Of a stretch of DNA of 64,000 nucleotides, positions 1-64,000 are shown piece by piece (the stretch's first letter is position 1; each line of letters begins with the position of its first letter). The notes under the pieces were generated by a model. The model was not told where the DNA came from, did no database searches, and worked only from the letters and a program-made list of their open reading frames with translations. Origin of the DNA: Mesorhizobium sp. (GTDB lineage Bacteria > Pseudomonadota > Alphaproteobacteria > Rhizobiales > Rhizobiaceae); NCBI GenBank assembly GCA_004017535.1, contig SAJS01000003.1, positions 186,001 through 250,000 of the forward strand, in the 5' to 3' direction. Made by a program: the position numbers and the translations under genes.

Positions 1-138
1 TTCGCCGCCGAGATCGACGCCCGCATCGCGGCCGCCATCTCGACCGCCCAGCCGGTGACGCTGGAGACGCTGAAGGCAAGGCCATTCGTAATCCGCGTCT
101 TCGACCGTTTGCTGTGGCTGGGATCGCCCTATCTTTAG
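1..138 (+). CDS. Phospholipase D-like protein, C-terminal fragment
   Basis: Frame 1 is open from the first base to a TAG at 136-138 and gives 45 residues ending RLLWLGSPYL. An ending of this kind (RxxxRLLWLxSPYL) is typical of PLD-family cardiolipin synthase-like proteins of Rhizobiales. The catalytic HKD motifs lie outside the window, so the assignment rests on the tail and on its neighbour, an endonuclease/exonuclease/phosphatase gene starting 24 bases downstream on the same strand. That pairing is common for these two families. The 5' end is cut by the window edge. Confidence 0.5.
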   Translation, partial: FAAEIDARIAAAISTAQPVTLETLKARPFVIRVFDRLLWLGSPYL

Positions 139-161
139 AGCAGGAAATCGAAAGCAGGATC

Positions 162-971
162 ATGGAGATAGACGACATCAAAGGACGCAGCCTGCCGGAG
201 ACCGTGCTCTTGTCGATCCGCGCCAGGAACGCGCGCAAGGCGAAGGCCACGCCCCGCAAGCGCGTCAACGACACTGAAATCGTCGTCGCTTCCTACAACG
301 TCCACAAATGTATCGGCACGGACCGCAGGTTCGACCCTGACAGGACGGCCCGCGTCATCCGCGAGATCAGCCCCGACGTGATCGCCCTGCAGGAAGCCGA
401 CAACCGCTTCGGCGACAGGGCCGGGCTGCTCGACCTCGCCCGCCTGGAACTGGAGACGGGACTGGTGCCGGTGCCGGTCTCGGGCAACGGCAAGGGGCAT
501 GGCTGGCGCGGCAATGTGCTGCTGTTCAAACGCGGCACCGTGCGCGACGTCCACCAGCTCAAGCTGCCGGGACTGGAGCCGCGCGGCGCGCTGGTCGCCG
601 AAATCGATCTTGACGAGAAACGGTCGCTGCGCGTCATCGCCGCCCATCTCGGTCTTTTGCGCCGCTCGCGCTCCGAACAGGCCCGCGTCGTGCTCGACAT
701 CATGAGCAGCGCCGATGAAAGGCCGACGCTGCTGCTTGGCGATCTCAACGAATGGCGGCTCGGCAACCGCTCGGCGCTGAATACGCTGCACACGACCTTC
801 GGGCCGACGCCGCCGGCGGTGCCGACCTTCCCGTCCGGCCTGCCGGTGCTGGCGCTCGACCGCATCATGGGCAACCGGCACGGTTTGGTTTCAGGCGTCG
901 AGGCGCATGACACGCCGCTGTCGCGCGTCGCCTCCGATCACCTGCCGCTGACGGCTTTCGTGCATTTGTAA
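162..971 (+). CDS. Endonuclease/exonuclease/phosphatase family protein
   Basis: A 269-residue metal-dependent phosphohydrolase-type protein. The family motifs appear in order: ASYNVHKCIG near residue 44, a metal-binding LQEAD near 76, HLG near 165, GDLNEW near 193 and the terminal SDHLPL near 258, which carries the catalytic Asp-His pair. ATG at 162 is preferred over the upstream in-frame GTG at 114, because the latter would overlap the preceding gene and the conserved fold begins only after residue 40. The substrate (nucleic acid, phosphoinositide or other phosphoester) cannot be read from sequence. Co-location with a PLD-like gene suggests lipid or nucleic acid phosphodiester metabolism. 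There is no signal peptide. Confidence 0.85.
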   Translation: MEIDDIKGRSLPETVLLSIRARNARKAKATPRKRVNDTEIVVASYNVHKCIGTDRRFDPDRTARVIREISPDVIALQEADNRFGDRAGLLDLARLELETGLVPVPVSGNGKGHGWRGNVLLFKRGTVRDVHQLKLPGLEPRGALVAEIDLDEKRSLRVIAAHLGLLRRSRSEQARVVLDIMSSADERPTLLLGDLNEWRLGNRSALNTLHTTFGPTPPAVPTFPSGLPVLALDRIMGNRHGLVSGVEAHDTPLSRVASDHLPLTAFVHL

Positions 972-980
972 CCTGGCGCC

Positions 981-2966
981 CTACCCTTCCCTCAGCCAGA
1001 CCAGCATCTCGCCGGGGTCGCGATTGTCCCAGGCAAAATAGGGAACCGCCTTGAGCTTCATCGCCTCAGTCGCCGGCGGCTCGGGACGATAAAGATCCCT
1101 GCCCCAGTTCTCCGTCTCGGCCCGACTGCCGATCGCCGAAAGCGTGACGACGCCGCCGAGCAGGTTTGGCTCCTTGTGTGCCTCCAACCTCGCCTCGCGC
1201 GGCAGGGCGATGCGATGCAGCCCGCCGCCATTGTCGGTTTCCTCGACGCAGTAGACCAGCGGGCCGCGCGCCAGCGCGACACGGCCGATGTCCTGGCGCA
1301 CCTGCGGGTTGGCGAAGAGGCGGGCCATCGACATTTCGAGGTCGAGCTCGACTTTGTCGCCCTGGCGCCATTCGCGCCGGATCGCGGCATAGCCGTCGAC
1401 CGTGGCCGCCTCGAGATCGACCAGCTTGCCGTTGACCCTAAGTGCTGCCTTGCGGCACCAGGCCGGCACGCGCAGATGAAGCGTGAACGCAACCGGCGCC
1501 TCCGGCCCGACCTCGATAGCGACCGCGCCGTCCCACGGATAGTTGCTGGTCTGGACCAGGTTAACCTGGCGGCCGGCGATCTCGAAACGGGCAGTCGAGT
1601 CGCCATAGAGATGCACGGCAAGCGCATCATCGGCGAGGCCGTAGAAAAAGCTGCCGATCGAGGCCACCATGCGGCCGATATTGGGCGGGCAGCACGGGCA
1701 CCGGTGCCATTTCCAGCGGTGGTGCCCGCCCCGGCTCTCCAGCGGGTTCTCGTAGAAGAAAAGCGAGCCGTCGAGCGACAGGCCCGAGATCGAGCCGTTG
1801 TAGAGCGCACGCTCCATCATGTCGGCGTAACGGGCGTTCGGGCCCATGCCGAGCATGCGGCTTGCCCAGAACACCAAGCCGACCGAGGCGCAGGTCTCGG
1901 CATAGGCGGTCTCGTTGGGCAGGTCGTAGTCGCTGGTGAAGCCCTCATTGTGCGCCGACGGTCCGAGGCCGCCGGTGACGTAGAGGCTCTTGGTCATCAG
2001 ATCGTCCCAGAGCCGGTCGAGCGCCACGCGCAGCGTGTCGTCGCCATATTCCGTCGCGATATCGGCCATGCCGGAATAGAGATACATGGCCCGCACCGCG
2101 TGGCCGACGACCTTGTCCTGCTCGCGCACCGGCTTGTGCGACTGGTTATACTCGTAGGTTTTGAAGTGATATGCCTTCGGGTCGGCGCCGCGGGCGCGCG
2201 CTTCTTCGTCGAAATAATGCGGCTGCTGCCCGCGCTGGTCGATGAAATATTTGGCGAGCTCCATGTATTTCTTCTCGCCGGTGGCTCGCGCCAGCTTGAC
2301 CAGCGCCAGCTCGATCTCCTCATGGCCGCAATAGCCCTTTTTCTTGCCGGGCTCCGGGCCGAACATCGAAGCGATGTGATCGGCGTAGCGGCACATGATG
2401 TCGAGCAGCTTGCGCTTTCCAGTCGCCTGGAAGTAGGCGACGGCGCCTTCGATCAGATGGCCGGCGCAGTAGAGCTCGTGGCAATCGCGCAGATTGGTCC
2501 AGCGCAGCCCGGGCTGGATGCGCTGGTACCAGCTGGAGAGATAGCCGTCCTCCTGCTGCAGCTTGCCGTACATATCAATAACGGCGTCGATCTTCTGCTC
2601 CAGCTCCGGATTGCGGCGGCGGTAGAGCGAATAGGCGGCGGTCTCGATGGTCTTGCCCCAGTCGGAATCCCAGAACATCTGCGTCGTCACCGTCGAGCCG
2701 GTGAACTCGGTGCCCTGCCCCTCGGCCTCGTCGGGCGACGGCGAATGGAACGGGATGACGACGCCGGGCGACGGCCGGTCCGGATCAATCTGCTCCAGCA
2801 TGCGCGCCTCGACGCAGCGGTCGTAGAGGATGCCGGCCGTCCTGGCGGCGACCGCATCGACACGGTCGCCCCAGAAGCCGCGGACATCGACCTGCGGCAC
2901 GGGCAGCGGCCGGAAGGCGAGCTTCGGCCTGACGGAGGTCTCTTTGGCGGGGTGCGATGCGGTCAT
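981..2966 (-). CDS. Glycoside hydrolase family 127 beta-L-arabinofuranosidase
   Basis: A 661-residue GH127 (DUF1680) enzyme expected to release L-arabinofuranose from arabino-oligosaccharides. All residues known as essential in Bifidobacterium HypBA1 have matching positions. E341 in HNEGF matches the acid/base E322. E357 and C359 in AETC, with C425 and C426 in CPCCPPN, match the zinc-thiolate site and nucleophile. There is no signal peptide, so it acts on imported sugars in the cytoplasm. ATG at 2966 is chosen over GTG at 2975 because a GGAG at 2975-2978 lies 8 bases upstream and the GTG falls inside that ribosome site. It is the last gene of the ABC sugar operon, 19 bases after the second permease. 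Confidence 0.9.
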   Translation of the reverse strand: MTASHPAKETSVRPKLAFRPLPVPQVDVRGFWGDRVDAVAARTAGILYDRCVEARMLEQIDPDRPSPGVVIPFHSPSPDEAEGQGTEFTGSTVTTQMFWDSDWGKTIETAAYSLYRRRNPELEQKIDAVIDMYGKLQQEDGYLSSWYQRIQPGLRWTNLRDCHELYCAGHLIEGAVAYFQATGKRKLLDIMCRYADHIASMFGPEPGKKKGYCGHEEIELALVKLARATGEKKYMELAKYFIDQRGQQPHYFDEEARARGADPKAYHFKTYEYNQSHKPVREQDKVVGHAVRAMYLYSGMADIATEYGDDTLRVALDRLWDDLMTKSLYVTGGLGPSAHNEGFTSDYDLPNETAYAETCASVGLVFWASRMLGMGPNARYADMMERALYNGSISGLSLDGSLFFYENPLESRGGHHRWKWHRCPCCPPNIGRMVASIGSFFYGLADDALAVHLYGDSTARFEIAGRQVNLVQTSNYPWDGAVAIEVGPEAPVAFTLHLRVPAWCRKAALRVNGKLVDLEAATVDGYAAIRREWRQGDKVELDLEMSMARLFANPQVRQDIGRVALARGPLVYCVEETDNGGGLHRIALPREARLEAHKEPNLLGGVVTLSAIGSRAETENWGRDLYRPEPPATEAMKLKAVPYFAWDNRDPGEMLVWLREG

Positions 2967-2985
2967 GAGGTTCACTCCATTCGAG

Positions 2986-3843
2986 TTACTTGACGGCCCC
3001 GGCCATCAGGCCGCGGATGTAGAAGCGCTGCAGCGCCAGGAAGAGGATCAGGCAGGGCACCATCATCACCGTGACGCCCGCCTGCACCGCGCCCCAGTCG
3101 ATGGCGCCGAAGCGGCCGGACTGAAGCGCCGTCATCATCACCGGCAAAGTGAATTTGGACTGGTCGGTCATCAGCACGAGCGCGGCCAGAAACTCGTTCC
3201 AGGCGCCGAGGAAGGCGAAGAGCGCGATGGTGACGACGCCCGGCCAGACCAAGGGCAGCATCACCTTGACCAGCATGGTGACGTTGCTGGCGCCATCCAT
3301 GCGCGCCGCCTCCTCGATCTCGCGCGGCACGGCATCGAAGGCGTTGCGCATCATGAAGATCGAGAAGGGCAGCTGCAGCGTGACATAGACGCAGACCAGC
3401 CCGGTCAGCGTATTGTGCAGGCCGAGCCTGGTCAGCACCAGGAAGATCGGCGTCAGGATCGACTGGAACGGGATCATGATCGTCGACAAGATGAGCACGA
3501 AGAAAAAGTCCCGGAACGGGAAGCGGAAGCGCGAGAAGCCGTAACCGGCCAGCACGCTGACCAGCACCGAGAGCAGCACCGTCATCACCGAGACATAGAT
3601 GCTGTTCTGCGCCGAGACCCAGAGCCCGTCGCCGAAGGCGTTCAGCGTCTCGTAATTCTCGACCGAGAAGCCGGTGGTCGGCCAGGGCGGCAGCGGCGGC
3701 TGGCGCGCCTCCTGCGCCGGCTTGAAGGTCGACAGCACCGTCCACACGATCGGCGCCAGGAACAGCACCGAGGCGATGATGCCGGTGGAATGCCTGGCGA
3801 GGCTGAAGGCGGCCTTGCGGTTCTGCGACATCGCCTCGGTCAT
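2986..3843 (-). CDS. Carbohydrate ABC transporter permease (MalG type)
   Basis: A 285-residue inner-membrane permease with about six transmembrane segments and the cytoplasmic EAA loop (EEAARMDGASN then LPL) that docks the ATPase. It pairs with the upstream MalF-type permease. Its ATG overlaps the TGA of that gene by one base (TGATG at 3845-3841), which implies translational coupling. Family CUT1 is expected from size and topology. Likely cargo is an arabinose-containing oligosaccharide, inferred from the downstream GH127 gene. No ATP-binding subunit gene is present in the operon, so a shared ATPase must be encoded elsewhere. Confidence 0.92.
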   Translation of the reverse strand: MTEAMSQNRKAAFSLARHSTGIIASVLFLAPIVWTVLSTFKPAQEARQPPLPPWPTTGFSVENYETLNAFGDGLWVSAQNSIYVSVMTVLLSVLVSVLAGYGFSRFRFPFRDFFFVLILSTIMIPFQSILTPIFLVLTRLGLHNTLTGLVCVYVTLQLPFSIFMMRNAFDAVPREIEEAARMDGASNVTMLVKVMLPLVWPGVVTIALFAFLGAWNEFLAALVLMTDQSKFTLPVMMTALQSGRFGAIDWGAVQAGVTVMMVPCLILFLALQRFYIRGLMAGAVK

Positions 3844-4763
3844 CAGTCGAGCCCCTCGGGCCTGCGCAGCAGCCAGAGCTGGATGAGGCTGAGCGCCACC
3901 AGGATGGCCAGCAGCACCATGGAAAGTGCCGCGCCATAGCCCAGCTTGAACGAGACGAAGGACTGGTTGAAGATCCAGTAGACCGCCGTCAGCGTCTGGT
4001 TGCGCGGCCCGCCGCGCAGTATGATGTAGAACTGGTCGAAGGCTAGGATCGAGCCCGCCACCGACAGGATCAGCGCCAGCGCCAGCGTGCGGCGCATCAA
4101 GGGCAGCGTGATCGCCCTGAATCTCGCGAACGGCCCTGCCCCGTCGATGACGGCGGCCTCCTGCAGATCCTGCGGGATCGACTGCAGGCCGGTCATCAGG
4201 ATGATCATGGTGAAGCCCGCGACCTTCCAGACCACCATGGCGATGATCGACCAGAAGGCCGGCTGGAAGGTGGCGAGAAGATTGACCTTCTTTTCGGTCA
4301 GGCCGAGGTCGTAAGCGGCCGGGCTGAAAAGACCGGAATCGACATTCAAGAGCCAGGACCAGAGCAGGCTCGCCGAAGCGAAGCCGACGACCGCCGGCAT
4401 GAAGAAGGCGGTGCGGTAGAGATTGGTGAGCGGGCGCGGCTTTTCGATGAAGATCGCCAGCGGGAAGGCCACGGCGAAGATCGCGATGGTGACGATCACC
4501 GTGTAATAGAAGGTGAATTTCAGCGCGTTCCAGAACCGCGTGTCGCGCAGGATCGCTACATAATTGTCGAGGCCGACAAAGGCATGCTCGCCCATCAGCG
4601 GCCAGTTGTTGAGCGACATCCATGCCGTCATGCCGAGCGGGATGACGAAGAAGACGGTGACGAAAGCGACGGCCGGCAGGACGTAGAGCAGGCCAACCCA
4701 TTGCCGCAGGCTGGCGCTGGTGCGTGAGCGGACGAGCGCGGAGGTGCTGGCGATGGCAGTCAT
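3843..4763 (-). CDS. Carbohydrate ABC transporter permease (MalF type)
   Basis: A 306-residue inner-membrane permease with an N-terminal hydrophobic segment (LLYVLPAVAFVTVFF) and an EAA loop (EAAVIDGAGPFARF then LPL). ATG at 4763 is chosen because the longer open frame runs back through an intergenic repeat. It forms the heterodimeric channel with the MalG-type partner and overlaps it by one base. It lies 341 bases after the binding-protein gene. That gap holds a GC-rich stem-loop and a large palindromic repeat, which could lower permease expression relative to the binding protein. Confidence 0.92.
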   Translation of the reverse strand: MTAIASTSALVRSRTSASLRQWVGLLYVLPAVAFVTVFFVIPLGMTAWMSLNNWPLMGEHAFVGLDNYVAILRDTRFWNALKFTFYYTVIVTIAIFAVAFPLAIFIEKPRPLTNLYRTAFFMPAVVGFASASLLWSWLLNVDSGLFSPAAYDLGLTEKKVNLLATFQPAFWSIIAMVVWKVAGFTMIILMTGLQSIPQDLQEAAVIDGAGPFARFRAITLPLMRRTLALALILSVAGSILAFDQFYIILRGGPRNQTLTAVYWIFNQSFVSFKLGYGAALSMVLLAILVALSLIQLWLLRRPEGLD

Positions 4764-4768
4764 GGTCG

Positions 4769-4926
4769 CGCTCCCCCTTCTCCCCTTGTGGGAGAAGGTG
4801 TCGCCGAAGGCGACGGATGAGGGGTGTTCCAGCGGAGTGAGACGCTGGCGTTCCCTGAAACACCCCTCATCCGTCTCGGCGCTGCGCGCCGATCCACCTT
4901 CTCCCACAAGGGGAGAAGGGGGAGCG
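4769..4926. repeat. RIME/REP-like palindromic intergenic element
   Basis: The left arm (4769-4800) and right arm (4894-4926) are near-perfect reverse complements with the core CTTCTCCCCTTGTGGGAGAAG. A second nested pair surrounds CGACGGATGAGGGGTGTT and AACACCCCTCATCCG. The total is about 158 bases and untranslated. The layout matches the rhizobial intergenic mosaic element type found scattered between genes. It sits just upstream of the MalF-type permease start. In RNA it would fold as one long hairpin. No gene lies inside it. Confidence 0.8.
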
Positions 4927-5011
4927 AACCTCGGGGCGCCCTCAAATTGACGATGCCAGTGAAAGCGAATTGTCTCAACGCGATAGTCCTGCGGTTGGAC
5001 GGATGCAACTC

Positions 5012-5048
5012 CCGGCCGCCCGGCCAGGGAGACGGGGCGGGCGGCCGG
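5012..5048. promoter_or_regulatory. GC-rich stem-loop between binding protein and permease
   Basis: A perfect 11-base inverted repeat, CCGGCCGCCCG at 5012-5022 and its complement at 5038-5048, with a 15-base loop. It lies 57 bases after the binding-protein stop in the direction of transcription. No U-tract follows, so it is more likely an RNA-stabilising or partial-termination hairpin than a full terminator. Such hairpins are known after binding-protein genes of ABC operons. Confidence 0.6.
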
Positions 5049-5104
5049 CCAGGGCCCCGGCGACGGGGCGTTGCGCGATCCCCGCCGCCGGTCGGCCCTG
5101 GTGT

Positions 5105-6367
5105 CTACTTGTTCGGCGCCTGGTCGATGATCGACTGCATCGTGTCCTGCGCGTTCTTGATGGCGCCGTCGACGTCGTCGCCGAAGAACACCTCGTTGAT
5201 CATCTGCGTCCACGGACCGTTGGCGGAGTTGATCAAATCGTTGAACACCACCGAATAAGGCGTCCTGCCCTTGGCCATCGCCTCGGCCGCCACCTGGTAG
5301 CGCGGGTCGAGTTCCTTCAGCGCGTCCTTGGCGATGTCGTTGCGCACCGGCAGGCTGCCATATTTGGCGAGGATCGTCTGGCCTTCGAGCGAATAGGCGA
5401 AGTCCAGGAACTCCTTCACCACGGCGATCTTCTTGGTGCCCTTGGTGATGACGAAATTGTCGCCGCCGGCGAAGGAGGACCAGCCGCCATCCTTGCCCGG
5501 CAGGAAAGTGATGCCGTAGTCGATATCAGGATACTGCGTGTTGAGCGCGCCGATGGCGAAGGCGCCGGAGGGCGAGATGCCGATCTTGCCGCCGGCGAAG
5601 GCGGCGAAGAAGTTGGCGCCGGTGTCGGTCTGCGCGCCCTCGGGCACCAGCCCCTTCTTGATCATCGAGCGGTAGAGGTCGATGGCGCCGCGCAGTTGCG
5701 GGCTGTCAAGCGTCGCCTTCGAGCCGTCTTCCGACAGGATGTCGCCGCCCGAGGCCCAGATCAGCGGCGTGAAGGTGAAGATGTTGCAGCCGCCGCAGTT
5801 GCCGGAGAAGTAAAAACCCTTGATATCGCCGCCGAGCGCGTTGACCTTTTCGGCGTCGGCCGCGATCTCGGCCCAGTTGGCCGGCCCCTTCTCCGGGTCC
5901 AGCCCCGCCTGCTTGAACAGCTTCTTGTTCCAGATCAGCACCGAGGCGTCGGCCGAGAACGGCAGGCCATAGATGCGGTCCTTATAGGTGCCGGTCTTCA
6001 CATGCGCCGGCGAGAGGCTGGAAAAATAGGGCAAGGATTTCGCCCAGTCGGTGATGTCCTCCAACTGGCCGGCGGCGGCGAAGGACGGCGTGTAGATCAG
6101 GTCGAGCGAGAGCGCGTCGGGCGCCGTGCCGCCGGCGGCGGCCGCGCCATATTTCGGGATGATCTCGGCGTTGGGGATGATGTCGAGCTTGATCTGGTCC
6201 TTGTTCGCCTTGTTGAAGGCGTCGACGATGCGCGGCATGAAGTTCGAGCCGTCGGCGCGCACCCAGATGTTGGCGGTCTCGGCGGACGCCGCCTGCAGGC
6301 CGCCGCCGATGACGGCAGCGGCAAGCATCAGCTTGGCAAGCATGGTCTTCACGTTACTCCTCCTCAT
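5105..6367 (-). CDS. Extracellular sugar-binding protein of ABC transporter
   Basis: A 420-residue family 1 solute-binding protein. A Sec signal peptide (basic MRRSNVK, hydrophobic core, AASA cleavage site near residue 29) sends it to the periplasm. ATG at 6367 is fixed by a strong GGGAGGAG ribosome site just upstream; the longer open frame has no support. Downstream stretches such as DALSLDLIYTPSFAAAG and the aromatic-rich C-terminal half fit CUT1 binding proteins. It probably captures arabino-oligosaccharides for the two permeases that follow. It stands 59 bases after the LacI-type regulator in the same operon. Confidence 0.92.
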   Translation of the reverse strand: MRRSNVKTMLAKLMLAAAVIGGGLQAASAETANIWVRADGSNFMPRIVDAFNKANKDQIKLDIIPNAEIIPKYGAAAAGGTAPDALSLDLIYTPSFAAAGQLEDITDWAKSLPYFSSLSPAHVKTGTYKDRIYGLPFSADASVLIWNKKLFKQAGLDPEKGPANWAEIAADAEKVNALGGDIKGFYFSGNCGGCNIFTFTPLIWASGGDILSEDGSKATLDSPQLRGAIDLYRSMIKKGLVPEGAQTDTGANFFAAFAGGKIGISPSGAFAIGALNTQYPDIDYGITFLPGKDGGWSSFAGGDNFVITKGTKKIAVVKEFLDFAYSLEGQTILAKYGSLPVRNDIAKDALKELDPRYQVAAEAMAKGRTPYSVVFNDLINSANGPWTQMINEVFFGDDVDGAIKNAQDTMQSIIDQAPNK

Positions 6368-6426
6368 GGTTCTCCTCCCAGTTTGGCGACGCCGCCCGAC
6401 GGATGCGGGCGCGTGGCCGCGTTGCT

Positions 6427-7476
6427 TCATTCCGGCGGACCTCCGCATGACTGACGCACCACCAGGCGGCACGGCAGTTTCCTGATGCCCGGCGCGGCCG
6501 GCTGGCCGTCGACGAGCGAAAGCAGGGCAAGCCCGGCCTCGCGGCCGAGCGTCGAAAGATTCATGTCGACGGAGGTGAGCGGCGGGCGCGTCGCCTCGGC
6601 CACGATCTCCCAATTGTCGAAGCCAATGACCCCGACATCGTCAGGCACGCTTATGCCGCGCTCGCGCAGCGCATCGATGACGCCGCGCGCGATCTGGTCG
6701 TTGCCGCAGAAGACGGCGTCGGGCCACCCTTCCCTATCCGCCTTGCCGAACAGTTTTTCGACTGCCTCGTGGCCCCAGGCTTCCGACCAGGCGCCGAGCA
6801 ACGGCTCGCTCTCGGCTAGGCCGTTCTCCTTCAGGACATCGCGCCAGGCTTGCGCACGCGCATGCACGACGGCGAAGCTCGCCGGGCCGCTGACATGGGC
6901 GATGCGCCGGCGGCCGAGCCGCAGAAAATGCTCGACCGCCAGCCGCGCGCCGCCGGCATCGTCGGAGACGAGGCCGATCGCGCCGGGATCGGGCTGGGTG
7001 AAAGCGTAGACGACCGGAATGCGCAGATTGGAGAGATCGACCGGCAGATGGCGGTCGATGCGCTTTCCGGTGGCGATGATGCCGTCGACGCGCTTGTCGA
7101 GCATGGCCTCGACATGCAGCTGGCCGAGCCGCTGGTCGTCCTCGACATTGCACAGGAACACCGAGACGCCCTTGTCGACCAGCGCATCCGAAACGCCGGC
7201 CATCAGCGGCAGCGAGAAGCGGCCATAGGTATCGTTGGTGAGCAGGCCCACGGTGAAGGAGCGTTTTCTGAGCAGGCTCTGCGCCAGGCTGTTCGGCCGG
7301 AAGCCGAGCAGCCGCGCCGTCTCGCGAATGCGCTCGCGCGTCTCCGCCGTCATCCGCCCCTGCCCGTTCAGCGCCTTGGACGCCGTGGCCACGCTGACAC
7401 CCGCCGCGGCCGCCACCTCGCGCAGCGTGACCGGCGGCTTGGCGGAAACTGGCGCTGGTTCGGGGGCGGAAGGCAT
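6427..7476 (-). CDS. LacI-family transcriptional regulator
   Basis: A 349-residue repressor. The N-terminal helix-turn-helix reads TLREVAAAAGVSVATASKAL (about residues 17-36), followed by the hinge helix with NSLAQSLLRKRS and a periplasmic-binding-like sugar domain to the C-terminus (VIGFDNWEIVAEATRPPLTSV). It is the first gene of the minus-strand sugar operon. Two identical operator-like half-palindromes lie 26 and 94 bases upstream of its start, so it probably represses itself and the operon until its sugar binds. The inducer is likely an arabinose derivative (inference from GH127). Confidence 0.9.
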   Translation of the reverse strand: MPSAPEPAPVSAKPPVTLREVAAAAGVSVATASKALNGQGRMTAETRERIRETARLLGFRPNSLAQSLLRKRSFTVGLLTNDTYGRFSLPLMAGVSDALVDKGVSVFLCNVEDDQRLGQLHVEAMLDKRVDGIIATGKRIDRHLPVDLSNLRIPVVYAFTQPDPGAIGLVSDDAGGARLAVEHFLRLGRRRIAHVSGPASFAVVHARAQAWRDVLKENGLAESEPLLGAWSEAWGHEAVEKLFGKADREGWPDAVFCGNDQIARGVIDALRERGISVPDDVGVIGFDNWEIVAEATRPPLTSVDMNLSTLGREAGLALLSLVDGQPAAPGIRKLPCRLVVRQSCGGPPE

Positions 7477-7501
7477 GGGCGCGGCGGAATCCCTTAGGTG
7501 A

Positions 7502-7513
7502 GAAAAGGTTTTC
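7502..7513. promoter_or_regulatory. LacI-type operator, proximal copy
   Basis: GAAAAGGTTTTC, a 12-base palindrome with only the central GG breaking symmetry; family operators usually centre on CG. It lies 26 bases upstream of the LacI-family start. A second identical copy lies 68 bases away, about six and a half helical turns. Confidence 0.55.
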
Positions 7514-7569
7514 CCTTATCGCCCTGCGCGTTGATGACGGGTGAGGTCAGCGGACGCGGGGTGGGTTGG

Positions 7570-7581
7570 GAAAAGGTTTTC
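7570..7581. promoter_or_regulatory. LacI-type operator, distal copy
   Basis: A second exact copy of GAAAAGGTTTTC. Its flanks (GG before, TC after) mirror those of the proximal copy, so the two extended sites face each other in inverted orientation. Paired operators fit looping by a tetrameric LacI-type repressor. Confidence 0.55.
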
Positions 7582-7798
7582 TCAGTGCTCAGAGTAAAGG
7601 AAGGGGGAGAGGTTGGCAAGGGGGATGAGGACAGGCGAGGCAAGCCGAAAGCTGCCGGTCCGCTTACGGCTCCATTCCACTCGTTCGAGAACTGTTAGCG
7701 AAGCCGGGAAACCGCCGTTCCATTCGGCGCGCCGCGCCGTCAGCGTTGGGCCCACGCTCTGCTTGGCTTCAAGTACCCAGAACTGCCCTGGGCTCTGT
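7582..7798. other. Intergenic region without recognised gene
   Basis: Between the sugar-operon operators and the end of the receiver-EamA gene. Short frames cross it on both strands but none has family resemblance or a convincing ribosome site. The promoter of the LacI operon must lie at its left edge. No strong terminator hairpin for the receiver-EamA gene was seen. Confidence 0.4.
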
Positions 7799-9352
7799 TC
7801 ATTCCGTTGGCAGCGGCACAAGGTCGAGCCTCGGCACGAATTCCTCTATTTCATCGTCGAACGGTGGCGGTTCTTCTTCAGCTTCCTGCTTCGGTTCGAC
7901 CATCAGCAGGCCGACCACGATCAGCGCTAACGAAACCCAGGTGAGCGCCGGTATCGCTTCGCCCAGCAGCAACATGCTCCACCCTATACCGGCCGCGGTT
8001 ACGGCGTAGGCGTTCTGGCTTGCGAACACAGCACCTGTGCTGGAGATCAGCGCAATGAAGAGCAGCATGGCCAGATTGCCGGCAATTGCCATCAGAATGA
8101 CAATGATGCCAAGCCTTCCGGTCAACAAACCAACCGGTATGAAATCCGCATAAAAGGCCGCCAGCGGGATCAGCATCAGAAGCGAAGCAACAAGGACGAT
8201 GCCGAACATTGCGACGCTGTCGATGGCAGTCGGTTTGAACTCAGAAAGATAGATATCCTCCGTGGCATAAGTGGCGGGGATCACGAGCGCGATGGCAAGC
8301 CACAACCAGTTGGTGTTCATTTGTCCCGGCTCGCCAAAGAAGAGAATGATAACGATGCCGACGAGCCCCAGTCCAAGGCCCAAAAACCGCTTCATGCTGG
8401 GCGCCTCGGTCCGCATCAAGGCCGCGAACAGGAATACGGCGAACCCTTCGAGTACGATGACGATGGAGACGATAAAGGCGGGAAGCTTGCTCGCCAGCCA
8501 ATAGACCAGCACCTGATTGATCACCGAGCTGATGAACGCGAGGATGATGACGAACCGCCAATCCGAGCGCGTGAGAGCAGACAAGCTCGGCATGGTCCCG
8601 CGCTTGAGGCTAATCCCGAGGCAGAACGCAGCTCCGATAAGGTCAATAAGGATCGCTAGTCCAATCGGGTGAGCTTCAACGAGCGAAGCCATTTTCGACA
8701 GCGGGACGACAAGGCCCCACAGTCCTCCGCAGGCCAACAGCAGCAAGGCTCCGCGGAATGTGCGGATATTTTGCCGCATCTTGCGCTCGCGCTCGTAAAC
8801 CTTTTGGGCCATCGTAGCGAACACACTGGCGAGCTTGCCCAGACCATCGGTTCGGGCTGCCACATCGCGGAGGCCCAGCTTCGCAGGGTTGAACCTGCCA
8901 CCTTCCAGGGTTGCCGCCGCCTTCGTCAACTTGGCTACCTGACGCAGATATTCCTTCTCTACGTCGCGCAGTCGCTTTTTCTCGATGCACGTGGAAATGC
9001 GCGCCTTGAGAAGCGCCAGCTCGAAATCCTTGGGCAAGAAATCCTCGGCGCCCAATTCAATCGCCTTGACGACGCTGCTCATCTCATCGTCAAGCCCGGA
9101 AATCACAATCACCGGCACATCCCGGGTCCGCGGCGACGTCTTGAGGCTCGTCAGCACTTCGAAGCCGTCCATCACCGGCATCATGATATCGAGAAGAACA
9201 AGATCGAAATTTTCGGCTGCGAGCAGGTCGAGTGCCGCTCGCCCGCTCTCTACAGCCTCGGCTTCATGTCCGAGAGCCTCGACCGATTTCTTGAGCTTGG
9301 TCCTTATGGTCCGAGAGTCGTCGACGATGAGGATTTTGCCGGGGTTGCTCAC
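7799..9352 (-). CDS. Response regulator receiver fused to EamA/DMT transporter
   Basis: A 517-residue fusion. Residues 5-125 are a CheY-like receiver with the acidic pair D11-D12, phospho-acceptor D55 in LVLLDIMMP, S85 and K108 in FLPKDF. Residues 125-200 form a charged, probably coiled-coil linker. Residues 202-486 hold about ten hydrophobic helices with the EamA/DMT exporter pattern, and the acidic tail EAEEEPPPFDDEIEE is cytoplasmic. GTG at 9352 is the start, with GGGGAAA upstream; it lies one base past the Hpt stop (TAGCGTG), so the two genes are probably co-translated. A phosphorylation-gated transporter or a membrane-anchored receiver is inferred. The cargo is unknown. Confidence 0.85.
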   Translation of the reverse strand: MSNPGKILIVDDSRTIRTKLKKSVEALGHEAEAVESGRAALDLLAAENFDLVLLDIMMPVMDGFEVLTSLKTSPRTRDVPVIVISGLDDEMSSVVKAIELGAEDFLPKDFELALLKARISTCIEKKRLRDVEKEYLRQVAKLTKAAATLEGGRFNPAKLGLRDVAARTDGLGKLASVFATMAQKVYERERKMRQNIRTFRGALLLLACGGLWGLVVPLSKMASLVEAHPIGLAILIDLIGAAFCLGISLKRGTMPSLSALTRSDWRFVIILAFISSVINQVLVYWLASKLPAFIVSIVIVLEGFAVFLFAALMRTEAPSMKRFLGLGLGLVGIVIILFFGEPGQMNTNWLWLAIALVIPATYATEDIYLSEFKPTAIDSVAMFGIVLVASLLMLIPLAAFYADFIPVGLLTGRLGIIVILMAIAGNLAMLLFIALISSTGAVFASQNAYAVTAAGIGWSMLLLGEAIPALTWVSLALIVVGLLMVEPKQEAEEEPPPFDDEIEEFVPRLDLVPLPTE

Positions 9353-9353
9353 G

Positions 9354-9701
9354 CTATTTCCCCAGATTGAAGATTGTTCGAAGCTCGGTGATGGCGACGT
9401 CGAAGGCACTCTGTACATCGCCGATCTCGGCAAGACTTGCGGGCTCCCCGCTTGCGCACCGCGCCTCGACCCCGCCGCAGATCTGGCTGAGATCAGTCGC
9501 ACCCATATCCCGCGCATTCGATTTCAGGGAGTGGGCGGCCCGTCGGACGGCAGCGTAGTCGGAGGCCTGACACGACGACCACATGTCCTGCATGATGGAC
9601 GGCCCTTCCTCCAAGAAGGACTCCACAAGCTCCAGAAGGTCGGCTTCCTCGCCACCGACAAGCTCAAGCAGCTTGTCCAGCGCCCCTCTGTCGATCGCCA
9701 C
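9354..9701 (-). CDS. Hpt domain phosphotransfer protein
   Basis: A 115-residue stand-alone histidine phosphotransfer protein. H57 in RRAAHSLKSNARDMGA is the expected phospho-accepting histidine, with the typical HxLK helix and an alpha-helical composition throughout. It should shuttle phosphate from the second receiver of the upstream hybrid kinase to the receiver of the downstream EamA fusion. It ends one base before the fusion's GTG. A 214-base AT-richer gap separates it from the kinase gene, so it may also have its own promoter. Confidence 0.9.
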   Translation of the reverse strand: MAIDRGALDKLLELVGGEEADLLELVESFLEEGPSIMQDMWSSCQASDYAAVRRAAHSLKSNARDMGATDLSQICGGVEARCASGEPASLAEIGDVQSAFDVAITELRTIFNLGK

Positions 9702-9915
9702 AACATCCCCCGATGTATGCTTCTTCGAATAAGCCGGCGACGAAAAACCTCTGCCGACGCTGGCAAAAACAGCGAAATCGAACTCCCTACTTTTTTCAGA
9801 GTTCCATCGCGTTGAAAAGACATATTATCGCAGCAATGCTAAATTAGTGAGATAACCATTCCCGGCGATGCTACCACGACTCCAAATGTCGATTGCTCCA
9901 ACGCCGTCGTTCCAT

Positions 9916-12900
9916 CTAGAGGCGGTCAGGCACGCCGGCATCTTCAATTTCACCCGCTGCGCCCCGCAGACCTTCACCCAAATTCACCACGGCTTTGTTC
10001 AGGGAGGCTATGAGATCTTCGACACGCAACGGCTTGCTCAGATAATCGTCCATTCCAGCATTCAGGTATCTCTCGCGATCGCCCGCCATCGCGTTGGCGG
10101 TCAGGGCAATGATGAATGGTTGATGCAGGGCTTTGGCATTGATACCGCGGATCAATCTTGTCGCTTCGAGCCCATCCATGTCAGGCATTTCGATATCCAT
10201 TAGGATAACCTCATGGCTGCCCTGGCTGTACGCGGCGATCGCCGACTGGCCGTCGATCGCCAGGTCCGGCTTGTATCCCAGGCGCTCGAGCACCTTAGAG
10301 CCAAGCTTCCGGTTGGTGGCATTGTCGTCGACCAAAAGAATTTGCAGCGGAAACGTCTTCGCCATCGAACCGTCAAAAGCGGGGGCCTTCGGTTGATCGG
10401 CTCGGATGGAGCGAGCCGGCGTCCCAACAAAGATCGACAGCAACGTGTTGAGCAATGGAGAAGGCTTGATCGGCTTGGATAGCGCGGCCGCAAACCGCAA
10501 GCTTTCCATTTCCTTCTTCCTGTCCTCCGACATCGGCACCATGGAACTAAGCAGCACCAGCGGAACGCTTTCCGTGCCTTCGAGCGCGCGGATTTTTCTA
10601 GCGAGTTCGATCCCATCCATGTCAGGCATGTTCATGTCGAGAACGATGACGTCGAAGACTTCCCCTGCTTCAAGCTTTCGCAGTGCGTCGCGCGGGTGTT
10701 CGCTCGCGGACGCGATCATGTTCCATGACTGCGCCTGCAGGGCCATGATGCGGCGGTTGGTTGCGTTATCGTCCACAACGAGCAACCGCTTGCCTGCCAG
10801 TTCGACGGTGGCCGTCGGGGCGTTTGCTAGCTTTTGGCGCGATGCCACAGGCGCGCGAATCGTGAAGAAGAATGTGGTGCCCTTCCCTTCCGCGCTGTCG
10901 ACCCAGATCTCGCCGCCCATCAACTCCACCAGGCGCCTGCTGATGGCCAAGCCAAGTCCGGTTCCGCCATAGCGCCTGGTCGTAGAAGCATCGACCTGGC
11001 TGAAAGATTTGAAGAGCCGGTCCATCCGGTCGCCGGGTATACCGATGCCGGTGTCGCGAACCGAAAACTGGAGCGTGCAAATCTTCCCCTCGCCGTCCTC
11101 GTTTGAACCATGGTTTGTGGCTGGGGACGCGACCGCCATCACCGAAAGGACGATCTCTCCCCGCTCAGTGAATTTGACAGCGTTATTAAGGAGGTTGATC
11201 AGCACTTGGCGAAGTCGGCTGCTGTCGGCAATTACCGCCTCCGGCGTACCGGGCTCGATCAAATAGCTCAGATCGAGCCCTTTTTCGGCCGTTCTCGGTG
11301 CGATCAAATCGATCGCACTTTCCAGGCAGTCGCGCAATTGGAACTGCCGAGGATCGAGATCGATCTTGCCCGCCTCGACCTTGGAGAAATCGAGTATGTC
11401 ATTTATGACGGTGAGCAGGGCCTCGGCGCTGTTGTTAATTGTCTCTCCAATTTCCCGCTGCTCATCATCCAGTTTTGTCGCTAGCAGCAGGTTGGCCATG
11501 CCGATCACACCGTTCATCGGTGTGCGGATTTCATGGCTCATCGTTGCCAGGAACGTACTCTTAGCCTCGTTGGCCGCTTCGGCAGCCTCCTTTGCCTGCT
11601 GAAGGGCGAGGGAAAGTTGTTTGAGCTCAGTCACGTCCTGCGTGGATGACACAATGCGCGACCAGTCATTTGCCGGGTCCTCCGGAAGCTGAACTGTCTC
11701 GACCAGATAGAGATCGCGCCCGCTGAAATCCTTGTCGCAGACCTCGGTCGAGGTGTGCAGGCGACCGTCGAAATATTGGGCGACGGCATCTGGGTAGGTT
11801 GCCCAGGAGTGTTCCCCGGTGTCTGCCTCCAACCGAGACCGCAACGCATCTTTGCTTTCAGCTCCGTAGAGCCGAACCAGCGCATCGTTGAAATCGATCC
11901 AGCGCACGGAACTGTGGAGAGACGCGGCAATTTGCGGGTTATCGCGGAGATAGCCGCGGACATCACTGATCCCCTGCCGCAACAGGCCATCGACGACAAC
12001 TTTGAGTCCGGACCAATCCTCCTCCCAAAGCGGAATTGGGGCCGATTCAAAAAGTTGTCGGAACCGTCCTTCGCTCTGGCGAACGGCGGCCTCGGTGTAC
12101 TTTAGCTCGCTAAACAGCTGCGCGTTGTGTAAGGCGGCGCCCGCTGTGGCGGCGATGGTGGAAAGCAAACGCAGAGAGTCATCGTTGAACATGCCCTCGC
12201 GTGTAGTGCTCTGCACACTGATCACACCGACATTTCCCTGGCCAGTCCTGATGGGAACACCGAGATAGGAGAGCGCGTCCTTGCCCACCGGCGTTGCTCC
12301 AATTTCGGCTCCGCGTTCGGCGACATCCCGATTGATAAGCAAGGGCTCACCTGTTTCGAGGATTTTGCTCGTTAGGCCTTCACCGAGCCGAAGCGTGGTG
12401 AAGGCTTCGCCGAACTGGTAGGGGAAATGAATGAGCTTGGTCTTGGGATCGAGCAAGGCCACATACACAATGTCGGCGCTGAAAATTTCTTGCATTTGAT
12501 CGCCAATCAGCTGGATCGTGTTGCCAAGCTCAGCTTCACCGACCAGCGCCTGACTAACCTTGCTGATTGCCCCCAGTTCGGCCGCGCGCTGTTGCGTCTC
12601 CTTTAGAAGTCTCTGGGTCTCGTCGAAGAGGCGGGCGTTGGCGATCGCAACTCCCATGTTGGAGGCTATCGTCTGCAGCAGGCGTACATGGTTCTCGTCG
12701 AATGCGTTCCTTTCGTAGCTTTGCACACTGACTACGCCGAGCGTCTTATCGCCCGAATTGATTGGGACGCCAATGTATGAAGAGGTCCTGTCCTCTTCGA
12801 ACGGGAAATAGGCACCGCGCCTTTTTCCTTCCTCCATGGTGCTGAAAACCAGCGGCTTTCCCGTGGAGATGATCTCCGATGTAAGTCCTATTCCGAGCGA

Positions 12901-14295
12901 GAACGGTTCGATGGTCTTGTAGCCCCTGTAGTAAGCGTAGGGCACTCGAACCAGCCCGGATTGGCTATCGTGCAACAAAATCTCGCTGACCTCAGTGCCA
13001 AAGGCCTCCCTGACTTTGTCCCCCACCAGCCGAATAACAGTGTCGACGTTCAGCGACTTTGTCATCGCTTCGCCGACGCTATTGAGAATGGCCATCTCCT
13101 TGGCACGGTCTTGAGCCATCTTCAGCAGCCGCTGCGTCTCGTCGAAGAGGTACGCGTTGGCTATGGCAACGCCCATGCTGGACGAGAGCGCCTGCAGCAG
13201 GCGCACGTGATCTTCGCTGAAGACGTTCTTCTGATAGCTCTGGACGCTGACCACACCGAGCGTTCTGTCACCGGCAATGATCGGAACGCCAAGATAGGAC
13301 TCGGTCTTGTCCTCTTCCGTCGGCATCAGTGCGCCCAGAGCAATGTGCTCTTCGATAGTCCCCAAAAGAAGTGGCTTGCCCGACAGAATGACTTTCGACG
13401 TCAAACCTTCGCCCATGACGAAGGGTTCAGGCTCCTGGTAGTCGCGGTAATACGCGTAAGGGACAGTAATCAGATCAGACTTCTCATCGCGCAGCAGGAT
13501 CTCGGTGACCTCGGCACCAAACATTTCGCGAACCTTGTCGCCGACGATCCTGCTCACCGTCTTGACATTCAGCGTTTTGGCGGTCGCTTCGCCGACGCTG
13601 TTGAGAATGGCCAGTTCTTTTGCGCGGCCCTCTGATATTTTCAGGAGCCGCTGAGTCTCGTCGAAAAGGCGCGCATTGGCGATCGCGACTCCCATACTGG
13701 AGGATAATCCCTGCAGAAGGCGCATGTGATCTTCATTGAAGGCATTCTTCTCGTAACTCTGCACACTGACAACGCCCAAAGTTCGGCCGCCGGCAATGAT
13801 TGGAACGCCGATATAGGATTCTGCCCGCTCCGCTTCGGTGAGGGCGATCACATCGAATTCGAGGGACTGTTGAAACGTCCCGAGAACCAATGGTTTTCCA
13901 GACAGAATTACCTTGGAGGTCAGCCCCGCGCCCAAAGTGAAAGGCTCGACGTCCTGGTACTCGCGATAAAATGAATACGGGACGGTGATGAGATCAGAGG
14001 CCTCGTCGTGCAACAGAATTTCGGTTATGTCCGCGCCAAATATTTCTCGCACCTGATCACCCACGATGCGGGTCACCGTCTTGACATTCAGCGTCTTTGC
14101 CATCGCTTCGCCGACGCTGTTGAGGATGGCGAGTTCCTTGGCACGTTCCTCGGCGAGTTGAATCAGGCGCTTGTTTTCGGCGGAAAGTCGATCAAGCTCG
14201 ATTGCCGCGTCTGCATTGCTAGTTTCCAGTTCGGCAATATGACGATTGGCGGCTTCCAGGAGACTGGCGAGGTCACCTTCCACTAAGCGCTGCAT
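9916..14295 (-). CDS. Hybrid histidine kinase with four GAF domains and two receivers
   Basis: A 1459-residue soluble sensor kinase. A short coiled coil is followed by four GAF domains (about 50-222, 223-395, 396-568, 569-735). The first three repeat with an exact 173-codon period. Then come a PAS-like region (about 740-890), a HisKA domain with H921 in [11 protein letters not shown], an HATPase domain with [15 protein letters not shown] and GGTGLGL, and two receivers with D1220 ([10 protein letters not shown]) and D1367 ([10 protein letters not shown]). No membrane segment is visible, so the signal is cytoplasmic. ATG at 14295 follows GGGAGAAC; the longer frame runs into decayed DNA. There is no built-in Hpt domain; the next gene supplies it. 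Confidence 0.93.
13063..14145 (-). repeat. 519-base in-frame tandem repeat encoding GAF domains
   Basis: The stretch around the codons for AILNSVGEA recurs at 14101, 13582 and 13063, exactly 519 bases (173 codons) apart, with high DNA identity across units. This points to recent duplication or gene conversion of one GAF module. The fourth GAF is strongly diverged. Confidence 0.85.
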
Positions 14296-15351
14296 GTTGG
14301 TTCTCCCAAAAAGGACATCCGCAGCTTCACCGGAATGCCTTCCCACCCGTATATTAGCAAGCAATGTTACATGCCAGACGCCTGATTGACAGTACCGGCG
14401 AGGATCGCCTTGAGGGATAAGCTGGACTCTTTGCCCAAGCTCCGCGTCTGCTTTCGGCAGAGATGAGGCGCTTCGCGGCCCCACCGAGGCGGTAGAGCCG
14501 CTTCCAGTCAGACCTCCGTCGCCTCGGCGAGTTCCAGGGCGTTTTCTACGTCGACGCCAGATACCGGACTGTGCTTTCGATTTTAGGTGGCCTAACAGAA
14601 TCTGAACAGCCCAAAGCTTATCAGTTGCCCTGCAGAACCCTCGCGTGGCCGCCCTTTGGCGCGGGACCACCGCTGCCACCTGGCGCACAGAAATACCGCT
14701 TTTGAGTTGTTGCCAAGGTCGGCGGAACTGCCGAGATGAGGCGCAAAGCTGCCGAGCATCGTGAAGAACGAACGCCGGTTTCGGTCAAAAGCAACCCAAT
14801 AGCGGCTTGTCCTCTTACCTATGAGATCAGCGAAATCGCCCGCCATTCCACCCCGCCCCGCTTTCTGCTTGATATCGCCTCCGCCGATGGAGCATCGCCA
14901 CCACCCCCTTCGCGCCCTCGCGCCAAACGCACCCTCGCCCGCTGCGCCGATCAGCTCGCCGGGCTGACGGCCATCGCGCATCGGCCGACTCCCCTCCCCA
15001 GCGACGATTCGCTGATTCGGCTCGCTCACCCGCTCGCCGGCGCGGCGGGCGCGGTCGGCTTTGCGGAGGCCGCGGGCGGGACTCAGCGCTGGAGACGCGG
15101 CTCGCCGAGCAGGGCAAGCGTGCGCGGCGTACGAGATGACGATGTCGAGGTCCTCGCCCATCGTGTCCCGTGGCGGATCCGACCAGCCCAAACTGACCTT
15201 TTCTGGGTGGATTTTTGCCGGAAGCCGCGAGTCCTGTGGATAGTTGCCCCGGAGTTTGGCAGTTCGATCCCCGAGTGTTGCATTTTTGCCATCACAAATT
15301 TCAACAACCCCTGCTAGAACATCACCGGGTTTTAACTTGGGGTTATAGGCT
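14296..15351. other. Accessory intergenic region, mostly decayed
   Basis: More than 1 kb without an intact gene. The left part should hold the kinase promoter. A recombinase remnant lies at 14508-14640. Frames of 190-290 codons cross the middle on both strands, but they are rich in Ala, Arg, Pro and Ser, match no family I recognise and overlap each other, as expected of high-GC non-coding DNA. The last 60 bases should carry the promoter of the outer-membrane gene. Confidence 0.5.
14508..14640 (-). pseudogene. Tyrosine recombinase (integrase) C-terminal remnant, frameshifted
   Basis: Read in pieces, the minus strand gives [17 protein letters not shown], then ESTVRYL in another frame, then [15 protein letters not shown] and a TGA at 14510-14508. 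Together they match the C-terminus of phage-type integrases ([30 protein letters not shown]), including the catalytic tyrosine of TVRYLG. One base is missing after HLK and one in the YLG codons, so the reading frame breaks twice. The N-terminal catalytic part is absent. This is a relic of a mobile element. Confidence 0.75.
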
Positions 15352-16665
15352 ATGCTTCTTCGTATTTCCGCGAAATCGGTTCTGCTGGGTGCTGTTTCCG
15401 CTGTTGCCTTGATGTCGGCCGCGCATGCCGCCGACGTTGTCCAGGAGCAGGCGGCCCCCGGTTTCAACTGGAGCGGCGTCTATGTCGGCTTCGGCGTCGG
15501 GGCCGGCGCCAATGTGCACAAGCTCAGCAGCGACTTCCTCCCGGGAGCCTCACTCAACGGCATCGGCGGCGAAGGCATCTTCGGCCAGGCGACCGTCGGC
15601 TATGACTACATGGTCTCGCAGCGCTTCCTGCTTGGCGGCCTGATCGACGCCCATGTCGGCACGATCAAGACGTCGCTTGATGTCGGCGCCCTGGGCGGCC
15701 TCAGCGCCGACCTCAAGGAAACCTACGGCTTCGATGTTGGCGTGCGCGCCGGCTACCTGCTGACGCCGACCACGCTGGGCTATGTGCTGGGCGGCTATGC
15801 CTGGCAGAAGTACAAGCTCGACACCAATGCCGGCTTTGGCATGGATTGGGACCAAGGCGGCTACTTCGTCGGCGCCGGTGTCGAAACCGCGATCAACAGC
15901 AACTGGACGCTGAAGGGCGAGTATCGCTACACCCGGTTCAGCACCAAGGACAATCTGCTTTCCCAGTTTGGGCTGCCGGATGGCGCGCTCAATCTCGATA
16001 CCTCGCGCCACACCTTCGAAGTGGCCGCCAGCTACCGTTTCAACGCAAATGACGGCGGCGCGGCCAGCTTCGAGACGCCTTCCTACAACTGGACCGGCTT
16101 CTATGTCGGCGGTGGGCTCGGCGCCGGCGCGGCGGTTCATCAGGTTGAAATCCCGCCGGCTGGCGTCAAATTCAACGGCCTGGGCGGCGAAGGCGTGTTC
16201 GGCGAAGCCAGCATCGGCTACGACCAGGACATGGGCAGCTGGGTGGTTGGCGGACTCGTGGACGCGCGCCTCTCCGGCATCAAGTCGAAGCTTGACCTGG
16301 GCGGGCTCCTGGGTGGTGTCGATTCGGTAAGCTTCAACACCGACTATGGCTTCGACGTGCTCGGCCGCATCGGCATGAAGGTCAATGAAGCAACGCTGGC
16401 CTACGCGCTCGCAGGCTATAGCTGGCAGCATTTCAAGCTCGATGCTCCGGCACCGTTCGACGTCGATTGGGGCTCCAGCGGCTTCTCGGTGGGCGCGGGC
16501 CTGGAAACGGCCGTGTCGGACAAGATGACCGTCGGCATCGAATACCGCTATTCGCAGTTCGCCAAGGAAGACTTTTCGGACGAATTCCCGATCTCGAGCG
16601 GGCTTGCGACCTCGACGCCGTCCTTCCACACCGTGCGCATCGACGCCAAGTACAAGTTCAACTAA
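15352..16665 (+). CDS. Outer-membrane protein with duplicated beta-barrel domain
   Basis: A 437-residue secreted protein of the Omp25/Omp31-like outer-membrane family. A signal peptide ends at AAHA near residue 26. Two homologous halves follow. The first opens FNWSGVYVGFGVGAGANVHK (about residue 38), the second YNWTGFYVGGGLGAGAAVHQ (about 244). Each half continues with matching strands (GGEGIFGQATVGYD and GGEGVFGEASIGYD; GYAWQKYKLD and GYSWQHFKLD) and ends in an aromatic strand (AASYRFN and DAKYKFN). Members usually have one such unit, so this may form two eight-stranded barrels or one larger barrel. A strong terminator follows. The gene stands alone. Confidence 0.88.
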   Translation: MLLRISAKSVLLGAVSAVALMSAAHAADVVQEQAAPGFNWSGVYVGFGVGAGANVHKLSSDFLPGASLNGIGGEGIFGQATVGYDYMVSQRFLLGGLIDAHVGTIKTSLDVGALGGLSADLKETYGFDVGVRAGYLLTPTTLGYVLGGYAWQKYKLDTNAGFGMDWDQGGYFVGAGVETAINSNWTLKGEYRYTRFSTKDNLLSQFGLPDGALNLDTSRHTFEVAASYRFNANDGGAASFETPSYNWTGFYVGGGLGAGAAVHQVEIPPAGVKFNGLGGEGVFGEASIGYDQDMGSWVVGGLVDARLSGIKSKLDLGGLLGGVDSVSFNTDYGFDVLGRIGMKVNEATLAYALAGYSWQHFKLDAPAPFDVDWGSSGFSVGAGLETAVSDKMTVGIEYRYSQFAKEDFSDEFPISSGLATSTPSFHTVRIDAKYKFN

Positions 16666-16691
16666 GCAAAGGCCTCCAGCCAAGCAAGGAA

Positions 16692-16719
16692 AGCCCGCCG
16701 ATTTGGCGGGCTTTTTTTT
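16692..16719 (+). terminator. Rho-independent terminator
   Basis: The perfect 8-base stem AGCCCGCC and GGCGGGCT with loop GATTT (16700-16704) is followed by a run of eight T (16712-16719). It lies 27 bases after the stop of the outer-membrane gene and 60 bases before the end of the convergent adaptor gene. Confidence 0.93.
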
Positions 16720-16779
16720 GCGGGTCGACAAATGGGCGGCGATCCGATCGCGCAACGGTGGGCGCGCGGAAGCTCGGGG

Positions 16780-18075
16780 CTACTGTCTGAAAGCCCGGCT
16801 GATCTGGTCCTGCAGCGGCTTGACCAGGTAGGACATCACCGAACGATCCTCGGTCTTGATGAAGGATTCCACCGGCATGCCGGGCACCAGCTTCACCTCG
16901 CCGAGCCGCGCGACCTCCGCGGCAGTCGTGGCAATGCGCACCGTGTAATAGCTGATGCCGGTGCGCTGGTCGGTGGTTATGTCGGGCGAGGTCCGCTCGA
17001 CCACGCCGTTGATCTGCGGCGTGGTGCGCTGGTTGAAGGCCGAGAAGCGCAGCGAGGCAGGTTGCCCGACCCATAGCTGATCGATGTCGCTCGGCGCGAT
17101 CTTGGCCTCCACCGCCAGATTGTCGTTATCGGGCACCACCTGCATGATGGTCTCACCTGGCTTCACCACGCCGCCGACCGTGTAGGCGATCGACTGCTGC
17201 ACCACACCGTCCTGCGGAGCGCGGATATCGACCCGCTTCAGTTGGTCCTCGGCGGCGACCTTCCGCTCCAGCAGTTCGCCCATCCGACCGTCGACGTCGC
17301 GCAGATCCTTGTTCACTTCGGTGCTGAGATCGAGGTTGATCTGGATGATCTGGAGCTTGATTTCGGCGATCTTCCCCTGCGCCTGTGCCTGCGCAGCGAC
17401 GAGTTGACCGCGTTCGCCGTCCAGGCGGGTAGCCTCGCGCTCGGTCTGCGTCAACCGATCGATCGAGATGAGCTTCTTGGCCCACAGCGTGCGCACCGAT
17501 GCAAGCTCCTGTTGCACAAGCTCGATCTCCTTGCTCTTGGCCTTAGCCTGCGCGGTGTCGCCGACGATCTCTTTCTCGAGTTGCGCGATACGTTCCTCGA
17601 GCTGGCTCTTCTGGCCGGCGCGGGACGTGCGGCGCGTCTCGAAATGCTGTTTCTCGCCCGAGATCGCCTCCGCGACATCCGGGTCGGCCGAGCGATCGAG
17701 AAGCTCGCGGGGAAACGCGATGCTGTCGGCACCCTGGCGCTCGGCGTCGAGCCGGGCCTTGCGCGCGGAAAGCTGGTCGAGCGCCTTGCTCACCACGCCG
17801 AGATTGGCGGCCGGAACGGTACGGTCGAGACGCAGCAAAAGGTCGCCGGCTTTCACGCGGTCGCCGTCGCGGGCATCGATCTCAGCAACGATGCCGCCCG
17901 TCGAATGCTGCACGTCCTTGACGTGGGAATCGACCACGAGCGTGCCCGGGGCGATGACCGCGCCCGCAATCTCGGTGACCGAGGCCCAGCCGCCGACGCC
18001 TCCGGCGAGCAGGAGCACGACGCCGAGGCCAAGACGCGTGTAGAAACGAATCGAGGCGTGCGAGGCGCCGGTCAT
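16780..18075 (-). CDS. Type I secretion adaptor, HlyD family (PrsE-like)
   Basis: A 431-residue periplasmic adaptor with one N-terminal membrane anchor (LGVVLLLAGGVGGWASV), a biotinyl-lipoyl-like region (GGIVAEIDARDGDRVKAGD), a long coiled coil (about residues 90-270) and the C-terminal barrel. It bridges the ABC exporter in the inner membrane and a TolC-type outer-membrane channel, which is not encoded here. ATG at 18075 follows GGAGGG, one base after the exporter stop (TAGCATG). It is the last gene of the secretion operon. Fold and context make the assignment firm; PrsE is the closest named relative in rhizobia. Confidence 0.92.
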   Translation of the reverse strand: MTGASHASIRFYTRLGLGVVLLLAGGVGGWASVTEIAGAVIAPGTLVVDSHVKDVQHSTGGIVAEIDARDGDRVKAGDLLLRLDRTVPAANLGVVSKALDQLSARKARLDAERQGADSIAFPRELLDRSADPDVAEAISGEKQHFETRRTSRAGQKSQLEERIAQLEKEIVGDTAQAKAKSKEIELVQQELASVRTLWAKKLISIDRLTQTEREATRLDGERGQLVAAQAQAQGKIAEIKLQIIQINLDLSTEVNKDLRDVDGRMGELLERKVAAEDQLKRVDIRAPQDGVVQQSIAYTVGGVVKPGETIMQVVPDNDNLAVEAKIAPSDIDQLWVGQPASLRFSAFNQRTTPQINGVVERTSPDITTDQRTGISYYTVRIATTAAEVARLGEVKLVPGMPVESFIKTEDRSVMSYLVKPLQDQISRAFRQ

Positions 18076-18076
18076 G

Positions 18077-20083
18077 CTAATGCCCTCCCTCGGTTCCATC
18101 CGCGACGGCACGCGGCGGATTTTCCGCGGCCACCCTCAGCTGTGGATTTGCCGACGGCACTGGACGCAGCGTCGGGAACATCTTGGCGAACACTTCGTCC
18201 TTGGGACCGAAAGCGTGAATGCGTCCCTGATTCACGGCCAGGACGAAATCGACGGCCGCCAGCACGTTTGGCCGGTGCGCGACGATCACGACGATGCCGC
18301 CCCTTTCGCGCACGCCGAGCATCGCCTTGATCAGCGCCTGCTCGCCATCCATGTCGAGATTGGAGTTCGGCTCGTCCAGCACCACCAGGAATGGGTCCCT
18401 ATAGAGCGCGCGGGCGAGCGCGATGCGCTGGCGCTGGCCGGCTGAGAGCGCCTCGCCATGCTCGCCGATCTCGGTCTCGTAGCCTTCGCGAAAACCGACG
18501 ATGAGCTCATGCGCGCCCGCGGCCTTCGCCGCGGCGATGATGGCGCCGGCATCGGCATTCGGCTCAAACCGGGCAATGTTCTCAGCCACCGTTCCGGCAA
18601 AGAGCTCGACATCCTGCGGCAGGTATCCGATGTGGCGGCCGCGCTCCGCCTGCGACCATTGATCGAGGTCGGCGCCGTCCAGCTTTATCCTGCCGATGGC
18701 GGGGAGCCAAGCGCCGACAAGCGCGCGTACCAGGGTGGATTTCCCCGACCCGCTCGGACCGATGATGCCGACGCCGTGGCCTGCCTCCAGGGCGAAACTC
18801 GCGTCCTGAACCAGGAGTCGCTGGGTGCCCGGCGCGGCGACGCCGACATTGTGCATGCTGACATTCGCGCTCGGTGGCGGCAGCAACATCGGATCGGCTT
18901 CAGCTGGCAGCGCCGCCAGCACCCTGTTCAGCCGCTGCCAGCCCTGGCGCGCGGTGACAAAACCCTTCCAATTGGCAATCGCAAGATCGACCGGCGCCAG
19001 CGCGCGGCCGCTGAGGATGGAGGCGGTGATGATGATGCCCGCCGTTGCCTGCCCCCCGATCACCAGCCAGGCGCCGAGGCCGAGCATGGCCGATTGCAGC
19101 AGCATGCGCAGCACCCGCGACACCGCGCCGAAACCAGCTGCGACGTCGCTCACCTTGCGCTGCTCCGCGATATAATCGAGGTTGGCGCCTTGCCAGCGCG
19201 CGGTAAGGCCGCCGGCCATGCCCATGGCCGCAACAACTTCCGCATTGCGATTGGCGGCGCTGACCAAGCCGTTGCGGCGGATACCGCTCGACGTTCCGGA
19301 CGAAACCGGCTTTCGCGTCAGTCGTTCGGCCATGATCGTGAGCGCGACCAGCACGATCGCGCCGATCAGCGCCGTGACGCCGAGCAGCCAGTGGAACATG
19401 AAGATGATGAAGAGGTAGAGCGGCAGCCACGGCAGGTCGAAAAGCGCCGTCGGCCCGCTGCCAGACAGGAAGACGCGAACGCTGTCGAGATCGCGCATCG
19501 GCTGCAGGCTGTCGCCGTCGCGACCCGTCTTGAGCGGCAGGCGCAGAATCGATTGATAGACGCGGCCGCCAAGCGCTTCGTCGAGCGCGCCGCCAATGCG
19601 GACCAGCACGCGTCCGCGCACGAATTCGAGGACACCCTGCCCGCTATAGAGGATAAGCAGCAGGACCGAGAGGCCCACGAGCGTCGGCAGGCTGCGGCTC
19701 GGCAGCACGCGGTCATAGACCTCGAGCATATAGAGCGAGCCGGCGAGCATCAGAACGTTGAGGACGCCACTGAACATCCCGACAGCGAGAAAGGCGGAGC
19801 GGCAGGCGCGAAGGGCCTCGGCAAGCTCCGAGCCTTGCGGGCGCTTGTGGAGGGTTTTGGCCGATCGGGCGGGTGCGGCAACTTTGGCAGCCGCGTCGCG
19901 CAAATCAGCCGGACGAGCGCGAAACAGAACCAGGCCGCCGAAGCCGGCGATCGCCGTTGCACCAAACGCCGCGCCTCTCGAGAGCGATCCGCTCGCAAGA
20001 ATCGCCACGCCAAGGATGAGAAGGATGAGGCCTGCCAGCCTCACCCTCGCCTGCCCTGTGCCTAACATGCCGGTTGTTGCCAT
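18077..20083 (-). CDS. Type I secretion ABC permease/ATPase (PrsD-like)
   Basis: A 668-residue exporter in which an N-terminal membrane domain (about residues 110-370) is fused to an ATPase. Walker A GPSGSGKSTL starts near residue 442, the signature is LSAGQRQRIALARAL, Walker B is FLVVLDEPNSNLD and the switch histidine lies in VIVAHRPN. An extra pair of hydrophobic helices lies at the N-terminus before residue 50. No C39 peptidase or RTX-binding domain is seen. It should export the large repeat protein encoded 34 bases upstream. Confidence 0.93.
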   Translation of the reverse strand: MATTGMLGTGQARVRLAGLILLILGVAILASGSLSRGAAFGATAIAGFGGLVLFRARPADLRDAAAKVAAPARSAKTLHKRPQGSELAEALRACRSAFLAVGMFSGVLNVLMLAGSLYMLEVYDRVLPSRSLPTLVGLSVLLLILYSGQGVLEFVRGRVLVRIGGALDEALGGRVYQSILRLPLKTGRDGDSLQPMRDLDSVRVFLSGSGPTALFDLPWLPLYLFIIFMFHWLLGVTALIGAIVLVALTIMAERLTRKPVSSGTSSGIRRNGLVSAANRNAEVVAAMGMAGGLTARWQGANLDYIAEQRKVSDVAAGFGAVSRVLRMLLQSAMLGLGAWLVIGGQATAGIIITASILSGRALAPVDLAIANWKGFVTARQGWQRLNRVLAALPAEADPMLLPPPSANVSMHNVGVAAPGTQRLLVQDASFALEAGHGVGIIGPSGSGKSTLVRALVGAWLPAIGRIKLDGADLDQWSQAERGRHIGYLPQDVELFAGTVAENIARFEPNADAGAIIAAAKAAGAHELIVGFREGYETEIGEHGEALSAGQRQRIALARALYRDPFLVVLDEPNSNLDMDGEQALIKAMLGVRERGGIVVIVAHRPNVLAAVDFVLAVNQGRIHAFGPKDEVFAKMFPTLRPVPSANPQLRVAAENPPRAVADGTEGGH

Positions 20084-20117
20084 GCCGGTTTCGCTAAGGC
20101 CGATTGAACCGCAACGC

Positions 20118-22541
20118 TCAGCTGACGCCCGTCAGCCCTCCCACCTCGTGGAGCGTCACCCAGAACTGGTCGAGCGTGTTCGGGTGCTCGTCGACGATGT
20201 TGCTGCCGTTGAACCAGGCAACATCGCCGCCAGGGCCGGAGGTCACCAACTGGCCCTGGTTGAACCACATCAGGGCGTTCTTCAGGCCCTCGCCGTCGGC
20301 CTCCTTGCCGCCGTTCCAGTCGGTGATGCCAGTGCTGGCGTCAGTGACGTCGACATAAGTTGTCCATGCCGCCGACGAGGTCTTGACCGCAGAGCCTGCA
20401 AGCGCGGTGTGAGCGGCATTCTCGTCCACATAGCCGTTGCTGTCGGCGTCAATGTTGACGCCGACAGTTGACCAGGCACCTTGCTTGGTCAGCCACATCA
20501 CCGCCTCGCCAACCAGATCGTTAGGCTGGGCGACGTGGTTATCGATATTCAGCTGAGCAGCAATCGCCTGCTGCAGCATGATCACCCGCGCGTCGCCGCT
20601 GGTGGAAGAAGATTCGATGGCCTTCGCCAGTGAGATCGAGATGAGCAGAGTGTGCTCCCCCGCATCAGCCGTGCCATTGCCATTGCTGTCGCCGAGCAGC
20701 AGATAGCCATCGATGCGCGGATTGACGTCGAGGCTCGACAGAACGCCGCTTGCGACAGCACTTTTGGTCGGATTGCCTTCGTTGTTAGCGACGTTGTCCC
20801 AGGCATCGGAGTGACTGCCCCAGAAGCCCTGTGTCAGGGCCTTATTGGAGAAGCCCTCATAGTCGCTGCTGTCGGTGGCGCTCGGCGTGCGCGGGTGGCC
20901 GGCGGTGTCAGTGTAGGCGTCAGTGGTGGCAGTGGCATTGTTCACATAACTGCCCAGTTGCGCAGTGCCTGTGGCCTTGTAGTGCCACGTCTCGCCGGGA
21001 TCGAGCAGGTTGTTGAAATTTGTATCGCCGGTGTTGAATCCGCCGCTGGTGATCGCAGTGGCATTGAAGTCGTCGGCTGTATTGCCTGGAGTGCCGTTAT
21101 CATCCTTGACGACCACATTGGTGAGCGCGACGTTGCCGTCGTTTGTAACATCATAGGTCCAGGTGACTGCCTGACCCTGGAAAATGTTGAGGCCGTGATC
21201 GATGCCGTTGGTCTTCTTGTCCAGGGTGATATGCGGATCGGCGCCAAAGTAGCTGGAGCTGTCCGTTTCGGTGTCGGTACGCGTGTGTAGGGCATCGTCG
21301 GTGAACGAACCCGACGCCGTGCCGACGTTGCTGTAGACACCTTTGCCCGCAACGCCACTGGCCGTGTAGACCCACGCTTCGCCGACGTCGAGCAGGCCAT
21401 TCAGATTGGTGTCGCCGATGTTGTGGGTGGCATCGGCAAGCACCGCGACCGGAGTGACTCCTGCGTCGCTGTCGCTCACGATCACGTCCGCCAACGCCAC
21501 ATTGCCGGCATTGGTGACCGTGTACTTCCAGGAGATCGCCTCGCCCGACAGGATCTTGAGGCCATCACCCACGGCCCCATCGTCGACCGTGACCTTGTCG
21601 ATGGCGATCTCGGGATCGGCGCCAAAGTAGCTGGAACCGTCGGTGTCGGTTACCGTGATGCCGTTGGCCGAAGCGGACACGGAGCCGACATTGGCATATG
21701 GACCGGAGGTCGCGGTACCGGAGCCGGTAAATATCCAGGACTCTCCCACGTCGAGCTTGCCGTCGTGGTTGGTATCGCCGACGTTGAAGCCGCCGCTCAG
21801 CTCCGGCGAGACCGTCACGCCCTGATTATCTGTCACTGCTACGTTTGACAGGGCAACATTGCCGGTATTGGTGACCGTGTACTTCCAGGAAATGTCTTCA
21901 CCGGATAGGATGGTAAGATCGTCACCCTCGGTCGTGCCGTCCACCGTCACCTTGTCGATAGCGATGGCAGCGTGATCCTCCGTGCCGCCGCTCGTCGTGA
22001 TCGTGCGCCATTCCTCGAAGCCGCCATTCGAGCCCGAGAAGCTTGAATAGAGCGTCACATAGGAATCGGCAGTCGCGCCGGCCGCTTGGAAGAGGCTGAC
22101 CGGGATCAGAATCCGGTAGTCGTCCGTTCCCGATCCGTGATTGGCATCGATCAGCAGTTGCGGCTTGGAATTGTCGAGGTCGAAGATCGACGTGAACCCA
22201 GCGAAGCCCGCAGTGTAGTCGGCAAGCGTGGCATCGGCGCCCGAAATATAGACTCTCAGATCAGTCAGCGTGATTTCGCCGTTGGTGGCGTTGTTGCTTT
22301 CGTTGAGGTCGAGCCGGAACTCTATGTAGTCGGTGCCGCCAATGTTGATCGATTGAATATCGCCGTATTGCAGGCTGTGGGTGAAAGACGACTTGTCGTC
22401 GAGGACGTTCCCGTTCTGGTCGGTATTGAATCCTTCCTCGATACCCGTCGCCTGCAACCGCAGGAAGGAGTCGTAATTACCCGTGCCCGAGCCAATGGTG
22501 GTTGCCTCAAGAAGAACGCCAAAACCTATATCGAGACTCAT
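20118..22541 (-). CDS. Large secreted repeat protein, probable type I substrate
   Basis: An 807-residue protein of unknown exact function. Residues 1-190 form a beta-rich N-domain. Three Ig-like DUF11/DUF7507-type repeats follow (about 193-309, 312-436, 437-560), each with TVTNTGNVALSNV-like strands and a 12-residue calcium-type loop (DTNHDGKLDVGE at 256, DTNLNGLLDVGE at 377, DTNFNNLLDPGE at 506). The C-terminal region (565-807) has two more such loops (near 618 and 698) and ends DQFWVTLHEVGGLTGVS. There is no Sec signal and no classic RTX nonapeptide. ATG at 22541 is chosen because GGAGG lies six bases upstream; the earlier ATG at 22547 abuts it. Its place ahead of the exporter genes marks it as the secreted cargo, perhaps an adhesin or matrix protein. 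Confidence 0.82.
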   Translation of the reverse strand: MSLDIGFGVLLEATTIGSGTGNYDSFLRLQATGIEEGFNTDQNGNVLDDKSSFTHSLQYGDIQSINIGGTDYIEFRLDLNESNNATNGEITLTDLRVYISGADATLADYTAGFAGFTSIFDLDNSKPQLLIDANHGSGTDDYRILIPVSLFQAAGATADSYVTLYSSFSGSNGGFEEWRTITTSGGTEDHAAIAIDKVTVDGTTEGDDLTILSGEDISWKYTVTNTGNVALSNVAVTDNQGVTVSPELSGGFNVGDTNHDGKLDVGESWIFTGSGTATSGPYANVGSVSASANGITVTDTDGSSYFGADPEIAIDKVTVDDGAVGDGLKILSGEAISWKYTVTNAGNVALADVIVSDSDAGVTPVAVLADATHNIGDTNLNGLLDVGEAWVYTASGVAGKGVYSNVGTASGSFTDDALHTRTDTETDSSSYFGADPHITLDKKTNGIDHGLNIFQGQAVTWTYDVTNDGNVALTNVVVKDDNGTPGNTADDFNATAITSGGFNTGDTNFNNLLDPGETWHYKATGTAQLGSYVNNATATTDAYTDTAGHPRTPSATDSSDYEGFSNKALTQGFWGSHSDAWDNVANNEGNPTKSAVASGVLSSLDVNPRIDGYLLLGDSNGNGTADAGEHTLLISISLAKAIESSSTSGDARVIMLQQAIAAQLNIDNHVAQPNDLVGEAVMWLTKQGAWSTVGVNIDADSNGYVDENAAHTALAGSAVKTSSAAWTTYVDVTDASTGITDWNGGKEADGEGLKNALMWFNQGQLVTSGPGGDVAWFNGSNIVDEHPNTLDQFWVTLHEVGGLTGVS

Positions 22542-22848
22542 GTCCATCCTCCAGGGCGCGGTCGCGTCCCAATTGGCCGCTCCAGGCGGCGAAATAGCCC
22601 ATGCCAAAAGCACCGAAATCGGCGCCCGAATTCAGTGAGGAGGATCAACTTGGCGTCCGGCAAGCCGCGCCCACCGGCCCCCGGCCAGCGAGCAACCAAA
22701 TGCAACATGGCGGCTCACGACGGCGGACGAATCCGGTTATAACGGCTAAGGCGGCTCAGATGCCGCGCTGAGTTCCCCTACCCCAGTAGCGCCTTACTCG
22801 TTGTTGCCGGTCGCGAGTTTGTTCACGCTACTCTAATATTAGGATATT

Positions 22849-22898
22849 ATTAACTCTACCGCTGCGTGCGTCAACGGGCAATTTCACGAAGAGTTAAT
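22849..22898. promoter_or_regulatory. Inverted repeat in AT-rich leader
   Basis: ATTAACTCT at 22849-22857 and its exact complement AGAGTTAAT at 22890-22898, separated by 32 bases. It could be a pair of regulator half-sites or a hairpin. It lies about 310 bases upstream of the secreted-protein start. Confidence 0.4.
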
Positions 22899-22962
22899 GA
22901 CAAAATCCAAGCGTACGGGCGAGCACGACCGTTTCAGCATAAATAATACTTTGCACTATACT

Positions 22963-22987
22963 TAGGTCCTGATTCCTAACGGACCTA
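22963..22987. promoter_or_regulatory. Short inverted repeat TAGGTCC / GGACCTA
   Basis: Seven-base perfect arms (22963-22969 and 22981-22987) with an 11-base spacer, 74 bases downstream of the patatin stop in the direction of that gene. It could be an operator or a weak hairpin. There is no T-run. Confidence 0.35.
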
Positions 22988-23061
22988 TGGCATTGTTCGG
23001 CCAGACTTCAGTTGCCAGACCTCGGCCGCCGTCGAACGCGCCGAATTGGCCGGGGGAACCC

Positions 23062-23916
23062 TCAGACAACCTTCTTCCCACGCTTGCCGACATGCCTGGC
23101 CACCGCCTTCTCGACGGCGCGCTTCAATTCGTCCTTGATCTCCGCCGTCTCGGCCATCAGTGCCTCGATCTTCAGGAAATCGAGCACGCGGTACTTCGAG
23201 ACTTTCGGGCGGATCAGGATGTCGGGCCTCGACTGCTGCAGCTTGTTGGCGATGATCGACTGCATCATCAATTGCGAGGCGCCGTACATCAGGTCCACCG
23301 TGGTCGGGTGCTTGCGCTCGGCATCGCTCGGCGCTCCGACCACGTCGATCGCGATGACGATGTCGGCATCCTTTTCGAGGAGATCGAAAGGGACGGGATT
23401 GTAGATGCCGCCGTCGATCAGCAGGCAGCCATTGCGCACCACCGGACGAAACACCGCCGGGATGGCTGCCGAAGCGGCGAGCGCGGAATGCAATTCACCC
23501 TCGGCGAGCACCGCCAGCTTGTGGCCGAAATAATCGGTCGCCGTCACCTTGAGCGGGATCTGCAGCGCGTCGAACGTCCGCGGGATCGGCTCAGGCAGGA
23601 AGGCCTTGAGGATGCGCTCGATGTTGAACTGGCCAACGCGGATGCCGCCTTGCATGGCCTCCGCGATCGTGCCCGGCCGCGAGCGCCACATGCGCGCCGC
23701 CACTTCGGCGCGGCTGCCGAGGATCGATCGGGCGTAGCCGTGGATCTCGGCGCCCGTCATGCCCGACGCCATGCCGGCTCCCATGATGGAGCCGATCGAC
23801 GAGCCGGCAATCGCCACCGGCTTGATGCCAAGCTCGTCGAGAGCCTCGATGATATGGATATGCGCGAGACCGCGCGCGCCGCCGCCGCCGAAAGCCACCC
23901 CGAAGGTCGGGCTCAT
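23062..23916 (-). CDS. Patatin-like phospholipase family protein
   Basis: A 284-residue cytoplasmic-type patatin lipase. The oxyanion loop is GGGGARG (residues 10-16), the nucleophile S40 sits in GSSIG, and the catalytic D168 sits in DGG (LIDGGIYNP). The Ser-Asp dyad is therefore complete, and hydrolysis of phospholipid or lysophospholipid acyl chains is expected. The ATG overlaps the TGA of the upstream M16 gene by four bases, so it is co-translated with the peptidase pair. This resembles the RssA/YchK group by length. There is no signal peptide. Confidence 0.9.
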   Translation of the reverse strand: MSPTFGVAFGGGGARGLAHIHIIEALDELGIKPVAIAGSSIGSIMGAGMASGMTGAEIHGYARSILGSRAEVAARMWRSRPGTIAEAMQGGIRVGQFNIERILKAFLPEPIPRTFDALQIPLKVTATDYFGHKLAVLAEGELHSALAASAAIPAVFRPVVRNGCLLIDGGIYNPVPFDLLEKDADIVIAIDVVGAPSDAERKHPTTVDLMYGASQLMMQSIIANKLQQSRPDILIRPKVSKYRVLDFLKIEALMAETAEIKDELKRAVEKAVARHVGKRGKKVV

Positions 23917-25313
23917 CCCTTGCCGCCCCCCGCCACCTGCACCAGCGGCGGGCCGATGACCATCACGGCGGGGTCGGCCGACAGAAGCTTCTTCGCCGCC
24001 GCCTTGACGTCGGCCAGCGTCACCGCGTTGATGAGCGCAGCGCGGCGCTTCATATAGTCGATGCCGAGATTGTCGACCTGCAGCTCGACCAGCGTCGCGG
24101 CGATGGAGGCGGAGGAATCCAGATTGTTGATGGCGTAAGCGCCGATCATGTATTTCTTGATCGCCGCGAGCTCTTCCTCGGTGGGGCCGTTCTCGGCCAT
24201 GTCCTTCACCACCTGGCGCACGATCGAAAGCGTTTCGGCGGCGCGGTCGGAGCGCGTCGCTGTCGTCACCAGCAGCGCGTGGGAGTGCTCGTTGTCGACC
24301 AGATCGGAACTGATGCCATAGGCAAGGCCGCGCTTCTCGCGCACCTCCGAAAAGAGCCGGGAGGTGAAGGTCGAGCCGCCCAGGATCTCGTTCATCAGGA
24401 CGGTGGCAAAGAAATCGGGATCGCTGCGTTTCACGCCCGGCCAGGCGAGCTGCAGCGAGGTCTGCGGCAAGTCGTAGTTCACCTCCAGCTGCTGCCCCAG
24501 CTTTGGCGTGACATCCGACACCGGAGCCAGCGTCTGCCTTTCAGGCAGATCGCCGAAGACGTCGTCCAGCTTGTTGCTCAGTGTCGCGGCGTCAATGTCG
24601 CCGACCCCCGCCACATGCAGGCCGCCGCGGGCGAAATTGGCTTTGTGGAAGGCCCTGATGTCATCCGCGGTGATGGTGGTCAGGCTGCCCTTCGTCCCCT
24701 GGTCGGAACGCGAATAGGGATGCTCGCCGTAAATGGCGCGCAGCCAGCGCTGCTGCGCCACCGTGTTCGGATCGCGCTCATTGGCGAGAATGCCGGACAG
24801 CACCTGGGCGCGGATACGGTCGATCGGCGCCTGGTCGAAACGCGGGCTGTTCACCGCCAGCTTCAGCAGGCCAAAAGCCTCATCCTTCTGGTCAGACAGC
24901 ATACGCATCGAGCCGTAGGTGCCGTCGCGCGCGGCCTGAAAACTCATCTCGGCGCCGGCATCGTCGAGCTTCTGCTGGAAGGCGTCGCTGTCGAGGCCGC
25001 CGGCGCCTTCGTCGAACAGGCCGGTCATCAGATTGACCAGCCCCTCCTTGCCGGCCGGATCCTGCGCGCTGCCGCCATCGAAGACGAAGCGGATGGCGAT
25101 CAGCGGGATAGAATGGTCCTCCACCAGCCAGGCCGTGATGCCCTTCTTCGACTTCACCTCCTGGATGTTCATCTCCGCGCGGGCCGCAAGCGCGGGCAAA
25201 AGCAGGAAGAACAGGGCAAAGCAAAGCGTGGCGACAACGCGATAGATGCGCCCACCTTCTTCCCTTGCGGGAGAAGGAAGGGTGCTCGTGTGGCTAAGTG
25301 CCATGCTCATCAT
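23913..25313 (-). CDS. Peptidase M16 family protein, likely non-catalytic partner
   Basis: A 466-residue M16 (pitrilysin) protein with a signal-like hydrophobic segment (VATLCFALFFLLLPALAARA). The zinc motif HxxEH is missing; the matching place reads GLFDEGAGGLDSD. The C-terminal half keeps the M16 features (FTSRLFSEVREKRGLAYG). It is expected to pair with the active subunit encoded just upstream, like other two-gene M16B peptidases. ATG at 25313 overlaps the partner's TGA by one base. It acts in the periplasm or at the membrane. Confidence 0.9.
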   Translation of the reverse strand: MMSMALSHTSTLPSPAREEGGRIYRVVATLCFALFFLLLPALAARAEMNIQEVKSKKGITAWLVEDHSIPLIAIRFVFDGGSAQDPAGKEGLVNLMTGLFDEGAGGLDSDAFQQKLDDAGAEMSFQAARDGTYGSMRMLSDQKDEAFGLLKLAVNSPRFDQAPIDRIRAQVLSGILANERDPNTVAQQRWLRAIYGEHPYSRSDQGTKGSLTTITADDIRAFHKANFARGGLHVAGVGDIDAATLSNKLDDVFGDLPERQTLAPVSDVTPKLGQQLEVNYDLPQTSLQLAWPGVKRSDPDFFATVLMNEILGGSTFTSRLFSEVREKRGLAYGISSDLVDNEHSHALLVTTATRSDRAAETLSIVRQVVKDMAENGPTEEELAAIKKYMIGAYAINNLDSSASIAATLVELQVDNLGIDYMKRRAALINAVTLADVKAAAKKLLSADPAVMVIGPPLVQVAGGGKG

Positions 25314-26674
25314 CAATTCCCCGCCTGTTGCTGCGGCAAGAGATAGCCGGTGGTCGAATGCTCGAGTACCAGGTAGCGGGCAGCGACCGCCTTGACCTCG
25401 TCGGCGGTGACCTTGCGGATACGGTCCGGCCATTCCTGAACGTCCTTGACGTTGCCGCCGGTTGCAATCGTCGAGCCATACATGTTGGCCATGTCGTCCT
25501 GCTTGTCGCGGGCAAAGATCATGGAGCGCACATAGCGGGTCTTGGCCCGCTCCAGCTCATCGTCGCTCACGCCGTCCTTGACGATGCGGGCGATCTCGGC
25601 GTCGACCGCCGCCTCGACATCGGCAAGCTTGGCGTCGCCGCGCGGCGCGCCGTACACCGTGAAGTTGGTGTCGTCGAGCATCGTGCCCTGGAAATAGGCG
25701 GCCGCGTCGGAGGCGATCCCCTGCTTGACGACGAGTTCCTGGTACAGCCGGCTGCGGTTGCCGCCGCCGAGGATCTCGGCCAGCAGGTCGAGCGCCTCCG
25801 CCTCGCCGGGCTTGGCCGTATGATAGGACGGCACGACCCATTGCGTCGAAAAACTCGGCACCGAGACGCGCGCGTCGGTCAGCGTCACGGTGCGTCTGGT
25901 GTTCTGGTCCGGCTCGACCGGTCGGATGCGCGGCCGCAGATCCGGACCGCGCGCGACCTTGCCATAGGTACGCTCGGCCATCGCCTTGACGGCATCCGGC
26001 TCGACGTCGCCCGCTACGATCAACACCGCGTTGTTGGGCCGGTAGTAATTGTCGTAGAAGGCTTTTGCGTCCGGACGGTTCAACTGCTCCATTTCCTGCA
26101 TCCAGCCGATCACGGGAATGCGGTAGGGCTGGTTCTGCCAGAGCGTCGCATCGACCTCCTCGTCGAGAACCGCCTGCGGGTTGCTGTCGATGCGCGAGCG
26201 GCGCTCCTCCAGGATAACGTCGCGTTCGGTCTTGATGACGTCGTCGGTCAGGATCAGGTTGCGCATGCGATCGGCCTCGAAGCCCATCATCTGTTCCAGC
26301 GCCGAGGGCGGCACCGTCTCGTGGAAGGCGGTGTAATCGTAGGAGGTGAAGGCGTTGTTGGAGCCGCCGATCTCGGACACGGCGCGGTCGAACTCGCCGG
26401 CGGCGTGGTTGGTCGTGGCCTTGAACATCAGATGCTCGAAGAAATGCGCGATGCCGGATTTGCCAGCGGGCTCGTCGGCGCTGCCGATCATGTACCAGAC
26501 CATGTGCGTGACGATCGGCGCGCGGTGGTCCGGGATCACGACCACCTCCATGCCGTTGTCGAGGAGGAAGTCCTTGACGTCGCCATCGTCGGCCGCACGA
26601 GCAGGAGCCGACGCCACCATCGCCAGCGTGCCGACAAGGAGCGCCGCGCGCAGCGCAATCCGCGTAGGTGTCAT
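25313..26674 (-). CDS. Peptidase M16 family, catalytic subunit
   Basis: A 453-residue zinc peptidase with a signal peptide ([17 protein letters not shown]). The inverted zinc motif HFFEH runs from residue 77 to 81, with downstream glutamates in the EADRMRNL region for the third ligand. ATG at 26674 follows GGAGAAC; the longer frame would run into the spacer. It forms an operon with the inactive M16 partner and the patatin gene. Degradation of periplasmic or imported peptides is the family role; the real substrate is unknown. Confidence 0.92.
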
Positions 26675-26768
26675 CAAGTTCTCCGGTCCCGGTTGCGCGA
26701 CGATAGGCAAGGTTCGCTGGCGAGGCAAAGTGATTTGTTCGGCATTTTCGAGGCGCGGTTAGAACAAG

Positions 26769-27323
26769 CTAGCCGGCCTTGATGAACCGGATGACCGTTT
26801 CGCCGTAATTGCGCTCGTCGATCACCGAAAAACCGGCGCCCGGCTCGAACGGCGCCGATGCCGCCTCCTCGACGACGCAGAGCGCACCGGGCAGAAGCCA
26901 GCCGCCATCCTTGGCGGAGCGCAGCGCCCGTTCGCCGAGACCTTTGCCATAGGGCGGATCGGCGAAGATCAGGCCAAAGGGCGAGATCGTGCCGGCTTCG
27001 CCGAGATGCGTGGCGTCGCGGCGGAAGATTTTGGTGCGGCCGGTGAGGCCATAGGCCTCGACGTTCTCGCGGATCAGGCCGCGCCCCGCGGTCGATTCCT
27101 CGATGAAGACGCAGTAGGAGGCGCCGCGCGACAAAGCCTCCAGCCCGAGCGCGCCCGTGCCGGCGAAGAGGTCGAGAACTCTGCCGCCCTCCAGCTTGTC
27201 GGCGTAGCGATGCGCCAGGACGTTGAACACCGCCTCGCGGGTGCGGTCGGTGGTGGGGCGAATGGCATTGCTTTTCGGCGTCGCCAGCGGACGCCCGCGG
27301 AACTCACCGCCGACGATCCGCAT
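26769..27323 (-). CDS. rsmD: 16S rRNA (guanine(966)-N(2))-methyltransferase RsmD
   Basis: A 184-residue Rossmann methyltransferase. It opens MRIVGGEFRGRPLATP, the typical RsmD start. SAM motif I is VLDLFAGTGALGLEAL, and the N6/N2-type catalytic motif D122-PPYG is present. It methylates G966 in helix 31 of 16S rRNA during 30S assembly. ATG at 27323 lies inside the end of the upstream pseudouridine synthase gene (20-base overlap), a pairing of two rRNA modification genes that is conserved in Rhizobiales. Confidence 0.95.
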   Translation of the reverse strand: MRIVGGEFRGRPLATPKSNAIRPTTDRTREAVFNVLAHRYADKLEGGRVLDLFAGTGALGLEALSRGASYCVFIEESTAGRGLIRENVEAYGLTGRTKIFRRDATHLGEAGTISPFGLIFADPPYGKGLGERALRSAKDGGWLLPGALCVVEEAASAPFEPGAGFSVIDERNYGETVIRFIKAG

Positions 27324-29262
27324 CGCCGCCCCTCTTCGGACCACGCGGCCTGTTGCCGCCATCGCCTTCGGGGCGCTCGCCACGGGGCTTGTCGAACGGC
27401 TTCGCGCCCGGCTTGCCCTTGCCGCCCGGTTTGAACGGCGCCTTGCGCGCCTTCGCCTCGGCAGCCCTGGCGGCGTCGGCTTCCGCCCTGCCCTTGCCGA
27501 TCGGCCGGGCGCCCGGCGCCATCCAGACATTGGCTTTGCGCTGGCCCGGCGGCTCGATCGGCCGCTGCTCGCGCTCGGATTTCTTGCCGCGCGGCTTGTC
27601 GCCAAACCCGCCGCGCGGCTTGTCGCCGAAGCCGCCGCGATCGGATTTCGCGCCTCGCTCGCCAAATGCCCTGTCCGGTTTGGTCGAGAGCTTGCTCAGC
27701 GCCTCGTCGCGGCTGTCCTCACGGCGCTTGCGCGCCTTGATCAGCCCACCCTCGCCGATCGGCCGGCGGTCGCCGTCGCGCGTGAATTTCGGCCGGTCGG
27801 CTTCTTCGCGGCGCGGACCGCCGCCGCGCACCGGCTTGTTGGAGAAAGGCTTCTGGATCTCGGCATCGAAATTTGCGCCGGATTCCTCGATCAGCCGCTC
27901 GCCAAGCTGCTCGCGCAGCACCCGGCCCTTGATCTCCAGCACATGGCCCTCGGGCAGATCTTCCAACTGGAAGGGGCCGTAGGAGATGCGGATCAGGCGC
28001 GTCACATCGAGGCCAAGCGCGCCAAGGATGTTCTTCACCTCCCGGTTCTTGCCTTCGCGCAGGCCAAGCGTCAGCCATGCGTTGGTGCCCTGCTCGCGGT
28101 CAAGCGAGGCCTCGATCGAACCATAGAACACGCCGTCGACGGCGATGCCCTCACGCAAGCCGGCGAGCGCGCTCTCCTCGACCTTGCCGTGGACGCGCGC
28201 TCGATAGCGCCGCAGCCAGCCGGTGGCCGGCAACTCGAGCACGCGCGACAACCCGCCGTCATTGGTGAGTAGCAGCAGGCCTTCGGTGTTGATGTCGAGG
28301 CGGCCGATCGTCATCAGCCGCGGCAGGTCGGGCGGCAGCACGTCGAAGACTGTCTTGCGGCCTTCCGGATCGCGGTTGGTGGTGACGACGCCCGCCGGCT
28401 TGTGGAACAGGAACAGGCGCGTGCGCTCAATCGGCGGGATCTCGGTACCGTCGAGATGGATGACGTCGGTGGCTCTGACGTTGAAGGCCGGCGAATCCAG
28501 CACCTTGCCGTTGACCTTGACGCGGCCGGCCGCGATCAGTTCCTCGGCGTCGCGGCGTGAGGCGATGCCGGCACGCGCCAGCCGCTTGGCGATGCGCTCG
28601 CCCGCCTCCGGCGCGGCTTCCGAAGGACGCGGGCGCGGCTTGAAGCCGCCCTCAGGCTTTCCCGCGCCGCGCGGACGATCGCTGAAGTCGCGCTTCGGCC
28701 GGTTGGCAAAGTCGCGTGCCGGGCGATCGCCGAAGTCGCGCTTGGGACGGCCGAAACGGCGTTCGCCACGCTCGCCTTCAGCGGCCACCGGCCGGTCACC
28801 GCGTGGCGTATAGGGCTTGCGGCCTTCGCGCTTCTCGAAGGGCTTGCCGTCGCGCGGCGGGCCTTTGCGGAACGACCGGTCGCCGCGCTCCGCGCCCTCA
28901 CCTGTGTCACGCGGCTTGTAGCTGCGCTTGAAATCGCGGGCCGGGCGCTCGCCTTCGGCCATCGGCCGGTCACCGCGTGGCGCAAAGGGCTTGCGGCCTT
29001 CGCGCTTATCGAAGGGCCTACCGTCACGCGGCGGACCTTTGCGGAACGGCCGGTCGCCACGTTCCGCGCCCTCGCCCGCTTCACGCGGCCCCATCTCACG
29101 CGGCTGGTAACGCTTGAAGTTGCGCTCGCCTTCGGCAGCCATAGGCCGCTCCCGTTTTGGGGACGGCTTCTTGGCGCCGTAAGCCGGCTTGCCGCCGCGC
29201 GGGCCCGCCGGTTTCGAGCCGCCCTTGCGCGGCCCGCGTGGAGATTTCTTATCGTCGTCCAT
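27304..29262 (-). CDS. rRNA pseudouridine synthase (RluB/RsuA type) with long disordered arms
   Basis: A 652-residue protein of which only about residues 220-470 form the enzyme: an S4 RNA-binding domain (RLARAGIASRRDAEELI near 227) and the pseudouridine synthase core with catalytic D323 in GRLDINTEG. It should isomerise a uridine in 23S rRNA near the peptidyl-transferase centre. The first 200 residues and last 180 are Arg/Gly/Lys/Pro rich and repetitive (RGDRPFRKGPPRDG and RGDRSFRKGPPRDG units), so they are probably disordered and RNA-binding. E. coli relatives lack these arms and are about 240-290 residues. Confidence 0.9.
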   Translation of the reverse strand: MDDDKKSPRGPRKGGSKPAGPRGGKPAYGAKKPSPKRERPMAAEGERNFKRYQPREMGPREAGEGAERGDRPFRKGPPRDGRPFDKREGRKPFAPRGDRPMAEGERPARDFKRSYKPRDTGEGAERGDRSFRKGPPRDGKPFEKREGRKPYTPRGDRPVAAEGERGERRFGRPKRDFGDRPARDFANRPKRDFSDRPRGAGKPEGGFKPRPRPSEAAPEAGERIAKRLARAGIASRRDAEELIAAGRVKVNGKVLDSPAFNVRATDVIHLDGTEIPPIERTRLFLFHKPAGVVTTNRDPEGRKTVFDVLPPDLPRLMTIGRLDINTEGLLLLTNDGGLSRVLELPATGWLRRYRARVHGKVEESALAGLREGIAVDGVFYGSIEASLDREQGTNAWLTLGLREGKNREVKNILGALGLDVTRLIRISYGPFQLEDLPEGHVLEIKGRVLREQLGERLIEESGANFDAEIQKPFSNKPVRGGGPRREEADRPKFTRDGDRRPIGEGGLIKARKRREDSRDEALSKLSTKPDRAFGERGAKSDRGGFGDKPRGGFGDKPRGKKSEREQRPIEPPGQRKANVWMAPGARPIGKGRAEADAARAAEAKARKAPFKPGGKGKPGAKPFDKPRGERPEGDGGNRPRGPKRGGDADRRR

Positions 29263-29411
29263 TACTTTGCTCGTCTTTGCCTGCTACAGCGCCGCGCGCC
29301 CTTTCGGACGCCCAACGCAGGCAGTGTCATCTTGATTTGCGCATCCGGCGGCGCGGCAAAAACCGATTCCGGTTTTCAGGGTCTCGCGCTAGATAACAGG
29401 ATCATTCTCGG

Positions 29412-29903
29412 GTGGCGAGGAGTAATCGGGATGGAAACCGCTTGAAACGACCGGATTTCATGGCCTTGGCGCTTGAAGAGGCCGAGGCGGCTGCCGGCCG
29501 CGGCGAAGTGCCGGTCGGCGCGGTGATCGTCAGCGGCAACACGGTGATCGCGAAAGCCGGCAACCGAACCCGCGAGCTTGCTGATCCGACGGCGCATGCC
29601 GAGATGCTGGTGATCCGCGAGGCCTGCCGGAAGCTCGCCAGCGAGCGGCTCACCGGCCACGACCTTTATGTGACGCTGGAGCCCTGCGCGATGTGCGCCG
29701 GCGCCATCTCCTTCGCCAGGCTGCGGCGGCTCTATTTCGGCGCCGCCGACGAGAAAGGCGGCGCGGTGGTGAACGGCACGCGCTTCTTCGCGTCGCCCAT
29801 CTGCCACCACGCGCCGGACATCTATCCCGGAATGGGCGAGAGCGCCGCCGCCCTCATCCTCAAGGACTTTTTCCGCGGGAAGCGAAATGGCAGTGAATGG
29901 TGA
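29412..29903 (+). CDS. tadA: tRNA adenosine(34) deaminase TadA
   Basis: A zinc deaminase that converts A34 to inosine in tRNA-Arg(ACG). Zinc ligands and catalytic Glu are H62-A-E64 (THAEM) and C92-A-M-C95 (EPCAMC). The gene is divergent from the pseudouridine synthase and rsmD, a common arrangement in this order. The start is uncertain: GTG at 29412 is the longest, TTG at 29442 would give KRPDFMALAL after the initiator, and ATG at 29460 is the first ATG. Family members usually begin about ten residues before the FMxLAL helix, which favours 29442. Confidence 0.93.
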   Translation: MARSNRDGNRLKRPDFMALALEEAEAAAGRGEVPVGAVIVSGNTVIAKAGNRTRELADPTAHAEMLVIREACRKLASERLTGHDLYVTLEPCAMCAGAISFARLRRLYFGAADEKGGAVVNGTRFFASPICHHAPDIYPGMGESAAALILKDFFRGKRNGSEW

Positions 29904-29935
29904 ATGAAACTAGTGAGTAGTGGTCTATTCGCTAC

Positions 29936-30610
29936 TTACAGCCCCAGCCAATCGAACCATCCGCCCTTCTTGCCTTCGGCCTGCGCCTTCAGCCGGCGCT
30001 CCTTCTTGTACTCGTCCTCGCCGAGCTCGTTCTGCGGCGCGGTGTCGGCGGCCTGGCGATAGGCCAGCGGCGGCTCGCTCAGATATTTGCGCACGTTCGG
30101 GTTGCCTTGCTTCTGTTCGGCAAGCCTGCGCTGGATCTCGGCGGTGCGCGTGGCGCTGGAATCTTCGGGCGACCAGCGCGGCGGATGGCTGGAACCGGAC
30201 TCCGCCATCGCCTTCTTCACCGCTTCCGGATCGGTCTGGACATCCTCGACGGCTTCCGGCTGATAATTCGGATCGTTCTGATGCGCGGTGGCGTCGGCAC
30301 GGATGCGGGCGCGGCGGGCCTCCGGCGATTCGGGCCACTCGGTGCTCGCCGTCTCGATGCTTTCCTGCGGCGGCGGCAGGTTCTGCTTCTGCCCCGGCGC
30401 GGGTTTCACCAGGTCAGGGCGCGGCTTGTAGTCGATCGGAGTGCGACGCTTCGGTGTGATCGAGGCAGCGCCCGAAACGTCGTCGAAGAGCTGCGCGGCA
30501 GCCGTCTTGTCGGTTCCGTAGGTTGGCGAGCTCATACAGCCCGACAAGGCGATGGCCGATACCACAAGCGGCGCCACCAGCGCGGCGCGCGCGAACGTTC
30601 TGTCGGTCAT
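29936..30610 (-). CDS. Putative lipoprotein of unknown function
   Basis: A 224-residue protein with a lipoprotein signal: basic start, hydrophobic stretch VAPLVVSAIALSGC, lipobox LSGC with Cys near residue 24. The mature part is polar, Pro/Glu/Lys/Arg rich and probably unstructured for much of its length, ending GWFDWLGL. I do not recognise a family with a known function. It sits between ileS and the M16 region and points the same way as ileS, 190 bases after it. Similar small lipoproteins occupy this place in other Rhizobiales, so it is likely a conserved hypothetical. Confidence 0.7.
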   Translation of the reverse strand: MTDRTFARAALVAPLVVSAIALSGCMSSPTYGTDKTAAAQLFDDVSGAASITPKRRTPIDYKPRPDLVKPAPGQKQNLPPPQESIETASTEWPESPEARRARIRADATAHQNDPNYQPEAVEDVQTDPEAVKKAMAESGSSHPPRWSPEDSSATRTAEIQRRLAEQKQGNPNVRKYLSEPPLAYRQAADTAPQNELGEDEYKKERRLKAQAEGKKGGWFDWLGL

Positions 30611-30800
30611 GCCAAAAAGTCCCACTCTAACTGCCTTTCGGTCGCCACCGGCCAAGGGCACGGTCCCCTTCTTCCCCGCACTTGCGATGGAAATCCGGCG
30701 ACAATTTGTCTGCCGGAGTGTCGCGTGTTTACCTCAACCACTTATTAAGGGCAACGCACGGGCGGATATGGGCCGCCCGGCGTCGCAGTTTTGCACCGGC

Positions 30801-33779
30801 TTATAAGCGCCCGAGCGCCTTGAGCTCGTGCAGCACAGCGGCGTCACGAGCCGAAACATCCGGGAATTCAGGATCCTGCCCGACATCGGCGGTATAGCGC
30901 CATGAGCGCGCGCATTTGGTGAGGCCGCGATCCTCGGCTTTCTCCACCACCACCGCCACGCCCTTGACGTCGTCGAGCGTGAAGGCGCCCTCCGGCGCCT
31001 TGCCATGCTTGATGACGAGGTTGCTGGTGATCGCCATCTCGGCCATGTCGACATCGGCGATTGCCGCTTCCAGCGCGGCGTCGTCCAGCGTCACCACCGG
31101 CACGGCCTCCAGCGACGAGCCGATCAGCTTCTCGGCGCGCGCGATCTCCAGCGCGCCGGTGACGACACGGCGCACCTGCCTCACCTTGCGCCATTTCTCG
31201 GCCAGCGCCTCGTTGCGCCAGTTCTGCGGGATCGCCGGGAACTGGTCGAGATGCACCGAGACGGCTTCCGGATGACGGTCGAGCCAGGCTTCCTCGGTGG
31301 TGAAGGGCAGCATCGGCGCCAGCCATTTCACCAGGCATTCGAAGAGATGGCGCACCACCTGGACGGCCGCGCGGCGGCGCAGGCTCGACGGCCCGTCACA
31401 ATAAAGCGCGTCCTTGCGGATATCGAAATAGAATGCCGAAAGCTCGACCACCATGAAGTCGAGCAGCGCGCGGGTTATGCGCTTGAACTCGAACGCGTCG
31501 TAGCCCTGGCGCACCACTTCGTCCAACTCGGAAAGCCGGTGCAGCATCAGCCGCTCCAGCTCCGGCATGGCCTCGACCGGCACGTCCTTGCCGTCGTCAT
31601 GGGCGAGCGTGCCCAGCATCCAGCGGATGGTGTTCCTGAGCTTGCGATAGGCGTCGATATTGGTCTGCAGCACGTTCTTGCCGAGTCGCTGGTCTTCCCA
31701 ATAATCGGTCGTCACCACCCAGAGCCGCAGGATATCGGCGCCAGACTGCTTTATCACGTCCTGCGGCACCACCGTGTTGCCGAGCGATTTCGACATCTTG
31801 CGGCCTTCCTCATCCATGGTGAAGCCATGGGTGATGACCGCCTCATAAGGCGCCCTGCCCCTTGTGCCGCAGCTTTCGAGCAGCGAGGAATGGAACCAGC
31901 CGCGATGCTGGTCGGAGCCCTCGAGATAGACGTCGGCCGGCCATTTGAGGTCCGGACGGTCTTCCAGCGTGAAGACATGGGTCGAGCCGGAATCGAACCA
32001 AACGTCCAGGATGTCCATCACCTGGTGCCATTTCGAGGCATCGTGATTGCCGAGGAAACGTTCCTTGGCGCCGTCGGCGAACCAGGCGTCGGCGCCCTCC
32101 TTCTCGAATGCCTCCATGATGCGCTGGTTGACGGCCTCGTCCTTCAGCACATTGCCGTCCTCGTCGGCGAAGACGGCGATCGGCACGCCCCAGGCGCGCT
32201 GGCGCGAAAGAACCCAGTCCGGGCGCTCCTCGATCATGGCGCGGATGCGGTTCTGGCCGGCCGCCGGCACGAAGCGCGTGTCGTCGATCGCCTTCAGCGC
32301 GCGACTGCGCAGCGTCGTGCCATCGCCGAGATCCTTGTCCATATAGACGAACCATTGCGGCGTGTTGCGGAAGATGACCGGCTTCTTCGAGCGCCAGGAA
32401 TGCGGATAGCTGTGCTTCAGCCGGCCGCGCGCGAAGAGCGCATTGCGCTTGATCAACTCATCGATGACCGCCTGGTTGGCGTTGCCCTTCTTGCCGTTGT
32501 CGTCGATGACACGCGCGGCGCCGCCTTCGCGTCCCGGGCCGAAGCCCGGCGCGTCCTTGGTGAAGAAGCCGGCGTCGTCGACCGTGAACGGGATCGTGGT
32601 GTCGACGCCGCGCGCCCGAAGGTCGGCGGCCGCCTCCATCCACGCGTCGAAGTCCTCGCGGCCATGGCCGGGCGCGGTGTGGACGAAGCCGGTGCCGGCG
32701 TCATCGGTGACATGCTCGCCGGCAACCATCGGCACCGGGAACTCATAGCCGCCGCCGAGACCCTGGAAAGGATGCGAAAGCGTAAGCTTCCCAAGCTGTT
32801 CGGCCGAGACGCTGTGAAGCCTGTTCAACGTGACCTTAACCTTGGCGGCGCAGTCCTCGGCCAGCGCGTCGGCGAAGATCAGCTTCTCGCCGGGCTGCGG
32901 ACCGAAGGCGTTCTCGGCCGCCGTCACCTCATAGAGGCCATAGGCGATGCGCGGCGAATAGCTGACGGCACGGTTGCCGGGGATGGTCCAGGGCGTGGTC
33001 GTCCAGATGACGACATGCGCCTCGACCAGATCGAGCGCGGTGTCGTCCAGCGCCGGCGCCGCGCCGACGACCGGCTGGGCGAGGCTCGCGACCGGGAACT
33101 TCACCCAGATCGTGTCGCTCTCATAGTCCTGGTACTCGACTTCGGCCTCGGCAAGCGCGGTGCGCTCGACCACGCTCCACATGACAGGCTTCGAGCCGCG
33201 GTAGAGCTGCCCCGACATGGCGAATTTCAGCAGCTCGCCGGCGATGCGCGCCTCGGCATGGTACGCCATCGTCGTGTAGGGGTTGTCGAAATCGCCGATG
33301 ACGCCCAGGCGCTGGAACTCTGAACCCTGCACCTTGATCCAATCGGCCGCGAAGTCGCGGCATTCCCTGCGGAACTCGTTGACCGGCACCTCGTCCTTGT
33401 TCTTGCCCTTGGCGCGATACTGCTCCTCGATCTTCCACTCGATCGGCAGGCCGTGGCAGTCCCAGCCCGGCACGTAGTTGGCGTCGTAGCCGCGCATCTG
33501 GAACGAGCGGTTGATGACGTCCTTGAGGATCTTGTTCAGCGCATGGCCGATATGGATGTTGCCATTGGCGTAGGGCGGACCGTCATGCAGCACGAATTTC
33601 TCGCGGCCGGCGGCCTCCTCGCGCAGCTTCCTGTAAAGGTCCATGTCCTGCCAGCGCTTGACCAAGCCGGGCTCCTTCTCGGGCAGGCCGGCGCGCATAG
33701 GGAAATCCGTCTGCGGCAGATAAAGCGTCTTGGAATAGTCGATCGTTTCAACAGCGTCGGTCATTGGGGTATCGGTCAT
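30801..33779 (-). CDS. ileS: Isoleucyl-tRNA synthetase
   Basis: A 992-residue class I aminoacyl-tRNA synthetase that charges tRNA-Ile and edits misactivated valine. HIGH is at residues 76-79 ([11 protein letters not shown]) and KMSKS at 661-665 ([11 protein letters not shown]). The CP1 editing domain and the anticodon-binding domain are present. The C-terminus lacks the CxxC zinc finger of the E. coli enzyme and ends KALGRL, as in other alphaproteobacteria. ATG at 33779 is chosen; another ATG lies at 33764. A hairpin sits just upstream in the leader. Confidence 0.97.
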
Positions 33780-33797
33780 TGATCTGCCATCTGCGTT

Positions 33798-33820
33798 GCC
33801 CGGGAGCGGAATGCCCGGGC
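33798..33820 (-). promoter_or_regulatory. Hairpin in the ileS 5' leader
   Basis: Arms GCCCGGG and CCCGGGC (33798-33804 and 33814-33820) with a 9-base loop, ending 18 bases before the ileS ATG. It could affect translation start or transcript stability. There is no T-run and no T-box hallmark. Confidence 0.4.
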
Positions 33821-33836
33821 GTTGAAGTCTTAGCTG

Positions 33837-33885
33837 ACGCATATCGCTTTCCCAAAACCGGAGCCCACTTTTGGGCGATATGCGT
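33837..33885. repeat. Mesorhizobium-type palindromic repeat, copy 1
   Basis: Outer arms ACGCATATCGC and GCGATATGCGT are perfect over 11 bases, with inner arms CCCAAAA and TTTTGGG around a GC-rich loop. The same architecture occurs at 35021-35066 and 51589-51641. Confidence 0.8.
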
Positions 33886-34085
33886 TGATTTTCTTGAAAA
33901 AGCGCGAGGGGCGCGCGCGAAAACTCCCGGCGGCTCCAGCGACGCTCAGGCCGCCCGGAACACCGGGCCCGTAATTCGTATCGCGATCGCGAAAAGGCGC
34001 GAAAAGCTCATCATGGCGTGGCTTTTAGCGGATGGCGCGGCAGGAATAAAGCGCGGAATTCAAGGCATGAAGCCGGTTTCGCGGC

Positions 34086-34883
34086 CTACATGGTGAAATT
34101 GAAGCGGTAAGTGGTCGAGACACCGAAGGTCCATTGGTTGCGGTCGCCGCGTTCCTTGACCAGGCTGGAATCGGCAGCCGGCCCCATCAGGCGCGAATAT
34201 TCGGTGAAGACGCTGGCCGTCATCGGCTCGGTCACCTTCCAGGTGATCGCGCCGCCGAGGCCCGCCGATTTCACACCGCCCCCCGGATGGTATTCGCTCA
34301 GGCCCGAAGCCGCCGCTTCCTTGGAGTTGACGCCGTAATAGGCGTCGAAATAGTTGGATGACGCGAAGGAGACGCGCGGACCGCCGGAAATGCGGACCGT
34401 CGGCGTGATGTCATAGAAGGCGTCCGCCGCGATGTCGGCGACGAAGCCGTTATGGGCACGAATGCCGTGGCGCAATTCGGCCCGGGCCCTCACCCAATCC
34501 AGCGGATAGAATTCGAAGAAGCCGCCCGCCTCACCGCCGAAGCGCACGGGATCGAGCCCCTTAAGCTCGTCCTTGCTGTCGCGCGAGAAAATGAACTTGC
34601 CGGTCAGACCGGCGCGAACGGAACCGTCGTCGATCAGCGCCAGCGAGATGTTGTCGTTGCGCGAGGTGAAACGCGCCTCGGGACCGATCTTGCCAAGCGA
34701 GATGATCGGCTGGGCGCTGAGCATATATTTCTTGCCGCCCTCGAAATTCGGCGCGACGAGGCCGGTGGCGCCGAGCGTCAGGTACCATTCGCCGGATATC
34801 CAACTGCCCTCGCCCGCCTGGGCGACAGGCGCGGTGAACAGACCTGTGGCGACGGCCAGCGGAATCGTCCCGACAATACGCAT
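34086..34883 (-). CDS. MipA/OmpV family outer-membrane protein
   Basis: A 265-residue beta-barrel with signal peptide MRIVGTIPLAVATGLFTAPVAQA. Typical features are the opening strand WYLTLGATGLVAPNFEGG, alternating hydrophobic strands, and the final strand TFGVSTTYRFNF with aromatic C-terminal residues for Bam recognition. In other bacteria MipA scaffolds murein enzymes and OmpV-like members act in osmotic or envelope functions; which applies here is unknown. The gene is bracketed by two copies of a palindromic repeat (33837 and 35021), which may mark an insertion between ileS and ribF. Confidence 0.87.
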   Translation of the reverse strand: MRIVGTIPLAVATGLFTAPVAQAGEGSWISGEWYLTLGATGLVAPNFEGGKKYMLSAQPIISLGKIGPEARFTSRNDNISLALIDDGSVRAGLTGKFIFSRDSKDELKGLDPVRFGGEAGGFFEFYPLDWVRARAELRHGIRAHNGFVADIAADAFYDITPTVRISGGPRVSFASSNYFDAYYGVNSKEAAASGLSEYHPGGGVKSAGLGGAITWKVTEPMTASVFTEYSRLMGPAADSSLVKERGDRNQWTFGVSTTYRFNFTM

Positions 34884-35020
34884 CGTGACCCCTTACGCGA
34901 AACGCGCCGGCGAGACCATCCGCCGACGCTCAAGCCATGCCGTGCGTTCGGTAAAATTTGACTTAAACCGCATCGCGCTGAGCCGGGTTCAGGCGACGCG
35001 GTTTAAGTTCTTTGTTCTGA

Positions 35021-35066
35021 TGCATGTCGTTGTCCCAGAACCGCGCACACTTCTGGGCGACATGCA
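35021..35066. repeat. Mesorhizobium-type palindromic repeat, copy 2
   Basis: Outer arms TGCATGTCG and CGACATGCA (9 bases) and inner arms CCCAGAA and TTCTGGG (35034-35040 and 35051-35057). Same layout as copies 1 and 3 with changed arm sequence, so pairing is kept by compensating change. Confidence 0.8.
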
Positions 35067-35097
35067 TTAAAATCGCAACATCGGACTGAAAGGCCAA

Positions 35098-36213
35098 CTA
35101 GCCAACACGCCGGTTGCGGCGCAAGCCGTCTATCAGATCGCAGGCCGCTTCCAGCCCCCCGGTAAGCGGGTTTGAAGAGCCGTAGGCAAGGGCCGCCTGA
35201 TGCCATTGCACGAGTACTGCCGTGTCGCCGGCTTTCCGGACCGCTCGTCGCCAGATTTCGGGATCGTCGTGATTGGCCACAACCAGTCCCGCCCCGCTGG
35301 CCTCGACATATTTTGCATATCCGCAGGCGGCCGACGCAATGACGGGCAGGCCATTTGCGAGCGCCTCGAGAATCACCGTGCCGGTATTTTCCAGGCGCGC
35401 CGGGTGCAGCATGAAATCGCTCGCGACCACAACCGCCGGGATGTCCTCCTGGATCCCCAGCAGAATGACCCGGTGCGACATGCCGGACTTGGCAACCAGG
35501 CTGCGAAGCCGGTTTTCCTCCTCGCTGTTTTTGCGAAGACCGGCAACCAGCCAATGGATGTCCGGGAACGGCTGCAGGGCCTTCACCGCCCGGTCGAGAC
35601 CCTTCACCTTCATTCTGTTGGCGATGCTCAAGGCAATGACGGCCTGGCGGGGAAGCCCGAACCTATCGCGGATTTCATTGCGGTCGCCGGCCAGCAATTC
35701 CGGTCGGCGGCGTTTCGGATCGAGCGTCGGTCCGACAACATGGATCCGCGATTCCTCGGTTCGCCAGAAGTCGCGGTAAAGCGCTGCCTGGTGCTCGCTG
35801 AGCGCAATGATCTGCACGGCGCTACCGGGGGCAAAAATCATCGATTCGAGTTTTTGCTGGCGAATGAAGCGAGGCGAAAACGGCCGCCACCAGCCGAGCT
35901 TCGAGGCAAAATAGGGCGGGTCGCCGGCATAGTAGATGTCCAGGCCAGCCATCTTGTTGAAACCGACCACGCAATCGAAATCCCGCCTGGCCGTCAGCAG
36001 CGTCTTTCCCAGCGCAAATTCGGTGCCCGGGTTGGAAAGAACCCGTGCCGGATGGACTTTTATCGTCGCCGAACTCTCGACATGACCGACCTGCCGCGTC
36101 GTCAGGATCGTCACGCTATGGCCGCGCGCGACCAGTCGGTCGCTGATATTCAGACAATCCCTCTGCAGGCCCCCGTTCATGAAGAGGCCAGAGATTGCAC
36201 AGCAGATTCTCAT
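35098..36213 (-). CDS. Glycosyltransferase family 4 protein
   Basis: A 371-residue GT-B fold glycosyltransferase. The N-terminal acceptor half starts MRICCAISGLFMNGGLQRDC, with the Gly-rich loop seen in GT4 enzymes. The C-terminal nucleotide-sugar half contains HPARLENTGTVILEALANGLPV, which holds the family's E-x7-E motif. It transfers a hexose from a nucleotide sugar to a surface polysaccharide or lipid-linked sugar. ATG at 36213 is chosen because the frame before it lacks similarity. It is divergent from three more sugar-transfer genes, so the locus probably builds one surface glycan. Confidence 0.85.
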   Translation of the reverse strand: MRICCAISGLFMNGGLQRDCLNISDRLVARGHSVTILTTRQVGHVESSATIKVHPARVLSNPGTEFALGKTLLTARRDFDCVVGFNKMAGLDIYYAGDPPYFASKLGWWRPFSPRFIRQQKLESMIFAPGSAVQIIALSEHQAALYRDFWRTEESRIHVVGPTLDPKRRRPELLAGDRNEIRDRFGLPRQAVIALSIANRMKVKGLDRAVKALQPFPDIHWLVAGLRKNSEEENRLRSLVAKSGMSHRVILLGIQEDIPAVVVASDFMLHPARLENTGTVILEALANGLPVIASAACGYAKYVEASGAGLVVANHDDPEIWRRAVRKAGDTAVLVQWHQAALAYGSSNPLTGGLEAACDLIDGLRRNRRVG

Positions 36214-36480
36214 CACATGTTCCGGAGCGCCGCCCACCCCCAAGATCGACGGAGAGAGACTCCGGGTGCGCCCCAGGCTTCCCCATTCAAACAAACACGC
36301 CGGGCGCTCAAATGTTGGTCGTGTTGAAAAGACGCATATGCTGTATATAGCAGGTTATCAAGAGACTTGGATGCTGTGGCGTTGGGGCTTTCCGAAAAAA
36401 ATCGACCGGATCGCGATTATGAAGATTTCATGCATTAATTATGGCTGCCAAGCCGGCTTCGCCTGAGAGCTGCCATACCT
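36214..36480. promoter_or_regulatory. Divergent promoter region of glycan genes
   Basis: 267 bases between divergent glycosyltransferase genes, richer in A and T between 36300 and 36440 than the flanks. TTGAAA near 36322 and a TATATA near 36344 form a plausible rightward -35/-10 pair. A palindromic TGCTGTATATAGCA is visible at the same place. Confidence 0.35.
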
Positions 36481-37368
36481 GTGCCAAAGGCCCTGCGCGA
36501 ATACAACTGGCGGCAATGGCTGAGAGTGCAGCCGCTGACACATGCCATCAAGACCGCCCGTTACCGGAAGATCGACCGGAGGTTCCTGAGCCTGCCGGCC
36601 GAGGCTTGCGACATCCAGGGCACTCGCGATGCCGCTCGGGGTCGCGACGTGCTGCTCACCATCGCCTTCGGCGATGCCCAATCCCTCGATCTGCAGGTGC
36701 GGCTGATCAGGGGATTTGTCCGTCACGACCTCCACATCGTGGCCGACAACAGCATCAGCGAAGCTGCCGCGGACGAGAACAGGCAGGTATGCGCGGCCTA
36801 CGGCACCTCCTATGTCAGGCTGCCGGCCAATCCGTGGACCGTGAAAAACCCGAGCCGATCCCATGCCGCGGCGCTCAATTGGATGTGGCACAATGTTCTG
36901 AAACCCGCGGCACCGGCCGCATTCGGATTTCTGGACCAGGATCTCTTCCCGGCACAGCCATGCGACCCCTTCGCGCCTCTTCAAGATGTGGCGTTCTACG
37001 GCGACCTGCGCCGAGCGGGGGCTCGCTGGTATTTGTGGGCGGGCTATTGTTTCTTCTGCTTCGACGCCGTCGCCCGCAAGCCCCTCGATTTCGGGCTCGA
37101 CTGGTTCGCCGGCCTCGATACCGGCGGGGCCAACTGGGAGGTGCTCTATCGGGATGTGGACCCGAACGCGCTGCCGCAACGGCCGATAACGGCATTCGCG
37201 GCCTTGCCCGGAGTTGAACTCAGGCAGGCCTATTGCGAATGGCGGGGAAGCTGGCTGCACGAAGTCGGCCTCGACGGTGATCTCTCGTTGAAGGCGAAAA
37301 AGCGCGAGGCAGTTTTACGCTTGCTGGAACCCGCCCTCCAGGCCCTGCCCAGATCGCCGCAACAATGA
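36481..37368 (+). CDS. Glycosyltransferase-like protein, unassigned family
   Basis: A 295-residue protein starting at a GTG. It has GT-A-like features: IAFGDAQSLDLQVRLIRGF, a nucleotide-binding type strand HIVADNS, and FLDQDLFP, where the DQD could be the metal-binding DxD motif. The cytosolic composition has no membrane segment. No strong family signature was recognised, so the call rests on fold-like motifs and on its place between clear glycosyltransferases. The start codon has only a weak ribosome site; an ATG start is not available nearby. Confidence 0.6.
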   Translation: MPKALREYNWRQWLRVQPLTHAIKTARYRKIDRRFLSLPAEACDIQGTRDAARGRDVLLTIAFGDAQSLDLQVRLIRGFVRHDLHIVADNSISEAAADENRQVCAAYGTSYVRLPANPWTVKNPSRSHAAALNWMWHNVLKPAAPAAFGFLDQDLFPAQPCDPFAPLQDVAFYGDLRRAGARWYLWAGYCFFCFDAVARKPLDFGLDWFAGLDTGGANWEVLYRDVDPNALPQRPITAFAALPGVELRQAYCEWRGSWLHEVGLDGDLSLKAKKREAVLRLLEPALQALPRSPQQ

Positions 37369-37495
37369 GATTGGCAGTCGACACAGTGATCGAACTTTGC
37401 GATGGAACCTTGAATCCAGACCGCAAACATCCCGTGCTCAACCTGGCCGATTCAATGGTCATTCGGTCGCGCCCGATCATTGCAAGGACGTTCTC

Positions 37496-38461
37496 TTGCC
37501 GACAGTAAGTGTGATCATTCCGGTGAGAGACGGCGCGCCCTACATCGGCGAAGCCTTGCAGAGCATTCTGGACCAGGATCTGACTGACATCGAAGTCATC
37601 GTCGTCGACGATGGCTCCTCGGACGACAGCGCCGCGATCGCGACATCGCTCGGCGAGGGCGACGGCCGCGTCAAGGTTGTCGCCAATCGCGGCAAAGGCA
37701 TCGTCGACGCGCTCAATATGGGAATTGCGCTGGCGGGGGCCCCTCTTGTGGCGCGTATGGATGGCGACGACATCTCGCTGCCGGACAGGTTGCGCCTGCA
37801 GGCGACGCGCTTCGACGCGGATGCAGATCTGCAGTTGCTCGGCACGGCGGGATTGCAGATCGACCGGGACGGAAAACCGTTGAGGCCAATAGAGGTTCCA
37901 ATCGGCAACGAGCCGTTGCGGTCTGCCCTTGCCGGATACAATCCCATGCTTCATCCGACAGTGATGTTCCGGACCGAGGCCGTCCGGCGCGTGGGAGGCT
38001 ACCGTCGCGCATTCACCTATGCGGAGGACTACGATCTGTGGCTGCGGCTTTCCGAGGCGGGAAAGCTGGCCAATATGGATGCGCGGCTGGTCAAATTGCG
38101 CTCGCATCCAGGACAGGTGTCGCGCGTCAAGGAGGACCAGCAAAAGGCGGCCGCGGCGCTGGCCAGGCAGTCGGCGCTGTTGCGCCGCTCCCACGCCGAG
38201 CCGTTCGACGCAAACGGCCAACCCGCAGAGGCCATCGGAACCTTTCTGGCATGGCGCGCCGCCACGGGGGTCGGCATCTCGAGCCTGGAGAGACGCGACA
38301 TCGAATTGTTGCTGCGAACGGCGGGGATACCGTTTGCCACGACCTGCAAGCTGCTGCTCCTCGCGGCTGTCGGCGCTCCCTCGTTCAGGACGCTCGCGCT
38401 CGGGCCCCGACTGGCCTGGCGCAGGATGATCGCGCGCCCTGCCAAGATGCGGCCGAATTGA
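37496..38461 (+). CDS. Glycosyltransferase family 2 protein
   Basis: A 321-residue GT-A glycosyltransferase. The hallmark start VSVIIPVRDGAPYIGEALQS is followed by IEVIVVDDGSSDDS and the metal motif MDGDD (VARMDGDDISLPDR). HPTVMFRTEAVRRVGGYR and EDYDLWLRL follow as in EpsE/WcaA-type enzymes. No ATG precedes the fold. TTG at 37496 is chosen because AAGGA lies seven bases upstream. It belongs to the rightward glycan gene group; the next gene starts 13 bases later. Confidence 0.87.
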   Translation: MPTVSVIIPVRDGAPYIGEALQSILDQDLTDIEVIVVDDGSSDDSAAIATSLGEGDGRVKVVANRGKGIVDALNMGIALAGAPLVARMDGDDISLPDRLRLQATRFDADADLQLLGTAGLQIDRDGKPLRPIEVPIGNEPLRSALAGYNPMLHPTVMFRTEAVRRVGGYRRAFTYAEDYDLWLRLSEAGKLANMDARLVKLRSHPGQVSRVKEDQQKAAAALARQSALLRRSHAEPFDANGQPAEAIGTFLAWRAATGVGISSLERRDIELLLRTAGIPFATTCKLLLLAAVGAPSFRTLALGPRLAWRRMIARPAKMRPN

Positions 38462-38474
38462 TGCGGCCCGGCTG

Positions 38475-39911
38475 ATGCGGCTTGTCGTCGATCTCACCAG
38501 CATGGCGCGCTGGCTCGGCCCTCCAGTCGGCCTGGTTCGCGTGCAGCGGCATTACAGCGCGGCCGCGGCCGCGTTCACGGCCTCCGATGTGGCGTTCACG
38601 GTGTTCGACCCGGTCGACCGGGTCCTCAGGCAGGTCTCGCCGCAACTGGCGGCGGAAATCATCGCCGGAGACATCTCATGCGATATGCATTTTTATCCGG
38701 ACCCTGCCCGCATCAAGGTGCAGTTTTACGATCGATGGCCGAACTGGGCGCGGCAGGCGCTGATGGCGATCATAAGACCGCGCCGGATCCTGATAACGGA
38801 AATCGGCGCATTCACCCGGCACAATCCGGACAGCAGTCTTGTTCCCTTGCTTGAACGGATCGAAAACCGGCTGATGAAGCCCAACGAGCGACGGCTGGTC
38901 GCTCGCGACGACGGTTCGCGCGTCCGGATCGTGCCGCTGCGGACGGTGGCCGGCAACAAATACGAGCCGGAGCCCGGCGACCATTTGCTTTTGATGAACA
39001 ATGATTGGTCGCACACCGATATCGGGGTCATTTCGCGCGCCTGCCGCTCGGCAGGCGCGCGGCTGATCGTGCTGCTGAACGACATCATCCCGATCCAGTA
39101 TCCCGAATGGTACAAACCTCATGACGTCGCGAGATTCACGGATCACGTGAATTTGGCGATTGGGTTGGCGGACCGCTTCATCCTGACGTCGAAGCGCGTC
39201 ACCGCCGATATGGAGGAGCATGCCGCCGGACTCGGCCTTCACCTGCCGGACCTGAAACTGATCCCGCTCGGCTGCGACAGCGCGCGCATATCGCACGCGG
39301 ACGGCTCCCTGCCAGACGGACTTGAGACAGGTCGTTACATCCTGTTCGTTTCCACCATCGAGCCGCGCAAGAACCATTCGTTGCTCATGGACGTCTGGCG
39401 GCGCCTTGTTCAGGACGGAACGGTCGCGCAGAGCGGCATGAAGCTGGTTTTCGTCGGCCGCAGCGGCTGGATGGTCGATGCGGTCCTGGCGAAGCTTCAC
39501 AGCCATCCCGACTACGGCCAGAGCCTTGTTCATCTCGACAATGTCGATGACGGGACATTGTCCCTGCTCTACCAAAACAGCGCGTTCTGCGTGTACCCGT
39601 CGCTCTATGAGGGATATGGACTGCCGCCCGTCGAGGCTCTGGCCTACGGAAAGGCGCTGATCGCCTCGACAGGCGGAGCCATCCCCGAAGTGGTCGGTCC
39701 ATTCGGACTCTGCCTTGACCCGCTCGATGCCGAAGGATGGGCAAAGGCCATGCGGGAATGGATCACCTCGCCTGAGGTCCGGACCGCCTACGAGGCGAAG
39801 GCCGGCGAATTCGTGGCGCGAAGCTGGGAGTTGGCTGGTCGGGAGACGCTGGAGGCCACCCTTGCGCCGTTCCCGGACAAGGTCGCGCCAGCGCGAGAAC
39901 GAGCGCCTTAG
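38475..39911 (+). CDS. Glycosyltransferase family 4 (mannosyltransferase-like) protein
   Basis: A 478-residue GT-B glycosyltransferase. The C-terminal donor half shows YILFVSTIEPRKNHSLLMD, FVGRSGWM and YPSLYEGYGLPPVEALAYGK, which carry the conserved phosphate-binding and E-x7-E elements of GT4/GT1 enzymes such as WbaZ-type mannosyltransferases. The N-terminal half (MRLVVDLTSMARWLG) is longer than usual. It follows the GT2 gene by 13 bases in the same direction. A surface polysaccharide substrate is inferred. Confidence 0.85.
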   Translation: MRLVVDLTSMARWLGPPVGLVRVQRHYSAAAAAFTASDVAFTVFDPVDRVLRQVSPQLAAEIIAGDISCDMHFYPDPARIKVQFYDRWPNWARQALMAIIRPRRILITEIGAFTRHNPDSSLVPLLERIENRLMKPNERRLVARDDGSRVRIVPLRTVAGNKYEPEPGDHLLLMNNDWSHTDIGVISRACRSAGARLIVLLNDIIPIQYPEWYKPHDVARFTDHVNLAIGLADRFILTSKRVTADMEEHAAGLGLHLPDLKLIPLGCDSARISHADGSLPDGLETGRYILFVSTIEPRKNHSLLMDVWRRLVQDGTVAQSGMKLVFVGRSGWMVDAVLAKLHSHPDYGQSLVHLDNVDDGTLSLLYQNSAFCVYPSLYEGYGLPPVEALAYGKALIASTGGAIPEVVGPFGLCLDPLDAEGWAKAMREWITSPEVRTAYEAKAGEFVARSWELAGRETLEATLAPFPDKVAPARERAP

Positions 39912-40024
39912 GCTCGGCCACGCCCGGCCTCCCGCGGGCTCCGCCCGTGTTGCTGAACAACGCCATTCAGTCTAGCTTCCTTTCACCGCACGACCGGTGG
40001 TGAATTTTCGAGGGAGATGAAACC

Positions 40025-40579
40025 ATGACTTTGCCAAGCGACACTCTCAGAGACGCAATCGGCCAGACGCGGGACAAATGGGGATGGTTCGTGGCGCTCG
40101 GCGTGCTGCTGCTGATATTCGGCGGCATCGCCTTCGGCAATCTGTTCATCGCCACCGTCGCTTCGGTGTATGTCGTCGGCTGGCTGATGCTGATGGCTGG
40201 CATCATCGAGATCATCCACGCCTTCGGGGTCAAGACCTGGGGACGTTTCTTCTACTGGCTGCTGAGCGGCCTGCTCTACGCCATCGCCGGCTTTTTCGCG
40301 TTTGACAACCCGCTGCTCGCCTCGGCGGTGCTGACGCTGCTGCTGGCCATCGCGCTCATCGCCTCGGGACTTTTGCGGTCCTGGGTGGCCTTCAGTCACC
40401 GGCCGGAACAAGGCTGGGGATGGCTGCTCGCGGCCGGCATCATCACCATTCTGCTCGGCCTGATGATCGCCATGGGCTGGCCGGTCAACAGCCTTTGGGT
40501 GCTTGGCATCTTCCTGGCGATCGACCTGGTTTTCCAGGGCTGGAGTTTCATCGCCATCGGGCTGGCCCTGAAGCGGTAG
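40025..40579 (+). CDS. HdeD family acid-resistance protein
   Basis: A 184-residue inner-membrane protein with six predicted helices in three pairs, each with the HdeD pattern (FVALGVLLLIFGGIAFGN, WLLSGLLYAIAGFFAF, WLLAAGIITILLGLMIA). E. coli HdeD supports acid resistance at high cell density; the molecular role is not known. GGGAGATGAAACC precedes the ATG. It ends 13 bases from the convergent ribF gene and marks the right end of the insert between ileS and ribF. Confidence 0.88.
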   Translation: MTLPSDTLRDAIGQTRDKWGWFVALGVLLLIFGGIAFGNLFIATVASVYVVGWLMLMAGIIEIIHAFGVKTWGRFFYWLLSGLLYAIAGFFAFDNPLLASAVLTLLLAIALIASGLLRSWVAFSHRPEQGWGWLLAAGIITILLGLMIAMGWPVNSLWVLGIFLAIDLVFQGWSFIAIGLALKR

Positions 40580-40592
40580 AAGCAAACGGCGA

Positions 40593-41576
40593 TCAGAACG
40601 CGATTTCGCTATCCAGTTGCGACAGCGGGCGCACGCCCGCCAGCAGCGCCCTCGCCTCTGCCTCATCCGTTTTCATCTGCGCCACCAGCGCGTCGAGGCC
40701 GTCGAATTTGAGTTCCGGCCGCAGGAAGCCGAAGAACGACACCTCACAGGCCTCGCCATAGAGATCGCCGGAAAAATCGAAGACGTAAGTCTCGAGCAGC
40801 GGCGCGCCATCGTCGTCGACGGTCGGGCGGCGGCCGAAGCTGGCGACGCCGTCATGAAGCGTGCCGTCGGCACGGCGGAAGCGAACGGCGTAGATCCCCT
40901 CCCTCAGGGCGGCTTCCGGCGAAAGCCGCATGTTGGCGGTCGGGAAACCGAGCGTGCGGCCAAGCTGCTGGCCGCCGATCACCTCAGCCTCGACGGTGAA
41001 ACGATAGCCAAGCAGGCCGGCGGCCTCCTCCACCTGGCCTTCGGCGAGCAGTCCGCGGATGCGGCTAGACGAGACCACTTCGGCGCCTTCATCGCGGAAG
41101 GCGTCGACGAGGGTCACGCCAAAGCCATGCCGTTCTCCCGCCGCCATCAAGAAGGCCGGGCCGCCCTGGCGGTCCTTGCCGAAATGAAAGTCGAAGCCGG
41201 TAACGGCATGGTGGATGCCGAGATTCTTCTCCAGAACATCGGTCACGAAGGCCTCGGCGGAGAGCGAAGCGAAATCGCGCGTGAACGGTTGCTCGACCAA
41301 GGCGGCGAAGCCAAGTCCGGCGAGCAGCCGCGCCTTCATCGGCGGCGGCGTCAGCACGAAGAGCGGCACCTGTGGCCGGAACACCTTGCGCGGATGCGGC
41401 TCGAAGGTGAGCACCAAGGCGGGCACGCCATCGCGGCCGGCCTCAGCCAAAGCACGCTCCAGAACGGCCTGATGGCCGCGATGGACGCCGTCGAAATTGC
41501 CGATCGCCACGACGCCCCCGCGCAAATGCGCAGGCAGCGGCGCGGCTGTGGAAAGACGTTTGAAGGCTTGCGTCAT
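40593..41576 (-). CDS. ribF: Bifunctional riboflavin kinase/FAD synthetase
   Basis: A 327-residue enzyme that makes FMN and then FAD. The N-terminal adenylyltransferase part has IGNFDGVHRGHQAVL (nucleotidyl-transferase HxGH type) and SSSRIRGLLAEG. The C-terminal flavokinase part has GRTLGFPTANM and the GIYAV strand with FRRADG. Length matches the family. It follows the HAD hydrolase gene by 32 bases on the same strand. In many bacteria ribF stands next to ileS; here 6.8 kb separate them. Confidence 0.95.
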   Translation of the reverse strand: MTQAFKRLSTAAPLPAHLRGGVVAIGNFDGVHRGHQAVLERALAEAGRDGVPALVLTFEPHPRKVFRPQVPLFVLTPPPMKARLLAGLGFAALVEQPFTRDFASLSAEAFVTDVLEKNLGIHHAVTGFDFHFGKDRQGGPAFLMAAGERHGFGVTLVDAFRDEGAEVVSSSRIRGLLAEGQVEEAAGLLGYRFTVEAEVIGGQQLGRTLGFPTANMRLSPEAALREGIYAVRFRRADGTLHDGVASFGRRPTVDDDGAPLLETYVFDFSGDLYGEACEVSFFGFLRPELKFDGLDALVAQMKTDEAEARALLAGVRPLSQLDSEIAF

Positions 41577-41608
41577 GTCGAGGCGCCCGTCATGGCCAGA
41601 CTGTCAAT

Positions 41609-42457
41609 CTATTGCAGGCGCGGAATGACGGCGACCGGCCAGTAGCCGTGCTTTTCGAGAAAGGCCGCCAGCCTTGCGGGATCGTCGCCATGCTCACGCG
41701 CGTGGATACCGCCGGAGACATAGAGCACGTCAAAGCCGTTGTCGGCCGCGCCCTTGACATCGGTCATCATGCCGTCGCCGATGGCGAGAACCTCGCTTCG
41801 TTCGACGGCGCGGCCAAGCAATTCGGCGACCTCCTTCATGGCGAGATGATAGATCGGCGCGAATGGCTTGCCGGCAATCAGTGTGCGGCCGCCCAGTTGC
41901 GCGTAATCCCGCGCGAGCGCGCCGGCGCACCAGATCGTGCGCTCGCCGCGCTCCACCAGGATATCCGGATTGGCGCAAATGAAAGGCAGGTTGCGGGCGC
42001 GCAGCCGATGCAGCAGTTCGGCATAGTCGGCGGGCTTCTCGACCTCATCGTCATAGAGACCGGTGCAGACGACACCCGAGGCCTCGAAGTCCTCGACAAG
42101 ATCGACATCGAGCCCGTCATAGAGCGTGAAATCGCGCTCCGGCCCGATATGGAAAATCCGCCTTGGACCGTCGGCGATCAAGTCGCGCGTCACGTCGCCC
42201 GAGGTAACGACCCGGTCACAGGCGTCGGCGGGAACACCGATCACCTTCATCTGGGCAATGACGTCGGCGCTGCGGCGTGGCGAATTGGTGATCAGCACGA
42301 CAGGCACATTGGCCGCGCGTGCCCGGGCAAGCGCGGCCGCGGCCGCCGGAAAGTGCCATTCGCCGTTGTGAACGACGCCCCATACGTCACACAATATGGC
42401 CGCGTAGCGCCCCGCCAGATCGTCGAGCGAAGCGATGATGTCGGGCGAATCCGCCAT
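41609..42457 (-). CDS. TIGR01459-type HAD hydrolase
   Basis: A 282-residue haloacid dehalogenase superfamily phosphatase of the class IIA type. Motif I is DVWGVVHNG (Asp nucleophile followed by Val-Trp-Gly), motif II is LITNSPRRS, and the third motif contains GKPFAPIYHLAM and GDGMMTDVKGA. The substrate is likely a small phosphate ester such as a sugar or nucleoside monophosphate, as for the NagD group. ATG at 42457 is supported by alignment to the family start. The gene is co-directional with ribF, a pairing that is common in Rhizobiales. Confidence 0.9.
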   Translation of the reverse strand: MADSPDIIASLDDLAGRYAAILCDVWGVVHNGEWHFPAAAAALARARAANVPVVLITNSPRRSADVIAQMKVIGVPADACDRVVTSGDVTRDLIADGPRRIFHIGPERDFTLYDGLDVDLVEDFEASGVVCTGLYDDEVEKPADYAELLHRLRARNLPFICANPDILVERGERTIWCAGALARDYAQLGGRTLIAGKPFAPIYHLAMKEVAELLGRAVERSEVLAIGDGMMTDVKGAADNGFDVLYVSGGIHAREHGDDPARLAAFLEKHGYWPVAVIPRLQ

Positions 42458-42737
42458 GCCGTGTCCCTGATTTTGATCTTGAATGCGTCGCGCTGAAGAC
42501 CGCCGCAGTCGGCCCCGCATAGCCGAAGCGCCTCATCCTGTCACCAGCTTTCCCGATCACGACAGTCCGAGCCTCGATCTCGCTCGCCCGGAAGCGCAGG
42601 GTTAACGCGCCGTCAAAAAGGCGGTGCGTTCTTGATGGTTTCGCGCAAGCTGAAATTTAACGATTTATGACCATGGTACGACAACAACTGCGACCATAGT
42701 CTTATATCGACACGGATCCTTGGCGGGGGTAAATGCA

Positions 42738-44687
42738 ATGATCCGCGATTTTTTTCGCGACAGGCGGGGTAACTACGCCTTGATGACGGTCATCACAATG
42801 ATACCGCTGATGGGCGGCGTTGCGTTGGCCGTCGACTATACCGAATTGGTGCGGGAACGGCAGGAGACGCTGAACGCGCTCGACGCCGCCGGCATCGCGA
42901 CGGCACAGCAGATCGTCGCGGGCGCCAGCGACGCCGATGCCAAGGCCTATGCCAAAACCTTCTTCGAAGCCAATCTCAGGCACGTCCTTCCGGCGAACAC
43001 GACGCTGACGGTGACCCTGCCGAACAACAACGCTGGCGGCGGCACGCTGGTCCTCGAGGCCGCTCTGAAGTACCAGCCCTATTTCCTGCCGGCCGCAGTC
43101 GCATTGCTTGGTGGAACACCCGGCCAGACCACCGTCAACTTCTCAGCGAGGTCCGAAATCCGCCTCAAGAACACGCTGGAAGTGTCGCTGGTGCTCGACA
43201 ATTCGGGCTCGATGGCAGAACTCGGGCACGGTTCGAACCAGGTGCGGTTCGATCTTCTGAAGAGCGCGGCCAAGCAACTCGTCGACCAGTTGTCCGGCCA
43301 GGCTCAGCTGATGAAGCAGATTTCGAAGCCGGTCCAGTTCAGCCTCGTCCCCTTTGCCGCCTCGGTCAATATCGGCGCGGCAAACAAGGATGCTGCGTGG
43401 ATGGATCGAGACGGCATCTCGCCCATCCAACACGAGAATTTCGACTGGACGACGATGGACCAGTCCCACTCGCCCTGGCCGCAGAGATACGTCGAGAAGG
43501 TCGGCAGCATCTGGTATGCGCGTGGCACGGACTGGGATCCGGCCCAGAAGGACAAGCCGCTGACGCGGTTTTCGCTCTACAAATGGATGCAGCGGATCTC
43601 GGCCTGCAGCTCCACCGACAGCAATGGCAACTGCAGATCCAACGCGACATACACTTATGCGCCGATCGCGAGCTGGAGCGGCTGTGTCGAATCGCGCCCC
43701 TATCCGTACAACATTCAGGACACCGCCGCCTCGACCTCGACGCCGGCGACGCTGTTCGTGCCGATGTTCGCGCCCGACGAAACCGATCGTACGGACGGCT
43801 ATTCCCGGCCGGCAAACAACAACTGGCATCTCGATGTCACGCCCAGCACCGACGATCCGACGCGCCAGAAATTCATGCCCAAATATTTCAACTACGGCAC
43901 CAAGGTGACGCCCGCCTATGGCTCGAATGCCGGGCCAAACACCAGTTGCAGCACGACCGCGATCACGCCGCTGACCGACGTTTCGACCGCGGCCGGCGCC
44001 ACCACGGTCAAAAACGCGATCGACGCCATGGTCGATGTCGGCGCCACCAATGTGCCGGAAGGCATGGCCTGGGGCTGGCGGACGCTTTCCAGCACCGCGC
44101 CCTTCGCCGAAGGCCGGCCGGAAACACAAAGAGGTAACGACAAGGTGCTGATCGTGCTGACCGACGGGGCCAATACCTATTACACGCCGGATTCGGTGAG
44201 TGCCCAGACGTATTCGGGCACCTACTACAGGAGCGGTGGCAACGATCTCGGCGGCAACAAGGCGATTTATTCCGCTTTGGGCTATCTTGCCTACGGCACC
44301 GGCACGAGCAGCCAATCGAAGCCGTTCGGAAGCACCTATACCTACGGCCGGCCGTTCCTCGGCACCAGTTCCAGCGTCAGCAAGACCGATTATTCGAACG
44401 CCAATTACACCAAGGCGATGAGCGAGCATTTGGCCACGCTGTGCGACAACGCCAAGGCCGCCAATGTCATCGTCATGACCATCGCGCTCGACCTCGATTC
44501 CAGCAACACCGCCGAGGCGGCGCAGATGGCAGCCTTGAAAACCTGCGCGTCGGACTCGCGTTTCCGCAGGGATCCGACCGACCCGAGCAAGCCCGCGAAG
44601 CTGTTCTGGAACTCGACCGGCGCCACGCTGTCGGACGACTTCAAGGCGATCGGCAACGAATTGTCGAACCTGCGCATCGTCAGTTGA
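42738..44687 (+). CDS. TadG-like pilus protein with von Willebrand factor A domain, first copy
   Basis: A 649-residue protein of the TadE/TadG type. A short basic N-terminus (FFRDRRGNYAL) leads into one membrane helix (MTVITMIPLMGGVALAVDY), followed by the conserved LNALDAAGIATAQ helix and a large periplasmic region. The VWA metal site is D154-NSGSM in SLVLDNSGSM. The C-terminal part carries NDKVLIVLTDGANTYY, the second VWA edge. It is probably a minor pilin-like or adhesive component of tight-adherence pili. ATG at 42738 follows GGGGGTAA. The next gene is a close paralogue. Other tad genes are not in the window. Confidence 0.87.
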   Translation: MIRDFFRDRRGNYALMTVITMIPLMGGVALAVDYTELVRERQETLNALDAAGIATAQQIVAGASDADAKAYAKTFFEANLRHVLPANTTLTVTLPNNNAGGGTLVLEAALKYQPYFLPAAVALLGGTPGQTTVNFSARSEIRLKNTLEVSLVLDNSGSMAELGHGSNQVRFDLLKSAAKQLVDQLSGQAQLMKQISKPVQFSLVPFAASVNIGAANKDAAWMDRDGISPIQHENFDWTTMDQSHSPWPQRYVEKVGSIWYARGTDWDPAQKDKPLTRFSLYKWMQRISACSSTDSNGNCRSNATYTYAPIASWSGCVESRPYPYNIQDTAASTSTPATLFVPMFAPDETDRTDGYSRPANNNWHLDVTPSTDDPTRQKFMPKYFNYGTKVTPAYGSNAGPNTSCSTTAITPLTDVSTAAGATTVKNAIDAMVDVGATNVPEGMAWGWRTLSSTAPFAEGRPETQRGNDKVLIVLTDGANTYYTPDSVSAQTYSGTYYRSGGNDLGGNKAIYSALGYLAYGTGTSSQSKPFGSTYTYGRPFLGTSSSVSKTDYSNANYTKAMSEHLATLCDNAKAANVIVMTIALDLDSSNTAEAAQMAALKTCASDSRFRRDPTDPSKPAKLFWNSTGATLSDDFKAIGNELSNLRIVS

Positions 44688-44715
44688 GCACCACAACCGG
44701 AGGCCGCTCGAGCAA

Positions 44716-46689
44716 ATGCGCAAATTCTGGCATCGATTCTGCCGTGACCGCCGCGGCAACTATGCCCTCGTGACGGCAGTCGCCATGGTGCCGTTGATGG
44801 GGGCGGTGGCAATAGCTGTCGATTTCAGCGAGCTCAGCCGCCAGAAGCAGATGGTGCTGAACGCGCTCGATGCCGCCAATTTCGCCGCCGCGCGGCGGCT
44901 TGCCGAAGGCGCCACGGACGATCAGATCAGGGCCTATGCGGTCGACTTCTTTAACGCCAATCTAAACGGCATCGACCCGGCCAACGTGGCGCTCAACGTC
45001 ACGCTGCCCACCAACCAGGCCGGCGGCGGCCTGCTCACCATGAGCGCGACGCTGAACTACCATCCCTATTTCTATCCATCGTCGGCTCTGCTCGTCGGCG
45101 CTTCCGAGGCCGATGCCAAAAAGCCCATCAACATCGGCATGGACTCCCAGGTGCGGCTGAAGAACACGCTGGAAGTGGCGATGGTGCTCGACAACTCGGG
45201 CTCCATGACAACGCCCGGTACCGGCTCGGGGCAAAAGCGCATCGACCTGCTCAAGCAGGCCGCCAAGCAGCTCGTCGACACGCTGGCGCAGCAGGCAGCG
45301 CAGATCAAGCAGATCGACAAGCCGGTCCAGTTCAGCCTCGTGCCGTTCGCGGCCTCGGTCAATGTCGGGCCGGACAACGACAACGCCCCGTGGATGGATG
45401 TCTATGGGCTGTCGCCGGTCGCCAATGAGAATTTCGAGTGGTCGACGCTGAATGCGCCCGACAAATATGCCCAGAAGATCAACGGCATATGGTACAAGAA
45501 GGGTACCGGCTGGGGCGACGAGGAAAACGAGGTTCTCAGCCGCTTCGAGCTCTACCAAGACATGAAGGTGGTGACCAGCCACGAGCGCATCGTCGGCAGC
45601 GCGCGCAGTGTCTGCGATACATACCGCTCGAACCACACCTGCTCGCATAGCCATACGGAATATGACTACAACGACACCTACGGTCCGTTCGCCAGCTGGC
45701 AGGGCTGCGTCGAGGTCCGTCCCTATCCTTACAATGTCGATGACACACCGGCCTCGGGCGGCCCGAACAACACCGGTATCGGTGTCGGCGATCCCGCGAC
45801 TATGTTCGTGCCGATGTTCGCGCCGGACGAGCCCGGCAACCATTGGAAGGTGACCCAGAACCCCAGGGAGCCGGATCCGGTGACCTATGGCGCCGCGAAC
45901 AGCTGGTGGAACGACGATCCGTCGAGCGCCACCGGCAAGACCAGGCAGTCGAACATGGCCAAGTACTTTCAGCCGCGGCCGATCGATGCTCCGACGCTCG
46001 GTTCGGGCGCGGGCCCCAATTACAGCTGCACCACCACGCCGATCACACCGCTCACCGATGTCACCCAGACCGATGGGCTTGCAACCATCAAGGCGGCGAT
46101 CGACCTGATGCAGCCCAACGGCAACACCAATGTGCCCGAAGGCATGGCCTGGGGCTGGCGCACCGTCTCCAGCGCGCCGCCCTTCACCGAGGGGCGGCCG
46201 GAAACCGAGCGCGGCAACGACAAGGTGGTCATCGTGCTCACCGATGGCGAGAACACCTATTCGACGGTCAGTTCCGACCCGGCCGGCAACAAGTCGACCT
46301 ATGCCGCCTATGGCTATACCGGCGTCGGCTATAACGGCACCTCGGTCACCCGCCTGTTCGGCGGCACGTCGAGCGCGATCGGCCAGTTCAACTATTCGTC
46401 GAGCAACTACACCGCCGCGATGAACGAGCAAATGGCGAAGCTGTGCAACAATGCAAAGGCCGGCAACATCATGGTTATGACGGTGGCGCTCGACATGTCC
46501 TCGACCAGCTCAAGCGACCAGAAGGCCATGGCTGCGCTGAAAGCATGCTCTTCCGACTCCCGCTTCCGCAAGGATCCGACCGATCCCAGCAAGCCGGCAA
46601 AACTGTTCTGGAACGCCACCGGCGCAACGCTCTCCGACAACTTCAAGGAGATCGCGAACGAGTTGTCGAATTTGCGGGTGGTCGGGTAA
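44716..46689 (+). CDS. TadG-like pilus protein with von Willebrand factor A domain, second copy
   Basis: A 657-residue paralogue of the preceding protein, 28 bases downstream. It repeats the order: FCRDRRGNYAL anchor, VPLMGAVAIAVDFSEL membrane helix, LNALDAANFAAA helix, VWA site D159-NSGSM, EGMAWGWRTVSS, VIVLTDGENTYS and the shared C-terminus ASDSRFRKDPTDPSKPAKLFWN-like tail (split by SSDSRF here). The central insert near residues 290-330 (SVCDTYRSNHTCSHSHTEY) adds cysteines and differs from copy one, so the two may recognise different partners. It probably acts in the same pilus or adhesion complex. Confidence 0.87.
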   Translation: MRKFWHRFCRDRRGNYALVTAVAMVPLMGAVAIAVDFSELSRQKQMVLNALDAANFAAARRLAEGATDDQIRAYAVDFFNANLNGIDPANVALNVTLPTNQAGGGLLTMSATLNYHPYFYPSSALLVGASEADAKKPINIGMDSQVRLKNTLEVAMVLDNSGSMTTPGTGSGQKRIDLLKQAAKQLVDTLAQQAAQIKQIDKPVQFSLVPFAASVNVGPDNDNAPWMDVYGLSPVANENFEWSTLNAPDKYAQKINGIWYKKGTGWGDEENEVLSRFELYQDMKVVTSHERIVGSARSVCDTYRSNHTCSHSHTEYDYNDTYGPFASWQGCVEVRPYPYNVDDTPASGGPNNTGIGVGDPATMFVPMFAPDEPGNHWKVTQNPREPDPVTYGAANSWWNDDPSSATGKTRQSNMAKYFQPRPIDAPTLGSGAGPNYSCTTTPITPLTDVTQTDGLATIKAAIDLMQPNGNTNVPEGMAWGWRTVSSAPPFTEGRPETERGNDKVVIVLTDGENTYSTVSSDPAGNKSTYAAYGYTGVGYNGTSVTRLFGGTSSAIGQFNYSSSNYTAAMNEQMAKLCNNAKAGNIMVMTVALDMSSTSSSDQKAMAALKACSSDSRFRKDPTDPSKPAKLFWNATGATLSDNFKEIANELSNLRVVG

Positions 46690-46781
46690 GGCGCCTCGCT
46701 GGCGCAACGGGTGCCAATTGCCAAGCCCTTGCGGCTTCTTGCGAGGCAGCGCACACCTCTGGCGCTTTCGCGGAGACCCCG

Positions 46782-47414
46782 ATGCCCGACGCCGCCAACC
46801 ACCTGACCTTCGCGCTGATCTGCCTGGGCATGGTGCTCACGCCCGGCCCGAACATGATCTACCTCATCTCGCGCTCGCTGTCGCAAGGGCCAAAGGCCGG
46901 GCTGATCTCGCTCGGCGGCGTGGCGCTGGGCTTCCTGTTCTATGTGGTGTCGGCTGCCTTCGGCATCACCGCGCTGATCTTCGCCGTGCCTTTTGCCTAC
47001 GACGCGCTGCGCTTCGCCGGCGCGCTCTATCTGTTGTGGCTCGCCTGGCAGGCGCTCAAGCCCGGCGGACGCTCGCCCTTCCAGGTCCGCGAATTGCCCA
47101 GGGACAGGCCGCGCAAGCTTTTCGTCATGGGGCTGATGACCAACCTGCTCAACCCGAAGGTGGCGGTGCTCTATCTGTCGCTGCTGCCGCAGTTCATCAA
47201 TCCGGCGAAGGGCCATGTTCTGTCGCAGCTTCTGGTGCTTGGCGTGACGCAGATCTCGATCAGCCTCACTGTCAACGCCATCATCGCGGTGACCGCCGGC
47301 TCGATCGCGAATTTCCTTGCCGGACGACCGTTCTGGCTGGTCGTCCAGCGCTGGATGATGGGCACGGTGCTGACGGCGCTGGCCTTGAGGATGGCGACCG
47401 AAGCGCAAAGATAG
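46782..47414 (+). CDS. LysE family amino acid exporter
   Basis: A 210-residue inner-membrane translocator of the LysE/RhtB family. It opens with MVLTPGPNMIYLISRSLSQG, the family signature, and contains FAGALYLLWLAWQAL and NLLNPKVAVLYLSLLPQF. Six helices are expected. The role is efflux of an amino acid or homoserine lactone-like compound; specificity cannot be read. It stands alone between the TadG pair and a convergent DUF2189 gene. Confidence 0.92.
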   Translation: MPDAANHLTFALICLGMVLTPGPNMIYLISRSLSQGPKAGLISLGGVALGFLFYVVSAAFGITALIFAVPFAYDALRFAGALYLLWLAWQALKPGGRSPFQVRELPRDRPRKLFVMGLMTNLLNPKVAVLYLSLLPQFINPAKGHVLSQLLVLGVTQISISLTVNAIIAVTAGSIANFLAGRPFWLVVQRWMMGTVLTALALRMATEAQR

Positions 47415-47441
47415 CCGTCAACACAAGGAGGCAGCCCTCTC

Positions 47442-48266
47442 CTACATCGGCCGGCGCACCGGCCGGATCTGCTCCGGCTCGACCACCTTGCGGTAGAGAT
47501 GCCAGGTCGCGTGGCCGAGGATCGGCATGACGACGGCAAGCCCGGCAAATAGCGGAATCGAGCCGATCACCAGCAGCACGGCGACCGTCAGGCCCCAGAG
47601 GGCCATCGTCAGCGGATTGGCCATCACCACGCGGGCCGAGGTTTCGATCGCCGCGACGGCGCCGACGTCGCGGTCGAGCAGCAGCGGGAAGGCGACGACA
47701 GTGGTGCCTAGAACGACAGCGGCGAAAACGAAGCCGACGGCATTGCCGACGAGGATCAGCGTCCAGCCCTTGCCGGTCGTCAGCACGTCGCGCACGAAAG
47801 TGCCGACCGAAGCGGGCGGCTCGGCGCCGAACAGGCTGGTGTAGAGCGACTGCGCGGTAAACAGCCACAACAGGAACAGCGCGAAGAGCAGGATGCCGAT
47901 GACCGCGATCGAGGGCAGCGCCGGCGAATGGCGCACGTCCAGCGCATGGTGCCAGCGGCTGCTCATGCCAAGCTCGCGCCGGCGGCTGATCTCATAGAGG
48001 CCGATGGCCGCGAACGGACCGATCAGTGCGAAGCCGGACATCAACGGATAGACGAGCTGGATGGCGTTCGAGCCCGAGCTCCATTGCGTCAGGATCAGGC
48101 CGACGATCGGATAGATCAGGCACAGGAACACGTAATGCGAAGGCTTGGCCCAAAAATCCTCGGCGCCGAGCTTGAGCGCGTCCCAAAGGTCCGCGGTCGA
48201 GATGTGGCGCACCGTGGGCTGAACATGCGCGCCGTACGCGTCCGTCATGACATGAAAACCGGCCAT
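47442..48266 (-). CDS. DUF2189 domain-containing membrane protein
   Basis: A 274-residue integral membrane protein with six hydrophobic segments. The DUF2189 pattern is visible: VRHISTADLWDALKLGAEDFW near the start, FALIGPFAAIGLYEISRRRELG, then the closing VMPILGHATWHLYRKVVE. ATG at 48266 is preceded by GGAGGACGGTT, a strong ribosome site. Function is not known; members often sit near respiratory genes, but no such genes lie here. It is divergent from the CAP-domain gene. Confidence 0.88.
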   Translation of the reverse strand: MAGFHVMTDAYGAHVQPTVRHISTADLWDALKLGAEDFWAKPSHYVFLCLIYPIVGLILTQWSSGSNAIQLVYPLMSGFALIGPFAAIGLYEISRRRELGMSSRWHHALDVRHSPALPSIAVIGILLFALFLLWLFTAQSLYTSLFGAEPPASVGTFVRDVLTTGKGWTLILVGNAVGFVFAAVVLGTTVVAFPLLLDRDVGAVAAIETSARVVMANPLTMALWGLTVAVLLVIGSIPLFAGLAVVMPILGHATWHLYRKVVEPEQIRPVRRPM

Positions 48267-48409
48267 AACCGTCCTCCGTTTATATCGGGGGCGGTCACCG
48301 CCTGGGTGGCCGCCCATGGCTGCCACTTTCAAGAACGCCGGGATGATAACCGATCTTCCGGGAAAAGTCGCCGCTTGATACGATTTTCCTCGCCTGCCCG
48401 GCAAAAGCC

Positions 48410-48940
48410 ATGATCGGCGGTATCAGAGGCCGGATGAGCATCTCGACCACCGCCCTCCCCGCTATGAACCGTCGCATGCTGATCAAGGCCGCAGGCCTGG
48501 CGGCACTTGCCGGCATCGCCGCCTGCAGCACCGTGTCCGTGCCGACCGGCGAAGGCGCCGGCGCCTCTTCGTCCGCCACGGCGACGCTGGCCGGCATCCG
48601 CACCACCGCCGGGCTGCCGGCGCTAGTTCCCGACACGCAGCTCGAACAGGCGGCGCTGCAGCAGGCCGGCTACATGGCATCGCGCGAACGCATGAGCCAC
48701 ACCACCAGTTGGGGCAGGGATTTCGCCTCGCGCATGAAGGACAATGGCGTACGGGGCGCCGCGGCCGAAAACATCGCCGAGGGCCGCTTTGACCTGCAAA
48801 AACTGTTCGACATCTGGATGCACTCGGACGGACACCGCCGCAACATGCTCGATCCGGACTTCAGCCGCTTCGGGCTGGCTTACGTGCGCGACGGCCGCGA
48901 TCCGGCGCTGCGCTACTGGGCGCTGGTGCTGGGCCGATAA
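48410..48940 (+). CDS. CAP-domain (SCP/PR1) lipoprotein
   Basis: A secreted CAP-superfamily protein of about 160-176 residues. A lipoprotein signal sits at AGLAALAGIAAC (Cys near residue 39 of the longest form). The CAP core keeps AENIAEG and the HSDGHRRNML motif, with the histidines of the CAP cavity. ATG at 48464 (MNRRMLIKAAG) gives a standard-length signal peptide and may be the true start; 48410 and 48434 are alternatives. Bacterial CAP proteins have unclear roles, probably at the cell envelope. Confidence 0.87.
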   Translation: MIGGIRGRMSISTTALPAMNRRMLIKAAGLAALAGIAACSTVSVPTGEGAGASSSATATLAGIRTTAGLPALVPDTQLEQAALQQAGYMASRERMSHTTSWGRDFASRMKDNGVRGAAAENIAEGRFDLQKLFDIWMHSDGHRRNMLDPDFSRFGLAYVRDGRDPALRYWALVLGR

Positions 48941-48955
48941 GGCGTCGGCCCCGCC

Positions 48956-49948
48956 CTATTTCGTCGTCGCCTTGAACTTGCCCATCAGATAGGGGCCGGA
49001 GCGGACCGGCTCATATTTCGGCGCCTCTCCCTCGGCCAGGCATGCGTCCAGAACCGCAATCTCGGCGTCCCAGTTCGGCTGGTGGAAGAAAGCCATCGAT
49101 TGCCGGCGCTCCTTGCCGCCCTGCTGCGCCGGCGGGTTGACGACACGATGCACGGTGGACACCCAACGATCGTTGGTCCAGCGCGCCATCAGGTCGCCGA
49201 TGTTGATGACGAAGGCGCCGTGGACCGGCGGCACCTCAGCCCATTCGCCGCCCGGCGTGACGATCTGCAGCCCGCGCGACCCTGGCTGCGGCAGCAGGAT
49301 GGTCAGGCTGCCATAGTCGGTATGAGCGCCGGCGCGGATCTGGCCGGGCTTCGGCGCGACATGCTGCTCGGGATAGTTCAGCGCTCTCAGCGCGCTGATC
49401 GGCGCGTCGAGGAAGGCGTCGAAATAAGTTTCCGGCAAATCAAGCGCTGTGGCGAAGACCCGCATGATGCGCAGCGCAAGGTCCTCGAGAGCCGCATAAT
49501 AGGCCTTCCAAGCTTCGACGAAGCCCTTGGGCTCAGCCGGCCAGATCGTCTCGGCGTAGCAGAAGGCCAGGGCCTCCGGGTCCTTGATGCCCGGCGGCAC
49601 GCGGGGAGGTCCGCCGTTGAAGCTCTCCTTCAAGTCCGGCGGCGTGTCGACATTGCGGGATTTTGCCAGCGCCTCCAACTCGGGGCCGAGATATCCGTAG
49701 GGATAACCCTTGTAGGTCGCTTTCGAGCGCTGCTTTTCCTCGGGCGGCAGGTCGAAGAAAGCCTTCGCTTTCGACCAGGCGGCGTCGATCACAGCTTGCG
49801 GAACACCGTGGTTCTTGACCGCCAGGAACCCGGTGCTGCGACAGATGTGGTCGACCTCGCGGCCGAGCGCCTTCTTCCGCGCGGCGCTCGCGGTTTCGAA
49901 TTGTCCGAGATCGAATACGGGAAATGACAGATTCTGCATCGCGTTCAC
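48956..49948 (-). CDS. Isopenicillin N synthase-like 2OG-Fe(II) oxygenase
   Basis: A 330-residue non-haem iron oxygenase. The N-terminal DIOX_N part starts FPVFDLGQFETA. The iron facial triad is HTD (GAHTDYGSLT) and the later His of STVHRVVNPP, and the 2-oxoglutarate-binding Arg-x-Ser is in RRQSMAFFH. The family oxidises small molecules, including gibberellin-like and flavonoid compounds in plants; the bacterial substrate is unknown. It lies 69 bases from the efflux gene downstream of it on the same strand, and the two could be linked. ATG at 49948 is the longest start; a second ATG lies at 49939. Confidence 0.9.
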   Translation of the reverse strand: MNAMQNLSFPVFDLGQFETASAARKKALGREVDHICRSTGFLAVKNHGVPQAVIDAAWSKAKAFFDLPPEEKQRSKATYKGYPYGYLGPELEALAKSRNVDTPPDLKESFNGGPPRVPPGIKDPEALAFCYAETIWPAEPKGFVEAWKAYYAALEDLALRIMRVFATALDLPETYFDAFLDAPISALRALNYPEQHVAPKPGQIRAGAHTDYGSLTILLPQPGSRGLQIVTPGGEWAEVPPVHGAFVINIGDLMARWTNDRWVSTVHRVVNPPAQQGGKERRQSMAFFHQPNWDAEIAVLDACLAEGEAPKYEPVRSGPYLMGKFKATTK

Positions 49949-50017
49949 TCACCCGCTCAACGCTGGAACGATGCAGCCTGTCCCGGTCGTGATCTAGGAC
50001 CAACCGGTGTGGTGGTC

Positions 50018-51550
50018 CTAGTCCATATGCGCCGCCGGCGCGCCGCCCGCCGGCCTGGCCTTGGGCTTGCGCAGCAGGATGACGAACGGGATTGCGGCCA
50101 GCGTCATCACCATCAGGATCTTGAAGTCGTTGATGTAGGAGATCATCATCGCCTGCGCATTGACCGCGCGGTCGACCTGCGACAGCGCCGCGGCGTTGCC
50201 GCTCGCGGCCGCCGGCGAGGCAGCCCATAGGTTGGGGTTGTACGGGTTGATGAAGGCCGAAAGCTCGGTGTGGTTGATCTGGGTGTTGCGCACCATCAGG
50301 GCCGCGACCACCGACACGCCGATCGACGAGCCCAGATTGCGCACCAGGCTGAACAATGAGGTGGCGTCCGTGCGGTAGCGTGCATCGAGCGTGGCGAAGG
50401 CGACCGTCGACAGCGGCACGAACACCATGCCCATGCCGAGACCCTGGATGACGCCCGAGGTGAGGATCAGCCAATTGTCCATCTGCGGGGTGAAGCTTGC
50501 CATGGTGTAGAGCGACTGCGCGGTCAGCAGGAAACCGATGGCGACGAGGATCCTCGCATCGAACCTGTGCATGATGCGGCCGACGACCAGCATCGAGATC
50601 ATCGTGCCGATGCCGCGCGGCCCCAGCACGACGCCGATGGTCACGGTCGGATAGCCGAAGATGTTGGCCAGCATCGGCGGCAACAGCGACATCGAGGCCA
50701 GGATCAGCACGCCCATGACGAAGATGAAGCCCAGCCCGGTCACGAAATTGCGGTCGAGGAAGATCTTTGGGTCGATGAAGGGATGCTCTGCCGTCACCGT
50801 ATGGATGATGAACACCCAGAAGCCTGTGAGCGACAGAGCAAGCTCGATCCAGATCTCGGCCGAGTTGAACCAGTCGACCTCGCCGCCGCGATCGAGCAGG
50901 AGCTGCAGCGCGCCGACGCCGAGCGAGAGCATGGCGAAGCCGAAGAAGTCGAAGCCGCGCACGCGCTTGGCGATGACGGGCAGATAGGCGGCCATGCCGA
51001 GGAAGGCCAAAATGCCGACCGGCAGGTTGATGAAGAACACCCAGCGCCAGTTGAAGTTTTCCGTCAGCCAGCCGCCGAGCGTCGGCCCCAGGATCGGCCC
51101 AAGCATGATACCGGCGCCCCAGATCGCCATCGCCTGGCCGTGGCGCTCCTTCGGGTTGATGTCGAGCAGGAAGGTCTGTGACAGCGGCACGATGGCCGCG
51201 CCGAACACGCCCTGCAGCAGGCGGAAGAGCACGATCGTCTCGAGGCTCCAGGCAAGGCCGCAGAGCATGGAGAAGATGGTGAATCCGACGACGGCGGCGA
51301 GGAACAGCTCCTTGCGGCCGAGCCGGTCGGCAAGCCAGCCGGTGACCGGCGTCATGATCGCCGCCGCCACGATATAGGACGTCAGCACCCAGTTGATGTT
51401 GTCTGGCGAAGCGCCGAGGTCGCCGGTCATGGTCGGCAGCGCGACATTGGCGATCGTGGTGTCGAGCGCCTGCATGATTGTCGCCAGCATCAGCGCGACG
51501 GTGATCAGCCCGCGATGCGGCACTTCCTTGAAGGGTTCGGGCGTGCTCAT
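50018..51550 (-). CDS. DHA2 family MFS drug efflux transporter (EmrB/QacA type)
   Basis: A 510-residue fourteen-helix proton antiporter. The DHA2 motif D1 appears as LDTTIANVALPTM, motif A as GWLADRLGRKELFL and motif C as GPILGPTLGGWL. Together with the EmrA-type adaptor 408 bases upstream it should form a tripartite pump with a TolC-like channel, exporting hydrophobic toxins or plant phenolics. Transcription runs MarR, adaptor, then this gene. The long spacer holds three palindromic elements, so expression of this gene may be set separately. Confidence 0.93.
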   Translation of the reverse strand: MSTPEPFKEVPHRGLITVALMLATIMQALDTTIANVALPTMTGDLGASPDNINWVLTSYIVAAAIMTPVTGWLADRLGRKELFLAAVVGFTIFSMLCGLAWSLETIVLFRLLQGVFGAAIVPLSQTFLLDINPKERHGQAMAIWGAGIMLGPILGPTLGGWLTENFNWRWVFFINLPVGILAFLGMAAYLPVIAKRVRGFDFFGFAMLSLGVGALQLLLDRGGEVDWFNSAEIWIELALSLTGFWVFIIHTVTAEHPFIDPKIFLDRNFVTGLGFIFVMGVLILASMSLLPPMLANIFGYPTVTIGVVLGPRGIGTMISMLVVGRIMHRFDARILVAIGFLLTAQSLYTMASFTPQMDNWLILTSGVIQGLGMGMVFVPLSTVAFATLDARYRTDATSLFSLVRNLGSSIGVSVVAALMVRNTQINHTELSAFINPYNPNLWAASPAAASGNAAALSQVDRAVNAQAMMISYINDFKILMVMTLAAIPFVILLRKPKARPAGGAPAAHMD

Positions 51551-51588
51551 GATGCTGAACTTCCAGCAGGTAACAAAACCGTGTACAC

Positions 51589-51641
51589 TAGAGCATGATG
51601 CCGAAAAGTGTGATGCGGTTTTCGGGCGACATCATGCTCTA
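51589..51641. repeat. Mesorhizobium-type palindromic repeat, copy 3
   Basis: Outer arms TAGAGCATGATG and CATCATGCTCTA (12 bases, perfect) and inner arms CCGAAAA and TTTTCGG. Same two-tier design as the copies at 33837 and 35021. It lies 39 bases upstream of the EmrB-type start. Confidence 0.82.
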
Positions 51642-51652
51642 TCTCTTTGATT

Positions 51653-51704
51653 TAGAGCCTGATTCAGATTTCAGGTCGAACAGACCTGAAATCATCCGGC
51701 TCTA
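51653..51704. repeat. Second palindromic element
   Basis: Outer arms TAGAGCC and GGCTCTA and inner arms GATTTCAGGTC and GACCTGAAATC (11 bases, loop GAACA at 51678-51682). It differs in sequence from the neighbouring palindrome and probably belongs to another repeat family. It forms a mosaic with the elements on both sides. Confidence 0.78.
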
Positions 51705-51826
51705 GGCTTCCGGGCGGCAAAGCCTTCCGTTGAGAGAGCTTCATCGCGGTGGGACGCGACTATCGATGTGGGGGTTACATCGACTGAAAGTCTCTGTTGG
51801 AGCGGATGCCTGCCGCCCGGAAACCT
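51704..51826. ncRNA. Candidate structured RNA in emrA-emrB spacer
   Basis: Four helices are mutually compatible. The closing stem pairs TTCCGGGCGGCA (51708-51719) with its complement at 51811-51822. An inner stem pairs AGAGA (51733-51737) plus CTT with AAG plus TCTCT (51791-51795). Two hairpins inside it are TCGCG/CGCGA (51744-51759) and TCGATGT/ACATCGA (51763-51783), making a three-way junction. The element lies inside the efflux operon spacer. It does not match a riboswitch class I know. The strand is not decided because Watson-Crick stems read the same on both; a palindromic repeat origin is also possible. Confidence 0.45.
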
Positions 51827-51932
51827 GAGGACCGACGGGTCCGTGACGAAGGTTTCGGTTTTGATCGCGCCGCCAAACGGCCGATCTTAAACTCTTATCC
51901 TTCTCACTCCTCCCATCACCAATCCCCTGCTC

Positions 51933-51953
51933 CGCCCCCCATTCACGGGGGCG
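51933..51953 (-). promoter_or_regulatory. GC hairpin after the EmrA-type gene
   Basis: CGCCCCC (51933-51939) pairs with GGGGGCG (51947-51953), six bases after the stop of the adaptor gene in its direction. No T-run follows, so it is a possible stabiliser or attenuator rather than a terminator. Confidence 0.45.
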
Positions 51954-51958
51954 TATTG

Positions 51959-53161
51959 TTACTGCGCGTGCTCTCCTGCCGTGGCATGGCCGAAGATCGA
52001 CGGCAGGCCGCGCGCCACGCCGGTGTCGACGGTGACGGTCGCGCTCATGCCGGTGCGCAGCGCCATCTTGGCGTCGGGATCGGTCAGTTCCAGGCGCACG
52101 GGAATGCGCTGCGTGACCTTGACCCAGTTGCCGGTGGCGTTTTGCGCGGGCAGCAGCGAGAATTCCGCGCCCGTGCCGGCGCCGATCGCCTTGACGGTGG
52201 CCTCGAAGGTGCGGCCCGGATAGGTGTCGACGACGATCTCGGCCTTCTGGCCCGGCTTCATGTTGGTGAGCTGGGTTTCCTTGAAATTTGCGTCGATCCA
52301 GGTGTCGCCGGTCTCGACCAGCGCGAAGAGCGGCGTTCCGACGGAAACATACTGGCCGACCTTGAAGGAAGCCGCCTGGTAGATGACGCCGTCGGCCGGC
52401 GCCTTCACCGTCGTCTGCGCCAGATCATAGGCCGCCTTGTCGCGCGCAGCCAAAGCGGCCATCACGGTCGGATGCTTGTCGGTCTCGATCTCGGGATTGC
52501 CGCCGAGCGCCGCCTTGGCGCTGACGATGCCCTGCTGCGAGACGGCCAGCTGCTGCTTGGCCTTGTCGAGATCGTTGCGGGCCTGATCGAGCGAGGACTT
52601 GGCGTTGATGCCCTTCTGGGCGAGATCGGCGGCGCGGTCATATTGCGACTGCGCATAGTCGACCTCACTCGAGGCGGACTTTTCCTGCGCCATCGCCTGG
52701 CTGTGAGCGGCGCGCAGCTGCTCCACATTGAGGCGTGCGGCGGCGACCGCCGCATCGGCCTGGGCGAGCGCAATCCTGTAAGGCTCGGGATCGATGACGA
52801 AGAGAAGGTCGCCCTGCTTGACCAGCTGGTTGTCGGCGATGCCGACTTGGACGATACGGCCGGCCGTGTCGGAGGCGACCGAAATCCTGGCCTGCTGCAG
52901 GTTGGCGTTCTCGGTTTCCTGATAGCGGCCGCCCGTCACCCAGACATAGGAGCCGCCGGCAAGCAGCGCCAGCGGCAGCGCGACCATCAGCAGGAAGCGG
53001 CCGAGGCGGCGCTTCTTCTTCGGCGCGACCGGCGCCGGCTGCGGCTCCGGAGCCACGGCGACCGGGGCGGAAGCCGGCTGCGCCGGCGCTTCAGCAACCG
53101 GCTGTGCCGGCGCGTTCAGCTTGGTGACGTTGTCGTCTTCCCGCTTGGCTGCTGCGCTCAT
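51959..53161 (-). CDS. HlyD/EmrA family efflux adaptor
   Basis: A 400-residue membrane-fusion protein. An Ala/Pro-rich cytoplasmic start (60 residues) precedes one membrane anchor (FLLMVALPLALLAGGSYVWV). Lipoyl halves (NLQQARISVASDTAGRIVQV and APADGVIYQA) flank a coiled-coil hairpin (about residues 140-215). It couples the inner-membrane MFS pump to an outer-membrane channel. Its ATG overlaps the MarR stop by four bases, so regulator and adaptor are co-translated. Confidence 0.92.
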   Translation of the reverse strand: MSAAAKREDDNVTKLNAPAQPVAEAPAQPASAPVAVAPEPQPAPVAPKKKRRLGRFLLMVALPLALLAGGSYVWVTGGRYQETENANLQQARISVASDTAGRIVQVGIADNQLVKQGDLLFVIDPEPYRIALAQADAAVAAARLNVEQLRAAHSQAMAQEKSASSEVDYAQSQYDRAADLAQKGINAKSSLDQARNDLDKAKQQLAVSQQGIVSAKAALGGNPEIETDKHPTVMAALAARDKAAYDLAQTTVKAPADGVIYQAASFKVGQYVSVGTPLFALVETGDTWIDANFKETQLTNMKPGQKAEIVVDTYPGRTFEATVKAIGAGTGAEFSLLPAQNATGNWVKVTQRIPVRLELTDPDAKMALRTGMSATVTVDTGVARGLPSIFGHATAGEHAQ

Positions 53162-53637
53162 GCCGCTGCCCCTTCCCTGCTCTTGATCTTTTCGAGGGAC
53201 GATGCCTCGCCGTCCGTCAGGTTCTGCACGATCGTGTCCAACACGCGGATCAGGATGCGTCGCTCTTCAGGCGAAACGCCGGTCAGCGACTCCTCATAGA
53301 CCTCGCCGGCAAGGCTTTTGACATCTGCGTAGGCAGCGCTCGCCTTCTCGGTCGGGAAGATCATGCGCACGCGCCGGTCGGTGGCGTCCTGGCGGCGCTC
53401 GATCCAGCCGCCCTCCTCCATGCGGTCGACGAGGCGCGAGACGCTGATCGGCTCGATTTCGAGCAGTTCGGCCAACCGCGCCTGCGTGATGCCTTCTTCC
53501 TTGGCGACGCGCACCATCAGCCGCCATTGCGCCGAGGAAAGCCCCAACCCGCTGGCGCGCGCCTCGAAGCGCTTGCGCATCAGGCGCTGCACGTCGTGGA
53601 TCAAGAATCCCAATCTGTCGATGCCATCGGAAACCAT
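53158..53637 (-). CDS. MarR family transcriptional regulator
   Basis: A 159-residue winged-helix repressor. DNA-binding helices lie in ITQARLAELLEIEPISVSRL and the wing in GWIERRQDATDRRVRMIFP, the MarR hallmark DxRxR. It should sense small aromatic or hydrophobic compounds and release the operon. It heads the efflux operon. A perfect 20-base palindrome lies 11 bases upstream of its ATG and is the expected binding site. The divergent phospholipid operon begins 273 bases away and could be co-regulated. Confidence 0.93.
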   Translation of the reverse strand: MVSDGIDRLGFLIHDVQRLMRKRFEARASGLGLSSAQWRLMVRVAKEEGITQARLAELLEIEPISVSRLVDRMEEGGWIERRQDATDRRVRMIFPTEKASAAYADVKSLAGEVYEESLTGVSPEERRILIRVLDTIVQNLTDGEASSLEKIKSREGAAA

Positions 53638-53648
53638 GAGCGATACAT

Positions 53649-53668
53649 ATAATAAGCGTGCTTATTAT
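53649..53668. promoter_or_regulatory. MarR operator, perfect palindrome
   Basis: Arms ATAATAAGC and GCTTATTAT flank a central GT: 9-base perfect arms in an AT-rich patch within a GC-rich region. It sits 11 bases before the marR start codon, where it would cover the promoter or ribosome site. Length and symmetry fit a MarR dimer site. Confidence 0.8.
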
Positions 53669-53910
53669 TCAAGGGGCAGCATTGCGCCAGAAGCCGGCAA
53701 ATCGTCATGGCAGGCATTTGGTGCATTCATGGTTAGCGCCAGTGAATCCGGCAATGGGTGAACGGCTACCCGGGGCCGAAGCTGCGGTTTCAGGCGATGC
53801 ATTCACAGCAAGGCGTCAACCGTCTGAAAATTCACTGTGTTTTCTGCCGCACCTAGCGCTTCTCAGCTTGCTCATGGTAAAGTTTGTGCCGTGGATCGGG
53901 GGATCACGCA

Positions 53911-54519
53911 ATGCCGACGCTCTATGCGCTGAAGCCGGCCTTCCAGGACAGGCTGCGACCGCTTGTCAGCCGGCTGGCAGCAATGGGCGTGACAGCCAAT
54001 TTCATCACCCTGCTGGCGGCCGCCTTCTCGATCGCGGCCGGCGTAGCGATCGCGGCGGCGCCGGGTTCGCGCCTGCTTGTGCTGCTCATCCCCCTGGTGA
54101 TGTTCGTGCGCATGGCCCTCAACGCGATGGACGGCATGCTGGCGCGGGAGCATGGCCAGGCCTCCACCGTGGGCATGTATCTGAACGAGATATGCGACGT
54201 CGTCTCCGACCTGGCGCTCATCCTGCCCTTCGCCGCCTTTGCGCAATTCGACCAATGGGGTGTCGTTACCTTTGGCATTGCCGCGATGCTCGCGGAATTC
54301 GCGGGCGTGCTTGGCATCCCCGCAGGCATCGGACGCAACTATGCCGGCCCGTTCGGCAAGAGCGACCGGGCGCTTGGGCTCGGCTTGGTAGCGGCCTTGT
54401 GCGCCTTCGGGCTGTGGCCCGCGGCCATCGCGCCGCTTGTGTTTCCAGCCATGGCTACGCTGTCGCTGCTGACCGCCATAAACCGGATACGTGCCGGTCT
54501 TACTGGCAACACCGGCTAA
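53911..54519 (+). CDS. CDP-alcohol phosphatidyltransferase family protein (YnbA-like)
   Basis: A 202-residue inner-membrane enzyme with about six helices. The CDP-alcohol motif DG-x2-AR-x8-G-x3-D-x3-D is present but altered: N71, D74-G75, A78-R79, G88, N92, D96. The first and third aspartates are therefore Asn. It should transfer a phosphatidyl group from CDP-diacylglycerol to an alcohol of unknown identity. ATG at 53911 gives MPTLYALKPAFQDRLRPLV. It opens a six-gene operon that matches the set in E. coli ynbABCD; the alternative calls are phosphatidylglycerophosphate or phosphatidylinositol phosphate synthase. Confidence 0.87.
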   Translation: MPTLYALKPAFQDRLRPLVSRLAAMGVTANFITLLAAAFSIAAGVAIAAAPGSRLLVLLIPLVMFVRMALNAMDGMLAREHGQASTVGMYLNEICDVVSDLALILPFAAFAQFDQWGVVTFGIAAMLAEFAGVLGIPAGIGRNYAGPFGKSDRALGLGLVAALCAFGLWPAAIAPLVFPAMATLSLLTAINRIRAGLTGNTG

Positions 54520-54534
54520 GCATCGAGGCTCGCC

Positions 54535-56343
54535 ATGCCGTCCGAGGGGAACAGCATGCTTCACGAACAGATCGCCGCCGCGCCGGCGGAAAGCCTTACG
54601 CGGCAGGCGCAGGAACGCAGCTTCCACAGCCATGACGGCACGGAGATTTTCTACCGTTTCTGGCCGGCCGCATCTGCCGGGGCCAAAGGCGCGGTCGTGC
54701 TTTTCCATCGCGGCCATGAGCATGGCGGCCGCATGGCGCATCTGGTCGATGAATTGCGAATGCCGGATTACGCCTTCTATGCCTGGGACGCGCGCGGCAA
54801 TGGCCGCTCCGCCGGCGAGCGCGGCTATGCGCCGTCTTTCGCGGCGCTGGTGCGCGACATCGACTGTTTCATGCGCGAGATCTCCGCGAAGGACGGTTTT
54901 GGCGCATCGGACATCGCGCTCATCGCGCAATCCTTCGGCGCCGTGCTCGCCGCCGCCTGGGTGCATGACTATGCGCCGAAACTGCGCGCCATGGTGCTTG
55001 CCTCGCCGGCATTCTCGGTCAAGCTCTACGTGCCCTTCGCCAAGGAAGGCATCGCGCTATGGCAGAAGATCAAGGGGCGCTTCTTCGTCAATTCCTATGT
55101 CAAGGCGAGCCTGCTCACCCATGATCCGGTGCGCATCGCGTCGTTCGAGAACGATCCGCTGATCGCCAGGCCGATCGCCTCCAACATCCTGGTCGAGCTC
55201 TACCAGCATGCGGCACGCATCGTCGCCGACGCCCGCGCCATCACCGTGCCGACGCAGCTTCTTTTGTCCGGCAGCGATTGGGTGGTGCGGCACGGCCCCC
55301 AGCACGAGTTCTTCGTCAATCTCGGCAGCCGCGTGAAGGAGCGGCATGTGCTGCCGGGCTTCTTCCACGACACGCTCGGCGAGCGCGACCGCGCCAAGGC
55401 GCTCGACCTGATCCGGCCGTTTATCGAAGAGCAGTTCCAGAGGCCGGCCGAAGCTGTCGACCTGAAGCAGGCGGACATCGCCGGCTACACGCGCGACGAG
55501 GCCGACAGGCTTGCCTCGCCGCTCGATCTTCTGTCGCCCAGAGGCCTCTATTGGGCGATGAGCCGCGCGTTCATCCGCATCGGCAGCTGGTTCTCGCGCG
55601 GTATGAAGATCGGCGTCGGCACCGGCTTCGATTCCGGCTCGACGCTGGACTATGTCTACGAGAACGAGGCGCGTGGCCTCGGACCTATCGGCCGCATGGT
55701 CGATCGGACCTTTCTCGACGCCATCGGCTGGCGCGGCATCCGCCAGCGCAAGCTCAACCTCGAGGAACTGATCGGTTCGGCGCTGGCAACGCTGAAGTCG
55801 GCCGGACGTCCAGGCCATATAATCGACATCGCCGCCGGCCACGGCCGCTACGTGCTCGATGCGATCGGCAACAGCGCCGAGCAGCCGGCCAGCGTGCGGC
55901 TGCAGGACTATTCCGACCTCAATGTCGAGCTCGGCCGCAACCTGATCGCCGAACGGCAATTGCCGGCCAGCGTCTCGTTCCGCCGCGCCGACGCCTTCGA
56001 CGGCGACGGGCTCGCCGCGCTGAACCCGGCGCCCGATCTTGCCATTGTCTCCGGCCTCTACGAGCTCTTTTCGGACAATGCGTTGATAGCCCGCTCGCTC
56101 GGTGGCGTGGCCCGCGCCATGCAGCCGGGCAGCCTGCTGATCTACACCAACCAGCCCTGGCACCCGCAGCTCGAAATGATCGCGCGTAGCCTGACTTCGC
56201 ATCGGGGCGGCCAGGCCTGGATCATGCGGCGGCGCACGCAAGCCGAGATGGACCAACTGGTCGAAGCCGCTGGCTTCGAGAAGCTCGGCCAGCGCATCGA
56301 CCAATGGGGTATCTTCACCGTCTCGCTGGCAAGGCGGGTTTAG
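54535..56343 (+). CDS. Bifunctional alpha/beta hydrolase and SAM-dependent methyltransferase (YnbC-like)
   Basis: A 602-residue two-domain protein. The N-terminal hydrolase (about 20-310) has the monoacylglycerol lipase-like RGHEHGGRM oxyanion turn, nucleophile S133 in AQSFGAV, an acid in SGSDWVV and a His in FFHDTLGE. The C-terminal methyltransferase (about 400-600) has motif I IIDIAAGHGRYVLD. A deacylation and a methylation step on one lipid are suggested. Both ATG 54535 and ATG 54556 have ribosome sites. It starts 15 bases after the phosphatidyltransferase gene. E. coli YnbC has the same domain order. Confidence 0.88.
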   Translation: MPSEGNSMLHEQIAAAPAESLTRQAQERSFHSHDGTEIFYRFWPAASAGAKGAVVLFHRGHEHGGRMAHLVDELRMPDYAFYAWDARGNGRSAGERGYAPSFAALVRDIDCFMREISAKDGFGASDIALIAQSFGAVLAAAWVHDYAPKLRAMVLASPAFSVKLYVPFAKEGIALWQKIKGRFFVNSYVKASLLTHDPVRIASFENDPLIARPIASNILVELYQHAARIVADARAITVPTQLLLSGSDWVVRHGPQHEFFVNLGSRVKERHVLPGFFHDTLGERDRAKALDLIRPFIEEQFQRPAEAVDLKQADIAGYTRDEADRLASPLDLLSPRGLYWAMSRAFIRIGSWFSRGMKIGVGTGFDSGSTLDYVYENEARGLGPIGRMVDRTFLDAIGWRGIRQRKLNLEELIGSALATLKSAGRPGHIIDIAAGHGRYVLDAIGNSAEQPASVRLQDYSDLNVELGRNLIAERQLPASVSFRRADAFDGDGLAALNPAPDLAIVSGLYELFSDNALIARSLGGVARAMQPGSLLIYTNQPWHPQLEMIARSLTSHRGGQAWIMRRRTQAEMDQLVEAAGFEKLGQRIDQWGIFTVSLARRV

Positions 56344-56355
56344 GACCGCCCACGC

Positions 56356-57702
56356 ATGCCTGCCAGCGCCGAGCCCCCGCCACTTTCAGCCACCGCAGCC
56401 ACCGCAGCCGCCGAACCCTACGGACGTGTCGCCCTTCGGGCGGCGCTGTGGCTCGCATTCCTTGCGCCGTTCTTCTATTCGACCTACGGCTTCGCCAACT
56501 GGCTGGCCTCGACACGCAATCAAGTCGGCAGCATCGTCTTCTCCTGGGAACACCATGTTCCGTTCCTCGCCTGGACGATCGTGCCCTATTGGTCGATCAA
56601 CCTGTTCTACGCCCTGTCGCTTCTGCTCAACGACAGCAAACAACGTGTGAACCGGCTGGCGGGCCGCTATCTCACCGCGCAGGTGGTCGCCGTCTCCTGC
56701 TTCATCCTGTTTCCGCTGACCGCCACCTTCGTGCGGCCGGCAACGACCGGCCTGCCCGGCTTCATGTTTGCCGTGCTCGGCGGCTTCGACAAGCCGTTCA
56801 ACCAGGCCCCTTCCCTGCATATCGCGCTTCTGGTGATCATCTGGGATCATTGGCGCCAGCGCCTTTCCGGCCCCCTGCTCACGCTCTGGCATTTTTGGTG
56901 CTTCCTGATCGGCGCCTCGGTGCTGACAACCTGGCAGCACCATTTCATCGATATCCCGACCGGCGCGTTGCTCGGTGTCTTCGCGCTATGGCTGTTTCCG
57001 GCGACGGGCGAACTGCCTTTCGCCGGCTTCCGTCTGACTGCTGACGGCAAGGCGCGGCGCCTTTCGCTCTGCTACGCACTGGGCGCCGCCCTGGCGCTCG
57101 CCGCTGCGGCCATCGGCGCCTTCTTCTCGGCGCTTGCGCTTGTGCTTTTTTGGCCTTCGCTGGCACTGGCCATCGTCGCTTTCGGCTATGCCGGTGCTGG
57201 GCCAAAAGTGTTCCAGAAGACGGCGGACGGCCGTCTGTCCCCGGCAAGCCGCGTCCTGCTCTGGCCATACCGGCTGGGCGCCAGGACCAATGTCTGGGCC
57301 TGGACACGCAAGCTGCCGCCGGTGGTTGCCGTCACCGACGGTGTCTTTCTCGGGCGCTTTCCCGACGCTGCCGAAGCACACGGCTTCGGCACGGTGATCG
57401 ACCTTGCCGCCGAGCTGGAACGGCCGGGCGACGCGCCAGGCCGCTGGATCAGCTTTCCCATGCTCGATCTCCTGCCGCCACCCGCCGACACGCTCGACGA
57501 GGCGGTGGCGGCGATCGAACCGGCGCGCCTGCAGGGCACCGTGCTGGTCTGCTGCGCGCTCGGCTTCCAGCGCAGCGCCACGGTCGTCGCCCGCTGGCTG
57601 GTCGCCAGCGGCCGCTCGCACACGCCGGCGCAGGCGCGCAAGCAGCTCGCCGCTTCCGGCCGGCCGGTGCATCTTCAGCTCGGACTGGACGAGCCGGCAT
57701 GA
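56356..57702 (+). CDS. PAP2 and dual-specificity phosphatase fusion (YnbD-like)
   Basis: A 448-residue membrane protein. The N-terminal part has about six helices with a PAP2-type active site: H155 in PSLH, S188, then H195-H196 and D199 in QHHFIDIPTG. The Arg of the usual SR motif is Val189. HHxxD is typical of the PAP2_3 group, which includes lipid phosphotransferases. Two further helices lead to a soluble dual-specificity phosphatase with C400-x5-R406 (CALGFQRS). It could remove phosphate from a phosphatidyl-alcohol phosphate. It begins 12 bases after the preceding gene. Confidence 0.88.
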   Translation: MPASAEPPPLSATAATAAAEPYGRVALRAALWLAFLAPFFYSTYGFANWLASTRNQVGSIVFSWEHHVPFLAWTIVPYWSINLFYALSLLLNDSKQRVNRLAGRYLTAQVVAVSCFILFPLTATFVRPATTGLPGFMFAVLGGFDKPFNQAPSLHIALLVIIWDHWRQRLSGPLLTLWHFWCFLIGASVLTTWQHHFIDIPTGALLGVFALWLFPATGELPFAGFRLTADGKARRLSLCYALGAALALAAAAIGAFFSALALVLFWPSLALAIVAFGYAGAGPKVFQKTADGRLSPASRVLLWPYRLGARTNVWAWTRKLPPVVAVTDGVFLGRFPDAAEAHGFGTVIDLAAELERPGDAPGRWISFPMLDLLPPPADTLDEAVAAIEPARLQGTVLVCCALGFQRSATVVARWLVASGRSHTPAQARKQLAASGRPVHLQLGLDEPA

Positions 57703-58142
57703 GCGACGACGCCTATCAGCGCAAGGCTGCCGCCTTCGCCGCCATGCTGGTCAATCAGGCGGCATGGCCGGCCGCGATCGTGATCGCCGGCGACAGCATC
57801 GCGCCGCTGGTCGCCTCGGCGCGCGGCGCGCTCACAGCGCCGCTTGCGGTGCTGGCGTTGCTCGTCGCGGCGGCGAGCGCGGTGGTGGTGCTCGGGCTCT
57901 CGGTGCTTCTCGTCTTCGATGCGCTGCTGTTCCGGCTGATGGCGACGCATGGCGACGAGATATCAGGAGGCGCCGCTGTCGACGACCTACTGAGCCGCAT
58001 GCGGCTGAAGCCCGCTTCGCTGACGACGCGTCCGCTCGACGAGCGCATCGCCGGAACACGCCGCCTGCTGGCCAGGCAGCGGATCGCCTTCGCGGTCTTC
58101 GTCGTCGCGTTCCTCACCGCCGGATTCTGGATGCCCAGATGA
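57699..58142 (+). CDS. Small membrane protein of the lipid operon
   Basis: A 147-residue protein with three hydrophobic segments (AAWPAAIVIAGDSIAPLV region, VLALLVAAASAVVVLGLSVLL, IAFAVFVVAFLTAGFW) and a basic loop between the second and third. I recognise no family of known function. Its ATG overlaps the previous TGA by four bases, and its own TGA overlaps the next ATG by four, so it is a true member of the operon. A structural or chaperone role for the membrane enzymes is possible. Confidence 0.8.
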   Translation: MSDDAYQRKAAAFAAMLVNQAAWPAAIVIAGDSIAPLVASARGALTAPLAVLALLVAAASAVVVLGLSVLLVFDALLFRLMATHGDEISGGAAVDDLLSRMRLKPASLTTRPLDERIAGTRRLLARQRIAFAVFVVAFLTAGFWMPR

Positions 58143-58798
58143 GCAAGCTTTCGCTGCGCACCTACACGCTGTTGCAGACCGTAACCTCGGTTGGCCTTTC
58201 GGCGATGGCATGGGCGGTCACCGGCGTGCGGCCGATCTGGAGCGGCAGCGAGCCGTCGGACCGGCAGCGCATCTATTTCGCCAACCACACCAGCCATGGC
58301 GATTTCATCCTGCTCTCGGCCTGCCTCAGCGAGACGGAGCGCGCCAAGACGCATGCGATCGCCGCCGCCGAATATTGGGGCAAGTCGCGGCTCCGCCGCT
58401 TCATCGCGCAGGACATGCTGTCGTCGGTGCTGATCAGCCGGACCTGGACGAGCGAAGCGGAGCACCCGATCTCGATCATGCTCTCCGTGCTCGACCAGGG
58501 TCATTCGCTGATCATCTTCCCCGAAGGTACCCGCAACACCAGCGACGAGCTGCTGCCTTTTCGTTTCGGCCTCTACAATCTGTCGATGGCGCGGCCCGAC
58601 GTCGAGCTGATCCCCTGCTGGATCGAGAACATGTCGCGCGTGCTGCCCAAGGGCCAGTTCCTGCCTGTGCCGCTGCTTTGCCGCGTCGTCTTCGGCGCGC
58701 CCGTCGTTGTGGGGCCGGGCGAAGAGCGGCGCGCCTTCCTCCAGCGCGCCCGCGCCGAGCTTCTGGCGCTCAATCCGCGCCCCGACCGAGACGATTGA
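58139..58798 (+). CDS. 1-acyl-sn-glycerol-3-phosphate acyltransferase (PlsC-type)
   Basis: A 219-residue acyltransferase with the catalytic H50-x4-D55 (NHTSHGDF) and the substrate-binding FPEGTR near residue 127. It acylates lysophosphatidic acid or a related lyso-lipid, giving phosphatidate for CDP-diacylglycerol synthesis. It starts within the stop of the small membrane gene and its TGA shares a base with the next ATG. The hydrophobic N-terminus (LLQTVTSVGLSAMAWAV) anchors it to the membrane. Confidence 0.9.
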   Translation: MSKLSLRTYTLLQTVTSVGLSAMAWAVTGVRPIWSGSEPSDRQRIYFANHTSHGDFILLSACLSETERAKTHAIAAAEYWGKSRLRRFIAQDMLSSVLISRTWTSEAEHPISIMLSVLDQGHSLIIFPEGTRNTSDELLPFRFGLYNLSMARPDVELIPCWIENMSRVLPKGQFLPVPLLCRVVFGAPVVVGPGEERRAFLQRARAELLALNPRPDRDD

Positions 58799-59733
58799 TG
58801 CGCCACGAAATCAGCATTCTCATCATCGGCCTTTTCGTGGTGCTGAGCACCGCCAGCGTCACCGCCGGCATCCTCTCGATGCGCGCGCCGAAGCCGCTCA
58901 GTTCGACGCTGGTCAACCTCACGCAACGCATCAACGCCTGGTGGGTGATGGTGGCGCTGATGACGGTCGCCTTCTTCTTCGGCCGTTACGGCATGACCAT
59001 CCTGTTCGGGCTGATCTCGTTCGCGGCGCTGCGCGAATTCGTGACGCTGACGCACAGCCGGCGCAGCGACCACTGGGTGCTGCTCGGCATGTTCGGCATC
59101 GTCATCCCCTTCCAGTACTGGCTGGTGTGGACCGCCTGGTACGGCCTCTTCGTCATCTTCATCCCGGTCTACTGCTTCCTGCTGATGCCGGCGATCACGG
59201 CGCTGCACGGCGACACCGAACGTTTCCTCGAGCGCGTCTCGGCGCAGCAATGGGCGATCATGATCTCGGTCTATTGCGTCAGTCACGTGCCTGCTTTGCT
59301 GACGCTCAACGTGCCGGGTTTCGAAGACCGCAACCTTCTGCTCATCGCCTTCCTGATCATCGTCGTGCAGGGCAGCGACGTCCTGCAATACATCTTCGGC
59401 AAGCTGTTCGGAAAACACCGCTTCTCGCCTAACGTCTCGCCGTCGAAAACCTGGGAGGGGCTGATCGGCGGGCTGGTCGCGTCGAGCCTGCTCGGCGCAC
59501 TGCTCGCCTTCATCACACCCTTCTCGCCGCTGCAGGCCTCGGCCGTCGCCTTTGTCGCCTGCACGATGGGATTTCTCGGCGGCCTCGTCGCCTCGGCGAT
59601 CAAGCGCGACCAGGGCGTCAAGGACTGGGGCCATCTGATTGAAGGCCACGGCGGCATGCTCGACCGCACTGACAGCCTGGTCTTCGCCGCGCCGATCTTC
59701 TTCCACATCGTACGCTATTTCTGGACGGTCTGA
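58798..59733 (+). CDS. Phosphatidate cytidylyltransferase family protein (CdsA/YnbB-like)
   Basis: A 311-residue integral membrane enzyme of about eight helices that makes CDP-diacylglycerol from phosphatidate and CTP. The signature is SPSKTWEG plus KRD near residue 269 and EGHGG-x-L-DRTD at 282-292. In the canonical signature the residue before the G-H-G-G core is Pro; here it is Glu. It supplies the donor for the first enzyme of the operon, so the gene set closes a pathway. A housekeeping CdsA should be encoded elsewhere. Confidence 0.9.
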   Translation: MRHEISILIIGLFVVLSTASVTAGILSMRAPKPLSSTLVNLTQRINAWWVMVALMTVAFFFGRYGMTILFGLISFAALREFVTLTHSRRSDHWVLLGMFGIVIPFQYWLVWTAWYGLFVIFIPVYCFLLMPAITALHGDTERFLERVSAQQWAIMISVYCVSHVPALLTLNVPGFEDRNLLLIAFLIIVVQGSDVLQYIFGKLFGKHRFSPNVSPSKTWEGLIGGLVASSLLGALLAFITPFSPLQASAVAFVACTMGFLGGLVASAIKRDQGVKDWGHLIEGHGGMLDRTDSLVFAAPIFFHIVRYFWTV

Positions 59734-59776
59734 GCAAGCCAGTTAAAGCCGCTTGCGCATCCGAGAAGGGGAAGCG

Positions 59777-60712
59777 CTACAGCTCCAAATCCCAAGTCTG
59801 GCCGACGAGATCCTTGCCGAATGAATGATGGCGCTCCTCGTCGACCAGCTTGAAGCCCGCGGCCTGGTAGATGCGGCGGGCCGAGCCCAGTATGTCGTTG
59901 GTCCACAGCGTCAGCGTCTTGTAGCCCTTGGCGCGAGCGAAGGCGATGCATTCGTCGACCAGCCGCCGGCCGATGCCAAGACCCCGCGCCGAAGGCTCGA
60001 CATAGAGCAGCCTCAGCTTCGCCACCTCGGACGACTTGCGCACGACGAAGACCGAGCCGACCACCTCGCCTTCGCGCTCGGCGATCCAGGCGCGTTCCCA
60101 TTGTGCGTCGAATTTCTTGACGAACTCGGCGAGGATCTCGGCGACCAGCGCCTCATAGGTTCCGTCCCACCCATACTCCTCGGTGTAGAGCATGCCCTGA
60201 CGGCGCGTGACCCAGCCGATGTCGCCGACCTGGAGCGGCCGCAGGATATAGGGCACCTTGGGTTCGGACCTGTCCCCGAGCAGATCCTGGACGGTGCGCA
60301 TGGCCTTGACCAGCCGCTCCTGGTCGGCGGGCGGCAAGCGGTCGAGCAGCGCGCGCACCTGGTCATGCGAATCCTGGTTGAGCGGCGCGAAGGCTTGCCT
60401 GCCCGCCGGCGTCAGCGCGATCGAGGCGCGGCGCGCATCGGCTTCCGTGGCGGCGCGCTCGACCAGGCCGCGTTCCTCGAATTTCTTCAACAGCCGGCTG
60501 ACATAGCCGGGGTCAAGGCCGAGGTCGCGCACCAGATCACTGGCGACCAGCCCGTCGCGATGGGTAAGCTCGTAGAGCACCCGCGCCTCGGTCAGCGAGA
60601 ACGGGCTCTTCAGGAGGCCCTCGTCGAGCAGGCCGATCTGGCGGGTGTAGAAGCGATTGAAGGCGCGCACGATGTCGATGCGCTTCTTGCCGGGGTGGTC
60701 GTGGATGGTCAT
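59777..60712 (-). CDS. MarR-GNAT bifunctional regulator/acetyltransferase
   Basis: A 311-residue fusion. Residues 1-145 form a MarR-type winged helix (LVASDLVRDLGLDPGYVSRL recognition helices, then the wing RAATEADARRASIAL). Residues 155-311 form a GNAT domain with the acetyl-CoA loop PSARGLGIGRRLVDECIAFA and the closing IYQAAGFKLV. It may bind DNA and acetylate a small molecule or protein. A palindrome TTGACTGAGTCAA lies 38 bases before its start and may be its own operator. It is convergent with the lipid operon. Confidence 0.9.
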   Translation of the reverse strand: MTIHDHPGKKRIDIVRAFNRFYTRQIGLLDEGLLKSPFSLTEARVLYELTHRDGLVASDLVRDLGLDPGYVSRLLKKFEERGLVERAATEADARRASIALTPAGRQAFAPLNQDSHDQVRALLDRLPPADQERLVKAMRTVQDLLGDRSEPKVPYILRPLQVGDIGWVTRRQGMLYTEEYGWDGTYEALVAEILAEFVKKFDAQWERAWIAEREGEVVGSVFVVRKSSEVAKLRLLYVEPSARGLGIGRRLVDECIAFARAKGYKTLTLWTNDILGSARRIYQAAGFKLVDEERHHSFGKDLVGQTWDLEL

Positions 60713-60750
60713 CGGGATTCCTCCTGTCTTGGACAGGATCGATCATTTAG

Positions 60751-60763
60751 TTGACTGAGTCAA
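60751..60763. promoter_or_regulatory. Palindromic operator upstream of the MarR-GNAT gene
   Basis: TTGACTGAGTCAA, perfectly symmetric around the central G. It includes a TTGACT that could serve as a leftward or rightward -35 element, so binding would block it. Symmetry and position fit autoregulation. Confidence 0.65.
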
Positions 60764-60792
60764 TGAATGTGGCGAGCGCGATGCCACACAAC

Positions 60793-60966
60793 TTCGTCAT
60801 TCCAGGGCGGAGCAAGGAGCGAAGCGACGCGCGCAGATCCTGATGGCGAAACGCCGGCATAGGGGTACCTTCTTCTACACCGTATTCGTTCTACGGCAGG
60901 CGGAACGGCATGGATTCTAGGGTCTGCGCTCCGCTTCGCGTCGCTCCGCCCTAGAATGACGACCTC
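60793..60966. repeat. REP-like inverted repeat element
   Basis: The left segment (from about 60793) carries TCATTCCAGGGCGGAGC and GGAGCGAAGCGACGCG. The right segment (60917-60966) carries their approximate complement TTCGCGTCGCTCCGCCC followed by TAGAATGACGA. The arms are about 50 bases with a 70-base spacer and several mismatches. No gene is inside. Confidence 0.65.
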
Positions 60967-61002
60967 CCTGTCGCCGGCGCCAATCGCCGGCGCTTAGACG
61001 CC

Positions 61003-62142
61003 CTACCCCATCGGCAGCACCGGCCAGAACTCAACGATCCGCCCGCCGGCAAAAACCGCAATCGCCCCGAAATGCTGCAGCACGGCCTCGCTCTGCGTCG
61101 GCCGCAGGAAGGCGTAGCCGCCGGGTTTCACATCCGCGCTTGCCGGCAAGCCCATGAATTGTTGGTTGGAGGATAGCCCGATCAGGCCGTTCGGCTTCAT
61201 GCCTTCGGGGAACACCGGTTCGGCCATCCACTTGCCGCCATAGAGATAGCAGCCCTTCTTCGGGAAGAGGCCGAGCGCCTGGAGCGCCCTGGAAAGCGAG
61301 GGCGGGCCGGGCAGCATCGCGTCGACCGCCTTGAGAATCGGCGTGGCGATGAAGGCCGCCGGCTGGAAGCGGTCGAGGCCGTGCGTGTCGAAATCGCTGG
61401 GCAACACGAAGGCGGAGCCCATCGACACTTCGTTGGCCACGCCTGCGCCATGCAGCAGCGCCGTCTTCGAGCCGCCGATATTCAGGATGCGGCGCCGGTC
61501 CGGATCGAGGGCGGCGGCGAACTCCGCCGCCTTGGCCGAAGCCTGCTTCAGCGCCCTGGCCGCACCGCCGAAGACGCCCGGTATCTCCGGCGCATGCGCT
61601 TCATAGGCCATGATGCCTTCGCAATGCAGGCGCTCCGGCACCGTCAGCGCCTTGATCTCGGCGGGACTGGAAAAACCGCCGCGATGCAGGCCGACATCGA
61701 CCTCGAAAGCGAAGCGCAATTCGGTGTCGAGCGCGGCGGCCAAGGCGCCGTAGTCGGCCAGCCGCTCCGGCGTGTCAATCAGCCAGCAGACGCGCGACCA
61801 CCAGCCGGCGCCGCCTCTGGTCAGCGCGGCCTTGGCGGCGCCGACCGGCATCGGCTTGCCGTAGAGCAGATCGCCCTCGGGAAAGCCGTCGAGAACGGCC
61901 TGCGTCACCGGCGGATGGAAGGTCATGAAGCGATTGGTTTCGAGGGCCCGCGCGATATGCGACAGCAGCGGCATGCAAGGCAGCGACTTGTCGACCAGCC
62001 GAACGGCAAGGCCGGGCGCCAGCCGCTCCTTAACCAGCGCGATGTTGCCGTCCAGCCGGTCGCGGTCGAGCACCAGGCAGGGCCGGAAGATCTCGGCTGC
62101 CTTCAACGCCTCGGACAGGGCAGCGAAATAGGCGCTCATCAT
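61003..62142 (-). CDS. DSD1 family PLP-dependent enzyme (D-threonine aldolase/alanine racemase fold)
   Basis: A 379-residue pyridoxal-phosphate enzyme of fold type III. K52 in LVDKSLPCM is the likely PLP lysine, followed by FAFEVDVGLHRGG and NIGGSKTALLHG. The fold covers alanine racemase, D-threonine aldolase and D-serine dehydratase; the exact reaction is unknown. ATG at 62142 (followed by a second ATG) overlaps the stop of the oxidase by four bases. It is the last gene of the MFS-oxidase-PLP operon. Confidence 0.87.
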   Translation of the reverse strand: MMSAYFAALSEALKAAEIFRPCLVLDRDRLDGNIALVKERLAPGLAVRLVDKSLPCMPLLSHIARALETNRFMTFHPPVTQAVLDGFPEGDLLYGKPMPVGAAKAALTRGGAGWWSRVCWLIDTPERLADYGALAAALDTELRFAFEVDVGLHRGGFSSPAEIKALTVPERLHCEGIMAYEAHAPEIPGVFGGAARALKQASAKAAEFAAALDPDRRRILNIGGSKTALLHGAGVANEVSMGSAFVLPSDFDTHGLDRFQPAAFIATPILKAVDAMLPGPPSLSRALQALGLFPKKGCYLYGGKWMAEPVFPEGMKPNGLIGLSSNQQFMGLPASADVKPGGYAFLRPTQSEAVLQHFGAIAVFAGGRIVEFWPVLPMG

Positions 62143-63416
62143 TCGATGCCGAAAAGGCCGGCCATATAGGGCGACACGAAACGGTTTTCGGGATCGATGT
62201 CGCGGCGCACGGCAAGCGCGTCGTTCCAGCGCGGATAGAGTTTCTTGAAGTCCGCCGCCTTCAGGCTGTGCATCTTGCCCCAATGCGGCCTGCCGCCATA
62301 TTTGCGGAAGATGGGCTCGGCGCAACGCATGAAGGGCAGCGGGTCGTTGGCCGCGTCGTGGTGGATGGCTATCGAGCAGGTCAGCCTTTTGTGGAAGGGC
62401 GAAAGCCAGAATTCGTCCGGCGTCACCGAACGCACCTCCATCGGGAAATAGACTTCCGGAAAGTGCTTCTCCGTCAGCGCGATGATCTCGGCCAACGCCT
62501 TGGGGCCTTCCTCGAACGGCAGGTGGTATTCCATCTCGTTGAATTTGGTTCGACGGTCGCTGACATAGACGTTGAGCCAGTCCTGCACATAATCCTCGGA
62601 GGGCACCTTCTTCACCGCGCCCTTGATCAGCGCGCGGCGCAGCGATGGCAGCCGGCGCAGCACGGTGCGCAGCTTGCGCAATGTCGCCAGGCCCCCCTCG
62701 TCGTCCTCGGTCGGCCGCTGCGTCGGCTGGGCATCGCTCAGGTCGCTGGCAATGAACTGCGCATAGCCGGAAAACGGGATGTAGTAGAATTCGGCCGAAC
62801 GATGCGCGGCCATCATCTTTTCGAAATCGCGCAGCATGTCGCCAATCGGCAGCACCCATTTGCGGCGTCGCAGGCGGTAGGCCGCGATATTGTTCATCAT
62901 CACTTCGGTCAGGATGCCGAAGGCGCCAAGCGCGACGCCGGTGGCGTGGATCATGTCTCGGTCGTCGGCCCGGCTGTATTCGCGCAGCTTGCCCCGCCCA
63001 TCGACGAGCTGCACCGCCTCGAGCTGCGTGTGATAGGCGCCGAGCGTCGGGCCGGAGCCATGCGTTGCCGTGCCCAGCGCGCCGCCGATCGCCTGCTTGT
63101 CGATGTCGCCCATGTTGGGCAGGCCCTGGCCGATGCCTTGCAGGATGTGCATCAGGGCGCCGAGCCGCGTGCCCGCCCCCACCCGCGCCCTGTGGGCCGC
63201 CGGTTCGTGCGAGACCAGCCCTTCGATCTTCTCAAGCGAGACGATGGTGCCGTCGGATTGCACCAGCGGCGTGAACGAGTGGCCGGCGCCGGCGACGCGC
63301 AGCGGGCCCGGCGCCGAGCGCACCAGCTCGGCCAGCTCGCCGGCGTCGGCCGGCGTCGCGACCATTTTCGGGGAAGCCGTGACGAAACCAGACCAGTTGC
63401 TCCAGGCGTTTGCCAT
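62139..63416 (-). CDS. FAD-linked sugar-lactone oxidase (D-arabinono-1,4-lactone oxidase type)
   Basis: A 425-residue VAO-family flavoprotein. The FAD-binding part contains VAGAGHSFTPL (the flavin loop with the His), THGSGPTLG and FGILTEV. The ALO domain ends with HWGKMHSL (near 380) and DPENRFVSPYM. It oxidises an aldonolactone or sugar alcohol. ATG at 63416 follows a strong GGGGAGGG. It is linked by overlap to the PLP enzyme and follows the MFS gene by 13 bases. A nearby sugar-acid or polyol pathway is possible. Confidence 0.9.
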   Translation of the reverse strand: MANAWSNWSGFVTASPKMVATPADAGELAELVRSAPGPLRVAGAGHSFTPLVQSDGTIVSLEKIEGLVSHEPAAHRARVGAGTRLGALMHILQGIGQGLPNMGDIDKQAIGGALGTATHGSGPTLGAYHTQLEAVQLVDGRGKLREYSRADDRDMIHATGVALGAFGILTEVMMNNIAAYRLRRRKWVLPIGDMLRDFEKMMAAHRSAEFYYIPFSGYAQFIASDLSDAQPTQRPTEDDEGGLATLRKLRTVLRRLPSLRRALIKGAVKKVPSEDYVQDWLNVYVSDRRTKFNEMEYHLPFEEGPKALAEIIALTEKHFPEVYFPMEVRSVTPDEFWLSPFHKRLTCSIAIHHDAANDPLPFMRCAEPIFRKYGGRPHWGKMHSLKAADFKKLYPRWNDALAVRRDIDPENRFVSPYMAGLFGIE

Positions 63417-63429
63417 TGACCCTCCCCGT

Positions 63430-64000
63430 TCAGGCCCGACCGTGCCGCCGGGCGACCAGCACAAAGACGCCGAGCAAAAGCACGCTGGCCAAAGCAGTCG
63501 CGGCGGCGAATTCGGGCACCGGGCGGAAATTGCCGGCATCAATCAAAAGCGAGGCGGCGATCGGGCCGATGGCGAGACCGAAGAGCTGCGCGGCCGGAAC
63601 CAGAAGCACTGCCGTTCGCGTCTCGTCGGCGGTGATTGCCATGCGTATCTGATAGGGCACGATGAAGAGCAGGATGAAGCCCATCACCAGCGCAACCGCC
63701 CAGAAGACCGAAAGACTCGGGCCGGACGCAAGCAGGACAGAGCTGATCGCCGCGACGATCCCGATGATCGTGATGGCAAAACGGTAATCGATGCGCGCCT
63801 CGAAGACCGTCGCGGTCATGGCGCCGATCACCTGCGCGGCGAGGCTTGCCGACACCATCAGGCCGACGGTGCGGCCGTCGATGCCGAACTCAGCGCCGAT
63901 GGGCTCCAGAAACGCCCAGACGGCGCCGAAGAACATGAAATAGCAGAAGATCGAGAGCAGCGCGGTGATCGCCGGCACTGTCGCCACATTGGCGAACTGC
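63430..64000 (-). CDS. MFS transporter, C-terminal part
   Basis: The open frame continues past the right window edge. The visible 190 residues show six hydrophobic segments of a major facilitator C-terminal half (LSIFCYFMFFGAVWAFLEPIG, then MVSASLAAQVIGAM and further helices). An internal GTG at 63987 is not the true start because the frame upstream is open to 64000. It precedes the oxidase and PLP genes in one operon, so import of their substrate or export of a product is likely. The substrate is unknown. Confidence 0.8.
   Translation of the reverse strand, partial: QFANVATVPAITALLSIFCYFMFFGAVWAFLEPIGAEFGIDGRTVGLMVSASLAAQVIGAMTATVFEARIDYRFAITIIGIVAAISSVLLASGPSLSVFWAVALVMGFILLFIVPYQIRMAITADETRTAVLLVPAAQLFGLAIGPIAASLLIDAGNFRPVPEFAAATALASVLLLGVFVLVARRHGRA

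Follow-up and report, generated by a model that had tools for sequence, protein, structure and literature searches.

A candidate phosphorelay in Mesorhizobium sp. whose third receiver is fused to an EamA-type transporter

Bacterial signalling chains normally end in switching genes on or off, and two-component systems are generally seen as governing transcription or second messengers. The usual outputs of a response regulator are DNA binding, an enzyme, RNA binding or protein binding. In the TorT-TorS-TorR system, TorS carries its Hpt in cis and TorR binds DNA. The known EamA/DMT transporters, such as YddG (structure 5I20, which we take to be this protein) and LicB (7PAF), stand alone to our knowledge. 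Transporters joined to a two-component protein are described in the SLC5-STAC-histidine kinase transceptors CbrA and CrbS (PMC13022988; PMC9100948; PMC5715377). There the junction is made through a coupling domain, as in the fusion described here, but the transporter serves as an input to the kinase, and a DNA-binding regulator forms the output.

The window, a 64,000 nucleotide stretch of contig SAJS01000003.1 from Mesorhizobium sp., contains a different arrangement, in which a DMT-superfamily transporter appears to be on the output side and is fused to the terminal receiver. By Pfam the transporter is EamA rather than SLC5, and it is joined to a receiver and not to a kinase. A targeted literature search, which covered surveys of response-regulator outputs in part, found no published description of such a relay among the papers listed. 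The features are:

9916-14295, minus strand: hybrid histidine kinase, 1459 aa (Pfam, start codon, residues)
9354-9701, minus strand: stand-alone Hpt protein, 115 aa, with H57 (Pfam Hpt, E 9e-13)
7799-9352, minus strand: receiver-linker-EamA fusion, 517 aa (Pfam, sequence, alignments)
8933-9352, minus strand: receiver domain of the fusion, residues 1-140, with D11, D12, D55, S85 and K108 (Foldseek, invariance)
8762-8932, minus strand: helical linker of the fusion, residues 141-197 (AlphaFold2 model md3d0c1c08808)
7802-8761, minus strand: EamA/DMT transporter domain of the fusion, with ten predicted membrane helices and an acidic tail (AlphaFold2, Foldseek)

The sequence-only reading of this DNA had proposed three same-strand genes for a GAF hybrid kinase with two receivers, a lone Hpt and a receiver-EamA protein, and Pfam agrees. 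The phospho-acceptors that it named (H921, D1220, D1367, H57 and D55) are all correct. The kinase begins with an ATG at 14295, preceded by GGGAGAA, and contains four GAF domains in tandem, HisKA, HATPase_c and two receivers. H921 is in HisKA, within SHEIRTP, and D1220 and D1367 are in the two receivers. The parts of a phosphorelay are present, as HisKA histidine, ATPase domain, in-cis receiver aspartates and Hpt histidine. Judged from its sequence the kinase is soluble, no membrane segment being evident, and its highest 19-residue hydropathy is 1.30 versus 2.07–2.96 in the kinases of nine relatives that lack GAF domains. The Pfam scan gave no match to the TorS sensor domain in this kinase.

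Both the Hpt gene and the fusion gene start with GTG, and the single base said to lie between them is base 9353, between the Hpt stop and the fusion start. The fusion protein, scanned with Pfam from a longer upstream start, matches Response_reg (E 1.2e-26) and EamA (E 2e-17, in two stretches). Foldseek matches the receiver to other receivers such as PleD and RR468, and its active site is complete (D11, D12, D55, S85 and K108). None of the usual response-regulator output domains was found in the fusion, where EamA (PF00892) is the sole non-receiver Pfam domain above the cut-off.

In model md3d0c1c08808 the last receiver helix ends at residue 150, and another one, spanning residues 170–223, runs on into the first membrane helix. 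These predicted helices, together with a sequence pattern, suggest that the linker may be a HAMP-like signal-transmitting element; Pfam gave no HAMP hit in the linker. The model of the transporter half (m61a525c46032; pLDDT 88, pTM 0.83) is predicted to have the DMT fold, with two EamA repeats and ten helices, the table of helices and loops having been drawn by hand from the models. The first 38 Foldseek matches for this half (E 5.7e-7 to 1.9e-3) read as DMT proteins. The likeness to YddG and LicB is thus in the two EamA matches, the ten predicted helices and the modelled fold, while the N-terminal receiver and linker set the fusion apart from the known members. The best match is the choline importer LicB, which leaves the earlier label 'exporter-type' unsupported.

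The REC-EamA fusion was found at 13 distinct loci, with 12 open and one having a broken transporter half. These are in genomes from the genus, family, order and class of the host, and in Devosia, Brevirhabdus and Mesorhizobium plasmids, and the three-gene set thereby reaches distantly related bacteria. A hybrid kinase and an Hpt are in the same run as the fusion at all 13 loci, while kinase, Hpt or REC kin were found beside none of the 23 unfused EamA relatives used as controls (flank up to 1.5 kb). The Hpt and open fusion genes overlap or are at most one base apart in 12 of 13. Nine residues of the phospho-chemistry (H921, D1220, D1367, H57, D11, D12, D55, S85 and K108) are invariant in 13/13, as is K60 of the Hpt. 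EamA identity among these loci falls as low as 32%, and that of the linker to the window ranges over 39–88% across the other 12. The distance correlations seen across these loci owe something to shared ancestry as well. In three plasmid records 528–530 of the 530 fusion residues are alike. EamA dN/dS, which was computable for four of six pairs, is 0.075–0.205, consistent with purifying selection on this half of the protein. The proposal that the split relay is one unit is strongly supported by this linkage and invariance. Of the two outcomes that the sequence-only reading had named as refuting it, an absence of linkage kept across genomes is contradicted by these loci.

The fusion is rare and patchy, being found in 6/394 family, 2/397 order, 1/385 class and 3/398 phylum genomes, counts that each include the window's own genome. 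In the named-genome scan, EamA matches were confined to L033 and L034 among the best 80 of 583 loci, which were rescanned, and there was no EamA match at 21 loci on viral contigs. Since EamA and receiver genes are abundant and the fusion is rare, an ordinary transporter gene might have been joined to a receiver by a frame error, or the genes might be unrelated neighbours. There is next to no likelihood of this, as the fusion is shared by 13 loci and its frame is open in 12, the residues do not vary and dN/dS is well under 1; the linkage kept at every locus refutes chance neighbourhood or frame artefact.

In the EamA tree the fused domains (13 rows, from 12 loci) are on one side of a branch with support 100/99, versus 11 of the 22 unfused rows; L193, where the gene is broken, was omitted. 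The fusion receivers (14 rows) are likewise on one side, 95/87, versus 13 receivers of cyclase-type regulators, of which Pfam confirms the cyclase for L124 only, the other 12 being called from the residues after the receiver. L124 (genome G384) resembles the window in having a GAF-type hybrid kinase, an adjacent lone Hpt and a receiver fusion (receiver 51% identical), but its output is a class III nucleotide cyclase (Pfam Guanylate_cyc) and not a transporter. That related EamA domains might carry other N-terminal sensor parts was also considered and dropped, since at the 22 EamA-only loci of the class and phylum searches no EamA frame matched the receiver or linker references.

The receiver and Hpt trees contradict the EamA tree with high support. 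Receiver, Hpt and kinase of the Mesorhizobium plasmid locus L188 are 90%, 83% and 89% identical to those of L203, but its EamA shares only 61% identity with that of L203, against 82% with that of the window. Its linker, like its EamA, groups with the window, so that the break falls at the end of the receiver. L188 therefore looks like an output swap that arose in nature, with its junction at the edge of the receiver. Because the L188 kinase is nearer to the window than to L203 at its start (about residues 91–170), the exchange seems to have been more complex than a single crossover, and either copy could be the recombinant. The co-inheritance of receiver and Hpt is indirect support for phosphotransfer between them.

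The three genes travel as a single cassette, including on plasmids, and one genome of the same genus lacks the whole cassette at this position. In G1472 the LacI-side DNA is kept without the relay, 278 bases from a barrel-protein gene, and the relay has therefore been inserted or lost there. A connection with the sugar operon located downstream at 3843-7476 (LacI, solute-binding protein and permease) was rejected, as same-genus genomes free of the relay retain the LacI-side DNA.

The sensors vary. GAF domains are found at four of the fusion loci and a membrane-bound kinase at nine, with the gene for a periplasmic solute-binding protein, often of an amino-acid-binding family, adjoining the kinase at eight of these nine. 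The TorS sensor domain is above the Pfam cut-off in the kinases of L191 and L193 and below it in L192. Some relatives thus recall TorT-TorS-TorR in having a periplasmic binding protein and a TorS-type kinase, but differ in encoding the Hpt on its own and in having a membrane carrier as the presumed output; the kinase of the window has GAF domains instead. The pairing of membrane kinases with a periplasmic solute-binding protein in the relatives suggests that the carrier moves the compound whose outside level is read by the relay.

Signal flow could also run the other way, with EamA sensing substrate occupancy or flux, setting the rate of receiver phosphorylation or dephosphorylation and feeding back through the Hpt to the kinase, the transporter then being an input or a phosphate sink. 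Transporter-kinase fusions that are thought to sense do exist, as in CbrA and CrbS (PMC13022988), and the modelled helical link might carry motion in both directions. However, the loci already own a sensor, and if EamA were the input, no other output gene was seen that is common to them. The receiver tracks the Hpt lineage while EamA is exchanged separately, which fits an exchangeable output, although it would fit an exchangeable sensor as well. This direction of signalling is considered unlikely.

Some loci depart from the common layout. In G616 (L193) a frame break splits the transporter half, through either decay or an assembly error. At L034 the receiver adjoining the Hpt stops after 171 aa and the EamA piece continues in a different frame, so that this may be a receiver on its own or else a fusion that has broken; because two open fusions are located 5.1–7.6 kb upstream, this relay may branch. 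At L191 a LuxR-type DNA-binding gene overlaps the 3' end of the REC-EamA gene, so at this locus at least a DNA-binding output could exist.

L034 and L191 bear on whether the main partner of the kinase and Hpt is a DNA-binding or enzyme output encoded at another place in the genome, the REC-EamA protein being a side branch or a membrane phosphate sink that tunes the relay. The window's own genome has 56 matches to the fusion at E ≤ 0.001, mostly receivers, the L034 receiver beside the Hpt is without an open EamA half, and a LuxR-type gene adjoins the fusion at L191. Against this, the three genes move as one cassette, both on plasmids and at the same-genus site that is empty elsewhere, and the purifying selection on EamA and its ten retained predicted helices are more than a sink would need. 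Such a subsidiary role for the fusion is very unlikely.

The preferred reading, given a probability of about 0.7, is that the three genes encode a His-Asp-His-Asp phosphorelay ending in a response regulator that would itself be a membrane transporter, gated directly. The sequences themselves show the linkage, the invariance of the phospho-residues, a predicted transporter fold, the purifying selection on EamA, the common grouping of the fusions and the exchange at the edge of the receiver; as to phosphotransfer and its order, gating, substrate and direction, we infer as follows. The GAF domains would read a cytoplasmic signal and the kinase would phosphorylate H921. Phosphate would move from there to D1220 or D1367 in one of the kinase's own receivers, next to H57 of the Hpt and finally to D55 of the third receiver. 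The last helix of this receiver would act through the HAMP-like linker on the first membrane helix of the ten-helix EamA/DMT carrier, phosphorylation of D55 altering its conformation, gating or oligomeric state and so small-metabolite flux. A membrane kinase and a periplasmic solute-binding protein would feed the same relay in relatives. There are good grounds for regarding transport itself as the output.

On balance, these proteins probably form a distinct class of response regulator with a membrane carrier as output domain, in which the phosphorelay would set metabolite flux at the level of protein, and sensors and carriers would be swapped independently around a constant Hpt-receiver core. 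The output swap marks the receiver boundary as a natural exchange point, which makes the module testable, and the system is a tractable one for studying how the phosphorylation state of a soluble domain could control the gating of a membrane protein. A receiver within the carrier would allow transport to change in seconds, with no need for new protein, and bacteria may open and close transport directly through this three-gene set.

The proposed relay is encoded by three genes on the minus strand of the window:

7799-9352, minus strand: REC-EamA fusion of a receiver, a linker and an EamA transporter, 517 aa, GTG start (Pfam, sequence)
9354-9701, minus strand: lone Hpt protein, 115 aa (Pfam)
9916-14295, minus strand: hybrid histidine kinase, 1459 aa, with four GAF domains, HisKA, ATPase and two receivers (Pfam)

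The fusion gene starts one base past the Hpt stop codon. In its product, residues 1-140 form the receiver and 141-197 the linker; the EamA domain comes next and has two EamA matches in Pfam. The putative phospho-acceptors listed in the sequence-only reading were checked in the sequence, and H921, D1220 and D1367 of the kinase, H57 of the Hpt and D55 of the fusion are all correctly numbered.

Full-length fusions are rare. They were found in 6 of 394 genomes of the family, 2 of 397 of the order, 1 of 385 of the class and 3 of 398 of the phylum, these samples overlapping and each count including the window's own genome. The other 19 of the 25 matching family genomes matched in the receiver only, the other order match (G616) is cut short, the other 26 matching class genomes have receiver or EamA alone, and the other 12 phylum matches are partial. 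Devosia sp. 66-14 and a Brevirhabdus MAG also carry the fusion, and a rescan of the best 80 of 583 named-genome loci found EamA matches in these two only. Three of 83 matching plasmid records have it, all from Mesorhizobium; they are 79% identical to the window and share 528-530 of 530 residues with one another. Among the matches listed, Sinorhizobium and Rhizobium plasmids match in the receiver only, at about 45-50% identity. A same-genus DNA search added a locus in genome G1478, and there are 13 distinct fusion loci when the three plasmids are counted as one.

The sequence-only reading had proposed a split phosphorelay ending in a transporter, and these partners do recur together: a two-receiver hybrid kinase and an Hpt are in the same run and on the same strand at all 13 loci. 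In 12 of the 13, at most one base separates the Hpt gene from an open fusion gene, or the two overlap; in 12, both the kinase and the Hpt gene are no more than 1.5 kb from the fusion gene. The exception in each case is L034 (7704-16387), which has two tandem open fusions, the second highly divergent, followed by genes for a binding protein, the kinase, the Hpt and a 171-aa receiver, the last overlapping the Hpt gene. An EamA piece follows this receiver in a different frame, so receiver and piece may represent a third fusion, now broken. For comparison, 23 unfused EamA relatives were scanned with the same references over their stored flanks of up to 1.5 kb, and none gave a kinase, Hpt or receiver match. 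All 13 loci agree at nine phospho-chemistry positions. Between-locus distances for the four parts (kinase core, Hpt, receiver, EamA) are correlated, with r from 0.53 to 0.91; in none of the six pairings did any of 2000 permutations reach the observed value. Common descent alone would account for part of this.

In the EamA tree, 13 fused rows from 12 loci (L034 twice, L193 of genome G616 excluded) are on one side of a branch with support of 100/99, against 11 unfused rows. Likewise, 14 fusion receivers are separated from 13 receivers of cyclase-type regulators (95/87). Six pairs were tried for EamA dN/dS; two were saturated, and the four with unsaturated synonymous change gave 0.092, 0.075, 0.097 and 0.205. 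Selection therefore maintains the transporter half.

The halves of the fusion have different histories in the Mesorhizobium plasmid locus (L188). Compared with the G1478 locus (L203), its receiver (residues 1-125) is 90% identical, its Hpt 83% and its kinase 89%, but its EamA half just 61%; compared with the window, its EamA is 82% identical and its receiver 66%. In 20-codon bins, nucleotide identity between L188 and L203 is 78-95% in the first 120 codons and 48-80% after them, whereas between L188 and the window it is 48-70% in the first 120, 83% in codons 121-140 and 65-85% beyond. The receiver and Hpt trees pair L188 with L203 (98/97 and 98/94), whereas in the EamA tree the partner of L188 is the window (96/97), and L203 groups with L113/L114 (95/89). 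The shift in identity and the conflict between the trees indicate that linker and carrier were swapped together, with the break at the edge of the receiver, and that the receiver kept its Hpt. Such a break would be expected of a receiver that has to match its Hpt and a carrier that serves as an interchangeable output. The start of the L188 kinase (about residues 91-170) is nearer to the window than to L203, which indicates more than one exchange or uneven change.

A model of the full fusion (9 alignment rows, pLDDT 79, pTM 0.56) places the final receiver helix at residues 112-150, followed by a short connector and a helix at 170-223 that turns into the first membrane helix. This linker looks like a HAMP-style coupler in the model, although Pfam calls no HAMP in it. 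Both termini would be cytoplasmic, provided that the ten predicted helices hold. Modelled alone (23 rows, pLDDT 88, pTM 0.83), the transporter half has first 38 matches in a PDB library (E 5.7e-7 to 1.9e-3) that are chains of LicB, a triose-phosphate translocator, a CMP-sialic acid transporter, SLC35B1, a nucleotide sugar transporter, Vrg4, PfCRT and 5I20, which we take to be YddG. All 38 can be read as members of the DMT superfamily.

Soluble GAF kinases are present at four loci, with four GAF domains in the window, two in L033, four in L188 and three in L203. This variation, and the likeness by eye of the first three copies in the window kinase, suggests tandem duplication. The other nine kinases have strongly hydrophobic segments, all above the hydropathy peak of the window kinase, and several match HAMP, PAS or CHASE5. 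A periplasmic solute-binding protein gene adjoins the kinase on the same strand in eight of these nine; in the ninth, L117, the contig stops 20 bases past the kinase. The binding proteins of L113, L114, L191 and L193 are of family 3, amino-acid type, over the Pfam cut-off, and that of L192 is of the DctP type. Those of L115, L116 and L034 are divergent and have no Pfam match; two that were tested are weakly similar to EhuB, and L116 was placed by likeness to these. The TorS sensor domain is over the Pfam cut-off in the L191 and L193 kinases and under it in that of L192. In NCBIfam, the binding proteins of L191 and L193 score best against models of lysine/arginine/ornithine binding proteins, under the cut-offs of these models. 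Binding-protein genes and kinase sensor domains thus make an extracellular input likely in these relatives, with an amino acid as a candidate signal.

In the best-supported mechanism, the GAF domains would take in a signal for the kinase, phosphate would pass to a receiver in cis, to the Hpt and to D55, and the phosphorylated receiver would push the first membrane helix through the helix-linker, altering carrier activity. The sequence analysis itself establishes the linkage, the conserved residues, the predicted fold, the selection and the swap, whereas phosphotransfer and gating are what we infer, as are substrate and direction of transport. A D-2-hydroxyacid dehydrogenase gene (L188 16673-17698) comes after the relay on the Mesorhizobium plasmids and is a possible hint at the substrate. 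The carrier could instead be a sensor. Transporters are fused to kinases as their inputs in CbrA and CrbS (PMC13022988); in the window the fusion is to a receiver, and a sensing carrier has lower odds. A branched relay has similarly lower odds. No single result speaks more clearly against transport being the sole output than that in L191, where the REC-EamA gene is overlapped at its end by a gene (431-2278) whose 615-aa product has a LuxR-type (GerE) domain.

The site of the relay, flanked by the LacI and barrel-protein genes (window 7471-15275), is variable in the genus. Beyond it are:

15352-16665, plus strand: outer membrane barrel protein; Pfam places two OMP_b-brl stretches in it, apparently two barrels in a single protein
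16780-22613, minus strand: three consecutive genes, for an HlyD-type protein, an ABC exporter and a DUF7507/DUF11-repeat protein of 831 aa, likely a type I secretion set and its cargo

Window 5600-18000 was compared with 21 genomes of the genus (20 besides its own). Among the matches listed, the LacI-side flank matches many at 82-93% identity, relay-region matches over 1 kb occur only in G1478, and several others have short matches to kinase motifs. The flanks are 278 bases apart in genome G1472, against 7803 in the window, and enclose about 13-14 kb of different DNA in G155 and G1479. Window 7799-14295 has no match at these three sites. The relay has therefore been gained or lost as a block. 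On plasmid pML2037 it is some kilobases away from relaxase and TraG genes.

The closest receivers to that of the fusion are those of receiver-cyclase proteins. Locus L124 has the kinase-Hpt-receiver layout of the window, but its terminal output is a cyclase. A related set at L118, L119, L122 and L125 has a hybrid kinase, a lone receiver and a window-like receiver with cyclase-like sequence, these last proteins being 520, 555, 365 and 524 aa. A term search of the main text of the phosphorelay-domain survey PMC4558063 found no mention of EamA or transporter, and no receiver-transporter output was found in the literature searched, which excluded the two Galperin papers likeliest to mention one. 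The window relay is rated as a phosphorelay with a novel type of output.
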